Source of the DNA: Cloacibacillus evryensis DSM 19522 | Lineage (GTDB): Bacteria; Synergistota; Synergistia; Synergistales; Synergistaceae | Direction of reading: 5' to 3' | Assembly: GCF_000585335.1 (NCBI RefSeq) | Contig: NZ_KK073872.1 | Span: forward strand, 2,843,283-2,907,282 | DNA: 64,000 bases | Shown: positions 1 to 64,000 of the stretch, in pieces | How the letters are laid out: every line of letters begins with the position of its first letter | Position numbering within the stretch: position 1 is the stretch's first letter | Notes under the pieces: generated by a model | The model's database searches: none | The model's input: only the letters and a program-made list of their open reading frames with translations | What the model was told of the DNA's origin: nothing | Program-made: the position numbers and the translations under genes

Positions 1-1773
1 AAGATGGCGCGGGACGTAGATATCGTCCTTGTGGACTCGACCTGCCCCTTCGGCAACGGCCAGGTGATACCCGCCGGCTCGATGCGCGAGCCGATGTCGG
101 CCTTCGGCCGCGCGGATATCGTTGTCCTCACCAAGGCGAATCAGGCCTCACCCGGGGATATAGCGTCAATAAAGGAAAAGCTCGCCCCCTATGTGGCGTC
201 GGACAAGATATTCACCGCCGACATCAAGCTTGAAAGGTGGATGAAGATCACACCGGAGGGGGAGAAAAAACTCCCCGACGGCTTTCTGCCGCGCGGCCGT
301 TATATCGCGATCTCCGCGATCGGAAACCCCGGCGGCTTTTATAATTTTCTTGACGAAATGGGCGTCGGCGTCGCGCTGCGCCGCACCTACAGGGACCACC
401 ATATATTGACGGGCGAGGATCTCTCGCGGCTGGAAGCGCTCGCGGAGGAGAGCGGCGCGGACGGCTTTATCTGTACGGAAAAGGATCTTATGAACATGCC
501 GGGCGAGCTTTTCCTCAACCGTCCTCTGTACGTGCCGTCGATCGCGGTCTCGCTCCGCGATCCGCTTGCTTTCCGAAAAAAAATCATGGAACGGCTGCGC
601 CCCGCCTTCCTCGTCACCTCAAACGGACACGGCGAGGACGCCATCGGCCTCGTGCTGGCAAAAAAGCTGATCGAACGTTTCAAATGCGCGCAGGTAGACG
701 CCTTCGCCTTTGTGGGCTCCGGCAAGCCATACGCGATGAACGGCATCCGCGTCGTCTCGCCATCGTCGGAGATGCCGAGCGGCGGCGTCGTCAAATACCA
801 TCTCACGGATCTCCTGCGGGATATGCGCCACGGCCTCGGCCGTTCTATCAGAAAACAGAGGGACAAAATGCGTTCACTGCTTGGAAGATACCGCACGCCG
901 CTCTGCGTCGGCGACGTCTACCTGTTGTCGAGCGTCCTGTGGGGACAGGGGATGAAGCCGATCCTGGTCGCCACCGCGAAGACGGTACATCTGAGCGGGC
1001 ACCTGTGGATAGAGAAATGGCTGCTCCGCAAGCGCTGCATCCTCGTCTGGACGCGCGACGAGGAGACGGCCCACGAGCTTGTGGAGGACGGGGTGCCGGC
1101 GGTCTTTTACGGCAACCCGGTCATGGACCTGCTCGACGAGGTGAAGAGCCCGGCCTTCGCCTGGAGCGAACGCGGCGCGAAGATACTGCTGCTGCCGGGA
1201 AGCCGGCCGCGCGCCTATGAGGATATCAAACTGATCCTCGATACAATATCGCTGCTCGCCGCGAGGATGGAGTGCAACTTCGTAATGGTCCCGGCGCCGA
1301 CGATAGAGATAAAAAAGCTGACGGAGAACCTCGACGGCTGGGAACTTTCGGAGGACGGCGGCAAACTCTTCTCAGACAGGGTCGGCGTAACGATCTGCCG
1401 CGAGCCCGTCGCCGCCGCCGCCTACGGGGCGGAGCTGCTGATCGGGCTGGGAGGGACGGCGAACCAGCTCTGCGCCGGCCTCGGGATACCGGTCGTCTCC
1501 ATAATAGAACGCGGCAAACTGCGTCAGAAAAAGCTGCTGCGCGAGGCGGAGATATTGGTCCCGCCCGAGCCCGGGGCGCTCGCGGAGGCCGCCGAACGGG
1601 TCCTCTCCGACAACAGGCTGCGGCGTTCGATGCAGGAGGCGGGAATGAAAAACCTCGGACGTACCGGAGCGCTGGAAAAGGTAGTAGAATACTGCGCGGA
1701 AGAGCTTGGCTGGGATACGCGCTGCCGCGTATATGAAAAATACAGGGATCATCTTGAATCACTGGAGAAATAG
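1..1773 (+). CDS. LpxK C-terminal part fused to an LpxB-related glycosyltransferase domain (5' truncated by window)
   Basis: The frame is open from base 1, so the start lies outside the window. Residues 1 to about 200 match the C-terminal half of tetraacyldisaccharide 4'-kinase (lipid A 4'-phosphorylation): VDIVLVD, FGNG, PAGSMREP, then RDHHILTGEDL and CTEKDLMN. From about residue 200 the same frame continues into a GT-B domain of the lipid-A-disaccharide-synthase-related family (SNGHGEDAIG, YGNPVMDLL, LLLPGSRPRAYED, GLGGTANQLCAGLG). LpxK alone normally ends near 330 aa, so this is a fusion. It heads a run of Kdo genes, consistent with lipid A/Kdo work at the inner membrane. The acceptor of the second domain is unknown; the LpxK assignment is secure. 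Confidence 0.85.
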   Translation, partial: KMARDVDIVLVDSTCPFGNGQVIPAGSMREPMSAFGRADIVVLTKANQASPGDIASIKEKLAPYVASDKIFTADIKLERWMKITPEGEKKLPDGFLPRGRYIAISAIGNPGGFYNFLDEMGVGVALRRTYRDHHILTGEDLSRLEALAEESGADGFICTEKDLMNMPGELFLNRPLYVPSIAVSLRDPLAFRKKIMERLRPAFLVTSNGHGEDAIGLVLAKKLIERFKCAQVDAFAFVGSGKPYAMNGIRVVSPSSEMPSGGVVKYHLTDLLRDMRHGLGRSIRKQRDKMRSLLGRYRTPLCVGDVYLLSSVLWGQGMKPILVATAKTVHLSGHLWIEKWLLRKRCILVWTRDEETAHELVEDGVPAVFYGNPVMDLLDEVKSPAFAWSERGAKILLLPGSRPRAYEDIKLILDTISLLAARMECNFVMVPAPTIEIKKLTENLDGWELSEDGGKLFSDRVGVTICREPVAAAAYGAELLIGLGGTANQLCAGLGIPVVSIIERGKLRQKKLLREAEILVPPEPGALAEAAERVLSDNRLRRSMQEAGMKNLGRTGALEKVVEYCAEELGWDTRCRVYEKYRDHLESLEK

Positions 1774-1791
1774 AAAAAGGAGCTGAAACGG

Positions 1792-2652
1792 ATGAAGATC
1801 GTAAAAGAGGTCAGGGTGAGGGACATTACGGTCGGCGGCACACGGCTGACGGTCGCCGCCGGCCCCTGCGTGCTCGATACGTTTGACGAGGCGCTGATGA
1901 CCGCCCGCGTGATGAAAGAATACTGCGCGGAGTTTGGTTTCAATTATATCTTCAAGGCCTCCTTCGATAAGGCCAACAGGACCTCGATCGCGAGCTTTCG
2001 CGGCCCGGGTATCGAGAAGGGGCTGGATTGGCTCTCCGAGATCGGCCGGACCGCGGACGTGCCTGTGGTCACCGACATACACGAGCCGCAGCAGGCGGAG
2101 GCCGCCGCGCGGCATGTAGACCTGCTGCAGATACCGGCCTTTCTCTGCCGCCAGACCGATCTGCTCGCGGCGGCCAGCGGAACAGGCAAACCGCTCAACG
2201 TCAAAAAGGCGCAGTTTATGGCCCCAGAGGATATGGCCTCCGTCGTCGGCAAGTGCCGCGAAAGCGGCTGTGAGGACGTCATACTCTGCGAACGCGGAAC
2301 GGCCTTCGGCTACCACGAGCTCTCGGTGGACTTCCGTTCGCTGCCCGTCATGCGCGCGCTCGGCTGCCCGGTGATGTTCGACGCGACGCACAGCGTCCAG
2401 AAGCCGGGGGGCAAAGGCACCTGCAGCGGCGGAGACCGTTCTTTCGTGCTGCCGCTGATACGCGCCGCCGCCGCGCTCGGCATCGACGCCCTTTTCATGG
2501 AGGTGCATCCGCGCCCCGACGCGGCCAAATGCGACGGCCCCAACTCAATCCCGCTCTCAAAGGTACACGAGGTGCTGCGTCAGACATACGAGATAGATAA
2601 GATCGTCCGCGAAAAGATCGATTTCGCGGCGCTTGACTGGTCGGAGGAATAA
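1792..2652 (+). CDS. kdsA: 3-deoxy-8-phosphooctulonate synthase
   Basis: KdsA condenses phosphoenolpyruvate with arabinose 5-phosphate to give Kdo 8-phosphate in the cytoplasm. The 286-aa protein carries AGPCVLD near the N-terminus, KASFDKANRTSIASFRG, VTDIHEP, FDATHSVQKPGG and MEVHPRPDAAKCDGPN, covering the whole TIM-barrel family. Cys26 in AGPC is the position that is Cys in metal-dependent enzymes (as in Aquifex) and Asn in the metal-independent E. coli type, so a metal-dependent enzyme is predicted. The gene starts 18 bases after the LpxK fusion gene and ends 3 bases before kdsD, indicating one operon. Confidence 0.96.
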   Translation: MKIVKEVRVRDITVGGTRLTVAAGPCVLDTFDEALMTARVMKEYCAEFGFNYIFKASFDKANRTSIASFRGPGIEKGLDWLSEIGRTADVPVVTDIHEPQQAEAAARHVDLLQIPAFLCRQTDLLAAASGTGKPLNVKKAQFMAPEDMASVVGKCRESGCEDVILCERGTAFGYHELSVDFRSLPVMRALGCPVMFDATHSVQKPGGKGTCSGGDRSFVLPLIRAAAALGIDALFMEVHPRPDAAKCDGPNSIPLSKVHEVLRQTYEIDKIVREKIDFAALDWSEE

Positions 2653-2655
2653 AAG

Positions 2656-3660
2656 ATGAATCTGCCGTACGAACGCGAAGAAAAGCAGCTCTCCGCCGGG
2701 GAGCTGCTTGCCACGGGAAAAGAGATCCTGCTTAAAGAGGCAGGCGCGCTGCGCGCCGCCACGGAGAGAATGGGGGAGGAAATGGCGGCGGCCGCGCACC
2801 TCGTGAGCCGCTGCCGCGGCCGCATCGTCGTGACCGGGCTCGGCAAATCGGGCCATGTGGGACGCAAGACGGCGGCGACCTTCGCCTCGCTCGGCGTGCC
2901 GGCCTTTTTCCTGCACGCCACGGAGGGCGCTCACGGCGACCTCGGCATGGTCTGCCGCGAGGATGTGGGTTATTTTATCAGCAACAGCGGCGAGACGCAG
3001 GAGCTGATCGCGCTCATCCCCTATTTCAAGAGGCTCGGCGCGCCGATAATCGCCGTCACCGGCAATCATGAATCGACTCTCGCGCGCGAGGCGGACATCG
3101 TACTCAACTGCCACGTCGATTCCGAGGCCGATCCGCTGAAGCTCGCGCCGACAAGTAGCACGACGCTCCAAATGGCGCTCGGCGACGCCGTCGCCGGAAT
3201 GTCGACGCTGCTGCTCGGCCTCCAGAAGGAGGATTTCGCGCTCTTCCACCCGGGCGGCTCGCTGGGCAAGCGGCTATTGCTCCGCGTCAGCGACCTTATG
3301 GGCAGCGGCGACAAGATGCCGGTCACGAATGAAGACGCGCGCGTGCGCGACGCGCTCTTCGACATCACCAGCAAGGGCTACGGCGCGACGGCGGTCGTCG
3401 ACGGCGATGGAAAGCTCGTCGGCGTATTCACCGACGGCGATCTGCGCCGCTTCATCGAAAAAGAGGGACTTGAGGGGCTCGAACTCCCCGTCTCCCGCGC
3501 GATGACGAAGAACCCGCGCGTCATCGGACCGGAACGGCTCGCCGTCGAGGCGGTCCGCATTGTCGAACAGTGGGAGGTATCCGCCCTCATCGTGGTACAG
3601 GACGGAAAACCGATCGGCATGGTCCACATACACGAGATACTCAAGGCGGGGGTGGCCTAG
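2656..3660 (+). CDS. kdsD: Arabinose-5-phosphate isomerase
   Basis: The enzyme converts ribulose 5-phosphate to arabinose 5-phosphate, the substrate of KdsA next door. The 334-aa product has the usual layout: an N-terminal SIS sugar-isomerase domain (GLGKSGHVGRK, HATEGAHGDLGM, ISNSGETQE; about residues 40-190) and two C-terminal CBS domains (about 205-330; TDGDLRR and the end MVHIHEIL). The TAG stop is immediately followed, in the same frame, by waaA, so the two genes have no intergenic base. The KpsF paralogue cannot be excluded by sequence, but the Kdo operon context favours KdsD. Confidence 0.94.
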   Translation: MNLPYEREEKQLSAGELLATGKEILLKEAGALRAATERMGEEMAAAAHLVSRCRGRIVVTGLGKSGHVGRKTAATFASLGVPAFFLHATEGAHGDLGMVCREDVGYFISNSGETQELIALIPYFKRLGAPIIAVTGNHESTLAREADIVLNCHVDSEADPLKLAPTSSTTLQMALGDAVAGMSTLLLGLQKEDFALFHPGGSLGKRLLLRVSDLMGSGDKMPVTNEDARVRDALFDITSKGYGATAVVDGDGKLVGVFTDGDLRRFIEKEGLEGLELPVSRAMTKNPRVIGPERLAVEAVRIVEQWEVSALIVVQDGKPIGMVHIHEILKAGVA

Positions 3661-4926
3661 CTGTCGCTGCTGCGCAGTCTCTACCAGCTCCCGATAAACG
3701 CCTTTTTCGCCCTGTCGCGTGACAGGCTGAAGGCGAAGTACACCGAGGGCAACGACGAACGCCAGGGAGAGATATCCCCGGAGAAACTCGTCCGGCTCGG
3801 CGGCGCGCGTCCCCTCTGGACGCACGCCGTTTCCGTCGGCGAGGTACAGGCGGCGGTACCCTTTATAAAGGCGGCGAGGGCCGACGGCTATAAGGGCCCC
3901 ATCGTCCTTTCCACGACGACACAGACGGGAAAGGCGATGGCTGAACGGCTCGGCGGCGGCCTCTTCGACCTCCACATTTACTATCCATGGGATAAAAAGA
4001 GGTTTGTCGCGCGGGCGCTCGATTCACTGCGCCCGGCAGCCTTTATAACGGCCGAGACCGAGCTCTGGCCGAATATGCTCTGGGAGTGCCGCGAACGCTC
4101 CGTTCCCGCTTTTCTCATCAACGGCCGTATCTCCGACCGCACCTGGGGACGCATAAATAAAATAATGACGAGGCGCGCGGCTTCCGGCATCTACTCGCTC
4201 TTCACGGAGCTCTATCTTCGCGACGAAGAGGACGCCAGGAGGCTCGCCGCGGTCGGCGTAGACGAAAAAAAACTCCACGTTCTCGGAGACAGCAAGGTCG
4301 ACGCGCTGCTGGCGAGAAAAAACGCCGCGGCCCGCGACGGTTGGCGGGAGAAGTTCGGCGCGCCGGAGCGGCCGATATTCATCGCCGGCAGCACGCACAC
4401 CGGGGAAGACGAAAAGGTCATCGCAGCCTTCGGAATACTGCGAAAAAAACGGCCGGACGCAAGGCTCGTCATCGCTCCCCGCCATCCGGAAAGGGCCGGG
4501 GCTGTCGCCTCGCTCGTTCCGGAAGAATATATTACAATGAGGCTTTCGACGCTTGCGGAGGGCTGGGATGTCCTTATCATAGACAAAATAGGGGTGCTCT
4601 TCGACATATACGGCGTCGCCTGCTCCGCTTTCGTCGGCGGCAGCTTCGCCGACAAGGGCGGACAAAACATCCTCGAGCCGTTCTCCTGGGGGGTCCCCGT
4701 ACAGTACGGGCCGCACATGGAGGATTTCGCACAGGCCTCGCGCGCCTTTCTCGCGATGGGCGCGGCGGCGCAGGTGGCGGACGAGGAGGAGCTTGCCGGT
4801 GTATGGAGCCGCCTCGCCGCGGACAGCGGCGACGGCGAAAGATGGCGGCGATTGAGCCGTGATTACTTTGCAAGATCATGCGGCGCTTCGATGCGCACAT
4901 GGAAGTTGATAAAAAAATATCTGTGA
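3661..4926 (+). CDS. waaA: 3-deoxy-D-manno-octulosonic acid transferase, apparent CUG start
   Basis: WaaA transfers Kdo from CMP-Kdo to lipid IVA on the inner face of the inner membrane. Conserved GT30 sequence starts well upstream of the first in-frame ATG at 3937: HAVSVGEVQAA with its catalytic Glu, and STTTQTGKAMA. TETELWPN, AGSTHTGED, APRHPERAG and FVGGSFADKGGQN follow. Between kdsD's TAG (3658-3660) and 3937 the frame has no ATG, GTG or TTG. CTG at 3661, giving a protein that opens with SLLRSLYQLPINAFF as WaaA proteins do, is therefore the best start, probably used by termination-reinitiation. Nearby CTG codons at 3667 and 3670 are alternatives; amber readthrough from kdsD would also give an intact domain. 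Confidence 0.88.
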   Translation: MSLLRSLYQLPINAFFALSRDRLKAKYTEGNDERQGEISPEKLVRLGGARPLWTHAVSVGEVQAAVPFIKAARADGYKGPIVLSTTTQTGKAMAERLGGGLFDLHIYYPWDKKRFVARALDSLRPAAFITAETELWPNMLWECRERSVPAFLINGRISDRTWGRINKIMTRRAASGIYSLFTELYLRDEEDARRLAAVGVDEKKLHVLGDSKVDALLARKNAAARDGWREKFGAPERPIFIAGSTHTGEDEKVIAAFGILRKKRPDARLVIAPRHPERAGAVASLVPEEYITMRLSTLAEGWDVLIIDKIGVLFDIYGVACSAFVGGSFADKGGQNILEPFSWGVPVQYGPHMEDFAQASRAFLAMGAAAQVADEEELAGVWSRLAADSGDGERWRRLSRDYFARSCGASMRTWKLIKKYL

Positions 4927-4945
4927 CGTGGGAGGAGTAATGTCA

Positions 4946-6160
4946 ATGAAGATCAACCGCGAACTGATAGAAAGATTCTACGGAGAACTAGACGAACGCT
5001 CGAAAGAGGCACTCGACGCCGCCGTCGAAAAGGTCGTAGCCGTCAAGAAAGGCGGCGGCAAGGTCGCCGTCGTCACCGGAAGCGGCCCGAACCTGCACGA
5101 GGGGGTCACGACGCTCATCGCCGAGCTCATCGAAAAGGGCGTCGTTGACGGCGTCACGACGAGCTCCGCCGTGGTAAATCACGAGATGGGCGGCGCGCTG
5201 GACCGCGTGAAGATGTGCGATGCCTCGCAGTTCGGCCTCGACGAAACGAAGATGCCGCGCGGCAACGTCTTTGAATTTACCGATATGAGCGACGAAGAGC
5301 TGGCCGAGCTCTCCGGGGAGATGATCCTTGACGGGGAACTTCTCGCGAAGCGCGGAGAGGCCGAGGGTCACATGGTGATCAAGGCCGCGGCCAATATGGC
5401 CTATCCGATGGGGCTGCGCACGGAAAAGCTCGCGGAGGAGATACACTCCCTCTGCCGCCAGTCCGGCCTGCCCTTCGAGACCATTGCCGGCTGGGGCTGC
5501 GACCGGCGCACGATGCTCGGCAGCGGAGCCGCCGCGGGCGTCCCCGTGCTCGTTACGATACCCCAGCTCGTCGGCGGCGGCCACGTCGGACTCGCGGTCG
5601 GCGACAGCATCCCCATCGCGGAACGCTCCCGCCGCGTCGCCGCTATGCTCGGCGGCGCCGATGTGATAATCGAATCGGCGGTCGCGCTGACACAGGAGAT
5701 ACACGACGGACCGTTCGAGACCTACACCGGCCACGGCATCTGGTCCTGGTGGCAGGGACAGCCCGTCTACAGCCTCAGGGATAAGACGCTCATCCGCTTC
5801 GACCTTGACGAGAACCTGCGCCGCGCCCAGGACCTGCAAAAATCAAGCGCCCTGATCCAGGAGGCGATCGATAAAGGCCTGCCGAAGACGAAGATATCAA
5901 AGATCCCCTTCCGTATGGAGATGTCGGCCTTCGCCCGCCACGAGGGGAGCCTCCCCGTGATCGGCGATATCGGCATGATCTGGCCGGTATTCGCACTGAA
6001 GATCGCAGACGCCCTCGGCATCGGGCTGGAATTCATGAGCTACAAGCAAGAGACGGAAGAGGGCAGGGCGATGCGCGAATGGATCGTGAAAAACGTCAGG
6101 CCGCTCGACCGGACGAAAATGCTCGCAAAATTCAGAGAATGGCAGGCAAAGTGCAGATGA
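4946..6160 (+). CDS. Conserved unrecognised protein inside the Kdo operon
   Basis: I do not recognise this 404-aa protein with certainty. It is soluble and has a Gly-rich region, TGSGPNLHEGVTTLIAELIE followed by VVDGVTTSSAVVNHEMGG, that faintly resembles the NAD-binding region of deoxyhypusine synthase-like proteins. Other blocks are AGWGCDRRTMLGSGAA, PQLVGGGHVGLAVGDS and GHGIWSWWQGQP. The start ATG at 4946 lies 8 bases after AGGAG; ATG 4940 and GTG 4928 are in frame but sit too close to or on the ribosome site. It lies 19 bases after waaA and its stop overlaps kdsB's start (ATGA), so it is expressed with Kdo genes. A role in Kdo or lipid A modification is inference only. Confidence 0.85.
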   Translation: MKINRELIERFYGELDERSKEALDAAVEKVVAVKKGGGKVAVVTGSGPNLHEGVTTLIAELIEKGVVDGVTTSSAVVNHEMGGALDRVKMCDASQFGLDETKMPRGNVFEFTDMSDEELAELSGEMILDGELLAKRGEAEGHMVIKAAANMAYPMGLRTEKLAEEIHSLCRQSGLPFETIAGWGCDRRTMLGSGAAAGVPVLVTIPQLVGGGHVGLAVGDSIPIAERSRRVAAMLGGADVIIESAVALTQEIHDGPFETYTGHGIWSWWQGQPVYSLRDKTLIRFDLDENLRRAQDLQKSSALIQEAIDKGLPKTKISKIPFRMEMSAFARHEGSLPVIGDIGMIWPVFALKIADALGIGLEFMSYKQETEEGRAMREWIVKNVRPLDRTKMLAKFREWQAKCR

Positions 6161-6912
6161 CACAACCAAAATTTCTCGGAGTGATACCGGCGCGCTACGC
6201 CTCGACGCGCCTCCCCGGAAAGCCGCTGCTCGAGATCGGCGGCAAGACGATGCTTGAGCACGTCTATCGCCGCGCGCTCGCCTCCGGAGTATTCTTCCGC
6301 GTGGTGATCGCGACCGACGACCACCGCATCTACGACGCCGCGGAAAAAATAGGCGCGGACGTGCTCATGACGCGCGCCGACCATCCGGACGGGTCGAGCC
6401 GCGTCGCGGAGATCGCCGCGAAGATAGACACCGACTATGTCATAAACATCCAGGGAGACGAACCGATGCTTGATCCGCGCATGCTGCGCGAGCTCGCCGC
6501 CGGATTGACCGCCGACGCCGGGGCCGATTCTGCGACCGTATGCGTGCCGATCACGCGGGACGAAGATTTCAATAATCCCAATATCGTAAAGGTGGTACGC
6601 GCCCGCAACGGACGCGCGCTCTACTTCAGCCGCTCGCCGATACCGTATCCGCGCAACGATGCAGGCTGCGCCGTCTGGGAGCATCTCGGCATTTACGCCT
6701 TCACCAAGCAGTTCCTGCTCAAGTTCGTGGCGCTACCGCCGACGCCGCTGATGCAGACCGAGAGCCTTGAACAGCTGCGGATACTTGAGCACGGCTATTC
6801 AATGGCGGTGATCCCGACAAAGTACCCCTCCGAAGGACCCAACGTCAACACGCTCGAGGACCTTGAGGAGGCGCGGCGGATCTTCGCCCAGAAGAAAAAC
6901 GAAGAAAAATGA
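6157..6912 (+). CDS. kdsB: 3-deoxy-manno-octulosonate cytidylyltransferase
   Basis: KdsB activates Kdo as CMP-Kdo for WaaA. The 251-aa protein has the nucleotidyltransferase signature IPARYASTRLPGKPLLEIGG at its N-terminus, then ATDDHRIYDAA, NIQGDEPML, ALYFSRSPIPYPR and NVNTLEDLEEA at the end. The chosen start, ATG at 6157 within ATGA, overlaps the preceding stop and gives the family's normal N-terminus; a longer frame from 6079 would only add a non-conserved tail. KdsC, the Kdo-8-phosphate phosphatase, is not found in the window. Confidence 0.96.
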   Translation: MTQPKFLGVIPARYASTRLPGKPLLEIGGKTMLEHVYRRALASGVFFRVVIATDDHRIYDAAEKIGADVLMTRADHPDGSSRVAEIAAKIDTDYVINIQGDEPMLDPRMLRELAAGLTADAGADSATVCVPITRDEDFNNPNIVKVVRARNGRALYFSRSPIPYPRNDAGCAVWEHLGIYAFTKQFLLKFVALPPTPLMQTESLEQLRILEHGYSMAVIPTKYPSEGPNVNTLEDLEEARRIFAQKKNEEK

Positions 6913-8081
6913 ACGCTGAAATCTCCTTGAAGGCGATCCTCATTCTCAGCGACGGCATCCGCGGCCACCTCAACCAGAGCCGCGGCGTCGCTCACTGGCT
7001 CTCGCGGCTGACCGGCGCGGAGATACTTGAGAGCGAGGTCCCCCTGCTTACCGGGGCCGCCAAAGCCCGCGCGAAGACCGCCGCGCGCGCGCTTGCGGGA
7101 GGAACGCGGCGCGACGCGCGGGACTGGCTCGCGGCAGCCGACGGAGACGCCCTCATACGCCGCGTCGGACAGTGGTTTGCGGAACGCAATATACAGGAGG
7201 GCTCGGGGACCGTACTGATAATATCGGCCGGCAGCACGCCCGCTCCCTATAATATCGCCCTCGGCTATATATGGCGCTGCGCCTGCGCGACGATAATGAC
7301 GCCGGGCACGCTCGGCACCGATCCCTTCGACTTCGCGATCGTGCCCGAACACGACTACCCGGAAAGAAAGCCGAACATCTTCGTGACCCTCGGCTCGCCG
7401 AATCACGTCATCAGGGAAAACCTAAAAAAAGAGGCGGCCGCGCTGCTCGCGGAACACCCGTCGTCCGCGGGGGAGATCTGGTCCGTGCTCATCGGCGGCG
7501 ACGACGCCAATTACGTCATCACCCCGGAATGGGTAAAGAAACAGCTGGGGCAGATATTGAACCTCGCGCAGCACGCGGGCGCGGACGTCTACATCACCAC
7601 CTCGCGGCGCACGAGCCCCGCGGCTGTGAAGACGGTGAAGACGCTCGCAGCGCACTCCCCCGCCGTCAAATACCTGCTAGTCGCCTCGGAGGACGATTTC
7701 AACCCGATCCCGGCGATGCTCGGCTTTTCGAGGGAGGTCTTCTGTACGGAGGATTCGGTCAACATGGTCTCCGAGACGATCACAGGCGGACACCGCGCCG
7801 TTTTGCTGCGCGTGGGACACCGGGGCGGCCTCAAGAGCCTGCTCCAGAAGGCGACGGCCTCCTTGGTGAACGCGGGAGCTGTCTCTCCCAATATGCTCTG
7901 GGGCATACCAAAATTCGATCTCGTATTTGATCATTTCGCGAGAAACGATTCCCTGATAGAGTACAGGGACTGGCTGCGCGTGCGCCGGGAAAATTCGCAG
8001 GCTACTCCCGACGGGGAGGCGACTGAGGAATTCAACGAGGCGAAGCGCGCCGCGCAATGGATATACGACAACTGGAAGTAA
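6909..8081 (+). CDS. ELM1-family (DUF1022) GT-B-like protein
   Basis: The 390-aa protein matches the bacterial mitochondrial-fission-ELM1 family: ILSDGIRGHLNQSRGVAHWL at the start, SAGSTPAPYNIALGYIW, TLGSPNHV, LIGGDDANYVITPEWV, TTSRRTSP and CTEDSVNMVSETITGG. The fold is related to glycosyltransferase GT-B proteins; the activity in bacteria is not established. Its ATG overlaps the kdsB stop (ATGA), making it the last gene of the Kdo operon. From that context a sugar-transfer or lipid A-related role is plausible but unproven. Confidence 0.8.
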   Translation: MNAEISLKAILILSDGIRGHLNQSRGVAHWLSRLTGAEILESEVPLLTGAAKARAKTAARALAGGTRRDARDWLAAADGDALIRRVGQWFAERNIQEGSGTVLIISAGSTPAPYNIALGYIWRCACATIMTPGTLGTDPFDFAIVPEHDYPERKPNIFVTLGSPNHVIRENLKKEAAALLAEHPSSAGEIWSVLIGGDDANYVITPEWVKKQLGQILNLAQHAGADVYITTSRRTSPAAVKTVKTLAAHSPAVKYLLVASEDDFNPIPAMLGFSREVFCTEDSVNMVSETITGGHRAVLLRVGHRGGLKSLLQKATASLVNAGAVSPNMLWGIPKFDLVFDHFARNDSLIEYRDWLRVRRENSQATPDGEATEEFNEAKRAAQWIYDNWK

Positions 8082-8117
8082 CATTTTTCAGCATAATGAG
8101 TAATAGAAAAACAATAT

Positions 8118-8127
8118 ATGCTATAAT
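8118..8127 (+). promoter_or_regulatory. Extended -10 promoter for the rhodanese gene
   Basis: The sequence ATGCTATAAT joins a perfect TATAAT to an upstream TG, an extended -10. No good -35 is visible. It lies 75 bases before the rhodanese start, in the gap after the Kdo operon. The identical ten bases recur at 30868 and, on the - strand, at 53089-53098. Confidence 0.6.
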
Positions 8128-8201
8128 TTTCGATATATGCGGAGGATGCTGCGGCAGCTCCGGATACGGCAATGAGTGAAACATAAGGAAGGAATGGTAA
8201 G

Positions 8202-9632
8202 ATGAAAAAGCTTTTCACAATGATGCTTATGGCGGCGCTCGTCGCCTGCGCGGCTTCCGCCGTCGCGGCAGCAACGGAGACAAAGGACGGCGGCTCGGCG
8301 GCTGATTCGATACTTGCACAGGTACAGGCCAATAAAGCGGCAAACAAAGAAAAGGCCGGCGACAAAAAAGAGGAATCGGCTCCCAAAAAGACCGAAGATA
8401 AAAAACCCGAGGCGGCGAAGGCGCCGGCTCCCGCGCAAAATGAGGCCCCCAAGAAAAACGAGGCCGCGGCCACGATGGATCAGATCGTCAAAGAGGCTGC
8501 GGACAAAGCGGCAAAGGAACAGGAGTCCTCACCGAACAACAAGGGCGCGGCGGCCGTCACTCCGGCGGAACCAAAGAAAGATCCGGCAGCCCCTGCCGCG
8601 GCGGTCAAGACTGAACCGGCTAAGAGCGAACCGGCTAAGGCGGTAAAGCCGACTGAACCGGCAAAGAGCGCGCCCGCGCAGCCTAAGACCGAACCCGCGC
8701 CCGCGCAGCCCGCTCCCGCCCAGCCGGCGGCCAATGCCGCCGACGCCGGCGAGGTACCGGCCGGACGGCCGTTGAAGCCGACGGCGATGCAGGCCGGAGC
8801 CCCCGAGACCAAGGAGAGCGTCGCGGTCTCCGCCGAATGGCTTAAAGCCAACCGCGGCAAAGTGGTACTTATCGACTCCCGCCCCGAGAGCCTCTACAGC
8901 GGCGGGCATATCCCCGGAGCGGTCAACGCCCCGTGGACTTACTTCGCGAACATGAACGCAAAACAGGGAACTGAAAAATGGGGCGTCATCTGGCCCGCGG
9001 CGACGATGGCCAAGCGCATCGGCGCGCTCGGCGTAGACGGCAAGAAGACCGTCATCGCCTACTGCGACGCCGGCGGCTGGGGACAGAGCGGCTGGACCCT
9101 CTGGATACTGCGCCAGGCCGGGATCAAAAACGCCAAGATACTCGAGGGCGGCATCGGCGCCTGGAAGGCGGCTGGCGGACAGGTGACAAAGACGAAAAAC
9201 GTCAACAAAGCAGTCGCCTTCACTATCAAGCAGTACGTTCCGAACTATACCGCCACGACGGAGTGGATAAACAACAACCTCGGCAAACCGGGGCTCGTGC
9301 TCCTCGACGTCCGCACCGAGCCGGAGTTCCTCGGAAAAATCCGCCCGTTCCAGGAAAAACGCGCGGGACACCTCCCGGGTGCGATAAATGTGCCGAGAGA
9401 ATCGTTCCTTACACAGGAGAGCCACTTTAAGCCGGCCGAAGAGGTGCAGGCCCTCCTCGCGCAGCACGGCGTAACCCCGGACAGCGAGATCGTCGTCTAC
9501 GACACAGCCGGAGTCCGCTCCGCCTTCGTAACGATGCTCCTCCGCTACAGCGGCTTCACGAAGAGCCAGAGCTACGACGAAGGATTCCAGGCCTGGGCCG
9601 GGGACCCCGAACTGCCGCTAGTCAAACCGTAA
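8202..9632 (+). CDS. Secreted tandem-rhodanese sulfurtransferase with long Ala/Pro/Lys/Glu linker
   Basis: Residues 1 to about 25 form a Sec signal peptide (MKKLFTMMLMAALVACAASA). Residues 27 to about 200 are a low-complexity, probably extended linker rich in Ala, Lys, Glu and Pro with repeated EPAK and PAQP. Two rhodanese domains follow. The first (about 205-330) has the active loop YCDAGGWGQS with Cys288. The second (about 345-476) has YDTAGVRSA, with Asp434 where the catalytic Cys is expected. In ordinary two-domain thiosulfate sulfurtransferases the C-terminal domain is the active one, so the arrangement is reversed here. A periplasmic sulfur-transfer role is likely; the substrate is unknown. 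Its stop codon lies inside repeat module E1. Confidence 0.88.
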   Translation: MKKLFTMMLMAALVACAASAVAAATETKDGGSAADSILAQVQANKAANKEKAGDKKEESAPKKTEDKKPEAAKAPAPAQNEAPKKNEAAATMDQIVKEAADKAAKEQESSPNNKGAAAVTPAEPKKDPAAPAAAVKTEPAKSEPAKAVKPTEPAKSAPAQPKTEPAPAQPAPAQPAANAADAGEVPAGRPLKPTAMQAGAPETKESVAVSAEWLKANRGKVVLIDSRPESLYSGGHIPGAVNAPWTYFANMNAKQGTEKWGVIWPAATMAKRIGALGVDGKKTVIAYCDAGGWGQSGWTLWILRQAGIKNAKILEGGIGAWKAAGGQVTKTKNVNKAVAFTIKQYVPNYTATTEWINNNLGKPGLVLLDVRTEPEFLGKIRPFQEKRAGHLPGAINVPRESFLTQESHFKPAEEVQALLAQHGVTPDSEIVVYDTAGVRSAFVTMLLRYSGFTKSQSYDEGFQAWAGDPELPLVKP

Positions 9633-9757
9633 ATCGGCGTTTATACGCACGACTAACTTCATAACAGAGGGCTTGCCAATGCTCACCGCACACTAGTGCG
9701 CCTCCGCTTGGCAAGCCCTCTGTTATTTCGTTATTCGCACGTCTAAACGCCGATTTA
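9630..9757 (+). repeat. E1: 128-bp inverted-repeat module at the rhodanese 3' end
   Basis: The outer arms TAAATCGGCGTTTATACGC and its near complement (ending AAACGCCGATTTA) enclose a perfect 19-bp inverted repeat (9661-9679 with 9708-9726) and a 28-base loop. The first TAA is the rhodanese stop. Modules of almost the same length and the same outer arms, but different inner stems, occur at 13112-13240 and 57999-58126, there in the opposite orientation. Confidence 0.85.
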
Positions 9758-9834
9758 GCGCCCTTCCGTCGCTCCGGCCTCCGAGCCGGAGCCTATGATT
9801 GTTGGCTTGGTTTATCTTTTTAAAAGGCTCCCTC
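9758..9834. repeat. Left part of core repeat R, copy A (interrupted by IS3)
   Basis: GCGCCCTTCCGTCGCTCCGG, a small hairpin (CTCCGGC/GCCGGAG) and TTTAAAAGGCTCCCTC match 57656-57733 closely. The IS3-family element starts just after this point; the repeat resumes at 11289 and, past the IS110 element, at 13050. Confidence 0.8.
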
Positions 9835-9919
9835 GGATGAACAGAATCCCGAAAATCGGACAGCCAAATAAAGCCCCTGGATTATAATAAAACTAAATAC
9901 ATATAAAGGGGGCTCTTCT

Positions 9920-10363
9920 ATGCGTAAACGTAAAACAGAAGAAAGAATAAAAGCAATTGAGATGCACAAACAGGGAATTCCACGAAGGCGGATTGCTGAA
10001 GAACTTGGTGTTAGTCATGATTCTGTTAAAACATGGATATCTTTATATAAGAGCGGACAGAAGGACTTACTGGATGATACAAGGAAAAAAAGAACCTACA
10101 GCAAGGCTGTAAAACTTGAAGCTGTTTCGGCTCATTTAGAAGAGGGACGTACTATGGTAGATGTTACCTCATCTTTTAACATTTCAAGTCCCTCTCTTTT
10201 AAGACGATGGTGTAAGGAATTTATCGAACAAGGGGATATTTCTAGTTCAAAACAAGACTGTCCAGATAAGAAATTGGAAGTTACAAATAGCATAGAAAAG
10301 ATTAAAGAGCTGGAAATGCAGGTCGATGTATTAAAAAAAGCCTTAGAGCTGCAAAGGTGGTGA
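9920..10363 (+). CDS. IS3-family OrfA (helix-turn-helix)
   Basis: The 147-aa protein opens with RKRKTEERIKAIEMHKQGIP and has two helix-turn-helix segments (RRIAEELGVSHDSVKTWISLY and a second near SPSLLRRWCKEF) and a C-terminal heptad-like stretch (IKELEMQVDVLKKALEL). It binds the IS ends. The A7G run at 10333-10340 reads A AAA AAA G in this frame, the standard -1 slip site that makes OrfAB fusions in IS3 elements; the slipped frame does lead into orfB. Confidence 0.85.
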   Translation: MRKRKTEERIKAIEMHKQGIPRRRIAEELGVSHDSVKTWISLYKSGQKDLLDDTRKKRTYSKAVKLEAVSAHLEEGRTMVDVTSSFNISSPSLLRRWCKEFIEQGDISSSKQDCPDKKLEVTNSIEKIKELEMQVDVLKKALELQRW

Positions 10364-11228
10364 TAGAAAGAAATATTAAATACAGAATCATTTTTGAATT
10401 TTCAACAAAACATTCTGTCTGTGTAATGTGTAGATTTTTGTCCGTATCTCGTTCGACATACTACAGTTGGCTAAAGCGGCGTGGAATGGAAGATAAAGAC
10501 GGTCCTCTCATAGAAGCAATAAGAACGGGACAGAATATCAACAAAAACACTTATGGGTACAGGCGAATGACTCTGTGGCTCAACAACTTCATTGGCATTC
10601 ATGTAAACAATAAGAGGGAAGGCGTGTTATGAAAAAAGCGGGACTTCAAGCGGAAATAAGAAAAAAGAAAAAGTTTAAAGTGATGTCAGGAAATATCCAC
10701 AGCTATGAGAATATCCTGAACAGAGAATTTCGTTCCGACAGACCAAACCAGAAACTGGTTACTGATATCACATATATACGAACAAAAAGGGTAATATATT
10801 CCTCTCCATGATAAAAGATCTCTTTGATAATTCCATACAGGGATATCAAATCAGTCGTAATAATAACATTAAGTTAGTAACCGATACATTGAAGAAAGCA
10901 TTTGAAAATAATAATAAGGTGGTCGCTGATGGACCAATCCTCCACAGCGACCAGGGGTTTCAATATACAAGCCATGCATATTTCAACCTGACACAAAGAT
11001 ACGGACTCAAGGTCTCGATGTCAAGGAAAGGAAATTGTTTGGATAATGCCTGTGCAGAAAACTTCTTTAGTCACATTAAATCAGAACTCGTCAACCGAGT
11101 AAAAATGGGAGAACTACGAGGAGGCCAAAGATGCTATAGACGAATATATAAGGTATTATAATAACGACAGGATACAGATAAAATTGAAAAAGGCTCCGAT
11201 GCAATATCGAAGTCTCTTTATTGAATAA
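10357..11228 (+). pseudogene. IS3-family OrfB transposase, three frameshifts
   Basis: The DDE transposase can be read only by changing frame near 10610, 10790 and 11107. The pieces carry RSTYYSWLKRR and YGYRRM, then KKAGLQAEIRKKKK and VTDITYIRT, then HSDQGFQYTSHAY and the terminal NACAENFFSHIKSE, so all three DDE residues survive in separate frames. The usual NQKWVTD reads NQKLVTD. Reading resumes in a third shifted frame to end with YYNNDR and a stop near 11228. The element cannot move by itself. Confidence 0.88.
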
Positions 11229-11288
11229 ATTTTTGATACCCTTGGGAGCTTTTATAGCGTTGTCCGGTTTGCGGGACTCTGTTCATCC

Positions 11289-11481
11289 GAGGGGGCTGGC
11301 TCGGCGGTGTTTTTCCGCCGAGACTGGAGGAGGCTTGACCTTGGGTTTTGTTTTGATTTTAGCCTTACCATCTTCCGCATCTTCCGCGGCTGTCGCCGCG
11401 GGCACTGCGTGGCGCGGAAAACATGCGCCACGCAGGTCAACACTCCTTCCGTCAGCCGCAAAAAACACGCGGCTGCCACCT
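11289..11481. repeat. Middle part of core repeat R, copy A (between IS3 and IS110)
   Basis: This stretch aligns with about 57785-57940: GGAGGAGGCTTGACCTTGG, GGGCACTGCGTGGCGC, GAAAACATGCGCC and CAACACTCCTTCCG are shared. Between the shared blocks are hairpins whose arms differ from those in copy B but still pair, for example CTCGGCGG/CCGCCGAG at 11300-11321 and CAGCCGC/GCGGCTG near 11453-11475. Confidence 0.75.
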
Positions 11482-11726
11482 CGTATAATAAGTGCAGTCG
11501 TTGAAGGACAGGGAAAACTCAAGAGCAATCCTGTACAATAAACGACTAACGCTGTGGACCGGTTGTGCCACGTACCGCACGACGGTTTGAGGGAGGATCC
11601 GGCCACGGCTTTTTGCTTGAATGGTGATGAGTCAGATACTGCGCGACAGTTTATATCTATCGAGGTTCCATATGCAAAAAGACCGTGGGTTACAGCGTAT
11701 CTTAATTGAGAAAGATGGTTTTTATT
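11482..11726 (+). ncRNA. Putative bridge-RNA region in the IS110 left end
   Basis: IS110-group elements carry a structured bridge RNA in the non-coding left end that pairs with target and donor. The 245 bases before the transposase ATG (11727) are of suitable size and non-coding. I have not folded it or identified loops; the assignment rests on position in a family with known biology. Confidence 0.35.
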
Positions 11727-12910
11727 ATGATCTATGTCGGCATCGACATCGCTAAGAATAAGCACGACTGTGTTATTCTCAGCGATCACGCTACTTGCCT
11801 TCGTCCTTGCTTCTCTTTGAAAAACAACTCTCAAGGCTTTGCTCTGCTAATTAATGCCATCAAAGAGGCTTGTGGCGGTGATTTCAATCATGGAGAAGTG
11901 AAAGCAGGGCTTGAAAAGCTACCGGACACTACGCTCACAACATAGTGGCTTTTCTAAACTCTAACGGTATTGATACCACAATATTCAATCCTTTTCTGGT
12001 AAATCAATATCGTAAATCACGTTCCCTGCGCAAGACAAAAACCGATAAGGCTGATGCCATGCTCATCGCTGAGCTTTTGATATCGACGGCCGCAAACCCT
12101 GCAACTCCATCTTACCACAATCAGGAAATGAAAACACTATGCAGGTATCGTTTTAGTCTCGTAAAACAGCGCAGCAAGCTCAAAGCTGACATGTCACGCT
12201 ATGTCGACCTCTTATTCCCAGAACTTGGTTCTCTAGGCTTAAACCCCACTTCCTCCTCCGTCATGGCTATGTTAAAAGAACTTCCCGGTGCATCATATAT
12301 TTCTATTTGTAATATCTCCCAGCTCACAGATATCCTCTCAAGCAGCTCTCGTGGAAGGTATGGAAAAGAAACGGCTGAACAGGTTAAAGCAATGGCGAAA
12401 GAATCCATCGCCACGGCCAATAAAGCGTTGTCATACATAATGTCGGATACAATAGAGCAGATCTGCCTGCTAAACAAACGTATTGCAAAAATAGACGGTG
12501 AACTGAAAAACGAGGTTGAAAAATCTGGGACAAAACTTACCTCTATACCTGGAATAGGCTTTTGTATAGCTTCCGTGATATTAGCGGAAATAGGGGATAT
12601 CAACCTCTTCTCATCTGCAGACAAACTTCAGGCATTCGCGGGACTCGACCCATCCACATTCCAGTCAGGAAACTTCACGGCAAGCCACACCCACATGGTA
12701 AAACGCGGCTCTGCATATCTGCGATGGGCGATCATGCAGGGTGCTCGCTTATGTTCTCTCAACAATCTAAAGTACAAACAATATTTGGACAAAAAAATAA
12801 AGGAAGGCAAACACTACAATTCGGCTTTAGGACACCTATCTAAAAAACTGATAAGATTGATATTCCATTTACTGAAAGAAAATGAAGAATATGATCCAAA
12901 AGTAGCTTAG
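11727..12910 (+). pseudogene. IS110-family DEDD transposase, frameshifted
   Basis: The first part (from ATG 11727) has YVGIDIAKNKHDCVIL, the RuvC-like DEDD start, and ends early at 11943-11945 after VKAGLEKLP. Removing two A residues at CTTGAAAAGCTACC (near 11910) would give GLEATGHYAHN and join the second part (11945-12910), which holds KTDKADAMLIAELL, SIPGIGFCIASVILAEIGD, FAGLDP and KRGSAYLRWAIMQGA with the Tnp_20 domain. A -1 slip on the A run would also rejoin the frames with one extra Lys. A simple disabling mutation is more likely. Confidence 0.85.
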
Positions 12911-13049
12911 CCGTAAAAAACAAGAACGGGACTAGAGATAAAACATTGCCTTTACAGAGGCTTAGTATTACTTTGATAGTATCTGCTGTTTACAATTATA
13001 GATACTTTCTCTTTTTTTTTGTTTAAGGGCTTGACTTAATATAGTCAGT

Positions 13050-13111
13050 CTCCCTCGGCGAGGGAGGCTTTAAAGGCATAAATCGCTGTTTATCTTTTCC
13101 CTACAATCGCG
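13050..13111. repeat. Right part of core repeat R, copy A
   Basis: CTCCCTCGGCGAGGGAGGCT, TTAAAGGCATAAATCGCTGT and AATCGCG match 57938-57998 almost base for base. The CTCCCTC/GAGGGAG hairpin pairs around GGC. The IS110 insertion lies immediately to the left. Confidence 0.8.
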
Positions 13112-13240
13112 TAAATCGGCGTTTAGACGTGCCGGATGCTAAATAACTTACCCTCTGAGTACCGGAGCCGTATTGGTCATACGGCGAGGACACTCAGAGG
13201 GCAAGTTATGACGCAGACGGCGCGTATAAACGCCGATTTA
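13112..13240 (-). repeat. E2: 129-bp inverted-repeat module at the rsmG 3' end
   Basis: The outer arms (TAAATCGGCGTTTAGACGTG on the left, GCGTATAAACGCCGATTTA on the right) match E1 inverted. The inner stem is different: 13143-13160 pairs with 13192-13209 at 17 of 18 positions, with a smaller hairpin GCCGTAT/ATACGGC in the loop. The rsmG stop codon (13238-13240 on the - strand) lies in the right arm. Confidence 0.85.
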
Positions 13241-13927
13241 CCTGTACCAGGGAAACTTCTCGGCCATCCCCGGCCTTCGGGGCATTCCTTTGGGGAGCGG
13301 GCCGACCTTATCCCACACCGCGAAGCAGTGGTTCATATCGCCCAGCTCATATGGCACGAGGCGCGGCTGCGAAAGTCCGAGGTTCTTCCATTTATTGCCC
13401 ACGGCCGCCAGCTCTTCGCGCGCCTTCGGCCCTTTGAAGGCGATGAGCCGTCCCTTTGCCTTTACAAAGGGGGCCAGGTATTCCGCCAGGATGCCGGCGG
13501 CGCAGACGGCGCGCGCCGCCGCCGCGTCGAACTTTTCCAAATTCTTTTTCGCGTAGTCCTCCGAGCGCGAACAGACGACGGTTACGTTTGAAAGCCCCAT
13601 CAGCTCCGCGATCCGCTCCACCTGGACGCATTTGCGCGTGATGCTGTCGAGCAAAGTCACATGCAGTCCGGGGCGGCATATCGCCCAGACGAGGCCGGGA
13701 AGGCCGCCTCCCGTGCCGACGTCGATCACGCTGCCGCCCGCGGGCAGCAGCGGCAGCGCGAAGGCGCAGTCGATGATGTGCCCGTTCCAGAGCGTCCCTT
13801 CGTCGGAGGGCCCCGTGAGCCGCGCCAGTTCGTTGGCCTTTATAAGCAGCGATACATACTGCCGCAGCCTGGCCTCGTTTTCGTCGATATATTTTTTTAT
13901 TTCCTCGGGCGCAAGGCTTTCGATCAT
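13238..13927 (-). CDS. rsmG: 16S rRNA (guanine527-N7)-methyltransferase
   Basis: RsmG methylates G527 of 16S rRNA using S-adenosylmethionine. The protein has LWNGHIIDCAFALPLL, the SAM motif VIDVGTGGGLPGLVWAI, TLLDSITRKCVQVE, RAVCAAGILAEYLAPFV and GRLIAFKGPKAREEL. The start is the ATG at 13927, 7-8 bases after GAGGTG; a TTG one codon earlier is less likely. The gene converges on the rhodanese gene across the repeat and IS region. Confidence 0.95.
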   Translation of the reverse strand: MIESLAPEEIKKYIDENEARLRQYVSLLIKANELARLTGPSDEGTLWNGHIIDCAFALPLLPAGGSVIDVGTGGGLPGLVWAICRPGLHVTLLDSITRKCVQVERIAELMGLSNVTVVCSRSEDYAKKNLEKFDAAAARAVCAAGILAEYLAPFVKAKGRLIAFKGPKAREELAAVGNKWKNLGLSQPRLVPYELGDMNHCFAVWDKVGPLPKGMPRRPGMAEKFPWYR

Positions 13928-14097
13928 CAAAAAACACCTCGTTGATGTGATAATTAATAGATATGGACACCACTGAGGAGACGCATATCCGTGCCGCGCG
14001 CGGCAGGCAAAGAAAAAATCTGCCTTTTCCGCAGCAAATATTTTGGCGCGCGCCGGACGCCCACTGAATCAGCGGTTCCCTTAGAACTCTACCAGTG

Positions 14098-14103
14098 TAT
14101 AAT
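14098..14103 (+). promoter_or_regulatory. Probable -10 element before the C45-family gene
   Basis: TATAAT is preceded by AGTG and lies 34 bases before the ATG at 14137, whose ribosome site is GGGAGG. No convincing -35 is visible in the sequence 16-18 bases upstream. Confidence 0.45.
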
Positions 14104-14136
14104 ATAGCATGAGAGGCAACGATGGGAGGCTGACTT

Positions 14137-15237
14137 ATGGAAACTTTTGAAAAAGGTTCGAAGATAAAGAACGGCAAGCTTAGCATTATCGATCTGCGCG
14201 GCACATGGCGCGAGATGGGACGCCAATACGGCGCGCTGATGTCGGCGGAGCTCCGCGACATATATGAAAGGGCCATATGCGGCCGCATCCTGGCCCAGGC
14301 GGATGAGCCGCAGGGCATCAAGCTTCAGGCGGAAAAGTTCTTCACGAACTATCCCTATAAGTTCAAAGAGATCCTGCGGGGCATGAGCGAGAGCTCCGGC
14401 CTCTCGCTTGAAGAGCTGAAGCTCGTCAACGCCTTTGAAGTAATCGCCGCGATGGCTCTCATGCCGCAGCAGTGCTCAGGCATCGCCGTGTGGGGCGACT
14501 ACGCGGAAGGGCCTCTCGTCTACGGAAGAAATTACGATTACCTCCCCTGGTTCAAAGATTTTGACGACGACATCGTCCTCGCCTGTTTCCACCCCGGCGA
14601 CGGTTCGCTGGCGGTGGCCACGCTCGGCTACGCGGGCGAGATATATGTCGTCAACGGGATGAATGAGAAGGGGATATTCCTCGAACTCAACAACGGGATG
14701 CCCTCTGGCGGCGCGCTCTGGTATGACAGCCGCGTCCCGGCGGTCACCGAGCTGTTCGGCTTCCTTCTGGACTGTTCGACGCTCGACGAGATCGAGAGCC
14801 ATTTCCAGACGACGAAGGCCAATTTCGCCTATATCGTCGGCGTGGCCGACGGACAGACGGCCCGCTGTTTTGAATGGCCCGTTTTCGAGGTGAAACGCCG
14901 CGAATCGCATTCGCGCCCGGGGCTCACCGTATTGACGAATCATTTCACGGAATTTTCCTGGGGGCTCCCCCGCCCCGATGACAAGACCTACTGGATGACG
15001 CGCACGCGCCGCCAGAACCTCCTCACCCTCGCCAAGCATTTCAAGGGCACGATCAACGATAAGGTAATGATGGACATCATGGACTCCAAGATAGAGGAGC
15101 TGGGAGCGACGACCGATCTCACGCTATACCAGATGGTCGTGGTACCCGAGAGGTATGAGCTGTGGTTCAAGATACCCGATAAGCAGGAATGGACGCAGAT
15201 CGACATGAAAGAAATTCTCCAGCCGCGCGAGGATTAG
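14137..15237 (+). CDS. C45-family autoproteolytic acyltransferase/amidohydrolase
   Basis: The 366-aa protein resembles the acyl-CoA:6-aminopenicillanate acyltransferase (peptidase C45) family of Ntn hydrolases. Typical features are LRGTWREMGRQYGALM at the N-terminus, the predicted nucleophile Cys113 in QQCSGIAVWGD, GRNYDYLPW, LGYAGEIYVVNGMNEKG and TNHF. In the family the chain cleaves itself before the Cys. No signal peptide is evident. It lies 4 bases before the FGGY kinase, so the two share a transcript. The natural substrate, an amide or peptide, cannot be told from sequence. Confidence 0.8.
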   Translation: METFEKGSKIKNGKLSIIDLRGTWREMGRQYGALMSAELRDIYERAICGRILAQADEPQGIKLQAEKFFTNYPYKFKEILRGMSESSGLSLEELKLVNAFEVIAAMALMPQQCSGIAVWGDYAEGPLVYGRNYDYLPWFKDFDDDIVLACFHPGDGSLAVATLGYAGEIYVVNGMNEKGIFLELNNGMPSGGALWYDSRVPAVTELFGFLLDCSTLDEIESHFQTTKANFAYIVGVADGQTARCFEWPVFEVKRRESHSRPGLTVLTNHFTEFSWGLPRPDDKTYWMTRTRRQNLLTLAKHFKGTINDKVMMDIMDSKIEELGATTDLTLYQMVVVPERYELWFKIPDKQEWTQIDMKEILQPRED

Positions 15238-15241
15238 CCCG

Positions 15242-16777
15242 ATGGGAAAATATTACATCGCGTTCGACTGCGGCACAATGGGGACCAAGACGGCGCTTTA
15301 CAGCATAGATTCCACGCGCGTCGCCGAGGCTTACCGGGAGAATAAGATCTCTTACCCGCGTCCGGGATGGGCGGAGATGGACGCCAACTGTTTCGTCAGC
15401 AATGTCCGCGAGGGAGTGCGCGAGTGCCTCGCCAAATCAGGCGTCAATCCCGCCGAGGTCCGCGCGATCTCGGCGAGCGGCATCATCTGCGGCATCGTCG
15501 GCATCGACGAGAACTGGCAGCCGGTGACGCCCTTCGTCCCATACCTCGACAACCGCGCGAGCGGCGAAGCGAAATGGGTGCGCGAGAACGTCAAGCCGGT
15601 ATGGGTCGAGGAGAGCGGCAACGCCATCGTCGACGAGTTCATGCCGCCGATGATCCTGCGCTGGTTCCTCAACAAATATACGGGCTTCCGCGATAACGCC
15701 GTGAAGGTCGTGAACAACGGCCCCTTCGTCTTAGGCACGCTCGCCGGGCTGACGGCGCGGGAGGCGTTCCTGGATTGGGCGACGATGTCCGGTTGGCTGA
15801 TCGGCTACGACGCCAGGGAGCGCAATTGGTCCAAACGGCAGATGAAGGCGCTCGGCATTCCGATGGAGATATTGCCGCGAATCGTCAAGCCGTGGGATAT
15901 CGTCGGCTTCCTCTGCCCCGAGGAGGCTGAGAAGATGGGGCTGCCATCCGGCATCCCCATCGCCGCCGGCGCGGGCGACACGATGCAGTCGGCGCTCGCC
16001 TCGGGACTGCTGGAACCGGGGCTCGCCACCGACGTGGCGGGGACGGCCTCGATCTTCGCCGTCGCCGTCTCGGAGGCGGACAGCCGCATCACGGCGGCGC
16101 CCGGCATGATGTTCGCCGCCGGCACGCTGGAGGACTCCTATTTCTACTGGAGCATGATCCGCGCCGGGGGCCTTTCGCTGCGCTGGTTCCGTGACAGCGT
16201 CGCCAACCGCGCGGGAGACCAGATGTTCTACGCGGAGATGGACACCCTCGCCGCCGAGATACCAGCCGGTTCGCGCGGCCTTCTCTTCTATCCCTACCTG
16301 CAGGGGGCCGGCCCTGACATGCCCGGAGCCTGCGGGGCCTTTCTGGGGCTCTTCGGCGCAAGCGACCGCGCCGCGATGTGGCGCTCGATCCTGGAAGCGA
16401 TCGCCTTTGAATATGCCCAGATGATAAAGATCTACCGTGAGTGCGGCATCCCCCTGAACGAGATCATCGGCACCGAGGGCGGCAGCAAGAGCCCGTTGTG
16501 GACGCAGATAAAGGCCGACATCCTCGGCGGCGCCTACAACATCCCCACAAGAAGCGAGGGCGGCCTGATGGCCGACGTCGCGGTGGCGGCTTACGCCGTC
16601 GGCGACATCGAGAATATCAAGGAGACGATGCGCGAATGGATCACCTTCCGCGGCCGCTTCGAGCCCGACGCGCGAAACGCCGCCGTCTACGAAAAGGTCT
16701 TCGCGGAGCGCCAGCGGCTGCTGGCGGGACCGATGAAGGAACTGTTCGAGGGGCTGCGAAGTATGAGGAACATCTAA
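15242..16777 (+). CDS. FGGY-family carbohydrate kinase (xylulokinase-like)
   Basis: This is a 511-aa sugar kinase of the FGGY family, phosphorylating a pentose or related polyol with ATP. It has the N-terminal phosphate-binding motif FDCGTMGTKTALY, PRPGWAEMD, LDNRA, AGAGDTMQSALASG, VAGTASIFA and the C-terminal TEGGSKSPLWTQIKADILG. Length and motifs are closest to xylulokinase-type members, but substrate specificity is not determinable. It follows the C45 gene directly and ends at a clear terminator. Confidence 0.85.
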   Translation: MGKYYIAFDCGTMGTKTALYSIDSTRVAEAYRENKISYPRPGWAEMDANCFVSNVREGVRECLAKSGVNPAEVRAISASGIICGIVGIDENWQPVTPFVPYLDNRASGEAKWVRENVKPVWVEESGNAIVDEFMPPMILRWFLNKYTGFRDNAVKVVNNGPFVLGTLAGLTAREAFLDWATMSGWLIGYDARERNWSKRQMKALGIPMEILPRIVKPWDIVGFLCPEEAEKMGLPSGIPIAAGAGDTMQSALASGLLEPGLATDVAGTASIFAVAVSEADSRITAAPGMMFAAGTLEDSYFYWSMIRAGGLSLRWFRDSVANRAGDQMFYAEMDTLAAEIPAGSRGLLFYPYLQGAGPDMPGACGAFLGLFGASDRAAMWRSILEAIAFEYAQMIKIYRECGIPLNEIIGTEGGSKSPLWTQIKADILGGAYNIPTRSEGGLMADVAVAAYAVGDIENIKETMREWITFRGRFEPDARNAAVYEKVFAERQRLLAGPMKELFEGLRSMRNI

Positions 16778-16782
16778 ATAGC

Positions 16783-16811
16783 GGGCCGCCTCGCGAAGGG
16801 GCGGCTTTTTA
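16783..16811 (+). terminator. Rho-independent terminator after the FGGY kinase
   Basis: GCCGCC (16785-16790) pairs with GGCGGC (16800-16805) around a 9-base loop and is followed by five T residues. Confidence 0.85.
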
Positions 16812-16883
16812 TATGCCGCATTTGCGTCTACGGAGCCTTTGATGATAGACTTTAGCGGAGATTTATACGGCAAGGGAGCAGCA

Positions 16884-18206
16884 ATGCAGAGATTATCAGG
16901 GAAAAAATTCGCGATACACATACAGGGATGCCGCACCAATCAATATGAGGGCGAGGCGATCGCCGCGGCGCTCGAGGCCGAAGGGGCGGTTCGCGGCGAA
17001 GGATCGCCGGATATCGTCGTCATCGTCACCTGTACGATAACGGCCGTCGCCGACCGCAAATGCCGCAAGCTGATCCGCCGCGCGCGCCGGGAAAACCCGC
17101 GCGCCGTCATCGCCGCCTGCGGCTGCTACGCGCAGAGGGTGAGCGAGGCGGAACGGGAACTGCTCGATATAGACATCGTGCTCGGGAACCGTCTCAAACA
17201 CCGGCTGCCTCAGCTCATCGAAGAACGGCTCAACGGCTCCGCGCCGCTCATAGTGGTGGACCAGAGCATCGAAAGGGAAAACATCTGGGACGCGCTGACG
17301 CTTGACCGACCGCGTCTCCATACGCGCGCCTTCCTCAAAGTCCAGGACGGCTGCAATCACTACTGCTCGTACTGCATCGTACCATCAGTGCGCGGCAGGC
17401 CGGTCTCGCGCCCTTTGGCGGAGGCGGTGGACGAGGCGCGCCGGATAACGGACGCCGGTTGTCCGGAGATCGTCCTTACAGGCGTACACCTGGGGCTTTA
17501 TGAGGAGCTTCCGCGGCTCGTGCGCCTTATCGGCGCGCTGCCGAAGATAAGGCGGCTCCGTTTCGGCTCCATCGAGCCCTTCGCGGTGAACGGCGAGCTG
17601 CTCGCGGCGCTCGCCGACTGTCCCGCCTTCTGCGAGCACCTGCACATGCCGCTGCAGTCTGGCGACGACGGCGTGCTCGCGGCAATGCGGCGCGGCTACG
17701 GCGCGGCGGATTTCGCAAAGACGGCGCAGCGCGCGCGCGACGTCCTCGGCGACGGCCTGCATATCAGCACGGATCTGATGGTGGGCTTCCCCTCCGAAGA
17801 CGGGGAGGCATTCCGGCGCAGCCTTGATTTTGTCAGAGAGCAGGGATTCGGCAAGGTCCACGTGTTCCCCTATTCGCCGCGCGAGGGCACTCCGGCCGCC
17901 GCGATGAAACGGGTCGGGGAGGCGGAGATGCGTCCGCGCGTCAACGAGGCGCTCTCTCTCGCCGCGGAGCTGCACCAAAAATTTTGCTCGAACTGGATCG
18001 GCAGGGAGTGCGGGGTCTTGACCGAGGAGAGCGACGGCACGGCGGTCAAAGGGCTCACTCGCAACTATATAAGGATCACAGCCGCCTCCGCCGCGGGAAT
18101 AAACGAAGAAATCACGGCAATTCCTGCTAAGTACGCGGAGGAGGGACTCATAACCGAGGGGATTTTCCAAAATATACAATTCAGTTCTGATGTTTCAGTA
18201 ATTTAG
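16884..18206 (+). CDS. mtaB: tRNA t6A37 methylthiotransferase MtaB
   Basis: MtaB converts t6A37 of tRNA to ms2t6A by radical SAM chemistry. The protein has the N-terminal UPF0004 domain with cysteines in QGCRTNQYEGE, VTCTIT and CGCYAQR, a radical SAM centre QDGCNHYCSYCIVPSVRGR, LTGVHLGLY, HMPLQSGDDGVLAAMRRGY and a C-terminal TRAM-like end. The ATG at 16884 follows GGGAG with good spacing and gives the family N-terminus; the in-frame ATG at 16839 is less likely. Confidence 0.92.
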   Translation: MQRLSGKKFAIHIQGCRTNQYEGEAIAAALEAEGAVRGEGSPDIVVIVTCTITAVADRKCRKLIRRARRENPRAVIAACGCYAQRVSEAERELLDIDIVLGNRLKHRLPQLIEERLNGSAPLIVVDQSIERENIWDALTLDRPRLHTRAFLKVQDGCNHYCSYCIVPSVRGRPVSRPLAEAVDEARRITDAGCPEIVLTGVHLGLYEELPRLVRLIGALPKIRRLRFGSIEPFAVNGELLAALADCPAFCEHLHMPLQSGDDGVLAAMRRGYGAADFAKTAQRARDVLGDGLHISTDLMVGFPSEDGEAFRRSLDFVREQGFGKVHVFPYSPREGTPAAAMKRVGEAEMRPRVNEALSLAAELHQKFCSNWIGRECGVLTEESDGTAVKGLTRNYIRITAASAAGINEEITAIPAKYAEEGLITEGIFQNIQFSSDVSVI

Positions 18207-18228
18207 GTGAATTGTGCTATTCCCCGTC

Positions 18229-18258
18229 ATTGACAAAATGTTGCCATATCCCCCATAA
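18229..18258 (+). promoter_or_regulatory. Sigma70-type promoter for rpsU-yqeY
   Basis: A perfect -35 TTGACA (18229-18234) and a -10 CATAAT (18253-18258) are separated by 18 bases. About 105 bases of leader precede rpsU. Confidence 0.75.
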
Positions 18259-18363
18259 TACATAGATGTAATAAATCTGAGAATGACATCAAGCGGATTT
18301 TATCTACGTAAATGGTGTTTTCGCTTAGGTGTTGATCCCCGACTGAGAAAGGGGGGAATGTTG

Positions 18364-18552
18364 ATGACCACCGTAACTAGACGCGACAATGAGTCGATCG
18401 AAGATGCCCTCAAGCGTTTTAAAAGAGAGCTTCGGAAGGTGGGCGTGCTTCGTGAAGCTAAGAAGCATGAACATTACGAAAAACCCAGCGAAATCAAGAA
18501 GCGTAAGAAGGCTGAGATGGCACGAAACAAAGGCAGGAGGGCGGATTATTAA
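18364..18552 (+). CDS. rpsU: 30S ribosomal protein S21
   Basis: The 62-aa basic protein (MTTVTRRDNESIEDALKRFK, REAKKHEHYEKPSEIKKRKK) is ribosomal protein S21. The ATG at 18364 lies 7 bases after the GGGGGG ribosome site; the ATG at 18358 is too close to it. YqeY follows after 2 bases, the common rpsU-yqeY arrangement. Confidence 0.95.
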   Translation: MTTVTRRDNESIEDALKRFKRELRKVGVLREAKKHEHYEKPSEIKKRKKAEMARNKGRRADY

Positions 18553-18554
18553 TA

Positions 18555-19019
18555 ATGTCTGACCTTGCAGGCAAAATCCAGAGCGATCTGGTTGTAGCTA
18601 TGAAAAATAAAGATGAGCTGAAGCTTTCGGTGCTGCGTATGCTCAAATCCGCCATGCAGCTCGCACAGGTGGAAAAGGGCAAAGAAAACGCGCTCACTGA
18701 CGACGACGTGCTCGTACTCGTCCGCAGGCTTATCAAGCAGCGTGTCGAGGCCGCTGAGATGTATAAGAGCGGCGGCGCGGCAGACCGTGCCGAACGGGAA
18801 CTCGCCGAGGCCCAGGTGCTTGAGATCTATCAGCCCGCTCAGCTTTCGGCTGAGGACATCCTCAAGATCGTGGCGAAGGTGGCGGAAGAGACCGGCGCCG
18901 CGGGACCGAAAGACATGGGTAAGATGATGGGCAAGACCATGGCCGCAGTAAAGGGGCAGGCGGACGGCAACAGAGTCAAGAGCGCCGTTCAGCACTACCT
19001 GAACCAGCTCGTCCAGTAG
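18555..19019 (+). CDS. YqeY family protein (GatB/YqeY domain)
   Basis: The 154-aa helical protein matches the YqeY family, related to the tail domain of GatB: LAGKIQSDLVVAMKNKDELK, LSVLRMLKSAMQ, EAEMYKSGG, ELAEAQVLEIYQPAQLS and DMGKMMGKTMAAVKGQADG. It may act in tRNA-dependent amidation or translation, but the family's role is not firmly established. It is cotranscribed with rpsU and followed by a terminator. Confidence 0.9.
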   Translation: MSDLAGKIQSDLVVAMKNKDELKLSVLRMLKSAMQLAQVEKGKENALTDDDVLVLVRRLIKQRVEAAEMYKSGGAADRAERELAEAQVLEIYQPAQLSAEDILKIVAKVAEETGAAGPKDMGKMMGKTMAAVKGQADGNRVKSAVQHYLNQLVQ

Positions 19020-19040
19020 TTCATAAGCAAACAATTTAAA

Positions 19041-19071
19041 AGTGCCGGAGCAGTTTTCCGGCGCTTTTTTC
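19041..19071 (+). terminator. Rho-independent terminator after yqeY
   Basis: AGTGCCGGA pairs with TCCGGCGCT around GCAGTTT and a run of six T residues follows. Confidence 0.85.
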
Positions 19072-19093
19072 GTAGGCAAAGGAGACTTGAAGA

Positions 19094-20179
19094 ATGCAGA
19101 CCTATAAAATCCCGCTGGTGCCGGGGCCGTCCTCGGTCCCTCTCAAATACCGCGAAGCATATCTCACGGATTACGGCAGTACGGACCTGGAGGACGACTT
19201 CTTCGCGCTGCTCGCGGAGAACGTCTCGCTGCTGCGGCAGGTGCTGAAAACTGAAAACAGCGTCGTCGTCGGCTCGGGCGAGGCGATGATGATACTTTGG
19301 GGCGCCCTTAAGAGCGTAGTGAAGCCCGGCGATCGGGTGCTCGCGGTCTCAAACGGCCTCTTCGGCCACGGCTTCGGCGAGATGGCCGAGGCGATCGGCG
19401 CGCGTGCGGAATACATGGAGGCCCCCGACGGCAAGTTCGTCGACAAAGAGGCGCTGCGCAAGAAGATAGCGGCGTTCTGTCCCGACGTCGTGACCGCCGT
19501 GCACTGCGAGACCCCCAGCGGCCTTCTGAACCCGATCGCCGAGATCGCCCCCGTCGTCGCCGAAAGCGGCGCCCTCTTCATCGTAGACTTCGTCGCGAGC
19601 GCCGTCGGGGCCGACGTCCGCGTCGACGAATGGGGCATAGACCTCGGACTGCTCGGAAGCCAGAAGTGCCTGTCGCTGCTGCCCGACATATCGATGCTCA
19701 CGATAAGCGGCAGAGCCTGGAAACGGGCGGAAGAGGTAAACTACGCGGGGTACGACGCGATACTCCCCTGGAAAGAGGCCTTAAACGTAAAGGCGATGCC
19801 CTACACCCACAACTGGCAGGCGAATGCCGCGCTGAACCTCGCGCTCAAGAGCGTGCTCGAAGAGGGACTGGAAAATTCCTTTAAACGCCACGCGGAGGCC
19901 GCGGCGTACTGCCGCGCGCGCGCTCGGCAGATGGGACTCAAGCTCTACGCGGCGGAAGAATCGCTCGCCTCGCCGACGGTCACCGCTATCATGGTCCCGG
20001 ACGGCTGGACGTGGCCGGAGCTTGACGCCGCCTTCCGTAAGGAGGGGCTTGGCGTGGGCGGCAGCTACGGCGCGCTCGCGGGAAAGGTATTCCGTATCGG
20101 GCACATGGGCAGCCAGGCCGATATGGAGCTCGTAAAGCGCGGTATGGACGTGATCGAAAGGGTGCTCAAAGGGAGATAG
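19094..20179 (+). CDS. Class V PLP-dependent aminotransferase (alanine/serine-glyoxylate type)
   Basis: The 361-aa enzyme has the fold-type I class V pattern: IPLVPGPSSVPLKYREAY at the start, GSGEAMMILWGAL for phosphate binding, HCETPSGLLNP, VDFVASAVGADV with the PLP-binding Asp, and GSQKCLSLLPDIS with the Schiff-base Lys191. Members include alanine-glyoxylate, serine-glyoxylate and purine-catabolism aminotransferases; which applies is unclear. It stands alone on the + strand, converging on the LpxB-like gene. Confidence 0.87.
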   Translation: MQTYKIPLVPGPSSVPLKYREAYLTDYGSTDLEDDFFALLAENVSLLRQVLKTENSVVVGSGEAMMILWGALKSVVKPGDRVLAVSNGLFGHGFGEMAEAIGARAEYMEAPDGKFVDKEALRKKIAAFCPDVVTAVHCETPSGLLNPIAEIAPVVAESGALFIVDFVASAVGADVRVDEWGIDLGLLGSQKCLSLLPDISMLTISGRAWKRAEEVNYAGYDAILPWKEALNVKAMPYTHNWQANAALNLALKSVLEEGLENSFKRHAEAAAYCRARARQMGLKLYAAEESLASPTVTAIMVPDGWTWPELDAAFRKEGLGVGGSYGALAGKVFRIGHMGSQADMELVKRGMDVIERVLKGR

Positions 20180-20187
20180 TGCAAGCG

Positions 20188-21375
20188 TCATGCGCGGAAA
20201 AATTCCCCGATCTTTTCCGCGATCTTCGCCGAGGCGCCTCGCCGCAGGTTCAGCTTCGCGTACTCTTCGGCGATCCCGCGCCGCCTTTCCGGGGATTCGA
20301 TAAGCTCGGAGATGTAGTAACAGGCGCTCTCCGGCGTCATTATCTCGCGCCGCTCCGGCAGCACCGGACGTCCAGCCAGCCGGTTGGGCAGGGAGACATA
20401 ATTTTCTTTCGAGTTGTACCAGAAAACAAGCCGCTTCTTCAGGAGCCGCAGGCCCGGCGCGCTCGGGGAAATCGCCCCGGCGAGCCCGTCAAGCGGGATG
20501 TTCTCGGCCTGATTGAGCGGCGCGATCATAAGCAGCGGCACGCCCAGCGAGGCGATCTGCAGATTGTTGGTGCCGGGGAAAGCCACGGCGAGGGAGGCGG
20601 CGGCGATCGCCTCATACTGACCGGAACGCACCAGCGGCACGCGGCAGCCGTCGTCGGGAAGTATCTCCTCCACGTGCTCCCCGCCGCGCCATTTTAGCCC
20701 CGCCTTTTCAAGCCCCGAACGAAGACACGCCTCGTCGACCGTCGGCGCCACGGGAAAGACCGCCTGCCAATCGGGATACTTCTTATGAAGGATGCGCGCG
20801 CACTCGCTGTAAAAGGCAAAGCCAAGCTCATACTCAAACGGTCGGCTGCCGGGCATAAAGCAGATGATATGCTCCGCGGCAATGCCGTACCGGCGGCGGA
20901 ACTCTTCCGCGCGGCAGCTGCCGCGTTCCGGCACGCTGTCCAGTATCAGGTTGCCGACAAGGCTGCGCCGGTCCGCCGCCACCCCGGCTTTTTCAAAACG
21001 CCGCTGCGCAAACTCGTCAGGAATGAAATAGTGGCGCACACGCCCGCGCCAGCGCGGCCGCGCGGTATATATCATCCACGGGGCGCGGAGCTTCATCGAC
21101 AGCGCCCAGCCATACATCGGGTCCCCACCAAGCTGCAGGATGAGCCGCCTGCCCTCTGAAGGCGCTGCGCGCATCGCTTCGCGCAGCCGCACGACATCGG
21201 CTACCCCGGGCATCAGGCGGGCGCTCCCCGCCTCCATGCCGCTCGCGTACGGGCAGGGCAGCGTCACCCCCGTAATGCTCAACTCAAGCCGGCTCTCGGC
21301 CAGGGCCTTTGTGACGGGCCCCATCCAACCGGAGACCTCCCCCGGAGAGTTGGAAAGTATAAATAAAGTGTTCAT
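20188..21375 (-). CDS. LpxB-like glycosyltransferase (lipid-A-disaccharide synthase related)
   Basis: The 395-aa GT-B protein resembles lipid-A-disaccharide synthase: FILSNSPGEVSGWMGPVTKAL at the N-terminus, QLGGDPMYGW, FIPDEFAQRRFEKAGV, LVGNLILDSV, CFMPGSRPFEYELGF and FPGTNNLQIASLGVPLL. Canonical LpxB motifs (SGDLLGA-like start, GHPL) are altered, so it is better called LpxB-related. It is the second such protein in the window besides the LpxK fusion domain, so division of labour in lipid A assembly is possible. It is divergently oriented to remB-gyrB. Confidence 0.75.
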   Translation of the reverse strand: MNTLFILSNSPGEVSGWMGPVTKALAESRLELSITGVTLPCPYASGMEAGSARLMPGVADVVRLREAMRAAPSEGRRLILQLGGDPMYGWALSMKLRAPWMIYTARPRWRGRVRHYFIPDEFAQRRFEKAGVAADRRSLVGNLILDSVPERGSCRAEEFRRRYGIAAEHIICFMPGSRPFEYELGFAFYSECARILHKKYPDWQAVFPVAPTVDEACLRSGLEKAGLKWRGGEHVEEILPDDGCRVPLVRSGQYEAIAAASLAVAFPGTNNLQIASLGVPLLMIAPLNQAENIPLDGLAGAISPSAPGLRLLKKRLVFWYNSKENYVSLPNRLAGRPVLPERREIMTPESACYYISELIESPERRRGIAEEYAKLNLRRGASAKIAEKIGEFFRA

Positions 21376-21402
21376 AAATTCACTCCGTTTCAGGTGGATG
21401 AC

Positions 21403-21412
21403 ATGGTATAAT
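21403..21412 (+). promoter_or_regulatory. Extended -10 promoter for remB-gyrB
   Basis: ATGGTATAAT is an extended -10 element 27 bases before the remB ATG, with GGGGG as ribosome site between. It lies in the short divergent gap with the LpxB-like gene. Confidence 0.6.
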
Positions 21413-21438
21413 TATAGACTGATTGGGGGATTCTACAA

Positions 21439-21669
21439 ATGTTTATTCCTCTGGAGGGCGAAAACATCGTCTGCCTCGCCAACGTGGTAGCGATCTACCG
21501 AAGCGGAATCCAAACGGTGATCCTCAAAAGAGACGGCTCGACGGAGACGACGTCGTTTACCCCGCCGACCCTGGCAAAGAGGCAGAAAGCCCTGGGGGCC
21601 GATATTGACGCGCATTTGGCCCCGACACATACGACCCGGAAGCGCGCCGCGCGAAACACAGGCGAATAG
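21439..21669 (+). CDS. remB: RemB-like (DUF370/RemA family) small DNA-binding protein
   Basis: The 76-aa protein (MFIPLEGENIVCLANVVAIY, then KRDGSTETTSFTPPTLAKRQ) fits the DUF370 RemA/RemB family of small regulators; in Bacillus subtilis remB likewise lies directly upstream of gyrB. The C-terminal tail HTTRKRAARNTGE is basic. RemA-type proteins bind DNA and control biofilm matrix genes. Whether it acts on the polysaccharide locus here is unknown. Confidence 0.75.
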   Translation: MFIPLEGENIVCLANVVAIYRSGIQTVILKRDGSTETTSFTPPTLAKRQKALGADIDAHLAPTHTTRKRAARNTGE

Positions 21670-21722
21670 GCGGCGGACGGTTTTGCAAATTCATGATTCT
21701 TGAGAGTAAAGGAGTTATATAT

Positions 21723-23666
21723 ATGTCAGATATGGACATCCCAGCAAACGCGCAGCAGAACGGAGCCAACGCCTCGGACTATACGGCAAAGGACATCCAC
21801 GTTCTTGAGGGGCTCGAGGCGGTACGCAAACGCCCCGGCATGTACATCGGCGACCAGAGCCAGCGCGGACTTCACCACCTCGTCTACGAAGTGGTAGACA
21901 ACTCGATAGACGAATCGCTCGCGGGCTTCTGCGACACGATCGACGTGACGATAAATATCGACGGCAGCGTCACCGTCGTCGACAACGGACGCGGCATCCC
22001 CACCGAGATGCACGAGTCGGGCAAGTCTGCGGCCGAAGTCGTCCTCACGGTGCTCCACGCGGGCGGAAAGTTCGACAAGAGCGCCTACCAGGTCTCCGGC
22101 GGACTCCACGGCGTCGGCGTCTCCGTCGTCAACGCCCTCTCCGTCTGGCTCGAACTGACGATCTGGCGCAACGGCAAAGAATACCACCAGCGTTATGAGC
22201 GCGGCATCCCCATGACGGGGCTGGAGGCCGTCGGCGATACGGAACTGCGCGGCACGCGTGTGCAGTTCATGCCGGACGAAGAGATATTCTCCACGACGGA
22301 ATTCCAGGCCGACATCCTCAAACAGCGTCTGCGCGAACTCGCCTTCCTCAACTCGCACATCACCATCAACTTTGAGGACCTGCGCCCCGAGAAGCCCGAG
22401 AAAAAGAGCTACAACTACCCCGGCGGCATCTCCTCCTTCGTCGAATACCTCAACAAAGGCAAAGAGGTGCTCTTCAAGGGCCCCATGATCATCAGCGGCG
22501 AAAAGGACCAGACGCAGGTGGACGTCGCCATCCAGTACAACGACACCTATCTGGAAAGGCTCTACGGATTCGTCAACCTCATCAACACCATCGAGGGAGG
22601 CACCCACGTCGCCGGCTTCCGTTCCGCGATGACGCGCGCGATAAACGACGAGGCGCGCAAGCTCAAAATACTGAAAGAGAAGGACAACAATCTCTCCGGC
22701 GACGACCTCAAAGAGGGACTCACCGCCGTCATCTCCGTCAAAGTGATGGAGCCGCAGTTCGAGGGGCAGACCAAGACCAAGCTCGGCAACAACGACGTCA
22801 AGGGCATCGTCGACTCCATCGTCTACGAGGGGCTCAAAAACGCCCTCGACGAACGCCCCGAGATCCTGAAGCCGATCGTCGAGAGCGCCCTCCGCGCGCG
22901 CCAGGCCCGCGAGGCGGCGAAAAAAGCCAAGGAGCTCGTGCGCCGCAAGTCGATAATGAGCGGCCTCACCCTTCCCGGGAAGCTGTCGGACTGCTCGAAC
23001 CGCAACCCCGCCGACTGCGAAATATACATCGTTGAGGGAGATTCCGCGGGGGGCAGCGCCAAACAGGGGCGCAACCGCGAATTCCAGGCGATCCTGCCGC
23101 TGCGCGGCAAGATACTCAACGTCGAAAAGGCCCGCCTCGAAAAGATACTCAGCAGCGAGACGATCCGCAACATCATCCTCGCCCTCGGCTGCGGCGTCGG
23201 CGACGACTTCAACGACGAAAAGCTGCGCTACCATAAAATCTTCATCATGGCCGATGCCGACGTCGACGGAGCCCACATCAGGACGCTGCTGCTGACGCTG
23301 TTCTTCCGTTACATGCCGCAGATCATCGAGAAAGGCTACCTCTACGTCGCGCAGCCGCCGCTCTTCCGCGTGCAGTGCGGCAAAGATGTCACCTACTGCT
23401 TCTCCGAAAAGGAGATGAAAGAGGCGCAGAACAAGGCCAACGGTAAAAAAGTCGACGTCCAGCGCTACAAGGGACTCGGCGAAATGAACGCCGAACAGCT
23501 ATGGGAGACGACGATGAACCCGGAAAACCGTATCGTCAACCGCGTCGAGGTGCAGGACGCCGTCGAAGCCGACGAACTCTTCGGCATCCTCATGGGCGAC
23601 GTCGTCGAACCGCGGAGAAAATTCATCGAACAATTCGGCAAAGAGGTCAAGAACCTCGATATATAG
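21723..23666 (+). CDS. gyrB: DNA gyrase subunit B
   Basis: GyrB supplies the ATPase and TOPRIM functions of gyrase. Motifs in order: EVVDNSIDESLAG and DNGRGIPTEMH (GHKL ATPase), GGLHGVGVSVVNALS, QTKTKLGN, EGDSAGGSAKQGRNR and DADVDGAHIRTLLLT (TOPRIM), YKGLGEMNAEQLWETTMNP and the terminal KNLDI. The start ATG at 21723 lies 8 bases after GGAG; the frame also opens at 21693. Length is about 647 aa, the short form typical outside gammaproteobacteria. Confidence 0.97.
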   Translation: MSDMDIPANAQQNGANASDYTAKDIHVLEGLEAVRKRPGMYIGDQSQRGLHHLVYEVVDNSIDESLAGFCDTIDVTINIDGSVTVVDNGRGIPTEMHESGKSAAEVVLTVLHAGGKFDKSAYQVSGGLHGVGVSVVNALSVWLELTIWRNGKEYHQRYERGIPMTGLEAVGDTELRGTRVQFMPDEEIFSTTEFQADILKQRLRELAFLNSHITINFEDLRPEKPEKKSYNYPGGISSFVEYLNKGKEVLFKGPMIISGEKDQTQVDVAIQYNDTYLERLYGFVNLINTIEGGTHVAGFRSAMTRAINDEARKLKILKEKDNNLSGDDLKEGLTAVISVKVMEPQFEGQTKTKLGNNDVKGIVDSIVYEGLKNALDERPEILKPIVESALRARQAREAAKKAKELVRRKSIMSGLTLPGKLSDCSNRNPADCEIYIVEGDSAGGSAKQGRNREFQAILPLRGKILNVEKARLEKILSSETIRNIILALGCGVGDDFNDEKLRYHKIFIMADADVDGAHIRTLLLTLFFRYMPQIIEKGYLYVAQPPLFRVQCGKDVTYCFSEKEMKEAQNKANGKKVDVQRYKGLGEMNAEQLWETTMNPENRIVNRVEVQDAVEADELFGILMGDVVEPRRKFIEQFGKEVKNLDI

Positions 23667-23672
23667 CCCTCC

Positions 23673-23721
23673 AGCGCCGTCCTCCGGAGAAACTATCTCT
23701 GACGGCCGGCGCTCATTTTTT
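23673..23721 (+). terminator. Terminator after gyrB
   Basis: AGCGCC plus GTC pairs with GAC plus GGCGCT, with a bulge on the 3' arm, and six T residues follow. Confidence 0.7.
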
Positions 23722-23782
23722 AATAGCACGGCGACGTAACAGACATGCCCATACTCAAAATTACGTTGCGGAGGTTACCACA

Positions 23783-24631
23783 ATGACGGATAAAATAGCT
23801 CTATTTGAAAACAAAAAGATCCGTTCCGTATGGGCGGAGACGGAGGAAAAATGGTACTTCTCCATAGTGGACGTAATCGGCGCATTGACCGGAAGCGCTA
23901 ATCCACGTAAGTATTGGAGCGTCTTAAAGACCAGGCTCAAGGCAGAGGGAAGTGAGTTGACTACAAAATGTAGTCAACTGAAAATGCGTGCGGCAGACGG
24001 GAAATTTTATAAAACAGACGCCGCCGCGACAGAACAGCTTCTCCGCATCATACAGTCGGTTCCCTCACCCAAAGCTGAACCATTCAAGCTTTGGCTCGCA
24101 CACGTCGGCACTGAGCGCATCGAAGAGACGACAGACCCAGAACTGGCCATTGACCGCGCCTTTGAGACATATCTGAAAAAGGGCTACACAAAAGAGTGGA
24201 TACACCAGCGGCTGCTGTCAATACGAATCCGCAACGACCTCACTGCGGAATGGGAGGGACGCGGCGTGAAAAAAGGCGTCGAATACGCCATCCTTACCGA
24301 TGAAATAACCAAGGCGTGGACAGGAATGACTACGCGCCAATATAAAAACTTCAAAGGGCTGAAAAAAGAAAACATCCGCGATAACATGAGCGACCTCGAG
24401 CTGGTGCTGAACATGCTCGCGGAAGCAACTACGACAGAGGTATCAAAAAGCATAACCCCAGAAACCTTCGAGGAAAACCGCAAGGTCGCAATGACCGGCG
24501 GCGAGGCGGCCGGAGAAGCGAGAAGGGCCGTGGAATCGCGTACCGGTAAATCAGTCATAACCAAACAAACGGCGCTGGACTTCACGCATATCATAGAGTC
24601 GGTCGGCGAGGTCGAAAACAATGATTCATAA
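23783..24631 (+). CDS. BRO-N domain phage antirepressor-like protein
   Basis: The N-terminus (ALFENKKIRSVWAETEEKWY, FSIVDVIGALTGSANPRKYW, then LKMRAADGKFYKTDAAATEQ) is the BRO-N DNA-binding domain of phage antirepressors. The rest (FKLWLAHVGTERIEE, GVEYAILTDEITKAW) matches the stand-alone 280-aa chromosomal form; this protein has 282 aa. The ATG at 23783 follows GGAGG. No other phage genes are adjacent, so it is an isolated accessory gene. Confidence 0.85.
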   Translation: MTDKIALFENKKIRSVWAETEEKWYFSIVDVIGALTGSANPRKYWSVLKTRLKAEGSELTTKCSQLKMRAADGKFYKTDAAATEQLLRIIQSVPSPKAEPFKLWLAHVGTERIEETTDPELAIDRAFETYLKKGYTKEWIHQRLLSIRIRNDLTAEWEGRGVKKGVEYAILTDEITKAWTGMTTRQYKNFKGLKKENIRDNMSDLELVLNMLAEATTTEVSKSITPETFEENRKVAMTGGEAAGEARRAVESRTGKSVITKQTALDFTHIIESVGEVENNDS

Positions 24632-24657
24632 CAGACCGCTGCCGATGGAAGAATAAG

Positions 24658-25437
24658 ATGTTCCTACTCTACAAATTGGCAGGCTCCATGATCGTCCCAC
24701 CGGGGCTTTTTATCATCATCCTTCTGCTCCTGGCAGCCGTCGCGTGGAGAAAACCGCGCAGAAAAGGGCTGGCCTTCTCGCTGTGTCTCTTCGCCTTCAT
24801 ACTCTGCGTCATGAGCACCTCCGCCGGCGCGCTGCTGATCACCGGCCCGCTTGAGACATTATACAAAGCTAAACTTCCGCCGCAAAACGCCGACGCCGCG
24901 ATCCTGGTCCTCGCGGGAGGCTCCTCCTATGACGACAAAGGCTCGTCGGTCCAGCCCGGGGTCTACGCGATGGAGCGCGTCTACGCCGCCGTCCAACTGG
25001 CAAAAGAACGCCCCGGCCACTCCACGCTGATACTCTCCGGCGGCAACGTCTTCGGCGCCAACGACCGCTCCGAAGCGGCGGCGCTGCGGGACGCCGCCCG
25101 CGCGATGGGCTGGGAGGGCAAAACGATCCTCGAAGAAAAATCCCGCACCACCTCCGAAAACATGAGCCTCAGCGCGAAAATCATCCGGCAGCAGGGCCTC
25201 AATCACGTAATAATCGTCACAAACGCCTTCCACATCCCGCGCGCCATACGCCTGGCTGAAAAACAGATGCCATACATACAGAGATACCCCTGCCCCAGCG
25301 GACGCCTGACAGACCCCGTGATAAGGGGCCTGTCGTCGTTCCTGCCCAACAGCGGTGATTTAAACGCCTCCTGCCTCGGCATAAGGGAATGGATCGGCAT
25401 CATGGCATATAAGATAACCGGATTTGTAAAAAGGTAG
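24658..25437 (+). CDS. YdcF/ElyC family membrane protein (DUF218)
   Basis: The 259-aa protein has two N-terminal membrane segments (about residues 8-27 and 38-60) and a C-terminal DUF218 domain: DAAILVLAGGSSY, ERVYAAVQLAKE, LILSGGNVFG, SEAAALRDAARAMG, RTTSENM and VTNAFHIPRAIRLAE. Relatives such as ElyC and SanA act at the cell envelope. It starts 26 bases after the BRO gene and ends at a bidirectional hairpin. Confidence 0.87.
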   Translation: MFLLYKLAGSMIVPPGLFIIILLLLAAVAWRKPRRKGLAFSLCLFAFILCVMSTSAGALLITGPLETLYKAKLPPQNADAAILVLAGGSSYDDKGSSVQPGVYAMERVYAAVQLAKERPGHSTLILSGGNVFGANDRSEAAALRDAARAMGWEGKTILEEKSRTTSENMSLSAKIIRQQGLNHVIIVTNAFHIPRAIRLAEKQMPYIQRYPCPSGRLTDPVIRGLSSFLPNSGDLNASCLGIREWIGIMAYKITGFVKR

Positions 25438-25490
25438 GTTGTAAGCTAGCCAGCCACATCTACGCCGACATGATACTGAAAATACAAAAA

Positions 25491-25531
25491 GCTAAGGGGC
25501 GCTGCCGGGTATTCTCAGCAAAGCCCCTTAG
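25491..25531. terminator. Bidirectional terminator between ydcF-like and ywgA-like genes
   Basis: CTAAGGGGC (25492-25500) pairs exactly with GCCCCTTAG (25523-25531). AAAAAG lies on the left side, giving a T run for the - strand, so both convergent genes may end here. Confidence 0.6.
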
Positions 25532-25538
25532 TTAGGAA

Positions 25539-26063
25539 TCAACCACCTATCGCAGGAAGCTGCGGACAGAGGTTTCTTAACTCTCCATACAGCTCCTTCG
25601 CCATCTCAATCCGGCCATCTTTAGCTTTTTGCGGCTTTCGCACAACCGTTTCACTCCATACGTCGACAACGCCTTCCTCTTTTGACAGATAAAGCGCCGT
25701 CGCCGCTAATTCCAGTACGACGGAGCTGGAATCAGCGGCTTTTTGCGCAAGTTGGATAAACGCTTCCGGCAACGCGTCGACATCTGACGCTTTGCTATTA
25801 GCGGTATAAACAGAATATGCGGTTCCCCAGGAAGTATTTACTTCCTCCTCTTTAAAAAAACCCGACGCGGCGCCATAGTCCGCAGCATCCGCCAGTTCTT
25901 CGCAGTAGGGCCCGTAATGATAATATTGGTAGACAAGGTTGGAATCCAGCCCTGCCGCCTGTAATATATACATAGTCTTTTGAAGCCTTATCCGGCCGAC
26001 CAGTTTTCCGCCAACGGTCTTAATCAGCCGCGCGATCAGCATTGCGTCATCTTTTAGCTGCAT
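25539..26063 (-). CDS. YwgA-like protein coupled to an HD-domain protein
   Basis: The 174-aa soluble protein (MLIARLIKTVGGKLVGRIRL, LQKTMYILQAAGL, YQYYHYGPYCEELADAADYG) resembles the YwgA/DUF4065-like winged-helix proteins. Its ATG overlaps the last base of the TAA of the upstream HD gene (TAATG), so the two are translationally coupled, as ywgA-like and HD-domain genes often are neighbours. The function is unknown; regulation or support of the HD hydrolase is inference. Confidence 0.7.
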   Translation of the reverse strand: MQLKDDAMLIARLIKTVGGKLVGRIRLQKTMYILQAAGLDSNLVYQYYHYGPYCEELADAADYGAASGFFKEEEVNTSWGTAYSVYTANSKASDVDALPEAFIQLAQKAADSSSVVLELAATALYLSKEEGVVDVWSETVVRKPQKAKDGRIEMAKELYGELRNLCPQLPAIGG

Positions 26064-27211
26064 TAGGCCACCTCCGTCATTTTATAATTCTTAACCCGAT
26101 CTTTCAGGTAATTTTCCGCATCGCCGCCATATTCACTGACGTAGCCCCTAATTTCTACAAAAGACCCGATACTCCAGACAACATCGGAAATATCCGTGAG
26201 CGATACAATCCTCTGTTTTTCGTCTACCGCTAAAATTTGATTGGAGCGGCTACGGTTTGCTTTAGGGTTGTTATAAGAACCGCGCCGCACCATATCCATA
26301 AATATTTTATCACTTACATTTGAATGTTCGTCATTCCAGTTTTTAATATCAGATAATAAATCCGGATAGGCCTTATTAAAAAACCTTTTTATAATCTCTT
26401 CTTTGTCCTGCTCACTCTCTTTTATATTATTCTTAATCAAGACATCTTTTATCGGCATTTTTATTGATTTAAACAGTTTTCTGTTATACAACCGCTCGGA
26501 TAGTTCTCTTATATTTCTATCGTCAGCGCCGCGGAGCTGTTCCAGCATGCCACATATCACTGTGTCATCAAGAAGAAGCGATGACTGCCATGAGCTCATG
26601 TCATTCACAAACTTACATATTGGATGATCTTCGGTCATCATCCTGTCTCGCTGCATGTAATCCAGGCGATCCGCATCAAACTGGCCGGAGACTACGGAGC
26701 TGTAAATATCTGAATGCTCGCCGATAGCAGCTGCAACATTATTTCTAAACCCCTTATAATAACGATCTAAAATCACGCCAATTTCACCTTCGCGGATAAG
26801 CTTATCTGTGATTGATTCATGATTTACCGAAGCTAGCTGAAATTTTTTACCAACCTCTTCGAAAGCATGACTGAACGGTCCATGCCCCAAATCATGCAAC
26901 AGTGCGGCGCAGAGAGCCGCGTCCTTCTCCGCATTATTCGAAGTCGGAGAACCGCGCTTCTTTAATTTGACGTCGATGATCTCAATCAGACGCCGCGCCA
27001 AATGAAAAACACCCAAACTATGCGCAAAGCGGGTATGTGTAGCCCCTGGATATACAAATTCAGAAAATCCCAGCTGCTTAATTCGCCTCAGCCGCTGAAA
27101 AGCTTCAGTTTGAATAATTTGCCAGAGCAAATCGTCAACCCGCTCTTCCCGGAACTCGATCAAATTGTACAACGGGTCACGTACCCTCTGCAGCTTCATT
27201 GATCTGGACAT
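26063..27211 (-). CDS. HD-domain phosphohydrolase (SAMHD1/YwfO-like)
   Basis: The protein (KLQRVRDPLYNLIEF, QTEAFQRLRRIKQLG, YPGATHTRFAHSLGVFHLAR, ALLHDLGHGPFSHAFE, HESITDKLI, SGQFDADRLDYMQRD) has the complete HD metal-binding set and the extra motifs of dGTPase/SAMHD1-like enzymes, which hydrolyse deoxynucleoside triphosphates. The start at 27211 (MSRSMKLQR) follows GAGGTG; a longer frame from 27271 lacks a ribosome site. The pair with the YwgA-like gene could have a nucleotide-depletion role, but no direct defence marker is seen. Confidence 0.82.
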   Translation of the reverse strand: MSRSMKLQRVRDPLYNLIEFREERVDDLLWQIIQTEAFQRLRRIKQLGFSEFVYPGATHTRFAHSLGVFHLARRLIEIIDVKLKKRGSPTSNNAEKDAALCAALLHDLGHGPFSHAFEEVGKKFQLASVNHESITDKLIREGEIGVILDRYYKGFRNNVAAAIGEHSDIYSSVVSGQFDADRLDYMQRDRMMTEDHPICKFVNDMSSWQSSLLLDDTVICGMLEQLRGADDRNIRELSERLYNRKLFKSIKMPIKDVLIKNNIKESEQDKEEIIKRFFNKAYPDLLSDIKNWNDEHSNVSDKIFMDMVRRGSYNNPKANRSRSNQILAVDEKQRIVSLTDISDVVWSIGSFVEIRGYVSEYGGDAENYLKDRVKNYKMTEVA

Positions 27212-27437
27212 CTTCTTCACACCTCGCAATAAAAAAATAGAACGCAAATAAAGCTCATGTGCTATGTACAAATTTTCAACTGGTGCTTATATCCTGTCCT
27301 TCACTTTTATTATTTGCAAGCTATAACGAATTATCATAGCTATATTTCGTTTTATTATTTACTACAAGTAAAACTTATATTAACAAGACAATCAATACCA
27401 TTATTTAAAATTCCACAGAGATAAATCGACGGATAAA

Positions 27438-27465
27438 TTACATCTTATTCCGTATCATCTATGAT
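27438..27465 (+). promoter_or_regulatory. Possible promoter before the 27.5-kb gene
   Basis: TTACAT (27438-27443) and TATGAT (27460-27465) are spaced by 16 bases in an AT-rich 294-base gap between divergent genes. The rest of that gap holds nothing I can name. Confidence 0.35.
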
Positions 27466-27505
27466 AGACTAAATATAGATTTCTACGCGTGAGGAGGAAC
27501 ATCTA

Positions 27506-28399
27506 TTGAAACACCCGAAGGCTTCCTTAAATTACATAACGCAATTACGCAAAAAAGATAGAGATAGTGACAACCATACGAAGCCCCCTCTGGAATCTAA
27601 TGACGTCGTACAAACAGGGGATTATACATTCTCAAAAATAACTCCCGGCGGCAGGGTCGGCGACAGCGGGCAATTACTGCTTGCGAAATCCAAATCAGAC
27701 GCGAAACGAAAATACCTGGTGAAACATGCCTACTGCGACTGCGCGGCAAATGAATTCATATACACTAAACTTGCGTTGGCCATGGGCATGAAGATGCCGG
27801 AGGTCGTCCTGTTTCAAATATCTGATGGTGAGCAAAGACGCTGTTTTACAACAGAATATATCATCGGCGCTAAATATCTGGACTTACAGATACCTGACCC
27901 AACATACCAACAGATCCGTGAGCATGCTGTTAACTGGCAGGATTATTTCCGTTTCCTTGCAACATATAATATGTTTCTTGAATGTGACAGCCTGGAAATG
28001 CCTCTGGCCTCCGACGGTTATCTATATAGGGTCGATACGACAAGTTCATTCATAATATGTGAACACGACCTATTTTCAGCAGGCCTTAATATCGAATATG
28101 ACGGAATGAATATCAAAGAGGAGACCAGAAAATACATATTAAATAAAGAGCAATTTATATCCTGGACAGACGATAGGTTTGATTACGCCATACAAAAATG
28201 CATTCTGCCGCATGGCAAAGAATATATAGCGTACTATCTAGAGCCCTTTAAGTATATACAAGAGATCGATGCGCACTATATCGACGACATCCTGAACACA
28301 TTGTGTTATTTCTACCCAGATTTTATTGGAGATTACTACAAAAAATTTATCTCCAAATTACAGAAAAGATCGTTAGAATATCTTAAAACAAAAAACTAG
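27506..28399 (+). CDS. Unrecognised protein, possibly HipA-like kinase-related
   Basis: A TTG start at 27506 follows the strong ribosome site GAGGAGG. The 297-aa product is soluble. SKITPGGRVGDSGQLLLAKS followed by YLVKHAYCDCAANEFIYTKL and AMGMKMPEVVLFQ recalls the N-lobe of HipA-like kinases (Gly-rich loop, Lys, Glu), and VDTTSSFIICEHDLF could be a degenerate metal-binding segment, but I could not place the full catalytic set. No HipB-like partner precedes it. Function is unassigned. Confidence 0.7.
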   Translation: MKHPKASLNYITQLRKKDRDSDNHTKPPLESNDVVQTGDYTFSKITPGGRVGDSGQLLLAKSKSDAKRKYLVKHAYCDCAANEFIYTKLALAMGMKMPEVVLFQISDGEQRRCFTTEYIIGAKYLDLQIPDPTYQQIREHAVNWQDYFRFLATYNMFLECDSLEMPLASDGYLYRVDTTSSFIICEHDLFSAGLNIEYDGMNIKEETRKYILNKEQFISWTDDRFDYAIQKCILPHGKEYIAYYLEPFKYIQEIDAHYIDDILNTLCYFYPDFIGDYYKKFISKLQKRSLEYLKTKN

Positions 28400-28424
28400 A
28401 CTTTACATAAGGGGCTGATTTTAA

Positions 28425-29186
28425 GTGGCGTCACGAACGGTTTACCAGTTTCAAGCGGAACTTTGCGATTACACTCCAAAAATCTGGCGGCGTTTCCAAA
28501 CGGCGGCCGACATCTCGATGGCAAAACTGGGATACATCGTCATGACCATGTTCGAGATGCAGGCCAGCCACCTCTTTCATTTAGACATCCCCGTCATGGA
28601 CAACACCGTAAAAGAAATGTTGGAACATGATTTAACGGGAAAACTTGATCTTAATGAAGAGGATGTCAAGAACACGTTTGAGCCGAAACACAGAATTTGG
28701 CGCGCGAAAATAATCGACGAGAACCTTGCGGGATATGCCCCCAAAGACAGGACGATCATTGACGCGACCGGCGTCAAGGTCAAAGACACTGTATTTTCCC
28801 CCGGCAACATTATGACCTTCACATACGACTACGGCGATGACTGGACGATATCGCTGGTTCTGGAAGAGGTCTACAAAAAAAGCGAACTTCCGGCCAAAGA
28901 ACTGCCAAGAGTATTGGAAGGCGAAGGCTACGGGATCATCGAAGACTGCGGCGGAACATTCGGGCTGAAAGAGCTCGCCGCGGAATTCAAAAAGGGAAGG
29001 GGCCCCAGATACAAAGAACTCCGCGATTGGCTGGGCACGGACAAACTTGACCTCCGCTCCTTCGACATTGGAGAAATGAACTTCCGCCTCAAAAAAGTGC
29101 CGCGCATCTACGCCGACATCTATGAGCACAAACTTGAACCGACCAAACGTTCATGGGACATACTGACGAGAAAATATCTGGCGTAG
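28425..29186 (+). CDS. Plasmid pRiA4b ORF-3 family protein
   Basis: The 253-aa protein has the family's pattern: VYQFQAELCDYTPKIWRRFQ at the N-terminus, LGYIVMTMFEMQASHLFHLD and FTYDYGDDWTISLVLEEV in the middle, and CGGTFGLKELA. The family is common on mobile DNA; its biochemical role is unknown. GTG at 28425 is the start. It lies 26 bases after the 27.5-kb gene. Confidence 0.82.
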   Translation: MASRTVYQFQAELCDYTPKIWRRFQTAADISMAKLGYIVMTMFEMQASHLFHLDIPVMDNTVKEMLEHDLTGKLDLNEEDVKNTFEPKHRIWRAKIIDENLAGYAPKDRTIIDATGVKVKDTVFSPGNIMTFTYDYGDDWTISLVLEEVYKKSELPAKELPRVLEGEGYGIIEDCGGTFGLKELAAEFKKGRGPRYKELRDWLGTDKLDLRSFDIGEMNFRLKKVPRIYADIYEHKLEPTKRSWDILTRKYLA

Positions 29187-29296
29187 GCATTTCTCGACAC
29201 CGCTGGCAGTGGCAAATATCCAAACACAAATCCTACTACAGCAAAAAAACATCTGAGAAACAGCCAACTAAAGCGAAATCGCTATACGCGCGCTTC

Positions 29297-29351
29297 TTTC
29301 CGCAAATCTCAGCCGCACTGTAAAACTTCGTGCGGCTGGGATTTGCGGAAA
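29297..29351. repeat. Long hairpin before the 29.4-kb gene pair
   Basis: Arms 29297-29318 (TTTCCGCAAATCTCAGCCGC...) and 29330-29351 match at 21 of 22 positions around an 11-base loop. It ends 14 bases before the ATG at 29366 and has no T run, so it may influence translation or RNA stability of the next gene. Confidence 0.75.
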
Positions 29352-29365
29352 GACGGCGCGGCTGC

Positions 29366-30109
29366 ATGCTGAAACAGGAAAAGTACAGAGACACGTATAA
29401 AAAGTACCTCGCTGCCGACGGGGACGAACACAGCATCGATAAATACTACACTTTCGATGAAAAAGGGCACATCATGGTCGTGACAACATCACATGACACC
29501 GACGACATCGCCCCCGCCGTCAGAGAGACTTTCCAAAAGGTAATAGTATTCTTCGGCGCGTGGACCGCCGCACTGGCAAAAAAAGGGTACAGCCTCTTCA
29601 ACTACGACGCGGTAAACAAAATCATAGCTTCCAGCGGATTCTTCGTCTCAATGGGCAAAGAGGCGCGCTCCTTCAACTCCGACACCACAAAGGCATCGCT
29701 TAACACCAACATCATCGGAGCCGTATTGGGCTCGGACATCACAGGAGGCGGCATGGCGATAGCCAAAAAGACCCTCGCCGTGATCGGCGGCGAAATCAGC
29801 GGAAGCTTCGCGGAACAGAAAACGAACAAAGAGATAGCCCATCTGCTTTTCATCTGCGAATCACTTATGGGGATGCCCATCGTCACCATCTCGCTCTACC
29901 ACTCCAAAATGGAACAGTTCGAATGGGTACAAAAAACCAACTGCGAAGAGGTCAGCCGGCAGACGATAAATTTCAAATTCGACGCGGATGATTATCTTTT
30001 CGTCGACCCCGACTACATAAACAAATTCACCGCAGATTTTGTGAAAAGCGACGCCTATGAAAAGCTGATCGAAAACCTCTCAAAAATACTCGATGAGCCG
30101 CAGCAATAA
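29366..30109 (+). CDS. Unrecognised 247-aa protein, first of a pair
   Basis: I do not recognise the family. The protein is soluble apart from a hydrophobic Gly-rich centre (NIIGAVLGSDITGGGMAIAK, TLAVIGGEISGSF) and has an IAHLLFICESLMGMPIVTIS segment. No signal peptide. The ATG at 29366 has no clear ribosome site and follows a 22-bp-arm hairpin; GTG 29330 inside the hairpin is an in-frame alternative. The next gene starts 17 bases after it with a strong ribosome site, so the two form a unit. Confidence 0.65.
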   Translation: MLKQEKYRDTYKKYLAADGDEHSIDKYYTFDEKGHIMVVTTSHDTDDIAPAVRETFQKVIVFFGAWTAALAKKGYSLFNYDAVNKIIASSGFFVSMGKEARSFNSDTTKASLNTNIIGAVLGSDITGGGMAIAKKTLAVIGGEISGSFAEQKTNKEIAHLLFICESLMGMPIVTISLYHSKMEQFEWVQKTNCEEVSRQTINFKFDADDYLFVDPDYINKFTADFVKSDAYEKLIENLSKILDEPQQ

Positions 30110-30126
30110 ATTAGGAGGTGGGAAGA

Positions 30127-30663
30127 ATGCTTTTCTGTAAAGTGGATATCAATAAACCCGTTTCCTGCATCACGTTTCCCGAACTAATTCAGAGCGCAGA
30201 ATATAACGCAAGGGCGTTTTCATTGGAAGAAGCCATTGAAGCCCCGATCAACATCGGAAAAGGTCTATATGAGAAACCAATAGCTGGAAAATGCCATATC
30301 CTTGGAGAAAATGACGGTATCGATTTCAGCGCGGCAGAGTGGTGCGACTATGTTACGATGACCGCTCTCTCCTCCTGCGCGCCGGTGATAGTTTATGACA
30401 CGGACAAAAACAGCGAAACCGGCGGGAACGTATGGGCATTCCACGCGCGCGGCGGGGATATCCCGGACGGCAGCATGCTATTCACCCTCAAGGATCGCCG
30501 CGAAAAACTGTTGATATACACGGTTAGGGAGTATGGTCGTGACTATAATACGCACATAGAAAAAATCTTGAGCTTCGGCTATCTAAGTTCAAATATATGC
30601 ATCGTAACCGGCTACCCCAACAACATCTTTGTAGACAAAAACGGCGGTGTCGCCTTCTTTTAG
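30127..30663 (+). CDS. Unrecognised protein with a possible CheD/CNF-like Cys-His core
   Basis: The 178-aa protein starts at ATG 30127 after AGGAGG. Around residues 75-110 it reads DYVTMTALSSCAPVIVYDTD followed by GGNVWAFHARGG, with Thr79, Cys84 and His106. CheD and CNF1-type deamidases use a Thr/Cys/His arrangement, with Cys after a small-residue SC or SGC motif and His about 12-22 residues later; the end GGVAFF also recalls CheD's last strand. This is a motif-level resemblance only. No chemotaxis genes are near. Partner: the preceding gene. Confidence 0.65.
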   Translation: MLFCKVDINKPVSCITFPELIQSAEYNARAFSLEEAIEAPINIGKGLYEKPIAGKCHILGENDGIDFSAAEWCDYVTMTALSSCAPVIVYDTDKNSETGGNVWAFHARGGDIPDGSMLFTLKDRREKLLIYTVREYGRDYNTHIEKILSFGYLSSNICIVTGYPNNIFVDKNGGVAFF

Positions 30664-30690
30664 CCGCCGTTCAAAAACATAAGCCCACCG

Positions 30691-30726
30691 CGCGTCGGTA
30701 CGCCCTTGCCAAGGCGTACCGACGCG
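30691..30726. terminator. Perfect 14-bp hairpin after the 30.1-kb gene
   Basis: CGCGTCGGTACGCC (30691-30704) pairs exactly with GGCGTACCGACGCG (30713-30726) over an 8-base loop. There is no T run, so it may be a processing or stability element rather than an intrinsic terminator. The remaining 190 bases to rfbB hold only the promoter. Confidence 0.5.
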
Positions 30727-30867
30727 TCTTCGTAAGTGGATATATCCATAAATGCGGCAGGAACGCCGCCCGCATAAGGCATTCGTCCCAGCGGGCAGGC
30801 TGTGACGCCCGCGAAATAAAAAATTGCTATTCTTGTAGTTTGGCTACCGTATAAATTGATATACATT

Positions 30868-30877
30868 ATGCTATAAT
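30868..30877 (+). promoter_or_regulatory. Extended -10 promoter for the rfbBA operon
   Basis: ATGCTATAAT, identical to the motif before the rhodanese gene and to that of the wzz operon, lies 40-46 bases before the rfbB start. No clear -35. Confidence 0.6.
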
Positions 30878-30916
30878 CATGGCTGAGGCAACAAACTATC
30901 ATATGCTGGGACGGAT

Positions 30917-31989
30917 GTGTTCGTGACAAATACAAAAACCTACCTTCTGACCGGGGCAGCCGGGTTCATCGGCAGCAACCTCGCGCATTGCCTTACGACA
31001 GGCGGGGACAACGTGGTCGTTTATGACAAACTGACCTACGCGGGAAACGCCGCTTCGCTTGACGGTATCGCCGCGGAGAAGTTGGATTTCGTTCATGGCG
31101 ACATCTGTGATACCGAGTTGGTCTGCGAGACACTCGCAAGACATCACGTCGACGCCGTCTTCCACCTCGCGGCAGAGAGCCACGTCGACCGCTCGATCGA
31201 CGGCCCCGGCGCATTCATAGAGACAAATATCAACGGGACATTTTCGATGCTTTCAGCCTCGCGCAGATATTACGAAACATTGGACGGAGAGCAAAAGAAA
31301 GACTTCCGTTTCCTCCACATCTCCACGGATGAAGTCTATGGCAGCCTCGGGGACAGCGGTTACTTTACCGAAGAGACTCCTTACGCGCCAAACTCGCCCT
31401 ACTCTGCCTCAAAGGCATCGTCGGACCACTTGGTGCGCGCCTGGTTCCATACCTACGGATTCCCAACGCTGACGACTAACTGCTCAAACAACTACGGGCC
31501 GCGTCAGTTTCCTGAGAAACTGATCCCCCTCATCATACATAACGCACTGGCCGGCAAACCTCTGCCGATATACGGCGACGGCAAGAACGTCCGTGACTGG
31601 CTCTACGTGGAAGATCACTGCCGCGCGCTACATACGGTTATGCTTAAAGGCTCTCTTGGAGAGACATATAATATCGGCGGCAGCTGCGAGCGGCAAAATA
31701 TACAGATAGTAAAGACGGTCTGCTCGATCCTTGACGAGATCCGCCCAAAGGCGGATGGAGCAAAATATGAATCACAGATAACATATGTAAAAGACCGTCC
31801 CGGCCATGACCGCCGCTACGCGATCGATGCCGGTAAAATAAAAAAGGAACTTGGCTGGCAGCCGCAGGAGACCTTTGAAAGCGGCTTACGCAAAACCGTT
31901 GAATGGTACTTGAATCATCAACCATGGATAGAAAATATACTAAATGGCAAATACCGCTGCGAAAGGCTCGGACTGGGAGGTACGCAGGA

Positions 31990-31993
<4 letters not shown>
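30917..31993 (+). CDS. rfbB: dTDP-glucose 4,6-dehydratase
   Basis: RfbB converts dTDP-glucose to dTDP-4-keto-6-deoxyglucose. The protein has [15 protein letters not shown] (NAD binding), [37 protein letters not shown] (Tyr/Lys), [15 protein letters not shown] and [12 protein letters not shown]. Two GTG starts are possible, 30917 and 30923; the latter has better spacing from GGGACGGA. It overlaps rfbA by ATGA. No rmlC or rmlD is present, so the product feeds the aminosugar branch that follows rather than rhamnose. Confidence 0.95.
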
Positions 31994-32877
<884 letters not shown>

Positions 32878-32956
32878 AGTAAGCACATAAAAATATTGCA
32901 TTCGATATAGTGTTAACAAAATGGATTTTTAAGAATATGAAGGAGTCTTAATATTC

Positions 32957-34093
32957 ATGATACCGTTTAATAAACCATATCTAACAGGTAATGAAGTAAA
33001 GTATATTAACGAAGTATTAACCTCCAGAAGATTTTCCGGGGATGGTCGTTTTTCAAAAAAATGTGCTCACTGGATGGAAAAAAACCTCAATTGTAAAAAG
33101 GCAATACTTGTGCCATCCGGTACCGCCGCCCTTGAAATGATGATGCTTTTAGCTGATATAAAGCCGGGAGATGAAGTCATAATGCCTTCATTTACTTTTA
33201 GTTCAACAGCAAACGCAGTTGTGCTTCGTAATGCCACTCCGGTTTTTATAGATATTCGTCCTGATACATTAAACATAGACGAAAAACAAATTGAGGCCGC
33301 AATAACACCAAAGACAAAAGCTATATGCCCTGTTCATTACGCTGGAGTACCATGCGAAATGGATACCATAATAGCTACTGCAAAAAAATACAACCTTCTA
33401 GTATTAAACGATGCTGCTCAAGCTATTCTATCAAAATATAAGGACAACCAAGTATGTTCTATGGGTGATATGTCTGCAGTTAGTTTCCACGAAACAAAAA
33501 ATATTCAATGTGGAGAGGGGGGAGCCTTGTTAATTAATAACCCACAATTTATAGAGCGCGCAGAAATAATAATGGAAAAAGGAACAGACCGAAGCAAGTT
33601 TATTCGAGGCGAAGTCGATAGATATACATGGGTTGATTTAGGGTCTTCTATGCTAATTAATGAAATTACTGCCGCATTTTTATGGGCACAATTAGAGTAT
33701 GCACGTATTATAACCTCAAAGCGATTAGAACTGTGGAATAAATACAATGAAGCATTCCTGGAATTAGACGAAAAAAATATCATCAAAAAGCCTAAGCTTC
33801 CCGTCGACTGTAAGCATAATGGTCATATTTATTATCTTTTAACCAAGAATAGTAACGATAGAGATGTCATCATGGATAGGCTAAAGGAACACAAAATACA
33901 TTCTACATTCCACTATATACCTTTAGATTCTGCAAAAGCAGGGGGACGTTTTACTCATAAACATCCTAATAATCTACCAATTACATCAGATATTTCTTCA
34001 CGCATATTAAGGATGCCGTTATATTATGAACTTGATATTGACAAGACAATAAAACTTAGTACTAACATAATAGAAAGTGTAATTGTAAATTGA
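32957..34093 (+). CDS. dTDP-4-amino-4,6-dideoxyhexose transaminase (RffA/WecE type)
   Basis: This DegT/DnrJ/EryC1-family PLP enzyme aminates a 4-keto-6-deoxy sugar. It has IPFNKPYLTGNEVKYINEVL at the N-terminus, VPSGTAALEMMML, PSFTFSSTANAVVLR, PVHYAGVPCEMD, NDAAQAIL and FHETKNIQCGEGGAL with the Schiff-base Lys181. The 378-aa length and N-terminus are those of RffA/WecE (dTDP-Fuc4N), although a VioA-type (Qui4N) product cannot be excluded. The substrate comes from RfbB. The gene is AT-rich. Confidence 0.87.
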   Translation: MIPFNKPYLTGNEVKYINEVLTSRRFSGDGRFSKKCAHWMEKNLNCKKAILVPSGTAALEMMMLLADIKPGDEVIMPSFTFSSTANAVVLRNATPVFIDIRPDTLNIDEKQIEAAITPKTKAICPVHYAGVPCEMDTIIATAKKYNLLVLNDAAQAILSKYKDNQVCSMGDMSAVSFHETKNIQCGEGGALLINNPQFIERAEIIMEKGTDRSKFIRGEVDRYTWVDLGSSMLINEITAAFLWAQLEYARIITSKRLELWNKYNEAFLELDEKNIIKKPKLPVDCKHNGHIYYLLTKNSNDRDVIMDRLKEHKIHSTFHYIPLDSAKAGGRFTHKHPNNLPITSDISSRILRMPLYYELDIDKTIKLSTNIIESVIVN

Positions 34094-35196
34094 AAAAAAT
34101 CGCTATCATTGGTGCAAATGAATTCCAAAACCCCTTGATACTTAAAGCAAAAGACATGGGCTTTGAGACTCATGTTTTTGCGTGGAAATGTGGTGATATA
34201 GGAGAAAAAAACGCAGATTATTTTTATCCAATCAGCATTGCAGAAAAAGAAAAAATTCTAAAAATATGCGAAAGCATAAAAATATCTGCAATAGTATCAA
34301 TTGGTTCAGATTTTGCTGTTCACACAGTTAATTATGTTTCAAGAATCATGGGTTTTCCATGTAATAGTGTTGAATGCGAAAAAATGGCTACAAACAAATA
34401 TGCCATGCGCATGGCTTTTTTAGAAGCAGGAGTCCCGGTACCGAAATTCACCAAAGCTAATGTCAATTTTGATTTTAAAACATTGTATAATTATACTTTT
34501 CCTCTAATTGTAAAACCAACAGATCGATCAGGAAGCAGAGGTATTTTTAAATCTGATACACTAAAAGATGTAAGAGATGCTATTGCCATAGCATGTAAAG
34601 AATCTTGGAAACATGAGGCTATCATCGAAGAATTTTTTGAGGGAAATGAATATAGCTGTGAGAGTATATCTTATGCAGGAAAGCATCATATTCTGGCATA
34701 CACACAAAAATTTACTACAGGGGCACCACATTTTATAGAAACAGGTCATAAGCAACCTGCAAATTTCCCCAAATACATGGAACCACTAATTCGAGACCAT
34801 ATAACCAAGGCGCTAGACGCTTTAGACATAAAATACGGTGCCTCGCATACAGAATTCAAAATATTGGATAACAATCAAATAAGAATTATTGAAATAGGAG
34901 CACGTATGGGAGGGGATTATATAGGTTCAGATTTAGTACCATATTCAACAGGATATGACTATATGAGAATGGTGATCGATATTTCATTAAATCGACCTAT
35001 CTGTTGGGATAAAATGAACAAGCCTCACAATATGGAAGTTCGCTTTATATTTAATACAACCGATTATGATTATATGCAAAATATTATCAGAAATCAGCCC
35101 CAAAAAGTTGTACGAGCTACTTGCAGCAACAGGAATATATTTGAGAAGGTCACGGATAGCTCAAATAGACACGGTTATATTATTATAAAGGATTAG
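34090..35196 (+). CDS. ATP-grasp carboxylate-amine ligase
   Basis: The 368-aa protein has an N-terminal preATP-grasp Rossmann part (KIAIIGANEFQNPLILKAKD), then ATP-grasp motifs NKYAMRMAFLEAGVPVPKF, PLIVKPTDRSGSRGI, AIIEEFFEGNEYSCESI and IEIGARMGGDYIGSDLV (metal-binding Glu and Gly-rich loop). Such enzymes join a carboxylate to an amine using ATP. It starts with TTG overlapping the transaminase stop (TTGA), so it is tightly coupled to the aminosugar gene and may extend or attach its N-acyl group. The substrate is unknown. Confidence 0.82.
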   Translation: MKKIAIIGANEFQNPLILKAKDMGFETHVFAWKCGDIGEKNADYFYPISIAEKEKILKICESIKISAIVSIGSDFAVHTVNYVSRIMGFPCNSVECEKMATNKYAMRMAFLEAGVPVPKFTKANVNFDFKTLYNYTFPLIVKPTDRSGSRGIFKSDTLKDVRDAIAIACKESWKHEAIIEEFFEGNEYSCESISYAGKHHILAYTQKFTTGAPHFIETGHKQPANFPKYMEPLIRDHITKALDALDIKYGASHTEFKILDNNQIRIIEIGARMGGDYIGSDLVPYSTGYDYMRMVIDISLNRPICWDKMNKPHNMEVRFIFNTTDYDYMQNIIRNQPQKVVRATCSNRNIFEKVTDSSNRHGYIIIKD

Positions 35197-35213
35197 GAGA
35201 AATAACATAAAAA

Positions 35214-35885
35214 ATGAAAGATCTAATCATTTTTGGTACGAATGCATTTTCGAAACAACTTAAGCAGATAATCGAAAAGGACTCTGACAGAAGGATCAAA
35301 GCGTTTTGTCTAACTACAGATTATATAAAAACTGATACCTTTTGTGGCATACCTATTATAGATTTTGATCATCTAGAAACCTGCTTTAAGAAAGATACTT
35401 TTGAAATACTTGTATCTGTCGGTTACGGCAATATGAATAATAATAGAGAATATATATTTAAAAAGTGCATAAATAAAGGATACAACGTTGCCTCATATCG
35501 ACATTCTACTGCTAAAATAATGACGGATAATATTGGCATTGGAAATATTTTTTTAATTAATTCGTTTGTTTCTGATTTTACAAAAATTGGCAATGGTAAT
35601 ATAATACATAATAATGTAATAATTGAACATGAATCCACCATAGGGGATTATAATTTTTTTGCCGGTGCTGCTGCAACAGCAGGACTGGTGAAAATAGCTA
35701 GCCATTGTTTTTTGGGAGCAAAGTCCGTTATTTGTGATGAAGTTAGTATCGCCGACTATAATTTAATTGGAGCAGGGGTTGTTATTTCAAGTGATACTGA
35801 AAGTTACTCCATTCATAGCGTTGCAAAAACTAGAACAATACGTAATGCAAGCTTAGAAATGATGAATTATTTACTAATCAAATGA
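35214..35885 (+). CDS. PglD/NeuD-like sugar N-acyltransferase
   Basis: The 223-aa protein has the PglD layout: an N-terminal Rossmann-like part (KDLIIFGTNAFSKQLKQIIE) that binds the UDP or dTDP sugar, then left-handed beta-helix hexapeptide repeats (IGIGNIFLINSFVSDFTKIG, IIHNNVIIEHESTIGDYNFF, CFLGAKSVICDEVSIADYNL). The family's catalytic His may be that in IIEHES. PglD-type enzymes acylate the 4-amino group of a 6-deoxy sugar nucleotide. Given the following ketosynthase, ACP and reductase, the donor here may be acyl-ACP. Confidence 0.8.
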   Translation: MKDLIIFGTNAFSKQLKQIIEKDSDRRIKAFCLTTDYIKTDTFCGIPIIDFDHLETCFKKDTFEILVSVGYGNMNNNREYIFKKCINKGYNVASYRHSTAKIMTDNIGIGNIFLINSFVSDFTKIGNGNIIHNNVIIEHESTIGDYNFFAGAAATAGLVKIASHCFLGAKSVICDEVSIADYNLIGAGVVISSDTESYSIHSVAKTRTIRNASLEMMNYLLIK

Positions 35886-35929
35886 TACTATTCGAATTTT
35901 GTTCCAGATAAAACTAAGGAGGACAACTT

Positions 35930-36931
35930 GTGCAAATTTCATACTATACTCCTATAACTCGCCTAAACAATGAATATCTTGAATCTTTATACGCCAACCC
36001 CTCTTGGACGGCGTCAAAGATATACCGCAAGACTGGCATCAAGTCACGTCCTGTCGCTGGAACGGAGCTTGTCTCTGACATGGCGGTGAAGGCGGCGCAA
36101 AATCTTTTTGACGAATACAATATATCCCCGCAGGATATAGACTTCGTTCTGCTTTGCACCCAAAGCCCCGATTATTTCCTGCCGACGACGGCCTGTCTTG
36201 TACAGGAACGTCTCGGTATCCCCACAACATCTGGGGGCTTTGATTACAATCTCGGCTGCTCCGGCTACATCTATGGACTGGCGACCGCCAAAGGGCTGCT
36301 CTGCGCCGGCATCGCAAAAAATATCCTGCTCATTACCGCCGAGACATACACCAAACATATCAATCCGCTGGACAGGAGCACGAGAACAGTATTCGGAGAC
36401 GCGGCAACGGCCACATATCTCACCATAGAGGATATTGACCTGATTGGGAACTTTGTACTCGGCACCGACGGTAAAGGCGCACAAAACCTTATCGTCCCAG
36501 CAGGAGGCATGACACGGACACGAGATGACCAGACCGCTGTCGAGCATGAAGATGCCAGTGGAAACATCCGCAGCGATAACGACCTCTACATGAACGGGCC
36601 GGAAATATATGCCTTCACCTTGCGGGCGGTTCCGGGACTAGTCTCGGAGATATTAACTAAAAACAGCCTGACAATGGAGGACATTGACTACGTGATACTC
36701 CACCAGGCCAACAAACTTGTTCTCACCTCATTGAGAGACAAGCTTGAAATTGCTGAAGAAAAATTTTGCATCGATGTTGAAGAACTGGGCAACACCGTCA
36801 GTTCCACTGTCCCCATCGCGATAAAGAGGGCACTCAAAAAAGAACAGGAGAAACTTCACCCAGGCGCAAAAATCCTCATCGCGGGATTCGGCGTCGGCTA
36901 CTCCTGGGGAGGAACGGTCGTCACGCTCTGA
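35930..36931 (+). CDS. 3-oxoacyl-ACP synthase III-like ketosynthase
   Basis: The 333-aa thiolase-fold enzyme has Cys110 in DYNLGCSGYIYGLA, His258 in ILHQANKL and Asn288 in LGNTVSSTVPIA, the full FabH triad, plus GFGVGYSWGGTVV at the end. GTG at 35930 follows AAGGAGG. The first 60 bases are AT-rich and the remainder GC-richer, a second composition change. Its place beside an ACP and reductase suggests it builds a short beta-keto acyl chain for the aminosugar, as in known 3-hydroxybutyrylated viosamine loci. Confidence 0.9.
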   Translation: MQISYYTPITRLNNEYLESLYANPSWTASKIYRKTGIKSRPVAGTELVSDMAVKAAQNLFDEYNISPQDIDFVLLCTQSPDYFLPTTACLVQERLGIPTTSGGFDYNLGCSGYIYGLATAKGLLCAGIAKNILLITAETYTKHINPLDRSTRTVFGDAATATYLTIEDIDLIGNFVLGTDGKGAQNLIVPAGGMTRTRDDQTAVEHEDASGNIRSDNDLYMNGPEIYAFTLRAVPGLVSEILTKNSLTMEDIDYVILHQANKLVLTSLRDKLEIAEEKFCIDVEELGNTVSSTVPIAIKRALKKEQEKLHPGAKILIAGFGVGYSWGGTVVTL

Positions 36932-36998
36932 CAAAAACAAAACGAATAACCAAAACGACATACACAAGATAAGAATACTAAGAAAGGAAGATCACACA

Positions 36999-37217
36999 AT
37001 GACTATAGAAGAAAAAATCATACTGATAGCCGAAACACTGGATACGGATCAGAACAACGTCAAACCGGATGCTGAGCTCAAGTCCATAGAAGAATGGGAC
37101 TCCATGGGAGTGATATCGACGATAGCCATGCTCGACAGAAAATTCGGCAAAATCCTCAGCGCCGAACAAATAGAAGAGCTAAAGACAGTCCAGGACATCC
37201 TCAACCTGATGATTTAA
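36999..37217 (+). CDS. Acyl carrier protein
   Basis: The 72-aa acidic protein reads MTIEEKIILIAETLDTDQNN and has the phosphopantetheine site EEWDSMGVIS with Ser35, then KILSAEQIEELKTVQDILNL. It is a dedicated ACP between the ketosynthase and the ketoreductase, not the housekeeping one. Confidence 0.92.
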   Translation: MTIEEKIILIAETLDTDQNNVKPDAELKSIEEWDSMGVISTIAMLDRKFGKILSAEQIEELKTVQDILNLMI

Positions 37218-37219
37218 TA

Positions 37220-37984
37220 ATGAATAACGGCGTATTTGGACTTGAAGGACAAAAAATACTTATAACCGGCGCCTCCTCCGGCATCGGCAGAGCGACGGCT
37301 CAGTTAGCCGCCGCACAGGGAGCCATATGCATAATCAACGGGCGTGACGGGACCAGGCTGGACGAAACACTTTCAACTCTTGAAGGTGAAGGTCATATCG
37401 CAATAGCTTCTGATCTGACTCCTGAAAACTGCTCTGTGCTGGTCAAAGAAGCAGTCGCTAAAGCTGGTCTATTGAACGGCTTTGTCCATTGCGCCGGAAT
37501 CGAAAAAACTTTGCCATTTCGTATGACAGAGCTTTCGGATTTGCACGAAATAATGTCCATTAACCTCGACTCCTATTGGGAGATAACGAAAGAGATACTT
37601 AAAAAGAAAAACCACGAGCCTCAAAAACTATCTGTAGTTGCGATATCTTCTGTCGCTGGACAATACGGCGCGGCGGGCAAAACAGCATATGCGGCATCCA
37701 AAGGGGCTTTGATATCGCTAACAAAATCTCTGTCGGCGGAATATGCCGGCCAGGGAATAAGGTTCAACTGCGTGTGTCCCGGATATGTAAACACGCCCAT
37801 GCTGGGCAACGTAAAGAGGCTCTACAGGACAGAACAGGATTTTACAAACGCCATCGTGAAAAAGCACCTTCTCGGACTAGGTGAACCGGATGACGTGGCT
37901 TCAGCGGTCGTCTATCTGCTCTCAGTTGCGGCTAAATGGCTGACTGGTAGCGTTATGAATGTTGATGGCGGATATTGTGTTTAA
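37220..37984 (+). CDS. SDR-family 3-oxoacyl-ACP reductase-like protein
   Basis: This 254-aa short-chain dehydrogenase has ILITGASSGIGRATAQLAAA (NADP binding), VHCAGIEK, ISSVAGQYGAAGKTAYAASK with the Ser-Tyr-Lys catalytic set, CPGYVNTPM and LTGSVMNVDGGYCV at the end, a FabG-like pattern. It starts 2 bases after the ACP stop. With the ketosynthase it would give a 3-hydroxyacyl-ACP. The gene ends 4 bases from the stop of the convergent flippase gene, with no terminator between. Confidence 0.9.
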   Translation: MNNGVFGLEGQKILITGASSGIGRATAQLAAAQGAICIINGRDGTRLDETLSTLEGEGHIAIASDLTPENCSVLVKEAVAKAGLLNGFVHCAGIEKTLPFRMTELSDLHEIMSINLDSYWEITKEILKKKNHEPQKLSVVAISSVAGQYGAAGKTAYAASKGALISLTKSLSAEYAGQGIRFNCVCPGYVNTPMLGNVKRLYRTEQDFTNAIVKKHLLGLGEPDDVASAVVYLLSVAAKWLTGSVMNVDGGYCV

Positions 37985-37988
37985 AATT

Positions 37989-39425
37989 TTACAGCTCTCT
38001 TGTGTGTGCTAATTTTTTAATAAAAGATAAAATACAAACCGCTTGCGATTTATATAATAAGCACGTAATAATAATAAAAATAAATATGATTATGTATTTT
38101 ATAAAAATTATATTAAAAAATAAGACATTACAAACTGCACTTATAAATAATATACCTATGCCTAGACACAACTTAGGGAAATTATTTACACATATATAAT
38201 ATTTTTCCCCAATAAATGTAAACATAAAAAGTCTTACTAGTGCGGCTACAGAGGAAGATAGCGCAGCTCCCACAAGACTAAATTTAGGTATAAGCCATAC
38301 ACACAAACATATATTGATTAGGATAGTGAGGATCGTAATAAAAAAATGAAAATATGTCTTTTTGGATATTCCAATTCCTAATCCGGTTGTCTCAGATATT
38401 GTATATGCAATAGGAGGAATAATTAAAAAAGGGAAGAATATTTTACTGGCTCTATAGCTACTTCCAAGGAAGTAATAGATAAAATCTTGAGATAAAATAA
38501 TAAATAAAGCTGTAATAAGCATAACGAACGTAATCAAATGATGCACCATCTGAATAAGTGTTTGTTCTGTTTTATAATTTTTCCACACAAAAGCTGTCCA
38601 ATATATGTTAAATCCACCTTGCACCAAAGATATCAATCCGGCCATAGAAACAGCACTTGAGTAAAGACCAACCATTGCATATGAAAGATATTTATTTATT
38701 ATAAGTTGAGAGATTGAATTATTTAGTATAGTCATTAGCATAGTTGGCGCAAGTGGCAATGAAAACATTGCCACTTGTATAAGAAAGTTAATATTTACTT
38801 TCTTTGAGAATGTTATGTCGTTCCATAACATAAGGAACATAACTATGGCGCATAAACATTGTCCAATAGCAATGAATGAAATTGCATTTATAGCTGTAGT
38901 TTTCGCAAAGAAAGAAAATAGGTAGATAAATTTTATATTTATTACAGAAAAAATGTAAGCAATGGAGTACATCCGTATGTTTTCTTTCATTCTATATGTT
39001 AATGCTGCATAGGAAAGAACGATGCTACTGGCAATGTAAATTACAAGGCAGATTATTAAACGTGGTGATATCGTTCCTATAATATTTATCGATATTCTAT
39101 CATGAAAAAACAATATAAAAATACTTTCAAATATCACAATCAAACTAGATATGATCAAGGACCATCCTAGTAATATTCTGTACGTTACTCCATTAGGAGG
39201 CTCATGAAAAAATCTAACATAGGCCTGATCAAACCCCAAACTCCCTAAACACGTCAATACGCTGGAGTAAATAATAAATAAATTTATCTTGCCTAATTCT
39301 GACGGCTCAAAGATTCGTGTTGCGATAGGAATTGAAACAATACTAAAAAGGGCACCAATAAAGATTGGGCATGAAAATCCCAAAATATTTTTTAAGAATT
39401 TAATATTATCTATGGTTTTTTTCAT
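37989..39425 (-). CDS. Wzx-like O-antigen flippase
   Basis: The 478-aa, very hydrophobic protein has about 12-14 membrane helices and the N-terminal pattern of polysaccharide export flippases (LKNILGFSCPIFIGALFSIV, PIATRIFEPSELGKINLFII, LDQA-like GFDQAYVRFFHEPPNG). It would flip undecaprenyl-linked repeat units to the periplasm. It is strongly AT-rich, unlike the core genome, and is the last gene of the - strand polysaccharide operon. Confidence 0.85.
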   Translation of the reverse strand: MKKTIDNIKFLKNILGFSCPIFIGALFSIVSIPIATRIFEPSELGKINLFIIYSSVLTCLGSLGFDQAYVRFFHEPPNGVTYRILLGWSLIISSLIVIFESIFILFFHDRISINIIGTISPRLIICLVIYIASSIVLSYAALTYRMKENIRMYSIAYIFSVINIKFIYLFSFFAKTTAINAISFIAIGQCLCAIVMFLMLWNDITFSKKVNINFLIQVAMFSLPLAPTMLMTILNNSISQLIINKYLSYAMVGLYSSAVSMAGLISLVQGGFNIYWTAFVWKNYKTEQTLIQMVHHLITFVMLITALFIILSQDFIYYFLGSSYRASKIFFPFLIIPPIAYTISETTGLGIGISKKTYFHFFITILTILINICLCVWLIPKFSLVGAALSSSVAALVRLFMFTFIGEKYYICVNNFPKLCLGIGILFISAVCNVLFFNIIFIKYIIIFIFIIITCLLYKSQAVCILSFIKKLAHTREL

Positions 39426-39547
39426 TTCTGTTCATCATCTCGCCAATATCAATAATTATATATTAAAATTTAATTATCGTTAACTTTTAAATTTATTTAA
39501 AATATATAAAAAAACGGCTAAACACAAAATAAGAGATACTATATCTC

Positions 39548-40891
39548 TCAATGAAAGTTAGAATTATGCTTTTTTGCAATATATTGAAAATAATAATAAA
39601 ATAAATACACATTAGCTTCTATGAATGTGATTAGATTACGTTCCCAACAATTTAATACAGGCTTATCGGTTAGATTTTTTAGATTTATCAATTTATTCAT
39701 CATATTATCGACCGAAAAGTTCTCCGTAAGATATAAATGTGAATTTTTAACAAGTTCTACATAATCCGTATCATCCATATTGATAATTTGCTGCACTAAA
39801 TCAGATATCTTATAAATGCCATCTTGTGTTACTATATCAAATGTTTGTAACCAATATATTCCATTTGCATATTCCGTTTCACTTCCTTCTTTAGCGACTA
39901 TAGCTGGTACACTATTATTTATAGCATCAAATATCGTTGTGGCAGATCCTATATATATATCTGTATTTGCAAAATACCTATATAATTCATCATATTGCAC
40001 TGGACCTATAATCTGAATGCGTGCTTTACAATCTTGAGGTAAATAATTAACTACTTCCAACAAACGAGGCTTATCATCACCATAACCTATAATAGTTAAG
40101 CTAACATTATAACCTAGTTTACATAAATTATAAAATTCACTAACCAATCCTATTAAATACCCTTTTTCTGGAAAACTAAATCGCGTTACAGACAAAAGTC
40201 TGTAATGTGCCCTTTTTTTTATTTTCTGAAAGAGCTTTTCTTCGTCAAAATCAACAATTTCCATAGGATGACAAATATAGCTTATTTGATCTACATCATA
40301 ATCCAACTTGTAGTGGTCTAATAGTAATTTCATGACTTCTCCATTTCCCATAAAGATGAAACTGTTCCCATATAAAATTTTTTTTGCAATTTTTCTATAC
40401 AAGCTGTGATACAAGCAATATAATATCTTTGACCTTGCGGAGAAAGCTAAATCTCTGTATCCAAATCGTGTTATAACATAATAGAAATTATCTACACGTC
40501 GGGCCTTGTTTTTTTCCTTTATATTTTCCCCAACCAAAAAAGAACGGTAATCCGAAGACAAAATTACCAAGTGTACATCCTTTTTGATATTGCATCGGAG
40601 ATTGTTTAATTTATACATTGTATATTTATTGTTATACATTTTAAGAATGTCTGAAAAATACCAAGGTAAGCCGACAATTGACACATGATATTCTTGCTCT
40701 AACTGTGACGCTAATTCTTTATTCATGACAAACCCGCAGGGTCTTATTAAAATAAAACTATAGCCATTATAAAAACACCATCTTGCCATACGCAGTATAA
40801 GAGATTCCGCGCCACCTGACTCAAGCGCGTTGTAGACGTACATTATTGTGTTCTTATCTATCTCAATACTAATCAATATGATCACAACCAA
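39548..40891 (-). CDS. GT4-like glycosyltransferase
   Basis: The protein has the N-terminal donor-loop pattern MYVYNALESGGAESLILRMA and the C-terminal VTRFSFPEKGYLIGLVSEFY, LTIIGYGDDKPRLL, IIGPVQYDELYRYFANTDIY and AINNSVPAIVAKEGSETEYA, typical of GT-B GT4 enzymes. The start is uncertain: the frame opens at TTG 40891, GTG 40885 is possible, and ATG 40843 (MYVYNAL) gives a shorter but family-like N-terminus; no ribosome site decides it. Very AT-rich. Confidence 0.8.
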   Translation of the reverse strand: MVVIILISIEIDKNTIMYVYNALESGGAESLILRMARWCFYNGYSFILIRPCGFVMNKELASQLEQEYHVSIVGLPWYFSDILKMYNNKYTMYKLNNLRCNIKKDVHLVILSSDYRSFLVGENIKEKNKARRVDNFYYVITRFGYRDLAFSARSKILYCLYHSLYRKIAKKILYGNSFIFMGNGEVMKLLLDHYKLDYDVDQISYICHPMEIVDFDEEKLFQKIKKRAHYRLLSVTRFSFPEKGYLIGLVSEFYNLCKLGYNVSLTIIGYGDDKPRLLEVVNYLPQDCKARIQIIGPVQYDELYRYFANTDIYIGSATTIFDAINNSVPAIVAKEGSETEYANGIYWLQTFDIVTQDGIYKISDLVQQIINMDDTDYVELVKNSHLYLTENFSVDNMMNKLINLKNLTDKPVLNCWERNLITFIEANVYLFYYYFQYIAKKHNSNFH

Positions 40892-40942
40892 TTTATTTAA
40901 ATTTTACAGCAGCAACTAATATCAACATTTACAAATTCAATT

Positions 40943-42067
40943 CTAATAAAATAAATAATCCAAGAAAAAATTATCCGTAAAGAGCGTAAAAAATATATCA
41001 TATATATATGGATAAATTAGAATTATAAAATTTATAATAACAGAAATAATAATCATCGTGTATGCTATAATACGTTCTTTCCCCTTAGGGATATATCGAA
41101 TTGTAGCAAAGAAACACACATACTCTAGCCCCTGAACTCCTCTAAAAATTCTATAGAATTCCGAATTAACTCTTACTAGAATTAAAAACAAAATCAATAA
41201 TATATTACATAAATAAACGGCATCTATTAATCTTTTAGTATATAAAAATTTGTAATTATTATTCATTATAGGTCGATATTTATACAATAACTTTCTCACA
41301 TAAGCAATGGTTATCAAAAAAGATAGATGGCATATTGAATATAATATATAACCATATCTTCCTTTAATATCAAAATATAGCAATTTACTCTCAGGCAAAT
41401 TTATTATATTGTTAACCACATACAATAGTGTTTGTAGCACTCCCTCACAAATACTTCTAGATAAAACCAGTATACATGTAAAAATAACAACCAAAACAAT
41501 CATAAACGTATAATTTTTTCTTTTTGCATTAAAATTTTCCTTATTTGACTGCGAAAGTGCATATATAAAAATTATATATACAAATATAGACCTATGAAAC
41601 AATGCAAGTATAAGAATAGATAATACATAAAAAATATAATCTGTAACTTTATTTTTACGCAACTTTATACTTGATAAAAAAACCATGTAAAAGATGGCAT
41701 TGGCTATCATATTCCTTATGTTAGCTATATCAAATGACAGCGGAGTGAAAAAATAAAAAAGTTCAAAAAACATCAAATACTTTCCTATTAACCGATAAGT
41801 AGTCGCTGCAATACATAAAATCGAAAAAAATATTATCAAAAAACGAAAACCTTCATACGTAAATCCTAGAGAATTACTTAATTTTTGCAGTAAAGAAAAC
41901 CCTTTCTCCATGCTTTCTGCTGAATAGACTCCTTCATAAATATGCTTATAATTCGTATAATCGAATGTGTTATAACATCCTCCTGCTATAATTAATACTA
42001 TCATCATTATAAATAATGGATTCCAGCTTATTTTATTGTTATTTATTTTATGGTTAACCTCTATCAT
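40943..42067 (-). CDS. EpsG/Wzy-like polysaccharide polymerase
   Basis: The 374-aa protein has about ten membrane helices and the EpsG-family pattern: N-terminal PLFIMMIVLIIAGGCYN, then YTNYKHIYEGV, EKGFSLLQKLSNSLG, LSFDIANIRNMIANAIFYM and ALFHRSIFVYIIFIYAL. It is the probable Wzy polymerase of the Wzx/Wzy/Wzz system whose flippase and chain-length regulator lie in the same operon. AT-rich. Confidence 0.82.
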   Translation of the reverse strand: MIEVNHKINNNKISWNPLFIMMIVLIIAGGCYNTFDYTNYKHIYEGVYSAESMEKGFSLLQKLSNSLGFTYEGFRFLIIFFSILCIAATTYRLIGKYLMFFELFYFFTPLSFDIANIRNMIANAIFYMVFLSSIKLRKNKVTDYIFYVLSILILALFHRSIFVYIIFIYALSQSNKENFNAKRKNYTFMIVLVVIFTCILVLSRSICEGVLQTLLYVVNNIINLPESKLLYFDIKGRYGYILYSICHLSFLITIAYVRKLLYKYRPIMNNNYKFLYTKRLIDAVYLCNILLILFLILVRVNSEFYRIFRGVQGLEYVCFFATIRYIPKGKERIIAYTMIIISVIINFIILIYPYIYDIFFTLFTDNFFLDYLFY

Positions 42068-42218
42068 TTATAGTTAACTCCTTTGTCCATCAAATACGGC
42101 GCTCAGCAAGACTTTATCCTGCTTTTTATGCTTATTCCCATACGTTAGCCAATCAGGGCAAATAAATTGGGACTATTATGATTGATCCATTTCTATAATA
42201 AATTTTAAACTCTTTTCT

Positions 42219-43325
42219 TCAATGCATATTAGTATCATTAACAAATCTTAATATCATTTGTTCATACAATGTGTTATCATGGAGGACTTTACTAAGAAAA
42301 GTTACTGCATTATTTTTTATAATATCATCAATGTTGTTATGGTAGTAATTGATCAGACGCTCTTTGATACCTGGCTCATCAAAATCAAAGACAAAGCCAA
42401 CTTTGTATTTTTCAACAATCTCAGCCATATATGTGTTTTTACAAACCAATATTGGAATACCTAATTGCACTGCATGGTATAGCCTATTTGATAGGGCAAA
42501 GTCTAGGTACTTACTCCCATATCCATATAGATTATTGATAAAATCTGTGTTTATATAAAATTCAAAAGTTTTGTCTTGAGAGAATTCGTTTACTAGGTTT
42601 ACATTGCAAATATGATTATCTTCACAATATGATTTTAAACCAGAAGCTCCACTACCTATATATTCCAGTACAAATCTCTCATCGTTTGCAAACAACTTGA
42701 TAAGCTTCATGTCCATTTCATAGAAGCGCACTGTACCTATATATGAAATTACAAATTTCCCTCTTTCATGTCTCTCGCGTTGTAACGTGATGATTTTTTC
42801 TAGCATCTCTGGTTGGACTTGTGTAAAATTATGAGCAACCACATATTGGTGGGACATAGGTAAAAATTTTTGATATGCTGGAGAAGAAATAACGGCAGCA
42901 TATGAATTTTTAATAACAATATTTTCAATAGCATAATATAAACGAAAACCCTCTAGTGTATAGTCCCGAATATCAACAATATATTGCTTACAGTAACGAA
43001 GAATGAGAATGTCAGCGCATGCAACAGCAGCATGAGTTTGCAATAAGACCACACCCGCGTAGGACTTTTCTTTTAGTTTTTTCCTTATAAATTGGATAAC
43101 ACCTATGTATTTAACATATTTGTGAATTCTTCCTGTTTTATGTGTGATCTTACAACTATATGGAATGTACTTTACATTGCTTTCCTCGTATTCAATATCG
43201 TTTCCATATCGATCCCAGTATATGACATCACAAAAGTCGTTACCTTTTGATAAAGCTCCGATGTATTTATTTGCATATGGAATATTGTTGATATTGATGA
43301 AACTTATAACGCAGTAGTTGCTCAT
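42219..43325 (-). CDS. Glycosyltransferase (GT4-like)
   Basis: The 368-aa protein reads MSNYCVISFININNIPYANK, then VIYWDRYG, VDIRDYTLEGFRLYYAIENI, SSPAYQKFLP, VISYIGTVRFYEMDMKLIKL, FVLEYIGSGASGLKSYC and HAVQLGIPILVCKNTYMAEI, a GT-B organisation as in GT4 enzymes of O-antigen loci. Its ATG overlaps the stop of the 58-codon gene upstream (ATGA). Acceptor and donor are unknown. Confidence 0.75.
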   Translation of the reverse strand: MSNYCVISFININNIPYANKYIGALSKGNDFCDVIYWDRYGNDIEYEESNVKYIPYSCKITHKTGRIHKYVKYIGVIQFIRKKLKEKSYAGVVLLQTHAAVACADILILRYCKQYIVDIRDYTLEGFRLYYAIENIVIKNSYAAVISSPAYQKFLPMSHQYVVAHNFTQVQPEMLEKIITLQRERHERGKFVISYIGTVRFYEMDMKLIKLFANDERFVLEYIGSGASGLKSYCEDNHICNVNLVNEFSQDKTFEFYINTDFINNLYGYGSKYLDFALSNRLYHAVQLGIPILVCKNTYMAEIVEKYKVGFVFDFDEPGIKERLINYYHNNIDDIIKNNAVTFLSKVLHDNTLYEQMILRFVNDTNMH

Positions 43326-43498
43326 GATATTCTACCTGATGTTGTTTTAACCGTTCCTGTATAGTGCAAGATAATTTTTACATCGCTAGTTAATTTATCC
43401 AAAGCCACAATTTGTTCTGAGTTAGCCATAGTGTGAACAATAGGAAAATATTCGAGGGAAGATAATTCCTTTTGCAACATACAATCTAATAGCTTCAT
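43322..43498 (-). CDS. 58-aa protein coupled on both sides by ATGA overlaps
   Basis: This short frame starts at ATG 43498 within the wecB-like stop (ATGA, with GGAG 7 bases upstream) and ends at a TGA that overlaps the ATG of the next glycosyltransferase. It thus exactly bridges the two genes. The product starts MKLLDCMLQKELSSLEYFPI and ends TVKTTSGRIS, with no membrane segment and no family I recognise. It may be a small real protein or the surviving piece of a larger gene; the double coupling argues that it is translated. Confidence 0.6.
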   Translation of the reverse strand: MKLLDCMLQKELSSLEYFPIVHTMANSEQIVALDKLTSDVKIILHYTGTVKTTSGRIS

Positions 43499-44622
43499 TG
43501 TTTTCTCCAGACCATACTATTAATAATGCCGGTGTAGCTTTGAATTATCTTGACGACCTTAACGCTCACATTTTCATCAGCATAAGCTGGGACTGTCAGC
43601 CCATCATCGCCGTTTGCGTGCATAGATACGGCCAGATCGACCGCCTGAAGCACCTGTTCCGTGGTGATAGAACCAATGGTAAATATCCCCTTATCCATCG
43701 CCTCCGGGCGCTCTGTCGATGTGCGGATGGAGACGGCGGGGAATTTAAAATAGGAGCCCTCTTCGGGGACAGTTCCACTGTCGGATACCACACAGAAAGC
43801 ATTCTGCTGGAGTTTGTTATAGTCGAAGAAGCCAAGCGGCTGATGCTGCAGCACGCGCTTGTCAAAGACAAAGCCGCGCTGTTCTATGTACTTCCGGGAG
43901 CGCGGGTGACACGAATAGAGAATCGGCATGTCGTATCTTTCCGCCATCGCGTTTACCGCATTCATAAGGGCGAAGAAGTTTTTCTCGATGTCTATGTTCT
44001 CTTCCCTGTGGGCTGAGAGCAAAATATATTTTTGAGATTTCAAGTCGAGTTTTTCCAGGATTTGGCTGCTGTTAATTTTATCAATATTTGCAGTTAATAC
44101 CTCTGCCATAGTTGACCCGACAACAAAAGTATTTTCAGGTTTAACCCCCGTATCCAGAATATACCGGCGGGCGTTTTCAGAATAGCAGAGGTTGACATCG
44201 CTGGTAACATCAACAATACGACGAATGACTTCCTCCGGCAGATTCTCATCTTTGCAACGGTTCCCCGCTTCAAGATGAAAAACTGGAATTTTGAGGCGTT
44301 TTGCTGAAATAACACAGAGGCAAGAATTGGTATCCCCAAGTACAAGCACGGCATCTGGCTTTTCCGCATTGAATAATTCATAAGACTTGGTAATTACATT
44401 ACCCATGGTTTGGCCTAGGTTTTTACCAACAACATCAAGATAATAATCAGGCTCGCGCAGGCCTAATTCGTCAAAGAACAGCTTATTCAGCGTGTAATCA
44501 TAATTTTGTCCGGTATGTACCAGACTTAAGTTGAAGTATCTATCGCACTTCTTCACGATTTCAGATAATTTGATAATTTCAGGACGTGTTCCTATTACTA
44601 CCATTAATTTTAATTTGCTCAT
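43495..44622 (-). CDS. Non-hydrolysing UDP-N-acetylglucosamine 2-epimerase family (WecB/FnlC-like)
   Basis: The protein starts MSKLKLMVVIGTRPEIIKLS and has HTGQNYDYTLNKLFFDELGL, VLGDTNSCLCVISAKRL, FHLEAGNRCKDENLPEEVIR, LLSAHREENID and SDSGTVPEEGSYFKFPAVSI. In this context, after an FnlA-like dehydratase and a reductase, it is probably the 2-epimerase of a UDP-L-6-deoxyaminosugar pathway (FnlC/WbvD role) rather than housekeeping WecB. ATG 44622 or 44625 overlaps the previous stop. Confidence 0.88.
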   Translation of the reverse strand: MSKLKLMVVIGTRPEIIKLSEIVKKCDRYFNLSLVHTGQNYDYTLNKLFFDELGLREPDYYLDVVGKNLGQTMGNVITKSYELFNAEKPDAVLVLGDTNSCLCVISAKRLKIPVFHLEAGNRCKDENLPEEVIRRIVDVTSDVNLCYSENARRYILDTGVKPENTFVVGSTMAEVLTANIDKINSSQILEKLDLKSQKYILLSAHREENIDIEKNFFALMNAVNAMAERYDMPILYSCHPRSRKYIEQRGFVFDKRVLQHQPLGFFDYNKLQQNAFCVVSDSGTVPEEGSYFKFPAVSIRTSTERPEAMDKGIFTIGSITTEQVLQAVDLAVSMHANGDDGLTVPAYADENVSVKVVKIIQSYTGIINSMVWRKQ

Positions 44623-45485
44623 CATTTTTCTCCTTGTATAAAGTAATGTGGATATAAGTTCTTGTGTTGCGTTATCCATTCTGCCATTTGCGTCATCATG
44701 TTTTCATATGAAGGAATCTTTAATTGATAATCTTCTATCGATTGCACTAAGGATTTATCCACGAATCTGTTTTCGGCTGGTATGATTTGCTTGTCGACAC
44801 ACATGGTTTTCGCAAAGAGCTTTAGCAAGTCATATTTGCTTATTGACGTTGCCGGAACACACTGGAATAGACCATGAGCACGCATTCTTACCAACGAATC
44901 TATTTCTTTAGAAAACTCCACTGTGGATAGTCCCGTCCAGATTGCCTTTGTAAAACCATTTATCTGACCAGTTTGCCCCATAAACCAATTCAGCAGCCCT
45001 GCCCCCGATGGATTCAACTCTGGGCCAACCAGCGACGTACGGATAGTAATGTCTTTGCTGTTGATAATTTCTCCTATAGCTTTTGTTCTGGCATAGAAAC
45101 TATCTGCATCTGGCGTATCACTCAGTTGGTAACGCCCGCGTTTTCCAGAAAAAATACAATCCGTACTTCTGTGAACGACAATTGTCTGGGTTCCAACCGT
45201 GATTTTTTCAAGGTAATGCGGAATGAAGGCATTAATAAATACAGCCTCCGCTTTATCCTGTTCAGCGAATTCGTTAATGACAGCAGTACAGTTTATAACT
45301 GCGTCAAAAGAACCCTTTACGATACAAGCTTTTAACGCTCTGAGATCGTATAAACTTGCACCGATACTGTGGAATAATGGGGACGGTAAATCATCATACC
45401 CCAACACATCATTGCCATGTTCAATCAAAAATAACGCAACTACATGGCCCACCATATTATTACTGCCGAGAACTAAATACTTCAT
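44622..45485 (-). CDS. RmlD-like sugar-nucleotide reductase
   Basis: The 287-aa extended SDR has KYLVLGSNNMVGHVVALFLI, INCTAVINEFAEQDKAEAVF, VHRSTDCIFSGKRGRYQLSD and YARTKAIGE (Tyr/Lys). It lacks the C-terminal cupin domain of CapF/FnlB (about 370 aa), so it fits the WbvR role: reduction of the UDP-4-keto-L sugar to UDP-L-RhaNAc, which the next epimerase would turn into UDP-L-QuiNAc. It overlaps the FnlA-like gene by four bases. Confidence 0.8.
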   Translation of the reverse strand: MKYLVLGSNNMVGHVVALFLIEHGNDVLGYDDLPSPLFHSIGASLYDLRALKACIVKGSFDAVINCTAVINEFAEQDKAEAVFINAFIPHYLEKITVGTQTIVVHRSTDCIFSGKRGRYQLSDTPDADSFYARTKAIGEIINSKDITIRTSLVGPELNPSGAGLLNWFMGQTGQINGFTKAIWTGLSTVEFSKEIDSLVRMRAHGLFQCVPATSISKYDLLKLFAKTMCVDKQIIPAENRFVDKSLVQSIEDYQLKIPSYENMMTQMAEWITQHKNLYPHYFIQGEK

Positions 45486-46522
45486 CTGATTCTTTTTCCT
45501 TTATAATCTAATTCGTCACGAATGTATTGCAGGGACATCAGCTTTGACTTAACCTGCTCGACGCGTAAACGTTTCGTATTATTGGAATTGAATTCATAGA
45601 CAGTATTTTCTATTGGCGTACCTATATTGAAGTATTTCTCATAGTTCAAGTCGCGCTTATCGCAGGGGACGCGGAAGAAGTTGCCCATGTCTTCTGCATG
45701 GGCGCATTCTTCTTTGGTCAGGAGGGTCTCGTACATTTTCTCTCCATGGCGGATGCCGATGATCTTTGTCTCAGCGTCGGGGTTGAATAACTCTTTTATC
45801 GCCTGGGCCAGTACCTCTATGGTGCAGGCAGGGGCCTTCTGGACCATGATGTCGCCGTTTGCGGCATGTTCGAAGGCGAATATCACCAGATCCACCGCCT
45901 CTTCAAGGCTCATGATAAAGCGGGTCATGGCAGGTTCGGTGATGGTTATCGGCTGCCCCGCCTTTATCTGCTCCACAAAACGGGGAATGACGGAACCGCG
46001 CGAGGCCATGACGTTGCCGTATCTCGTGCAGCAGATAACGGTTTTATCCTCCGACACGGTGCGTGACTTTGCGACGACGACCTTTTCCATCATGGCTTTG
46101 GATGTGCCCATGGCGTTGATGGGATAGGCGGCCTTATCGGTGGAGAGGCAGATGATCTTTTTCACGCCGTATTCGATGGCGGCAGAGAGGACGTTGCCCG
46201 TGCCGATGACGTTGGTCTTCACCGCCTCAATGGGGAAGAACTCGCAGGAGGGCACCTGTTTCAGAGCGGCTGCATGGAAGATGTAATCTACGCCGTGCAT
46301 GGCGTTCTTGACGCTGTTTATATCGCGCACGTCGCCGATGTAGAATTTTATCTTCTCGTTATTGTGATATTCGGTGCGCATGTCGTCCTGTTTCTTCTCG
46401 TCGCGGGAGAAGATGCGGATTTCTTTTATGTCCGTAGAAAGGAAACGGTCGAGGACCGCGTGACCGAAAGAACCCGTGCCGCCCGTGATTAATAAAATTT
46501 CATTATTAAAATACAGGGACAT
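45482..46522 (-). CDS. fnlA: UDP-GlcNAc 4,6-dehydratase/3,5-epimerase (FnlA/CapE/WbjB type)
   Basis: The 346-aa protein has ILLITGGTGSFGHAVLDRFL, IFSRDEKKQDDMR, FHAAALKQVPSCEFFPIEAV, CLSTDKAAYPINAMGTSKAM, CTRYGNVMASRGSVIP and GIRHGEKMYETLLTKEE, the pattern of soluble CapE/FnlA enzymes that start UDP-L-FucNAc or UDP-L-QuiNAc synthesis. It is distinct from the membrane-bound PglF-type dehydratase at 50.2-52.1 kb. Much of its sequence is GC-richer than that of the neighbouring genes. Confidence 0.88.
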   Translation of the reverse strand: MSLYFNNEILLITGGTGSFGHAVLDRFLSTDIKEIRIFSRDEKKQDDMRTEYHNNEKIKFYIGDVRDINSVKNAMHGVDYIFHAAALKQVPSCEFFPIEAVKTNVIGTGNVLSAAIEYGVKKIICLSTDKAAYPINAMGTSKAMMEKVVVAKSRTVSEDKTVICCTRYGNVMASRGSVIPRFVEQIKAGQPITITEPAMTRFIMSLEEAVDLVIFAFEHAANGDIMVQKAPACTIEVLAQAIKELFNPDAETKIIGIRHGEKMYETLLTKEECAHAEDMGNFFRVPCDKRDLNYEKYFNIGTPIENTVYEFNSNNTKRLRVEQVKSKLMSLQYIRDELDYKGKRIR

Positions 46523-47720
46523 TTCTCTTACTCCTCAATTCGTTTAATTCGTTGTAAAGAGTGGACATAAATACTCTTTTGCTAAAATGATCCGCAAAAT
46601 ACTTGCGGCCATTAGCTCCACAATTTTTGTATCTATCCTTATGGGTGATAAACTCACGCATAGCGTTGCTCATTCCTTGTACATCTCCCGACGGCACACA
46701 GATTCCACAGCCGGATTTTTGAATAACTTCCTTTGCGGGGCCGTCAATCATTCCTATAATTGGTTTTCCTGCCGCCATATAGCCCTGTACTTTTGAGGGG
46801 AGTGTCAGGCCTGTCAAATTATCCGATTTGAGTGAAACAATGCAGGCATCCGCTAATTTATAAAAGTTCGGCATTTCTTCAACCGGACGGCGACCATAAA
46901 AACGGACTTTTTCATCCAGCCCCATATTTGAAACTTTTAGCTTTAACCCGGCAAGGCTTGAGCCGTCGCCCACAATGTGAAGGATAAAGCGCTGCAAATC
47001 CCCTAATGTCGCTACCGCCTCTATGACTTCCTCTAAATTCTGGGCAATTCCAACGTTGCCAAGAAAAATGAAATCTACGGTACTGTCATCAGGAGTGAAA
47101 TTTGCTTCCAGATAATCATCGCTTGCGAACGCAGGAAGATACGATAACTTGTCGGAAGAAATCATGTGCACACGTTCCATGTATGAAACAAAGCTGCTCG
47201 ATTGTGTCAGGATTCGACTACAATCCATGTATATAGAAGTGCTGATTTTTTTGATTATCTGAAAGAAAAAGCTCCTTTCTTTCTTGACAATCAACTTCAT
47301 GGATTCCGGCCAAAGGTCACAACAATAAAGCAGCAACGGAGTTTTATTCTTACGAGCATATTTAATGCCTGGAATAGCCATTAGCACGGGAGAAAGCTGA
47401 TATACGAACACCACGTCAAAATCATCGGGCAATCTTTTTGCCATGAATGTTGCCGATATACAATAACTGAGGTAATTGACAGCAAGCCCTAGCGTCCCTT
47501 TGCGGCGGCCAATTTCAAAACAACGAATAACATGAACGCCGTTGATGATTTCATCACGCTTTTGCCCATACTTATACTCGTCAGGAATAATCCCTGACGG
47601 ATAATTTGGGAGCCCTGTGATAACTGTTACATCATTTCCGTCATGTGCCAGTTGCTCACAAATGTCGTTGATCTGAAAATTTTCCGGATAATAGTATTGA
47701 CAGAAGACAAGGATTTTCAT
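46506..47720 (-). CDS. WbuB-like GT4 glycosyltransferase
   Basis: The 404-aa protein starts MKILVFCQYYYPENFQINDI and has GLPNYPSGIIPDEYKY, LLYCCDLWPESMKLIVKKER, FLGNVGIAQNLEEVIEAVAT, VGDGSSLAGLKLKVSNMGL, VRFYGRRPVEEMPNFYKLAD and LPSKVQGYMAAGKPIIGMI. WbuB-family enzymes transfer L-FucNAc or a related sugar to the lipid-linked first sugar, which fits the adjacent FnlA-like pathway. Confidence 0.85.
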   Translation of the reverse strand: MKILVFCQYYYPENFQINDICEQLAHDGNDVTVITGLPNYPSGIIPDEYKYGQKRDEIINGVHVIRCFEIGRRKGTLGLAVNYLSYCISATFMAKRLPDDFDVVFVYQLSPVLMAIPGIKYARKNKTPLLLYCCDLWPESMKLIVKKERSFFFQIIKKISTSIYMDCSRILTQSSSFVSYMERVHMISSDKLSYLPAFASDDYLEANFTPDDSTVDFIFLGNVGIAQNLEEVIEAVATLGDLQRFILHIVGDGSSLAGLKLKVSNMGLDEKVRFYGRRPVEEMPNFYKLADACIVSLKSDNLTGLTLPSKVQGYMAAGKPIIGMIDGPAKEVIQKSGCGICVPSGDVQGMSNAMREFITHKDRYKNCGANGRKYFADHFSKRVFMSTLYNELNELRSKRNVPVF

Positions 47721-48391
47721 TCTCTTGGCATTCCTTGTGTTTTATTAAAATTAGCATCGCAGGTAAAATCAGATTTTCCTTGTTCTCTTTGCTTTGCCAT
47801 AATAACACCCGTGCCGCCTTCTACGACGCCCTCTTTTTTCAGTACGCAGGCGATGGTACCGATGAAGCATTTGCAGTCGAAGAGGAAGCTCATTTTCTTT
47901 ACGTATTCGCCGTCGTATCTGGCCTTTACCTCTATCGGCAGTTCGTCGCGGCCGTTTATCTGCGCCCAGCCGGTTAGGCCGGGGCGGATGTCGTTGGCTC
48001 CGTATTTGTCGCGTTCGGCGATGAGGTCGTACTGGTTCCAGAGCGCGGGGCGCGGGCCGATGACGGACATTTGCCCTACTAGTATATTTATTATCTGTGG
48101 TAATTCGTCTAAACTCGTTTTGCGCAGAAACTTTCCTGTCTTTGTGATATAGGCATCAGGATTGGACAGCAGATGAGTCGGCATATCCTTTGGCGTGTCT
48201 ATTCTCATCGTCCTGAATTTATAGATGTCGAAGTATGACTTGTGTATACCGAAACGTTTCTGCTTGAAAAGGACGGGGCCGGACGAATCCAGTTTTATTG
48301 CCGCTATGACGGCAATAAAGACAGGGGAGAGGAACAGCAACCCTAACAGTGAAAGGACAATATCCAGCGCGCGTTTGATCGGCATATACAT
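47717..48391 (-). CDS. Initiating phosphoglycosyl transferase (PglC/WcaJ family)
   Basis: The protein starts MYMPIKRALDIVLSLLGLLF with one reentrant N-terminal helix, then KFRTMR, TSLDELPQIINILVGQMSVI, GPRPALWNQYDLI and RPGLTGWAQINGRDELP, the small monotopic PGT pattern. It moves a sugar phosphate from a UDP-sugar to undecaprenyl phosphate, the first membrane step of the repeat unit. The ATG at 48391 lies 9 bases after AGGAG; longer frames up to 48439 lack support. The PglF-like gene upstream may make its substrate. Confidence 0.88.
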   Translation of the reverse strand: MYMPIKRALDIVLSLLGLLFLSPVFIAVIAAIKLDSSGPVLFKQKRFGIHKSYFDIYKFRTMRIDTPKDMPTHLLSNPDAYITKTGKFLRKTSLDELPQIINILVGQMSVIGPRPALWNQYDLIAERDKYGANDIRPGLTGWAQINGRDELPIEVKARYDGEYVKKMSFLFDCKCFIGTIACVLKKEGVVEGGTGVIMAKQREQGKSDFTCDANFNKTQGMPRE

Positions 48392-48461
48392 TTTCCACAT
48401 CTCCTTTCTACATAACATATTTTTGCTGCTAAGCTGCATTAAATTTTTATATTCCTAGATA

Positions 48462-48641
48462 TGCTTATAATCTTTATAAACCAGTTGACACTGGCACAAC
48501 CTACAAAACTTCTAAAGGCCTTTTCTATCACGCATATTCTAAACGATGTTTTTACTTTTTCATAGCTATATTTTGCCAATGACGCGTTATTTTTCTCATT
48601 ATCATCTATTATATTTCTCATTGATTCTCTGCCAATGGAGG
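48462..48641 (-). other. Possible 60-aa remnant ORF in AT-rich DNA
   Basis: An ORF whose product starts MRNIIDDNEKNNASLAKYSY and ends in IKIISISRNIKI lies between the PGT and the degenerate repeat. It is AT-rich, has no clear ribosome site, and matches nothing I know. It may be the residue of a polysaccharide gene. Low support. Confidence 0.25.
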
Positions 48642-48807
48642 TCAACACTCCTTCAGCCGAGAAACGATTCGGCACACCATGCGTGCTAAGGAAATTCCTA
48701 TTGTCCGCTTCGCGGACAGCACGCAAGGCGCGTCTCGCCGCAAGACCGGCGGACGAGCCAGTCTTTATCAGGAGGAAGGCTTAGAGGCATAAACACGCTA
48801 TTTATCG
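48638..48807. repeat. Degenerate copy C of core repeat R
   Basis: GGTCAACACTCCTTC at 48640-48654 and GAGGAAGGCTTAGAGGCATA at 48762-48790, followed by AAACACGCTATTTATCG, match blocks of copies A and B in the same order. Between them hairpins with different arms occur (GTCCGC/GCGGAC, GCGTGC/GCACGC). No E module is recognisable. Copy C accounts for most of the gap between the PGT and the regulator. Confidence 0.6.
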
Positions 48808-48863
48808 TTTTTCTGAATATTAGCTGACACGTGTGCAGCCTGGCCTGATTTTTATATTGTCTG

Positions 48864-49148
48864 TTACAAAGTTTCATCCTTATCCTCAGCTAACGTCAGG
48901 GATTCGCCGCTTAACAGATTCCGTCCTTTGTCGGTGAGCCTGTATTTCTGCAGGCGGCTGCGCGGCGTTTCTGGTATTGTAAATGCAAGGATTCCATCTC
49001 TGTTCATCTCTCGAACAAGCCGTTTCAAGTGACCGGAGGGCTGTTTTTGTCCGAATTTTGCCGCTATCTCGGAAACTGATACCGGCCCTTGCTTGCAAAG
49101 GCGCATTATGTAAAACTTTGGGGGGCCATCTATTTGCAGCTGATTAAG
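48864..49148 (-). pseudogene. Winged-helix C-terminal domain, out of frame with the AlbA-type regulator
   Basis: From just after the 11-bp repeats, a second frame reads GLNQLQIDGPPKFYIMRLCK, VSVSEIAAKFGQKQPSGHLK, RLVREMNRDGILAFTIPETP and RLQKYRLTDKGRNLLSG, a winged-helix domain as usually found at the C-terminus of Schlafen/AlbA-type ATP-binding proteins. It is in the wrong frame with four repeats; deletion of one repeat, or gain of two, would join it to the main protein without a stop. ATG 49106 could start it separately, but no ribosome site is obvious. Confidence 0.7.
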
Positions 49149-50242
49149 TCCTGACTCGGCCCCGACTCGGCCCTGACTCGGCCTCGACTCGGCCCCGCTT
49201 TATCCGCAATCAGCCATTCACGGTTTCTTTGATCGGCATCGTCAAAAGAATCGTTTTGTCTTTTATCGATATAATTAACATTAGGCATCATAACGGTAAA
49301 ATAAGATGACTCAGAGTAGAACAATGGTTTTCTTCCCATCCGTTCATAGGCTCTGAGTATGCGCGTTATCCCGCTTCCCCGGCGTTCCATAAGATGCATG
49401 CGGTGGAATAGGTCGGAGATGATTATATTTCTGCGCAATGAGGGGACATGGTTGAGATCCAGTTCCTGAATTAGATGCCCTTCCGGCATTCCTCCGGGAG
49501 AAGTGATTTCCAATCTGTCGTCATACATATCAATATGAATTTCAGAGCCTATTATCTGATAGTCACGGTGCATAAGGGCATTGATCAGCGCTTCGCGCAC
49601 GGCTGCCTGAGGATAGTCAGGACGTTCCTCGCGCGTCATTCCCATGATGCTCCATTTGTTCTTTGAATTATTCTTTACAAAGGTCTCCGCATTCTCCAGC
49701 AGATAAAGAAGATTTCCATAATATTCTTTGTCATCAAGGGCATCGTCACCAATAGTTCCCTTTGTCGATCCGTTCCAGCGAGTACAAAAAACAGACGAAT
49801 GTCTATATGGGGCCTGATCCGAGAAGAGGACGCCGGCGTTGGTCAAAAAACCGCTTCTATAATCAAGCAAGCCAAAAGAGACCAAATCGCGTTCAGGCTC
49901 AAAATCAGTCGCAGTCTTGATTTTGTATGACGCGGCCAGTGCCAGAAAATTGAGCTCATTCGACTTATAAGCGCTTGGATAACTGTCATAAGTTCTGTTT
50001 TGTCCCTTTAGGGTCAAAGACATGAGCATGTGTCTCGGGCAGGGAATGGATTGATTGCCCTGACGTACATAAGCGATATTATTTCCATCGCTTGTGTAAA
50101 AATATGGGGTATCCGTTCCACTCCCGCCGCACGTGTTGGCAAAGGCAGATACTGACTTTAGCCAACTTCTGACTTTTTTCTCCTCAAGAGCCTCTTTAAA
50201 TTCTATGGCGGAATCTTCGGCTTTTGAATAATCCGGGATCAT
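49130..50242 (-). CDS. AlbA_2/Schlafen-type ATP-binding putative regulator (truncated state)
   Basis: The 370-aa protein has an N-terminal AlbA_2 domain (DSAIEFKEALEEKKVRSWLK, SVSAFANTCGG), then TDTPYFYTSDGNNIAYVRQG and a GHKL-like C-terminal part (PQAAVREALINALMHRDYQI, DDRLEITSPGGMPEG, SLRRNIIISDLFHRMHLMER, RGSGITRIL). About 60 residues of the AlbA_2 core seem deleted between FANTCGG and TDTPYFY. It ends in a short tail coded by four 11-bp repeats (GRVRAESGPSQDLISCK). Its ATG overlaps the stop of the PglF-like gene (ATGA), so it is made with polysaccharide proteins. Confidence 0.85.
   Translation of the reverse strand: MIPDYSKAEDSAIEFKEALEEKKVRSWLKSVSAFANTCGGSGTDTPYFYTSDGNNIAYVRQGNQSIPCPRHMLMSLTLKGQNRTYDSYPSAYKSNELNFLALAASYKIKTATDFEPERDLVSFGLLDYRSGFLTNAGVLFSDQAPYRHSSVFCTRWNGSTKGTIGDDALDDKEYYGNLLYLLENAETFVKNNSKNKWSIMGMTREERPDYPQAAVREALINALMHRDYQIIGSEIHIDMYDDRLEITSPGGMPEGHLIQELDLNHVPSLRRNIIISDLFHRMHLMERRGSGITRILRAYERMGRKPLFYSESSYFTVMMPNVNYIDKRQNDSFDDADQRNREWLIADKAGPSRGRVRAESGPSQDLISCK
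49149..49192. repeat. Four 11-bp tandem repeats in the regulator gene
   Basis: TCCTGACTCGG, CCCCGACTCGG, CCCTGACTCGG and CCTCGACTCGG follow directly one after another on the + strand. As 11 is not a multiple of three, each change of copy number shifts the frame of the - strand gene, the usual structure of a slipped-strand phase switch. Confidence 0.9.
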
Positions 50243-52101
50243 TGTTGTTTTCCTTCGCAGCCTAAGCTCAATATCTTAGCTTTGATTTTCGCTGTGTCTT
50301 CACCGTATTTTCCGCATATCATATCGCGCACCGTCTCAAGAATGGTGTCCTTTTCCGGAGTCAGCTTGGCCCTGAATATCTTTTTGTGCGCGGTCACGTC
50401 CACATGGTTGGGGTCGTAGAAGAGTTCTTCATAGAGCTTTTCACCGGGGCGGATGCCGGTGTATTTTATCTGGATGTCTTTATGCGGTTCGTAGCCGTGG
50501 AGGCGGATCAATGTCTCAGCCATTTCGGATATTTTCACCGGCGCTCCCATGTCGAGGACGAAGAGCTCGCCTCCCTCTCCCATGGCTCCTGCCTGGAGGA
50601 CGAGGCTGACGGCTTCCGGTATCAGCATGAAGTAACGCTTCATATCGGGATGGGTGACGGTTACCGGGCCGCCGGCGGCTATCTGGCGCTCGAATTTCGG
50701 CACCACGCTGCCGCGGCTGCCCAACACGTTGCCGAAGCGCACGGCCATGTACTTGGTAGACGGATATTCATGCTGGGCTGATAGCAGCAGACGCTCGGCG
50801 GCGCGCTTCGTCGCCCCCATCACGCTGGTGGGATGTACCGCCTTGTCGGTGGAGATCATCACAAAGCGCTCTACGCTGTTTTTACCGGCCAGCGTCGCAA
50901 TATTCCACGTCCCGAAGGCGTTGACGCGCAATGCTTCACGCGGGTTGTCTTCCATCAGCGGCACGTGTTTGTGGGCCCCGGCGTGGAAGATCGTCTGCGG
51001 CCGGTGTTTTTCAAAGACCATTTTCATGGTCGTCTCATCAGCGACATCGGCTATCACCGGTATGACGGGTATCGTTATACCCTCGTCGCGCAGAGACTCA
51101 AGGAGCAAGTATATCGATTGTTCCCCGTGGCCGAGGGCCACCAACGCTCTGGGGCCGCGCGCCAGCACCTGGCGGCATATTTCGGAGCCGATGGAACCGC
51201 CGGCCCCCGTTACCATAACTATTTTATCTTTGATGATGGCGGCGATGTTTTCGTTGTCCAGCTTGATCGGGTCGCGGCGCAGAAGGTCCTCAAGGTTCAC
51301 GGAGCGCAGTCTGCTGACGCTGACCTGCCCGTCGGCGAGTGTCAGCAGGCTCGGCAGCACGCGGACGGTGACATTCTCTTTACTGAGTATATCCACATAT
51401 TCCTGCATCTGCGCTCCGGTAGCCGACGGGATCGCTATCAGCACGGTATCTATCGCACAGCGCTTGATTATCGTGGAAAGGTCTTTTTTGGTTCCCAGGA
51501 CTTTTAACGAGGCGACGGACATATCTTTTAAAGTGGGGTCGTCGTCGATGAACCCAATGGGATCCATGGTGGTGGAGTTTCTGCGAAGATCTCGCGCCAT
51601 CAGCGTACCGGCCTCCCCCGCTCCGACAATGAGCACGCGCTGCACCGCAACATCATGAGGACAGCGGTTTACCGCGGCGAGCCGCCACATGGCGCGCACG
51701 CCTGTCATGAACATGACCGCGAGCAATATAAATATCAGGAAAGAGGAACGCGGCACGGTGACTATGCGCGTAAAGTAGTTGAGCATGACGAAAGCGACGA
51801 CGCCGATCCAGTACCAGCGTGCGAAACGTGCGTATTCCTCGACGCTGGCGCGCGTCCAGACCACGGTATAAGTCTTGCCGACGAACAGAGCCGAAATTAT
51901 GACCAGAGAAAAGGCCAGCACCGTCATCAGGAAGTCGTGGAAATACTTCATGCCCAGAAGGTAGGAAAGCCTCATGGAGTATCCGACAAAAACGGCTCCG
52001 ACAAGGCAGACGATATCCACCAGCAGCACGCGGCGGTTGCGCAAGCCGAACCAGAGGATCATTTGCAGCATCTTTCTGTATAGGGGGTCGCCCTTCAGCA
52101 T
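50239..52101 (-). CDS. PglF/CapD/WbpM-type membrane UDP-GlcNAc C6-dehydratase
   Basis: The 620-aa protein has four N-terminal membrane helices (to about residue 135), a first Rossmann domain (VLIVGAGEAGTLMARDLRRN) and a C-terminal SDR dehydratase domain (VMVTGAGGSIGSEICRQVL, FHAGAHKHVPLMEDNPREAL, MISTDKAVHPTSVMGATKRA, VRFGNVLGSRGSVVP, GIRPGEKLYEELF). STDK replaces the usual SYK order as in this family. It makes UDP-4-keto-6-deoxy-GlcNAc, probably for the sugar loaded by the PGT. Confidence 0.92.
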   Translation of the reverse strand: MLKGDPLYRKMLQMILWFGLRNRRVLLVDIVCLVGAVFVGYSMRLSYLLGMKYFHDFLMTVLAFSLVIISALFVGKTYTVVWTRASVEEYARFARWYWIGVVAFVMLNYFTRIVTVPRSSFLIFILLAVMFMTGVRAMWRLAAVNRCPHDVAVQRVLIVGAGEAGTLMARDLRRNSTTMDPIGFIDDDPTLKDMSVASLKVLGTKKDLSTIIKRCAIDTVLIAIPSATGAQMQEYVDILSKENVTVRVLPSLLTLADGQVSVSRLRSVNLEDLLRRDPIKLDNENIAAIIKDKIVMVTGAGGSIGSEICRQVLARGPRALVALGHGEQSIYLLLESLRDEGITIPVIPVIADVADETTMKMVFEKHRPQTIFHAGAHKHVPLMEDNPREALRVNAFGTWNIATLAGKNSVERFVMISTDKAVHPTSVMGATKRAAERLLLSAQHEYPSTKYMAVRFGNVLGSRGSVVPKFERQIAAGGPVTVTHPDMKRYFMLIPEAVSLVLQAGAMGEGGELFVLDMGAPVKISEMAETLIRLHGYEPHKDIQIKYTGIRPGEKLYEELFYDPNHVDVTAHKKIFRAKLTPEKDTILETVRDMICGKYGEDTAKIKAKILSLGCEGKQQ

Positions 52102-52103
52102 GA

Positions 52104-52994
52104 CTACACTTTTTTAAAGCCGATCAGTTTTTTGAGAAGGGCTTTTTTCTGCGCCGTCACCGGGTCGTTTTCACATGATTTCCAGAAATGGCGCGCAAAG
52201 GCAAGCGTTACGGCGCAGAAGAGCCCCAGCAGCGTGGAAAGCGCGACGATCTTTCCCCGGCCCTGCGGAGCTTTTTCGTCCGGAATAGAGGCCGGAGATA
52301 TCAGCTGCAGGACGACAGGGCTTTTATCTTTTATTTTTTTATTTTCGTCATACTGGGAAATGATCGTGTACAACTCAAGCACGGAAGCCATTTTTGATGT
52401 ATCGTTCTGCGGCGTCTCCAGTTTTTGTATTTCGTCAAATTTATCTTTGATAGTTTTCTCGAGGAAGGCATTCTTATCCGTTATCGCGGCGGATACCCCC
52501 ATCTTCTGGAGGGCCGCGTTTGTCTTCTCGTATATAAAATCCGCAATTTTCATGGCCTTATCCGGTGCGTCCGCTTTTACTTCCAGAGTTACGACACCGT
52601 TTTTATCCGCGTCTACTTTAATATCTTTCTCAAGCTCTCTGCGCGCGGCTATCTTCGACACAGCTTTGCCGTCTTTATTCATGAGCTTGAATTCGTCGAT
52701 GACGGCGTCCATCATCGCGTTGCTGACAATGATGCCGTTCACGATGTTGGCCGGCATATAGACGGAAAACTCCCCTTTATCGATTACATTTGAGGAGATA
52801 GGCATCATCTGTACTTCACTGCTGTACTTTGGCACGGTGAAGAATATCGCGTATGCCAGGCCGGCCAATGCAAATAAAATAGTCGCAGCGGCTATCAGCC
52901 TTTTCTGTTCCGCAAGGACTATCAGGATGTCCAGCATAGACATTTCATCGCCGTCGTCTTCAGGAAGCATTTCCATATTTTTGTAGTTATCCAT
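52104..52994 (-). CDS. wzz: Wzz-like chain-length determinant
   Basis: The 296-aa protein has an N-terminal acidic cytoplasmic part (EDDGDEMSMLDILIVLAEQK), a first membrane helix (about 32-52, IAAATILFALAGLAYAIFF), a periplasmic coiled-coil region and a second helix near residues 245-265 preceded by the Pro-rich LISPASIPDEKAPQGRGK, the Wzz layout. It sets O-chain length with the polymerase. It is first in the - strand operon; GGGGG precedes its ATG and the PglF-like gene follows after 2 bases. Confidence 0.9.
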   Translation of the reverse strand: MDNYKNMEMLPEDDGDEMSMLDILIVLAEQKRLIAAATILFALAGLAYAIFFTVPKYSSEVQMMPISSNVIDKGEFSVYMPANIVNGIIVSNAMMDAVIDEFKLMNKDGKAVSKIAARRELEKDIKVDADKNGVVTLEVKADAPDKAMKIADFIYEKTNAALQKMGVSAAITDKNAFLEKTIKDKFDEIQKLETPQNDTSKMASVLELYTIISQYDENKKIKDKSPVVLQLISPASIPDEKAPQGRGKIVALSTLLGLFCAVTLAFARHFWKSCENDPVTAQKKALLKKLIGFKKV

Positions 52995-53044
52995 TATTTA
53001 CCCCCGCTACAAAATGTAATTCGTATTTGTATGTAATAAAAAGG

Positions 53045-53077
53045 CATGTCATTAACGATATTACTGCTAATGACATG
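53045..53077. promoter_or_regulatory. Inverted repeat in the wzz leader
   Basis: CATGTCATTA (53045-53054) and TAATGACATG (53068-53077) form a perfect 10-bp inverted repeat around 13 bases, just downstream of the predicted wzz promoter on the - strand. It could be an operator or a 5' leader hairpin. Confidence 0.55.
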
Positions 53078-53088
53078 TTATCTGGGAT

Positions 53089-53098
53089 ATTATAGCAT
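53089..53098 (-). promoter_or_regulatory. Extended -10 promoter for the wzz operon
   Basis: Read on the - strand the sequence is ATGCTATAAT, an extended -10 identical to the motifs at 8118 and 30868. It lies about 95 bases before the wzz start. The -35 region is weak. Confidence 0.6.
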
Positions 53099-53135
53099 AG
53101 CTACACGTAAAATTTGGAATATATTTTCTGCGGCA

Positions 53136-54263
53136 TCATCCCAAATACGCCAGCAGCGCACCTCCGGCGAGGACCGAACCTATCTGGCCGGCGACGTTCG
53201 CGCCGACGGCGTGCATCAGCAGGTGGTTTGCCGGGTCGGCCTTCTGTCCCATCCGCTGGATGGTCCGCGCGGACATCGGAAAGGCGGAGATCCCCGCCGC
53301 GCCGATCATCGGGTTGATACGTTTGTCCTTCGGCAGGAAGAGGTTCAGCAGCTTCGCTGTGAGTACGCCGCCCGCCGTGTCGAGCACGAAGGCGACGAGT
53401 CCCATGGCGATTATCACAAGGGTGTTCAGGTTGACGAATTTTTCGCCCGTCATCGTCGCGGCGATCGCGAATCCGAGGAGGATGGTGACGATGTTGGCGA
53501 GCTCGTTCTGCGCGGCGTTTGAAAGGCGGTCGGTGACGCCGCTGACGCGCAGCAGGTTTCCGAACATGACGAAGCCCAGCAGCGAGACGGAGGCGGGCGC
53601 GATGATGCCGCCGAGGATGGTTATGAATATCGGGAATAGTATCAGCATACGGCGCGATACAGGCCTGTCGGCGTACGGCATTTTCATGCGGCGCTCGTTC
53701 TGCGTCGTGAGGGCCATGATCACCGGCGGCTGGATAAGGGGCACGAGCGCCATGTAAGTATAGGCGGCGACAGAGATCGGCCCCAGCAGATTAGGCGCGA
53801 AGCGCGACGAGACATAGATAGAGGTCGGCCCGTCCGCCGCGCCGATAATGCCGATCGAGGCCGCCTCGTAGACGTTATAGCCAAAGAAGAGCGCCAGCCC
53901 CATGGTGAGGAATATCCCCATCTGGGCGGTGAGTCCGAAGAGGAACATTTTCGGGTTGGAGAGCAGCGGCGTAAAGTCACACATCGCACCGACAGCTATC
54001 AGGATCAGCAAGGGCATGATCTCGGTGGCGATGCCGATCTTGAAGAACATTGAGAGGGCTCCCTCGATGAGCTTGCCGCCCGCTATCTGGTCAAGCGCCG
54101 ACGAGAGGGGGAGGTTTACAAGGATCGTACCGAAACCCATTGGCAGAAGCAGATTAGGCTCGAATTCTTTTTTTACCGCCAGGTATATCAGCAGGCCGCC
54201 TACGCCCATCATTACAAGACTCTGCCACGTAACCGCCTCAAATGTGTGGATGAAGAAATCCAT
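53136..54263 (-). CDS. Na+-translocating decarboxylase beta subunit (OadB/GcdB type)
   Basis: The 375-aa protein has about nine membrane helices and the motifs of biotin-dependent Na+-pump decarboxylases: LVMMGVGGLLIYLAVKKEFE, LLPMGFGTILVNLPLS, GIIGAADGPTSIYVSSRFAP with the key Asp, PPVIMALTTQNERRM, FVLDTAGGVLTAKLLNLF and NPMIGAAGISAFPMSARTIQ. It couples carboxybiotin decarboxylation to Na+ export. The alpha and other subunits are not in the window, so it is a stand-alone beta-type gene here. Confidence 0.9.
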   Translation of the reverse strand: MDFFIHTFEAVTWQSLVMMGVGGLLIYLAVKKEFEPNLLLPMGFGTILVNLPLSSALDQIAGGKLIEGALSMFFKIGIATEIMPLLILIAVGAMCDFTPLLSNPKMFLFGLTAQMGIFLTMGLALFFGYNVYEAASIGIIGAADGPTSIYVSSRFAPNLLGPISVAAYTYMALVPLIQPPVIMALTTQNERRMKMPYADRPVSRRMLILFPIFITILGGIIAPASVSLLGFVMFGNLLRVSGVTDRLSNAAQNELANIVTILLGFAIAATMTGEKFVNLNTLVIIAMGLVAFVLDTAGGVLTAKLLNLFLPKDKRINPMIGAAGISAFPMSARTIQRMGQKADPANHLLMHAVGANVAGQIGSVLAGGALLAYLG

Positions 54264-54398
54264 TCTCCGCTCACGTCTCCTTATTTTTTTCTAGTAACGC
54301 ACACTATATCACAAAAAAGCAAAAAGTGAGCCGTCCATCTCACGCGCTATATATAAAAATCGTGTAAAATATATCAGGTGTACAGGGAGGGTCTGCCG

Positions 54399-55331
54399 AT
54401 GCCGTTATGGGGTTTTCTGCTCAGTTTTCTTGCCGCCGCGATGTGGGCAGTATCGCCTATCATGGTCAATCATGGGGTTGCCATATCTAAATGTTCGATA
54501 CATGAAATAAACCCTTACCGCGCGGTTCCTTTTTTCGCAGCCTCGCTCATCATTGCCCTGATAAACACCGGCGGCGATATAACGCTGGTCACCTCGCCGC
54601 TTGTATATCTCTATCTCTTCGCGGGAGTATTTGCCGGTTATCTGTTGGGAGACCTCTTTTACTTCGTCGCCATTCGCGAGATCGGCGTCAGCCTCGCCAT
54701 CCCGGTGGCGAACGGCTATCCGATACTGGTCATTTTCACCTCCTGGCTGCTGCTCGGAGAGCCGGTAACGGCAAAGATCCTTTGGGGCGTCATCGTAGTC
54801 GTCTTCGGTGTTCTGCTGCTTCGCTTCGGCGGGGAGGGGAGCAAAGAGACAAACGACGTGGCGCGCGCGCTCCACAACAAGCGGCGGCTGATGAAGGGCT
54901 TCGCTTTCGCCATCGCCGCGGGATGCTGCTGGGCCCTCTCGGCTCCGCTGACGAAACTTGTGATCGTAACTTCCGGGCTCAGCCCGACTGAGGTGACCTT
55001 TTACCGTTCCTTCGCCTTTCTCGTCATCTCCGTCATCGCGCGTATAGTCGTCGTAAAATACCGGCCGGAGTCGACGGTCCCGCTGCTAAAAGTATCGCCT
55101 GCCGCGGCCCTTTATTTCGCGGGAGCGTCCGTTATCGGCCTCTGCCTCGGCTCCATCGCCTACGCCGCCTGCCTGGTCGTGATGCCGGTGGCGATCGTAA
55201 CGGCGATCACGGCGACCAGTCCCTTTATCGCCGCGCTCTTCGGCCATTTCGTCCTCAAGGAGCGCCTGATGAAGCCGCAGTGGATAGGCGTCGCCCTCAT
55301 CATTGTCGGCTCCGTCGTCGTTGGGATATAG
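54399..55331 (+). CDS. DMT-family (EamA) transporter
   Basis: The protein has ten hydrophobic segments in two EamA repeats (MPLWGFLLSFLAAAMWAVSP, IREIGVSLAIPVANGYPILV; CCWALSAPLTKLVI, VMPVAIVTAITATSPFIAAL). ATG 54399 follows GGGAGGG; the in-frame GTG 54378 is unlikely. Substrate is unknown; such carriers export metabolites. It precedes an MFS and another DMT gene on the same strand, separated by 3 bases, forming an export operon. Confidence 0.85.
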   Translation: MPLWGFLLSFLAAAMWAVSPIMVNHGVAISKCSIHEINPYRAVPFFAASLIIALINTGGDITLVTSPLVYLYLFAGVFAGYLLGDLFYFVAIREIGVSLAIPVANGYPILVIFTSWLLLGEPVTAKILWGVIVVVFGVLLLRFGGEGSKETNDVARALHNKRRLMKGFAFAIAAGCCWALSAPLTKLVIVTSGLSPTEVTFYRSFAFLVISVIARIVVVKYRPESTVPLLKVSPAAALYFAGASVIGLCLGSIAYAACLVVMPVAIVTAITATSPFIAALFGHFVLKERLMKPQWIGVALIIVGSVVVGI

Positions 55332-55334
55332 GCG

Positions 55335-56588
55335 ATGAACTTCCCTAACGCGCTGCGCGCGCTCAACAGCAGAAATTACCGGCTCTTCTTCGCGGCGCAG
55401 ACCGTATCGATGACGGGGCTGTGGATGCACCGCGTGGCCGTCGGCTGGCTGGTATTCCGTCTCACCGACTCGAACAGCGCCCTCGGCCTGATGGACTTTG
55501 TCGCTTCGCTGCCGATCTGCCTCTTATCTCCCTTCGCGGGCGCGGTCATTGAGCGCCTCGACCTGAGGAAGACCCTCTTTTATCTGCAGGCTGGGTGTAT
55601 GGGCATCGCCTTTACGCTCGCCTTTTTCACGCTCACAGAGCTGATAACCTTCCGGTTGGTCATCATACTCGCCATATCACGGGGCCTGATCGACGCCTTC
55701 GAGCTGCCGACGCGTTACTCCCTCGTCTCTTACATGGTGGAAAGCAAGGACGACGTCGCCAACGCCGTGGCGCTCAACTCGACGCTCTTCAATACGGCGC
55801 GCATGATCGGGCCTACCGTCGGCGGTTTCGTCATCCACGCCTTCGGCGAGAGCTTCTGCTTCTTCTCCAACGGCTTCTGCTATCTGACGACGCTTGGGGC
55901 GCTGCGCAGCATGAGGATGAAGAAACCACCCATCGGTAAGACCGGCGGCGAAAGCCATCCGCTGCGCGACACCTGGGAGGGGATCAAGATGGCGCGCCGC
56001 TTCGCCCCCTACCGTTACTTTTTAACGCTGATAACGATAACGGGATTTTTCTCCTTCCCCACGATCATCCTGATGCCGGCGATGGCGAAAAGCGTCCTCG
56101 GCGGCAGCTCCAAGACGCTCGGCCTGCTTCTGATGGGCGTGGCGGTCGGCGCGCTCGCGGGCTCCCTGCTGATGGCTTCGCGCAAGACCACCGCCGACTA
56201 CTCCTGGTGGTGCACGCGCACCTGCCTCGGCTTCGGCGTCTCGGTGATGCTCTTCTCACTGTCGCGCAGCATCCCGCTCGGCATCATTCTCGCGGCGCCG
56301 GTCGGCTTCTGCATGGTCACCTGCACCATCGCCTGCAACACCCTGATGCAGACCATGAGCGGCGACGCGAGCCGCAGCCGCATCATGGCGCTCTACACGC
56401 TCGCGATCGTCGGCATCCCGCCCTTCGGCAGCCTGCTCTCCGGCAAGCTCGGCGACATCGTCGGCACCGCCTGGGCGCTCTTCATCTGCGGGATATTCTG
56501 CACCATCTCCGCCTATTATTTCATGAAAAAGATAGATAAGGTAAGTTATCAAATACTGCGTGCGCTGAAGCGCGAGGGGGCACTATGA
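55335..56588 (+). CDS. MFS exporter (EntS-like)
   Basis: The 417-aa protein has about 12 membrane helices and the pattern of EntS-like MFS proteins: ALNSRNYRLFFAAQTVSMTG, WMHRVAVGWLVFRLTDSNSA, FAGAVIERLDLRKTLF, IDAFELPTRYSLVSYMVESK, NAVALNSTLFNTARMIGPTV and CTIACNTLMQTMSGDASRSR. A role in efflux is likely; the substrate cannot be read from sequence. Confidence 0.87.
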   Translation: MNFPNALRALNSRNYRLFFAAQTVSMTGLWMHRVAVGWLVFRLTDSNSALGLMDFVASLPICLLSPFAGAVIERLDLRKTLFYLQAGCMGIAFTLAFFTLTELITFRLVIILAISRGLIDAFELPTRYSLVSYMVESKDDVANAVALNSTLFNTARMIGPTVGGFVIHAFGESFCFFSNGFCYLTTLGALRSMRMKKPPIGKTGGESHPLRDTWEGIKMARRFAPYRYFLTLITITGFFSFPTIILMPAMAKSVLGGSSKTLGLLLMGVAVGALAGSLLMASRKTTADYSWWCTRTCLGFGVSVMLFSLSRSIPLGIILAAPVGFCMVTCTIACNTLMQTMSGDASRSRIMALYTLAIVGIPPFGSLLSGKLGDIVGTAWALFICGIFCTISAYYFMKKIDKVSYQILRALKREGAL

Positions 56589-57487
56589 GTTCTAATTCGT
56601 CAAACTACCGGTCGGTGCTGATGGCCGACATGGCGCTTGTCTTGGTCGCGTTCATCTGGGGCGCGGGAATTCCGCTTTCTGCGGTGCTCGCGCGCGGGCT
56701 GACGCCGCTCTGGGCCGTGGCGCTGCGGATGCTGCTCGCCTCCTTTTTCCTCATCCTGATGTTTCCAAAGACGATATTGACCTCGACGAAGCGTGACTGG
56801 CAGGTATCCTTCATCCAAACAGCCATCCTCACCTGCGTATTCGTATCGCTCACCTTCGGCCTAGTCTACAGCACGGCCAGCAAACAGGCATTCATCGGCG
56901 GCCTCAACGTGATACTGGTGCCGATCTTCGTCTGGATACTATACAGCGTGCGCCCCTCGGTCTGGCTCTTCGCGGGAGCTGGGGTGACCACGGTAGGACT
57001 TCTCGTTATGGGCTTCACCCCCGGCATGGAGTTCAACTTCGGCGACCTGCTTTCCTTTATTATGGCGATATTCTACGCGGCACAGGTGCTTGGAGCCGAC
57101 TACTGCGTGCGGCGCGTCGAACCCACGCGGCTCGTCGCGCTGCACATCATCATGCTCTCGGTGATCCTCGCCGCACTGGCGCTCATCTTTGAACCGATCC
57201 CGAACCCAATGACCTTCAGCGTGAAAATCTGGTCCTCGCTGCTCTGCGTCTCGCTCTGCAACACCATCCTCTGCTTCATCATCCAGTTCCGCGCCCAGAA
57301 AAAGACCAGCGCCACTCACGCGGCTGTCATCTTCTCACTGGAGGGCCTCTTCGGCTACATCCTCGCCGTCGCCAGCGGCCAGGACCCCTTCCACCTGCAG
57401 GGCGCCGTCGGCGGCATCCTGATAATAATCGGCATGCTCATCACCGAGCTGGAAGGCTTCCTGAAGGCGAAAAACGCCAGGCAATGA
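56585..57487 (+). CDS. DMT-family (EamA) transporter
   Basis: The 300-aa protein has two EamA domains and about ten helices (MALVLVAFIWGAGIPLSAVL, FGLVYSTASKQAFIGGLNVI, QFRAQKKTSATHAAVIFSLE, GLFGYILAVASGQDPF). Its ATG overlaps the MFS stop (ATGA). It converges on ccdA across repeat copy B. Confidence 0.87.
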   Translation: MSSNSSNYRSVLMADMALVLVAFIWGAGIPLSAVLARGLTPLWAVALRMLLASFFLILMFPKTILTSTKRDWQVSFIQTAILTCVFVSLTFGLVYSTASKQAFIGGLNVILVPIFVWILYSVRPSVWLFAGAGVTTVGLLVMGFTPGMEFNFGDLLSFIMAIFYAAQVLGADYCVRRVEPTRLVALHIIMLSVILAALALIFEPIPNPMTFSVKIWSSLLCVSLCNTILCFIIQFRAQKKTSATHAAVIFSLEGLFGYILAVASGQDPFHLQGAVGGILIIIGMLITELEGFLKAKNARQ

Positions 57488-57574
57488 AGCCGGGTATCTT
57501 TAGCGACCCGCGCTTCTGGTGAACAAACTAAATTCGGCGACGAAAATCAAAGATTTTCTGTCTCACTTATCACA

Positions 57575-57650
57575 CAAAACGCAAAACCGGCGTTTTAGCT
57601 CACTGCCTATAAACGCTGATTTCCTTCGGGCGTGGGAAAGATAAACGGGG
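57575..57650. repeat. Degenerate left end module beside repeat copy B
   Basis: AAAACCGGCGTTTTAGC and TATAAACGCTGATTT resemble the outer arms of the E modules but lack a long inner stem, so this looks like a decayed or truncated E module to the left of copy B. Confidence 0.45.
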
Positions 57651-57998
57651 ATTTAGCGCCCTTCCGTCGCTCCGGCCTCCGAGCCGGAGCCTAGAGTCGT
57701 CGGGTTTAGCTTTGCTCTTTAAAAGGCTCCCTCTCCGATAAGCAGGGAGCCAAAACGATGTTTTTTCGTTTTGTGCGAGTCGCTTAGCTCCCGCCGCAGG
57801 CGGGTGGAGGAGATTTGACCTTGGTTTTGTCTTTGGCCTTCCGCGGCTTCCGCCGCGGGCACTGCGTGGCGCTGAAAACATGCGCCGCACAGTGCAACAC
57901 TCCTTCCGACCCGGCGCAAAATCGCGCGCCGGCCCACCTCCCTCGGCGAGGGAGGCTTTTAAAGTATAAATCGCTGTTTATCTTTCCCCGCAATCGCG
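57651..57998. repeat. Core repeat R, copy B (uninterrupted)
   Basis: This 348-bp stretch is a chain of hairpins: CTCCGGC/GCCGGAG, GGCTCCCT/AGGGAGCC, CCGCCG/CGGCGG-like, CCGCGG/CCGCGG, GTGGCGC/GCGCCGC, CCGGCGC/GCGCCGG and CTCCCTC/GAGGGAG. Copy A shares the intervening sequences. It lies between the convergent DMT and ccdA genes. The short frames predicted across it are not credible genes. Confidence 0.8.
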
Positions 57999-58126
57999 TA
58001 AATCGGCGTTTAGACGTGCCGATGACGACGCGAAATAAGGCCGGAAAACCGCAGGCGCACTTTGGTGCGTCGAGGATTTTCCGGCCTTGTTGAGCTAAGT
58101 CAGCGGTGCGTATAAACGCCGATTTA
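57999..58126 (-). repeat. E3: 128-bp inverted-repeat module at the ccdA 3' end
   Basis: The outer arms match E2 (TAAATCGGCGTTTAGACGTG; GCGTATAAACGCCGATTTA and then CCTGT). The inner stem is again different: AAGGCCGGAAAA (58037-58048) pairs with TTTTCCGGCCTT (58077-58088), with GCGCAC/GTGCGT in the loop. It ends 5 bases from the ccdA stop codon. Confidence 0.85.
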
Positions 58127-58131
58127 CCTGT

Positions 58132-58803
58132 TTAACCGAAAAGAGAGGCCCAATAGGCAAAGTAGTCCGTCGCTATCCCCAGCCCTGCGGCCACCAGTAT
58201 CGCTCCTGATACCCTCTTGATGATCTTCCCGTTGCGCCGCAGCCATTGGAATATCCCCTTTATCCTCGTAAAGAAGAGCGCCGCGAGAATGTATGGGATG
58301 CCGAGCCCCATCGAGAAGACGAAGAGGTAGAATATCCCCTCGCCCACCGTTTTTCCGTTGCCGGCCAACATCAGCGCCGAACCGAGGAAGGGGCCGAGGC
58401 AGGGCGTCCAGCCGAGCGAAAAGGCCGCGCCGAAGAGCAGCGCGCCGACGAAGCCGCTCTGCTTTACCTTGACGTCAAGTTTCTTCTCAACGTCGAGAAA
58501 ACCGATATTGAATACGCCGAGAAAGTGCAGGCCGAATATCATTATCACGACGCCGCTTACGCGCTGCAGCAGCAGCCTGTGATCGTTGAGTATCGCGCCC
58601 AGAGACGTCGCGGTCGCTCCCATCGCCATGAAAATCAGCGTGAAGCCGGCGACGAAGCCAAACGTATTGACGACGCTCGCGCGCTTCCCGTTCTCCGTTT
58701 CCGCCGCAAGATACATCAGGTATACGGGGAGCATCGGCAGCATGCAGGGCGATATGAAGGCCAGGAATCCCTCCAGAAAGAGGAGGGGCAGCTCGCCCGT
58801 CAT
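58132..58803 (-). CDS. ccdA: CcdA-family thiol-disulfide transmembrane protein
   Basis: The 223-aa protein has six membrane helices and the CcdA/DsbD-beta pattern: LLFLEGFLAFISPCMLPMLP with the first redox Cys, FVAGFTLIFMAMGATATSLG, FGAAFSLGWTPCLGPFLGSA with the second Cys and GLGIPYILAALFF. It carries reducing power across the inner membrane to periplasmic thioredoxin-like proteins, here the TlpA-like protein whose gene ends one base upstream. Confidence 0.92.
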   Translation of the reverse strand: MTGELPLLFLEGFLAFISPCMLPMLPVYLMYLAAETENGKRASVVNTFGFVAGFTLIFMAMGATATSLGAILNDHRLLLQRVSGVVIMIFGLHFLGVFNIGFLDVEKKLDVKVKQSGFVGALLFGAAFSLGWTPCLGPFLGSALMLAGNGKTVGEGIFYLFVFSMGLGIPYILAALFFTRIKGIFQWLRRNGKIIKRVSGAILVAAGLGIATDYFAYWASLFG

Positions 58804-58804
58804 G

Positions 58805-59311
58805 CTATTTTTTTGCCTCTTCGACCAGCTTCAACACCGCGGCCTTCGTCGTGCCGCCCTGTATCTGGCCGGTGAGCTTGCCCTCCCCGTTTATCACGAA
58901 GGTGCTGGGAATATAGCGGATACCGAAATACTCCGCAAGCTCCTGATTACTGTCGAGCAGGACGGTCATCGTGTAGCCCGCATCCTTCATGAAACTCTCG
59001 ACCTTTGATTTCGTCTCGCGGCGGCCGTCCGTCATATTGACGGCCAGCAGGACCGCGCCGCCGGACTTTTTAAATTCCTTGTTCATCTCGTCGAATTCCG
59101 GCATCTCGTTGCGGCAGGGAGGACACCAGGTCGCCCAGAAGTTGAGCACGACCACCTTGCCCTTGTACTGATCCAACGAGACATTCTTGCCGGAAAGATC
59201 TTTCAGCGTAAAATTCTTTACCTGCGCGCCGCTGCCGAGGGCGAAGGCCGACGAGGCGAAAAGCGCGGAGGCTATCAGCGCGAAAAGCAAAAGCATCGAT
59301 TTCTTGTACAT
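58805..59311 (-). CDS. TlpA/ResA-like periplasmic thiol-disulfide oxidoreductase
   Basis: The protein starts MYKKSMLLLFALIASALFAS, a signal peptide, and has a thioredoxin fold with NFWATWCPPCRNEMPEF carrying the CPPC active site, MTDGRRETKSKVESFMKDAG and IRYIPSTFVINGEGKL (cis-Pro). The ATG at 59311 lies 8 bases after GGAG. With CcdA it forms a periplasmic reducing pair. Confidence 0.93.
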   Translation of the reverse strand: MYKKSMLLLFALIASALFASSAFALGSGAQVKNFTLKDLSGKNVSLDQYKGKVVVLNFWATWCPPCRNEMPEFDEMNKEFKKSGGAVLLAVNMTDGRRETKSKVESFMKDAGYTMTVLLDSNQELAEYFGIRYIPSTFVINGEGKLTGQIQGGTTKAAVLKLVEEAKK

Positions 59312-59416
59312 TACAACCACTCCGTTTCCCAGTTTTTATGGAGCCATTATATAACATATATGTAATTTTTTAAAGTACAGATATTATTATTTAAATTCTC
59401 TCATTTTTCTTATCTA

Positions 59417-59446
59417 TTGACATTGGAGTACAAAAAATGGTACATT
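59417..59446 (+). promoter_or_regulatory. Promoter for the racemase-family gene
   Basis: A perfect TTGACA (59417-59422) is followed after 18 bases by TACATT (59441-59446). The GGGGGG ribosome site and TTG start follow at 59479-59494. Confidence 0.55.
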
Positions 59447-59491
59447 TATAAAAATTATTTTGTTTTTATCATTCAGTTGGGGGGAATCGTT

Positions 59492-60241
59492 TTGCCGTTC
59501 TACACAATCAAATCAAAGTCACGCTCATGGGATGGAGAGCCGGTCGGAATCCTGATTTTAGACGCGGCCTATCCCTGTGTCCCGGGAAATGTCGGCAACG
59601 CCACCACATTTCCGTTTCCAGTCCGCTACCATGAGGTGCGCGGAGCTTCGATCGACCGTCTGCTGAACCAGCGTGATCCGTCGCTGCTCGCGCCATTCGT
59701 CGAAGGCGCGCAGAAACTCGAGGCCGAGGGCGTGCGCGCGATAACGGGAGCCTGCGGCTTCATGGCCCTCTTCCAGCAGGAGATCGCCGACGCCGTCGAC
59801 GTCCCCGTATTTATGTCCAGTATGCTGCAGGTGCCTTTCATCGTGCGTACCCTCAAGCGGGGCAAGAAGGTTGGTATCATCTCCGCAAACGCCTCCGTCA
59901 TGACCGAACAGCACTTGCGCAACGTCGGCATAACCGCCGATATGCCGGTCGTGCTCTACGGCATGGAGAGTAAAGACGAGTTCCGCTCCTCCGTCCTTGA
60001 AGAGAAGGGAACGATGGACACCGACATTGTCGAGCGCGAGATACTCGAGGTCTGCGACCGCATGTTAGCGGAGAATCCCGAGGTCGCCGCGATCCAGCTC
60101 GAATGCAGCGACCTGCCGCCCTTTGCCGCCGCCGTCCATCGCCATACCGGGCTGCCGGTCTTCGACTTCATCACGATGATACGACACTTTGAAAGCGCCC
60201 TGAACCCGACCGAGTACGTCGGACCGCAATACGGGATGTAG
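59492..60241 (+). CDS. Aspartate/glutamate racemase-family protein
   Basis: The 249-aa protein has the Asp/Glu/hydantoin racemase pattern: GILILDAAYPCVPGNVGNAT, AITGACGFMALFQQEIAD with the first Cys, KVGIISANASVMTEQHL and AIQLECSDLPPFAAAVHRHT with the second Cys. The start is TTG 59492, 9-10 bases after GGGGGG; the frame remains open upstream to the promoter. Such proteins racemise amino acids or hydantoins; the substrate is unknown. Confidence 0.82.
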   Translation: MPFYTIKSKSRSWDGEPVGILILDAAYPCVPGNVGNATTFPFPVRYHEVRGASIDRLLNQRDPSLLAPFVEGAQKLEAEGVRAITGACGFMALFQQEIADAVDVPVFMSSMLQVPFIVRTLKRGKKVGIISANASVMTEQHLRNVGITADMPVVLYGMESKDEFRSSVLEEKGTMDTDIVEREILEVCDRMLAENPEVAAIQLECSDLPPFAAAVHRHTGLPVFDFITMIRHFESALNPTEYVGPQYGM

Positions 60242-60248
60242 GACTGCA

Positions 60249-60282
60249 GGCCGCCCCGGCGAAAATGTTTTCCGGGGCGGCC
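60249..60282. terminator. Strong hairpin between convergent genes
   Basis: GGCCGCCCCGG pairs perfectly with CCGGGGCGGCC around 12 bases. No long T run follows, so termination may be inefficient or Rho-assisted; it separates the racemase-family and HdeD-like genes. Confidence 0.6.
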
Positions 60283-60350
60283 CTTCAATGTGCGGTTATC
60301 TATCTATGCTGCCTCGCGCCGAGGTTTCCTGTTTTTAGTCGAATGATAAA

Positions 60351-60914
60351 CTATCCCTGTTTTTCCGCCGCCTGCGAGCATCCCTTGCCGAGGAACATCA
60401 TGCTCATGCCTCCGAAGATGAAGTCGACTCCAAGGACGACGCCGATCATCGCGATGCCGGTGACCATGTTCTGCCACATGAGCCAGGCGAGCACAAGAGC
60501 GAGGATGCCGGAGACCAGCGTCCAGATCGCGCCGTCGATGTGGCGGATGTTCCAGTATTGGATGATCTTTGTAACGCCGTCAACGAGAAAATAGGCTGAC
60601 AGAAGGATCGAAAGCGTCAGCACGCCAGCAAGCGGCTTGGTGATAAAAAGGAATCCCGCGACGAAGGCGCAGAGGGAGCTGAATACCTCCCACCAGCCGC
60701 CGGTCTTGTCCTTGAACGCCTTGTAGGCTCCGTATGCCTGAGCGCATCCCGCGACCACCAGCAGCCAGCCCAGCAGCAACTCTATCGCGAAAGAGGCCAT
60801 CAGCGGCATCCAAAGGGCGATAAAGCCCGTGAATAACATCAGCGCACCGGTCCAGTAGAACCTTGTTTTGTTTTTCAATAGATCTTCTTTTGTTAAATTT
60901 TCAGAAATAAGCAT
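60351..60914 (-). CDS. HdeD-family membrane protein (DUF308)
   Basis: The 187-aa protein has six hydrophobic segments in DUF308 repeats (WTGALMLFTGFIALWMPLMA, LLLGWLLVVAGCAQAYGAYK, GVLTLSILLSAYFLVDGVTK, VLAWLMWQNMVTGIAMIGVV). HdeD in E. coli supports acid resistance; the molecular role is unclear. A 32-aa membrane peptide gene lies 34 bases upstream on the same strand. Confidence 0.85.
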   Translation of the reverse strand: MLISENLTKEDLLKNKTRFYWTGALMLFTGFIALWMPLMASFAIELLLGWLLVVAGCAQAYGAYKAFKDKTGGWWEVFSSLCAFVAGFLFITKPLAGVLTLSILLSAYFLVDGVTKIIQYWNIRHIDGAIWTLVSGILALVLAWLMWQNMVTGIAMIGVVLGVDFIFGGMSMMFLGKGCSQAAEKQG

Positions 60915-60947
60915 TATGCTTCATCCACCTTTATCTTTTGATTTCAA

Positions 60948-61046
60948 TTATTGTTTTACCCATTCCGACATCTCTTTAAAGCGAAGGGAGGCCGCCCAAA
61001 AGGCCAACGACAACCCCAGTATAATGATAACTGTAAGCGTGCGCAC
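60948..61046 (-). CDS. 32-aa single-pass membrane peptide upstream of the HdeD-like gene
   Basis: GTG 61046 lies 8 bases after GGGAG and opens a 32-codon frame: MRTLTVIIILGLSLAFWAAS, then LRFKEMSEWVKQ. It has one hydrophobic helix and a charged tail. A good ribosome site and the membrane-protein composition support it despite its length. It may partner the HdeD-like protein. The remaining 270 bases to the butyrate kinase gene hold nothing I can support. Confidence 0.5.
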   Translation of the reverse strand: MRTLTVIIILGLSLAFWAASLRFKEMSEWVKQ

Positions 61047-61319
61047 GTTATTCACTCCCTGTTTTTATATTCACACCGCCTCGCTTCCTTTCTATGAAAC
61101 ATCTTAGTTTACGGCCCTGACAAAGAGTACGGCAGTATTGCGGCATTCACGATAGGTAGTTTTAATTATGTAAAGTTTTTGTGGATAAAGGGAGATTTAT
61201 TCTGTTATTTGACGAATAAAAATAATTTCGCGGAGGCGTTTTATCAATATTAACGGTAATCTTTTAAGAGAGCGCGGGCCCGATCCGAGGCGTGGGATTT
61301 GCCGATAGGCCGGCGGCGC

Positions 61320-62393
61320 TCAGGCGTATTCTCCCGTGGGATATATCTTCGCGCGCTCCTCCCCGCGCAGGACGCGCAAAGCGCCCGCGGCGAGCGATTC
61401 AAGCTCGTTTTCGCCGGGAAGGACGACGGTCTTGCCGAGGAATTTTATCTTCCTGCCGACCAGTTCCACCAGCTCGCGCGAGTGAGCCATGCCGCCGGTG
61501 AGGATCACCGCGTCGAGTTCGCCGTCAAGCACGGCCGCGAGCTCGCCTATCCCCTTCGCTATCTGGTAGACATAGGCGTCGAGCACCAATTTCGCGCGGG
61601 CGTCGCCCTCCGCCGCCTTCAATACTTCGCGCAGGTCGCGCGTGCCGAGATAGGAGACGATGCCCCAGCCCGAGAGCAGCTTACGGCGAAGTTCCGCCAG
61701 CGTATACTTCCCGCTGTAACAGAGTTCGACCACCGCGTCGACCGGCAGGCCGCCGGCGCGCTCCGCGGAAAATGGGCCGTCCGCCTTCGCTCCGATGACG
61801 TCGACGATCCTGCCGCGGTCGTGCGCGCCGATCGTCACTCCCGTGCCGAGGTGGGCGACGACGAAGCGGCAGTCTTCATAGCGTTTCCCGAACGCCGCCG
61901 CCGCTTTTCGTCCCATCGCCTTTTGGTTGAGCGCATGTACGAGGCTGCCGCGCTCGATCTCGGGCGCGCCGGATATGCGGGCCACGTCGGAGAGCTCGTC
62001 GACTGAAACCGGGTCGACGATATAGGCCCGGCAGCCCGAACATCCGGCGAAGCGCTCCGCGATGAAGGCTCCGAGGTTGGAGGCGTGTTCGCCGCGCGGG
62101 GCCTCCGTTAAATAATCTTTCATCGCGTCGTTGACGAGATATGTGCCGGAGGGCATCGGCGCAAGCAGGCCGCCGCGCCCCACCACGGCGTCAAAAACAT
62201 CTTCCGCAAAACCCGCTTCGGAGAGCGCCCGCGATATCAGCGCGCATCTCATCTCAAGCTGGTCGAGCACGGCGGCAAAGGCGGATCTCCGGACGTCCGT
62301 AAGTTCTACGCCCGCCTCGAAGAGCGGCCGCAGGTCCTCAAAGACCGCGATCTTCGTCGAAGTGGAGCCGGGATTTACCGCCAGTATTTTCAT
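61320..62393 (-). CDS. buk: Butyrate kinase
   Basis: Buk converts butyryl phosphate and ADP to butyrate and ATP. The protein starts MKILAVNPGSTSTKIAVFED and has VGRGGLLAPMPSGTYLVN, HASNLGAFIA, DPVSVDELSDVARISG, VAHLGTGVTIGAHDRGRIVD and ILTGGMAHSRELV, the ASKHA acetate/butyrate kinase set. The ATG at 62393 gives the family N-terminus. It follows ptb after 10 bases. Branched-chain acyl substrates from amino acid fermentation are also possible. Confidence 0.92.
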   Translation of the reverse strand: MKILAVNPGSTSTKIAVFEDLRPLFEAGVELTDVRRSAFAAVLDQLEMRCALISRALSEAGFAEDVFDAVVGRGGLLAPMPSGTYLVNDAMKDYLTEAPRGEHASNLGAFIAERFAGCSGCRAYIVDPVSVDELSDVARISGAPEIERGSLVHALNQKAMGRKAAAAFGKRYEDCRFVVAHLGTGVTIGAHDRGRIVDVIGAKADGPFSAERAGGLPVDAVVELCYSGKYTLAELRRKLLSGWGIVSYLGTRDLREVLKAAEGDARAKLVLDAYVYQIAKGIGELAAVLDGELDAVILTGGMAHSRELVELVGRKIKFLGKTVVLPGENELESLAAGALRVLRGEERAKIYPTGEYA

Positions 62394-62403
62394 AATATAA
62401 CGA

Positions 62404-63315
62404 TCATCTTCCGCCCGCGACCAGGCAGGAGAGCGCGATCCCGTAGAATTTCGTCTCCGGGTCGTCGGTGCGCGAGACGAGCACGATGGGCACCATCGCG
62501 CCGAGCACGACGCCGGCGAACTTCGCCTTACAGTAATGCACGAGGGTCTTGCAGTGGACGTTGCCGCATTCAAGGTTCGGGGCCAGCGTGAGGTCCACCT
62601 TGCCGGCGATGACGCTGTTTATCCCCTTATGCTCCGCGGCCTCCCTTGAAGCCACGACGTCTATCGCCATCGGCCCCTCGACGGTGCAGGTGCAGGGCAG
62701 TTCGTCAAACTCCCCGTCGCGCCAGGCGGCGACGAGGGCGGCGGCATCCACCGTCGACGGGATGTGCGGGTCCACGCGCTCGTTGGCCGCGATGCAGGCG
62801 ACGTTGACATGTTCGTAGCCGAGGGCGTGGATCGCCTTCAGGGCGTTTCTCAGGATGTGTTTTTTCTGGTCGAGCGTCGGCGTCACGATGAAGGCGGTGT
62901 CGGTACAGAACGAGAGATGGTGCTCTCCCGGGATCTCCATCACCGCGAGGTGGCTCAAAAGGTGCCCGGAGCGCAGCCCCTGCTCCCGGTCAAGCACGGC
63001 GCGCATAAAATCGGAGGTGTTGACGAGCCCCTTCATCAGGGCGTCGCCGCTGCCCTCGCGAACGAGCGCAACGGCCCTTTTCGCCGCCTCCTCCGGACTG
63101 CCGGCGTGGACGATCTCAGCCTTGCCCGCGATGCCCAGCTCATCAACCACGGGAGCGATTATCTTCTCGTCGCCGGTGAAGACCGCGTGTCCGAGCCCCT
63201 TGTCAAAGGCCATCTTCACCGCCTCTATGGTCTCCCTGTCCGCCGCCGCCGCGACGAGGCTGCTGCCGCTGAGACAGCCGCAGTTGTTTATCATTTCGTC
63301 AAAGGTCTTATACAT
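62404..63315 (-). CDS. ptb: Phosphate butyryltransferase
   Basis: Ptb exchanges CoA of butyryl-CoA for phosphate, feeding Buk. The protein starts MYKTFDEMINNC and has AAAADRETIEAVKMAFDKGL, GDALMKGLVNTSDFMRAVLD, SHLAVMEIPGEHHLSFCTDT, ANERVDPHIPSTVDAAALVA and GPMAIDVVASREAAEHKGI, the phosphotransbutyrylase pattern at 303 aa. ATG 63315 has better spacing from GGGGAGG than the ATG at 63321. Confidence 0.92.
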   Translation of the reverse strand: MYKTFDEMINNCGCLSGSSLVAAAADRETIEAVKMAFDKGLGHAVFTGDEKIIAPVVDELGIAGKAEIVHAGSPEEAAKRAVALVREGSGDALMKGLVNTSDFMRAVLDREQGLRSGHLLSHLAVMEIPGEHHLSFCTDTAFIVTPTLDQKKHILRNALKAIHALGYEHVNVACIAANERVDPHIPSTVDAAALVAAWRDGEFDELPCTCTVEGPMAIDVVASREAAEHKGINSVIAGKVDLTLAPNLECGNVHCKTLVHYCKAKFAGVVLGAMVPIVLVSRTDDPETKFYGIALSCLVAGGR

Positions 63316-63428
63316 CGACATTCCTCCCCGTTCATTTAAAGGATTCCCTCTTAAATATGAGACATTATAAAAATACGGGAACGACAAATCCGCCGAATAT
63401 TTGGCACACTCAACTAAGTAAATTATAC

Positions 63429-63434
63429 TATAAT
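63429..63434 (+). promoter_or_regulatory. Probable -10 before the MATE gene
   Basis: TATAAT occurs 37 bases before the GTG start at 63471, preceded by ATAC. TTGGCA at 63401 is too far away (22 bases) to be a normal -35. Confidence 0.4.
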
Positions 63435-63470
63435 GAGAGCGTAAGATTTGCATATGGGAGAAATTTTTAA

Positions 63471-64000
63471 GTGAAAACAAATAATACCGCGGCCCTCGGC
63501 ACAGCTCCGGTGGGGCCGCTGCTGCTGAAGTTATCTGTTCCGGCGATGGCGGGAATGTTTATGATGTCTCTTTATAATGTCGTTGACGCTTTCTTCGTCG
63601 GGCGCGGCGTGGGCGCGCTGGGCATCGCCTCCGTATTCGTTTCGTTTCCCGCGACGCTCGTCATCATGGCCGTATCGCAGACCTTCGGCGTGGGCGGAGC
63701 CTCCGTCATCGCCCGCGCGCTGGGGGCGGAAAGACATGACGAGGCCTCCGCGGCGCTCGGCACGATAATGACCTCCGGTCTCTTCTGCGCGCTCGCCATG
63801 ACCGCCGCGCTGATGATATTCACGCGGCCATTGCTGACGATGCTCGGGGCAACCCATGAGATCATCGAATCGTCGCTCGTCTACGCCGGCATCATCTTTC
63901 TCGGCACGCCGGCCTTCTTCATGATGATGGTCTTCAACAACCTCGTGCGCGGCGAGGGCAACACCCGCCTCTCCATGCTGAGCATGGCGATCTCCTCGGG
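63471..64000 (+). CDS. MATE-family efflux transporter (3' truncated by window)
   Basis: From GTG 63471 (GGGAG 10 bases upstream) the frame is open to the window end. It reads VKTNNTAALGTAPVGPLLLK, LSVPAMAGMFMMSLYNVVDA, FFVGRGVGALGIASVFVSFP, VSQTFGVGGASVIARALGAE and FNNLVRGEGNTRLSM, the N-terminal six helices of a MATE drug/Na+ antiporter. It is divergent from ptb. Confidence 0.9.
   Translation, partial: MKTNNTAALGTAPVGPLLLKLSVPAMAGMFMMSLYNVVDAFFVGRGVGALGIASVFVSFPATLVIMAVSQTFGVGGASVIARALGAERHDEASAALGTIMTSGLFCALAMTAALMIFTRPLLTMLGATHEIIESSLVYAGIIFLGTPAFFMMMVFNNLVRGEGNTRLSMLSMAISS

Follow-up and report, generated by a model that had tools for sequence, protein, structure and literature searches.

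The window analysed here, a stretch of 64,000 nucleotides from Cloacibacillus evryensis DSM 19522, contains an operon that is predicted, with a probability of roughly 0.6, to make dTDP-Fuc4N with side groups attached, for use in an LPS O-antigen or a capsule-type polysaccharide. Its ATP-grasp ligase would aminoacylate the 4-amine of the sugar, and its N-acyltransferase (NAT) would cap the amino acid with 3-hydroxybutyrate. In the proposed pathway, RfbA and RfbB provide dTDP-4-keto-6-deoxyglucose, which the WecE-type transaminase would convert to dTDP-4-amino-4,6-dideoxygalactose, the best supported of these steps. The ATP-grasp ligase would then join an ATP-activated amino acid to the 4-amino group. 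KASIII (beta-ketoacyl-ACP synthase III) would build an acetoacetyl group on the dedicated acyl carrier protein (ACP), and the SDR ketoreductase would reduce it to 3-hydroxybutyryl-ACP, as the precedent of the viosamine island suggests. Finally, the PglD-like NAT would put 3-hydroxybutyryl on the free amine of the amino acid. The predicted product is dTDP-4-[N-(3-hydroxybutyryl)aminoacyl]amino-4,6-dideoxygalactose; the sequence does not specify which amino acid is used or how long the acyl chain is. Each step resembles known chemistry, and the combination of enzymes is new. The original prediction named a dTDP-4-(3-hydroxyacyl)amino sugar, possibly extended; we retain the hydroxyacyl group and the extension, but place the hydroxyacyl group more likely on the amino acid than on N-4.

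The operon forms one row on the plus strand with short or no gaps. It starts with rfbB/rmlB (30917..31993), encoding dTDP-glucose 4,6-dehydratase (TIGR01181, 475 bits, cut-off 365), and rfbA/rmlA (31990..32877), encoding glucose-1-phosphate thymidylyltransferase (TIGR01207, 482 bits, cut-off 361). The rfbA start is most likely at 31990, inside the listed open reading frame (31903-32877) and overlapping the end of rfbB. The six genes that follow are intact, open, and consecutive. They encode the WecE-type dTDP-4-keto-6-deoxyglucose 4-transaminase (32957..34093), the ATP-grasp ligase (34090..35196, with a TTG start codon at 34090), the PglD/NeuD-like left-handed beta-helix NAT (35214..35885), KASIII (35930..36931), the ACP (36999..37217), and the SDR ketoreductase (37220..37984). 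The reductase gene starts at 37220 and encodes 254 residues, and the start at 37094 of a longer overlapping open reading frame is not the gene start. The transaminase has its catalytic Lys181, KASIII has a complete Cys110-His258-Asn288 triad, the ACP has Ser35 within a DSM motif, and the reductase has Ser144-Tyr157-Lys161. KASIII passes its Pfam cut-off and NF006829 (260 bits against 249), the ACP passes the cut-off of PF00550 (30 bits), and the reductase matches PF13561/PF00106. The family scores of the transaminase (NF008687, 542 bits), RfbB, and RfbA are well beyond chance. The arrangement described earlier, with these six functions consecutive behind rfbBA, is thus confirmed by open reading frames, family profiles, and catalytic residues. 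The pathway had also been called self-contained. It does have a dedicated sugar route and its own 3-hydroxyacyl supply, but the term is too strong because malonyl-CoA:ACP transacylase, phosphopantetheinyl transferase, and the glycosyltransferase lie outside the block.

We predict dTDP-Fuc4N (dTDP-4-amino-4,6-dideoxygalactose) as the sugar, and this assignment is well supported. The transaminase passes both WecE profiles, NF008687 (cut-off 375) and TIGR02379 (537 bits, cut-off 435). Its identity is 52% with WecE of E. coli, against 29-30% with the VioA-type transaminases of E. coli O121 and O123 and 34% with Burkholderia glumae VioA, and it falls outside the VioA type. Its nearest PDB entries are 6blg and 4piw/4zah. 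On the strength of the WecE scores, the nearest PDB entries, and the identities, viosamine was ruled out as the sugar of the operon. The comparison with viosamine loci made in the original prediction therefore holds for the acyl genes and the NAT beside a 4-transaminase, but not for the predicted sugar. An own-genome search found no rmlC in the whole genome, and the only dTDP-glucose 4,6-dehydratase over the family cut-off was the rfbB of the operon. Hence, the keto sugar is probably dedicated, without a rhamnose branch, and it was ruled out that rfbBA also feed dTDP-rhamnose synthesis. The WecE scores, the lack of rmlC, the single rfbB, and the KASIII-ACP-SDR genes together support a pathway devoted to a dTDP-4-amino-4,6-dideoxyhexose and equipped to supply its own 3-hydroxyacyl groups.

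The ATP-grasp protein passes the Pfam cut-off of PF13535 (68 bits). By sequence, its nearest PDB chain is the L-amino-acid ligase BL00235, and its predicted fold is also nearest to L-amino-acid ligases (3vot; VIA Z 32.5, rmsd 2.9, 330 aligned). The structure model was built from five sequences and has a pLDDT of 73.7, with the C-terminus (332-368) below 50. The LAL_C2 C-terminal domain (PF18603) has no match in this protein and is present in the enzyme neighbouring at L008. We then inspected five related loci whose ATP-grasp proteins are 49-55% identical to that of the window. They include two near-duplicate pairs, and their hosts belong to Oscillospiraceae, Clostridiales, and Bacteroidetes MAGs. 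In all five, a WecE-type transaminase is encoded at most a few kb away, and in L010 the ATP-grasp gene sits between rfbA-transaminase and rfbB. KASIII and ACP had no match in the four loci read (L008-L011). As the loci of the relatives hold a WecE-type transaminase without KASIII or ACP, we assign the ATP-grasp enzyme to the amino-sugar part of the pathway rather than to acyl supply. In 188 genomes of the phylum, no orthologue was found at E 1e-70 except the window's own. The likeness to L-amino-acid ligases and the locus context of the relatives support the extra amide or aminoacyl step that had been proposed for this enzyme. Counting against the proposal, no structure-linked locus has an ATP-grasp enzyme at the aminoacylation step. 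ATP-grasp and KASIII homologues are absent from both solved E. coli analogues, O121 and O123, and within our incomplete coverage of the open-access literature we found no ATP-grasp enzyme assigned to O-antigen aminoacylation.

The NAT carries hexapeptide repeats (PF00132) and the conserved His of an IEHE-like motif (His139-Glu140) in alignment with PglD; TIGR03570 recognises it at 126 bits, under the cut-off of 160.8. Among roughly 140 loci compared, the NATs of L137 and L140 are most closely related to it, and its near relatives as a group sit in WecE/WbqC and WecE/ATP-grasp loci rather than in viosamine-type loci. The NAT of B. glumae is only 21% identical to it. This kinship speaks against a simple N-acyl sugar, in which the NAT would set 3-hydroxybutyrate directly on the 4-amine and the ATP-grasp enzyme would modify another sugar or a later intermediate. 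Also against it, the ATP-grasp gene is placed between those for the transaminase and the NAT, and its relatives accompany WecE-type transaminases where KASIII and ACP are missing. Such a simple product does have a precedent in P. syringae, where KASIII, ACP, SDR, and NAT act without an ATP-grasp enzyme (PMC3927599). Moreover, nine of the eleven closest KASIII-ACP-SDR loci have no ATP-grasp gene nearby (two of these loci are on short contigs), and L060, which likewise has none nearby, encodes a 67% identical WecE-type transaminase. Taking both sides together, we consider the simple N-acyl sugar unlikely, though worth keeping in view. A second alternative, which we consider very improbable, has the ATP-grasp enzyme charge the ACP with an amino acid that the NAT then transfers from the ACP. 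BtrJ loads an amino acid onto an ACP in this way in butirosin synthesis, and the operon has a dedicated ACP two genes downstream of the NAT, but the orthologous loci L008-L011 lack an ACP match and the KASIII-ACP-SDR genes have a history of their own, as described below.

Aminoacylation of the sugar by the ATP-grasp enzyme also fits the gene order of the NAT's relatives. In L137 and L140 the order is transaminase-WbqC-NAT, and in the window it is transaminase-ATP-grasp-NAT. In these two loci (L137 9065-12508; L140 687-3585) the WecE-type transaminase, WbqC, and NAT genes stand in a row with a beta-keto acid cleavage enzyme (BKACE), which is perhaps another acyl supply. No WbqC-family protein was found in the whole genome of the window. 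In the syntenic position of a congener (G001, the one congener genome compared), rfbB and rfbA are 88% and 79% identical to those of the window, and the six genes after rfbA are replaced by WbqC, a homologue of an O123 hypothetical protein, an epimerase, and a VioA-type transaminase. This WbqC/VioA module is related to that of E. coli O123. ATP-grasp and WbqC are not strict alternatives and can share one pathway, since ATP-grasps of another subfamily adjoin WbqC in L141 and L143. We regard it as an even bet that this ATP-grasp family aminoacylates dTDP-4-amino sugars in the same slot as WbqC, with N-(hydroxyacyl)aminoacyl-Fuc4N as product and unrelated parts being interchangeable. A protein of about 320 residues occurs beside WbqC and ATP-grasps in L113 (17073-18047), L123 (14161-15126), L143 (119-1048), and L115 (10196-10678). 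In O123 it has no Pfam or NCBIfam match and looks transaminase-like by eye, and the O123 hypothetical protein showed no significant match to a small DegT-like protein of L011.

By descent, the six genes fall into two blocks rather than forming a single pathway. GC content is 31-36% in the genes for the transaminase, the ATP-grasp enzyme, and the NAT, and 44-51% in those for KASIII, ACP, and SDR. The latter three form a portable unit (35915..37975, plus strand) with the GC step at its left edge. Over 2065 bp, its DNA is 93.9% identical to a stretch at 2.09 Mb in the congener, in a locus that is not homologous to the operon: nothing else from 30001-48500 of the window matches there. Away from the polysaccharide genes, identity between the two genomes is mostly 82-86% at the DNA level. 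The cassette's neighbours in the congener are a UDP-sugar dehydrogenase, an LpxD-like N-acyltransferase, and a Gfo/Idh oxidoreductase. The GC step and the 94% identity at an unrelated locus point to separate histories, and the simplest reading is a recent transfer of the cassette from one sugar locus to another, unrelated one. The original prediction had treated the genes as one pathway unit; its gene order stands, but its unity does not, the cassette being portable between unrelated sugar loci. Across the phylum, related KASIII-ACP-SDR trios accompany FdtA/FdtB-like, VioA-like, WecE-like, and other transaminases. KASIII-ACP-SDR is thus a module of three genes that supplies acyl groups to a variety of amino-sugar pathways. 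L059 has the same gene order as the window, but its transaminase is of the VioA type and its ATP-grasp is a different one. A DNA search with the KASIII-SDR stretch found no match in E. coli. In L058 (410-5404) two tandem ACP/KASIII/SDR sets lie beside one NAT; two rounds could yield 3,5-dihydroxyhexanoyl, a group known from another polysaccharide. The least probable alternative, that the cassette serves a lipid or other hydroxyacid pathway as a mere neighbour of the sugar genes, can point to solitary KASIII relatives about 50% identical in many related genomes (some 45-53% in L066-L070 and L072-L105, without ACP or SDR), but the genome's other KASIII is 28-32% identical and located elsewhere, the closest trios with readable flanks are in sugar loci, and a 49% identical KASIII belongs to the flagellar viosamine island of B. 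glumae.

The operon is embedded in a polysaccharide locus. The LPS genes kdsD and a Kdo transferase are on its left. On its right, convergent with it, is a gene with a weak match to PF13440, assigned as a Wzx-type flippase (37989..39425, minus strand). It is followed on the same strand by two glycosyltransferase-like genes and an EpsG-type Wzy polymerase (39548..43325), a predicted three-gene UDP-L-QuiNAc pathway (43495..46522), and a WcaI-type glycosyltransferase with an initiating sugar-phosphate transferase (46506..48439; PF00534, PF02397, NF007640). The L-QuiNAc assignment follows E. coli O123, whose WecB-like, RmlD-like, and FnlA/CapE proteins are 46%, 31%, and 66% identical to those of the window. 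Three further stretches differ from the congener or match it elsewhere. A stretch of about 3 kb (25437-28407) with an HD-domain-like gene, a gene for a 174-residue protein, and a HipA_C-like gene is absent in the congener, where the flanks abut. A SLFN_AlbA_2/HATPase_c_4 gene (49130-50242, minus strand) lies within the polysaccharide locus, with no DNA match there in the congener. The segment 57941-58146 matches a different place of the congener locus (L123 2229-2420, 72-87%) and is perhaps a repeat.

Three systems of known product allow gene content to be compared with structure. The E. coli O123 locus, which was found via published wzx primers and then read, has the order transaminase-WbqC-hypothetical-GNAT-MaoC plus L-QuiNAc genes. 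E. coli O121 has transaminase-WbqC-GNAT and no acyl-supply gene, and we take it to be of the N-acetylglycyl type. The O123 product is 4-{N-[(S)-3-hydroxybutanoyl]-D-alanyl}Qui4N (PMC10609480), and N-acetylglycyl-Qui4N is a listed sugar (PMC3210612). In P. syringae, vioA, vioB, vioS, vioR, and acp, with no aminoacylating gene among them, lead to N-(3-hydroxybutyryl)viosamine, a product without an amino acid, and vioR mutants reveal the role of the reductase in one such pathway (PMC3927599). As read off these three structures, an aminoacylating gene would go with an amino acid and an acyl-supply gene with an acyl group other than acetyl. By this rule the window would make N-(3-hydroxyacyl)aminoacyl-Fuc4N. 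The plan has four parts, namely a transaminase, an aminoacylating enzyme, an N-acyltransferase, and an acyl supply, each of which would be replaceable by an unrelated enzyme.

Serotype and immune recognition depend in part on the amino-acid and hydroxy-acid side chains that surface sugars carry. If the proposal is true, unrelated parts can stand in for one another in building such side chains, which are then predictable from gene content. The locus and its relatives offer a concrete hypothesis for the role of two enzyme families, the ATP-grasp enzymes and WbqC, and passing a cassette of three acyl-supply genes from one sugar pathway to another, unrelated one is a simple way to alter bacterial surface chemistry.

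We compared the operon with known systems. Like the window, the flagellin viosamine island of P. syringae and B. glumae has a transaminase for dTDP-4-keto-6-deoxyglucose with a hexapeptide NAT, KASIII, ACP, and SDR encoded next to it, but this transaminase is of the VioA type, it has no ATP-grasp, and it serves flagellin rather than lying in an LPS-type locus. The O-antigen loci of E. coli O123 and Salmonella O58, both for the D-alanyl-bearing Qui4N sugar named above, share with the window rfbBA, a 4-transaminase, an aminoacylating step, an N-acyltransferase, and an acyl supply, and O123 also has the same three-gene L-QuiNAc set. The parts differ: O123 uses a VioA-type transaminase, WbqC, GNAT, and MaoC, whereas the window has a WecE-type transaminase, ATP-grasp, a PglD-like NAT, and KASIII-ACP-SDR. 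The Fuc4NAc pathway of enterobacterial common antigen (RffG, RffH, WecE, WecD) follows the same route to dTDP-Fuc4N, but in the window its WecD-type acetyltransferase is replaced by the ATP-grasp, the PglD-like NAT, and the KASIII cassette. The L-amino-acid ligases BL00235, BacD/YwfE, and RizA share the ATP-grasp fold and are the nearest solved structures; the window enzyme differs from them in its identity of about 20%, its lack of LAL_C2, and its predicted acceptor, a sugar amine. NikS, PolG, and BlsL are ATP-grasp-type enzymes that assemble peptidyl-aminonucleosides (PMC11641026); they belong to antibiotic pathways and are likened to the window enzyme by description only.
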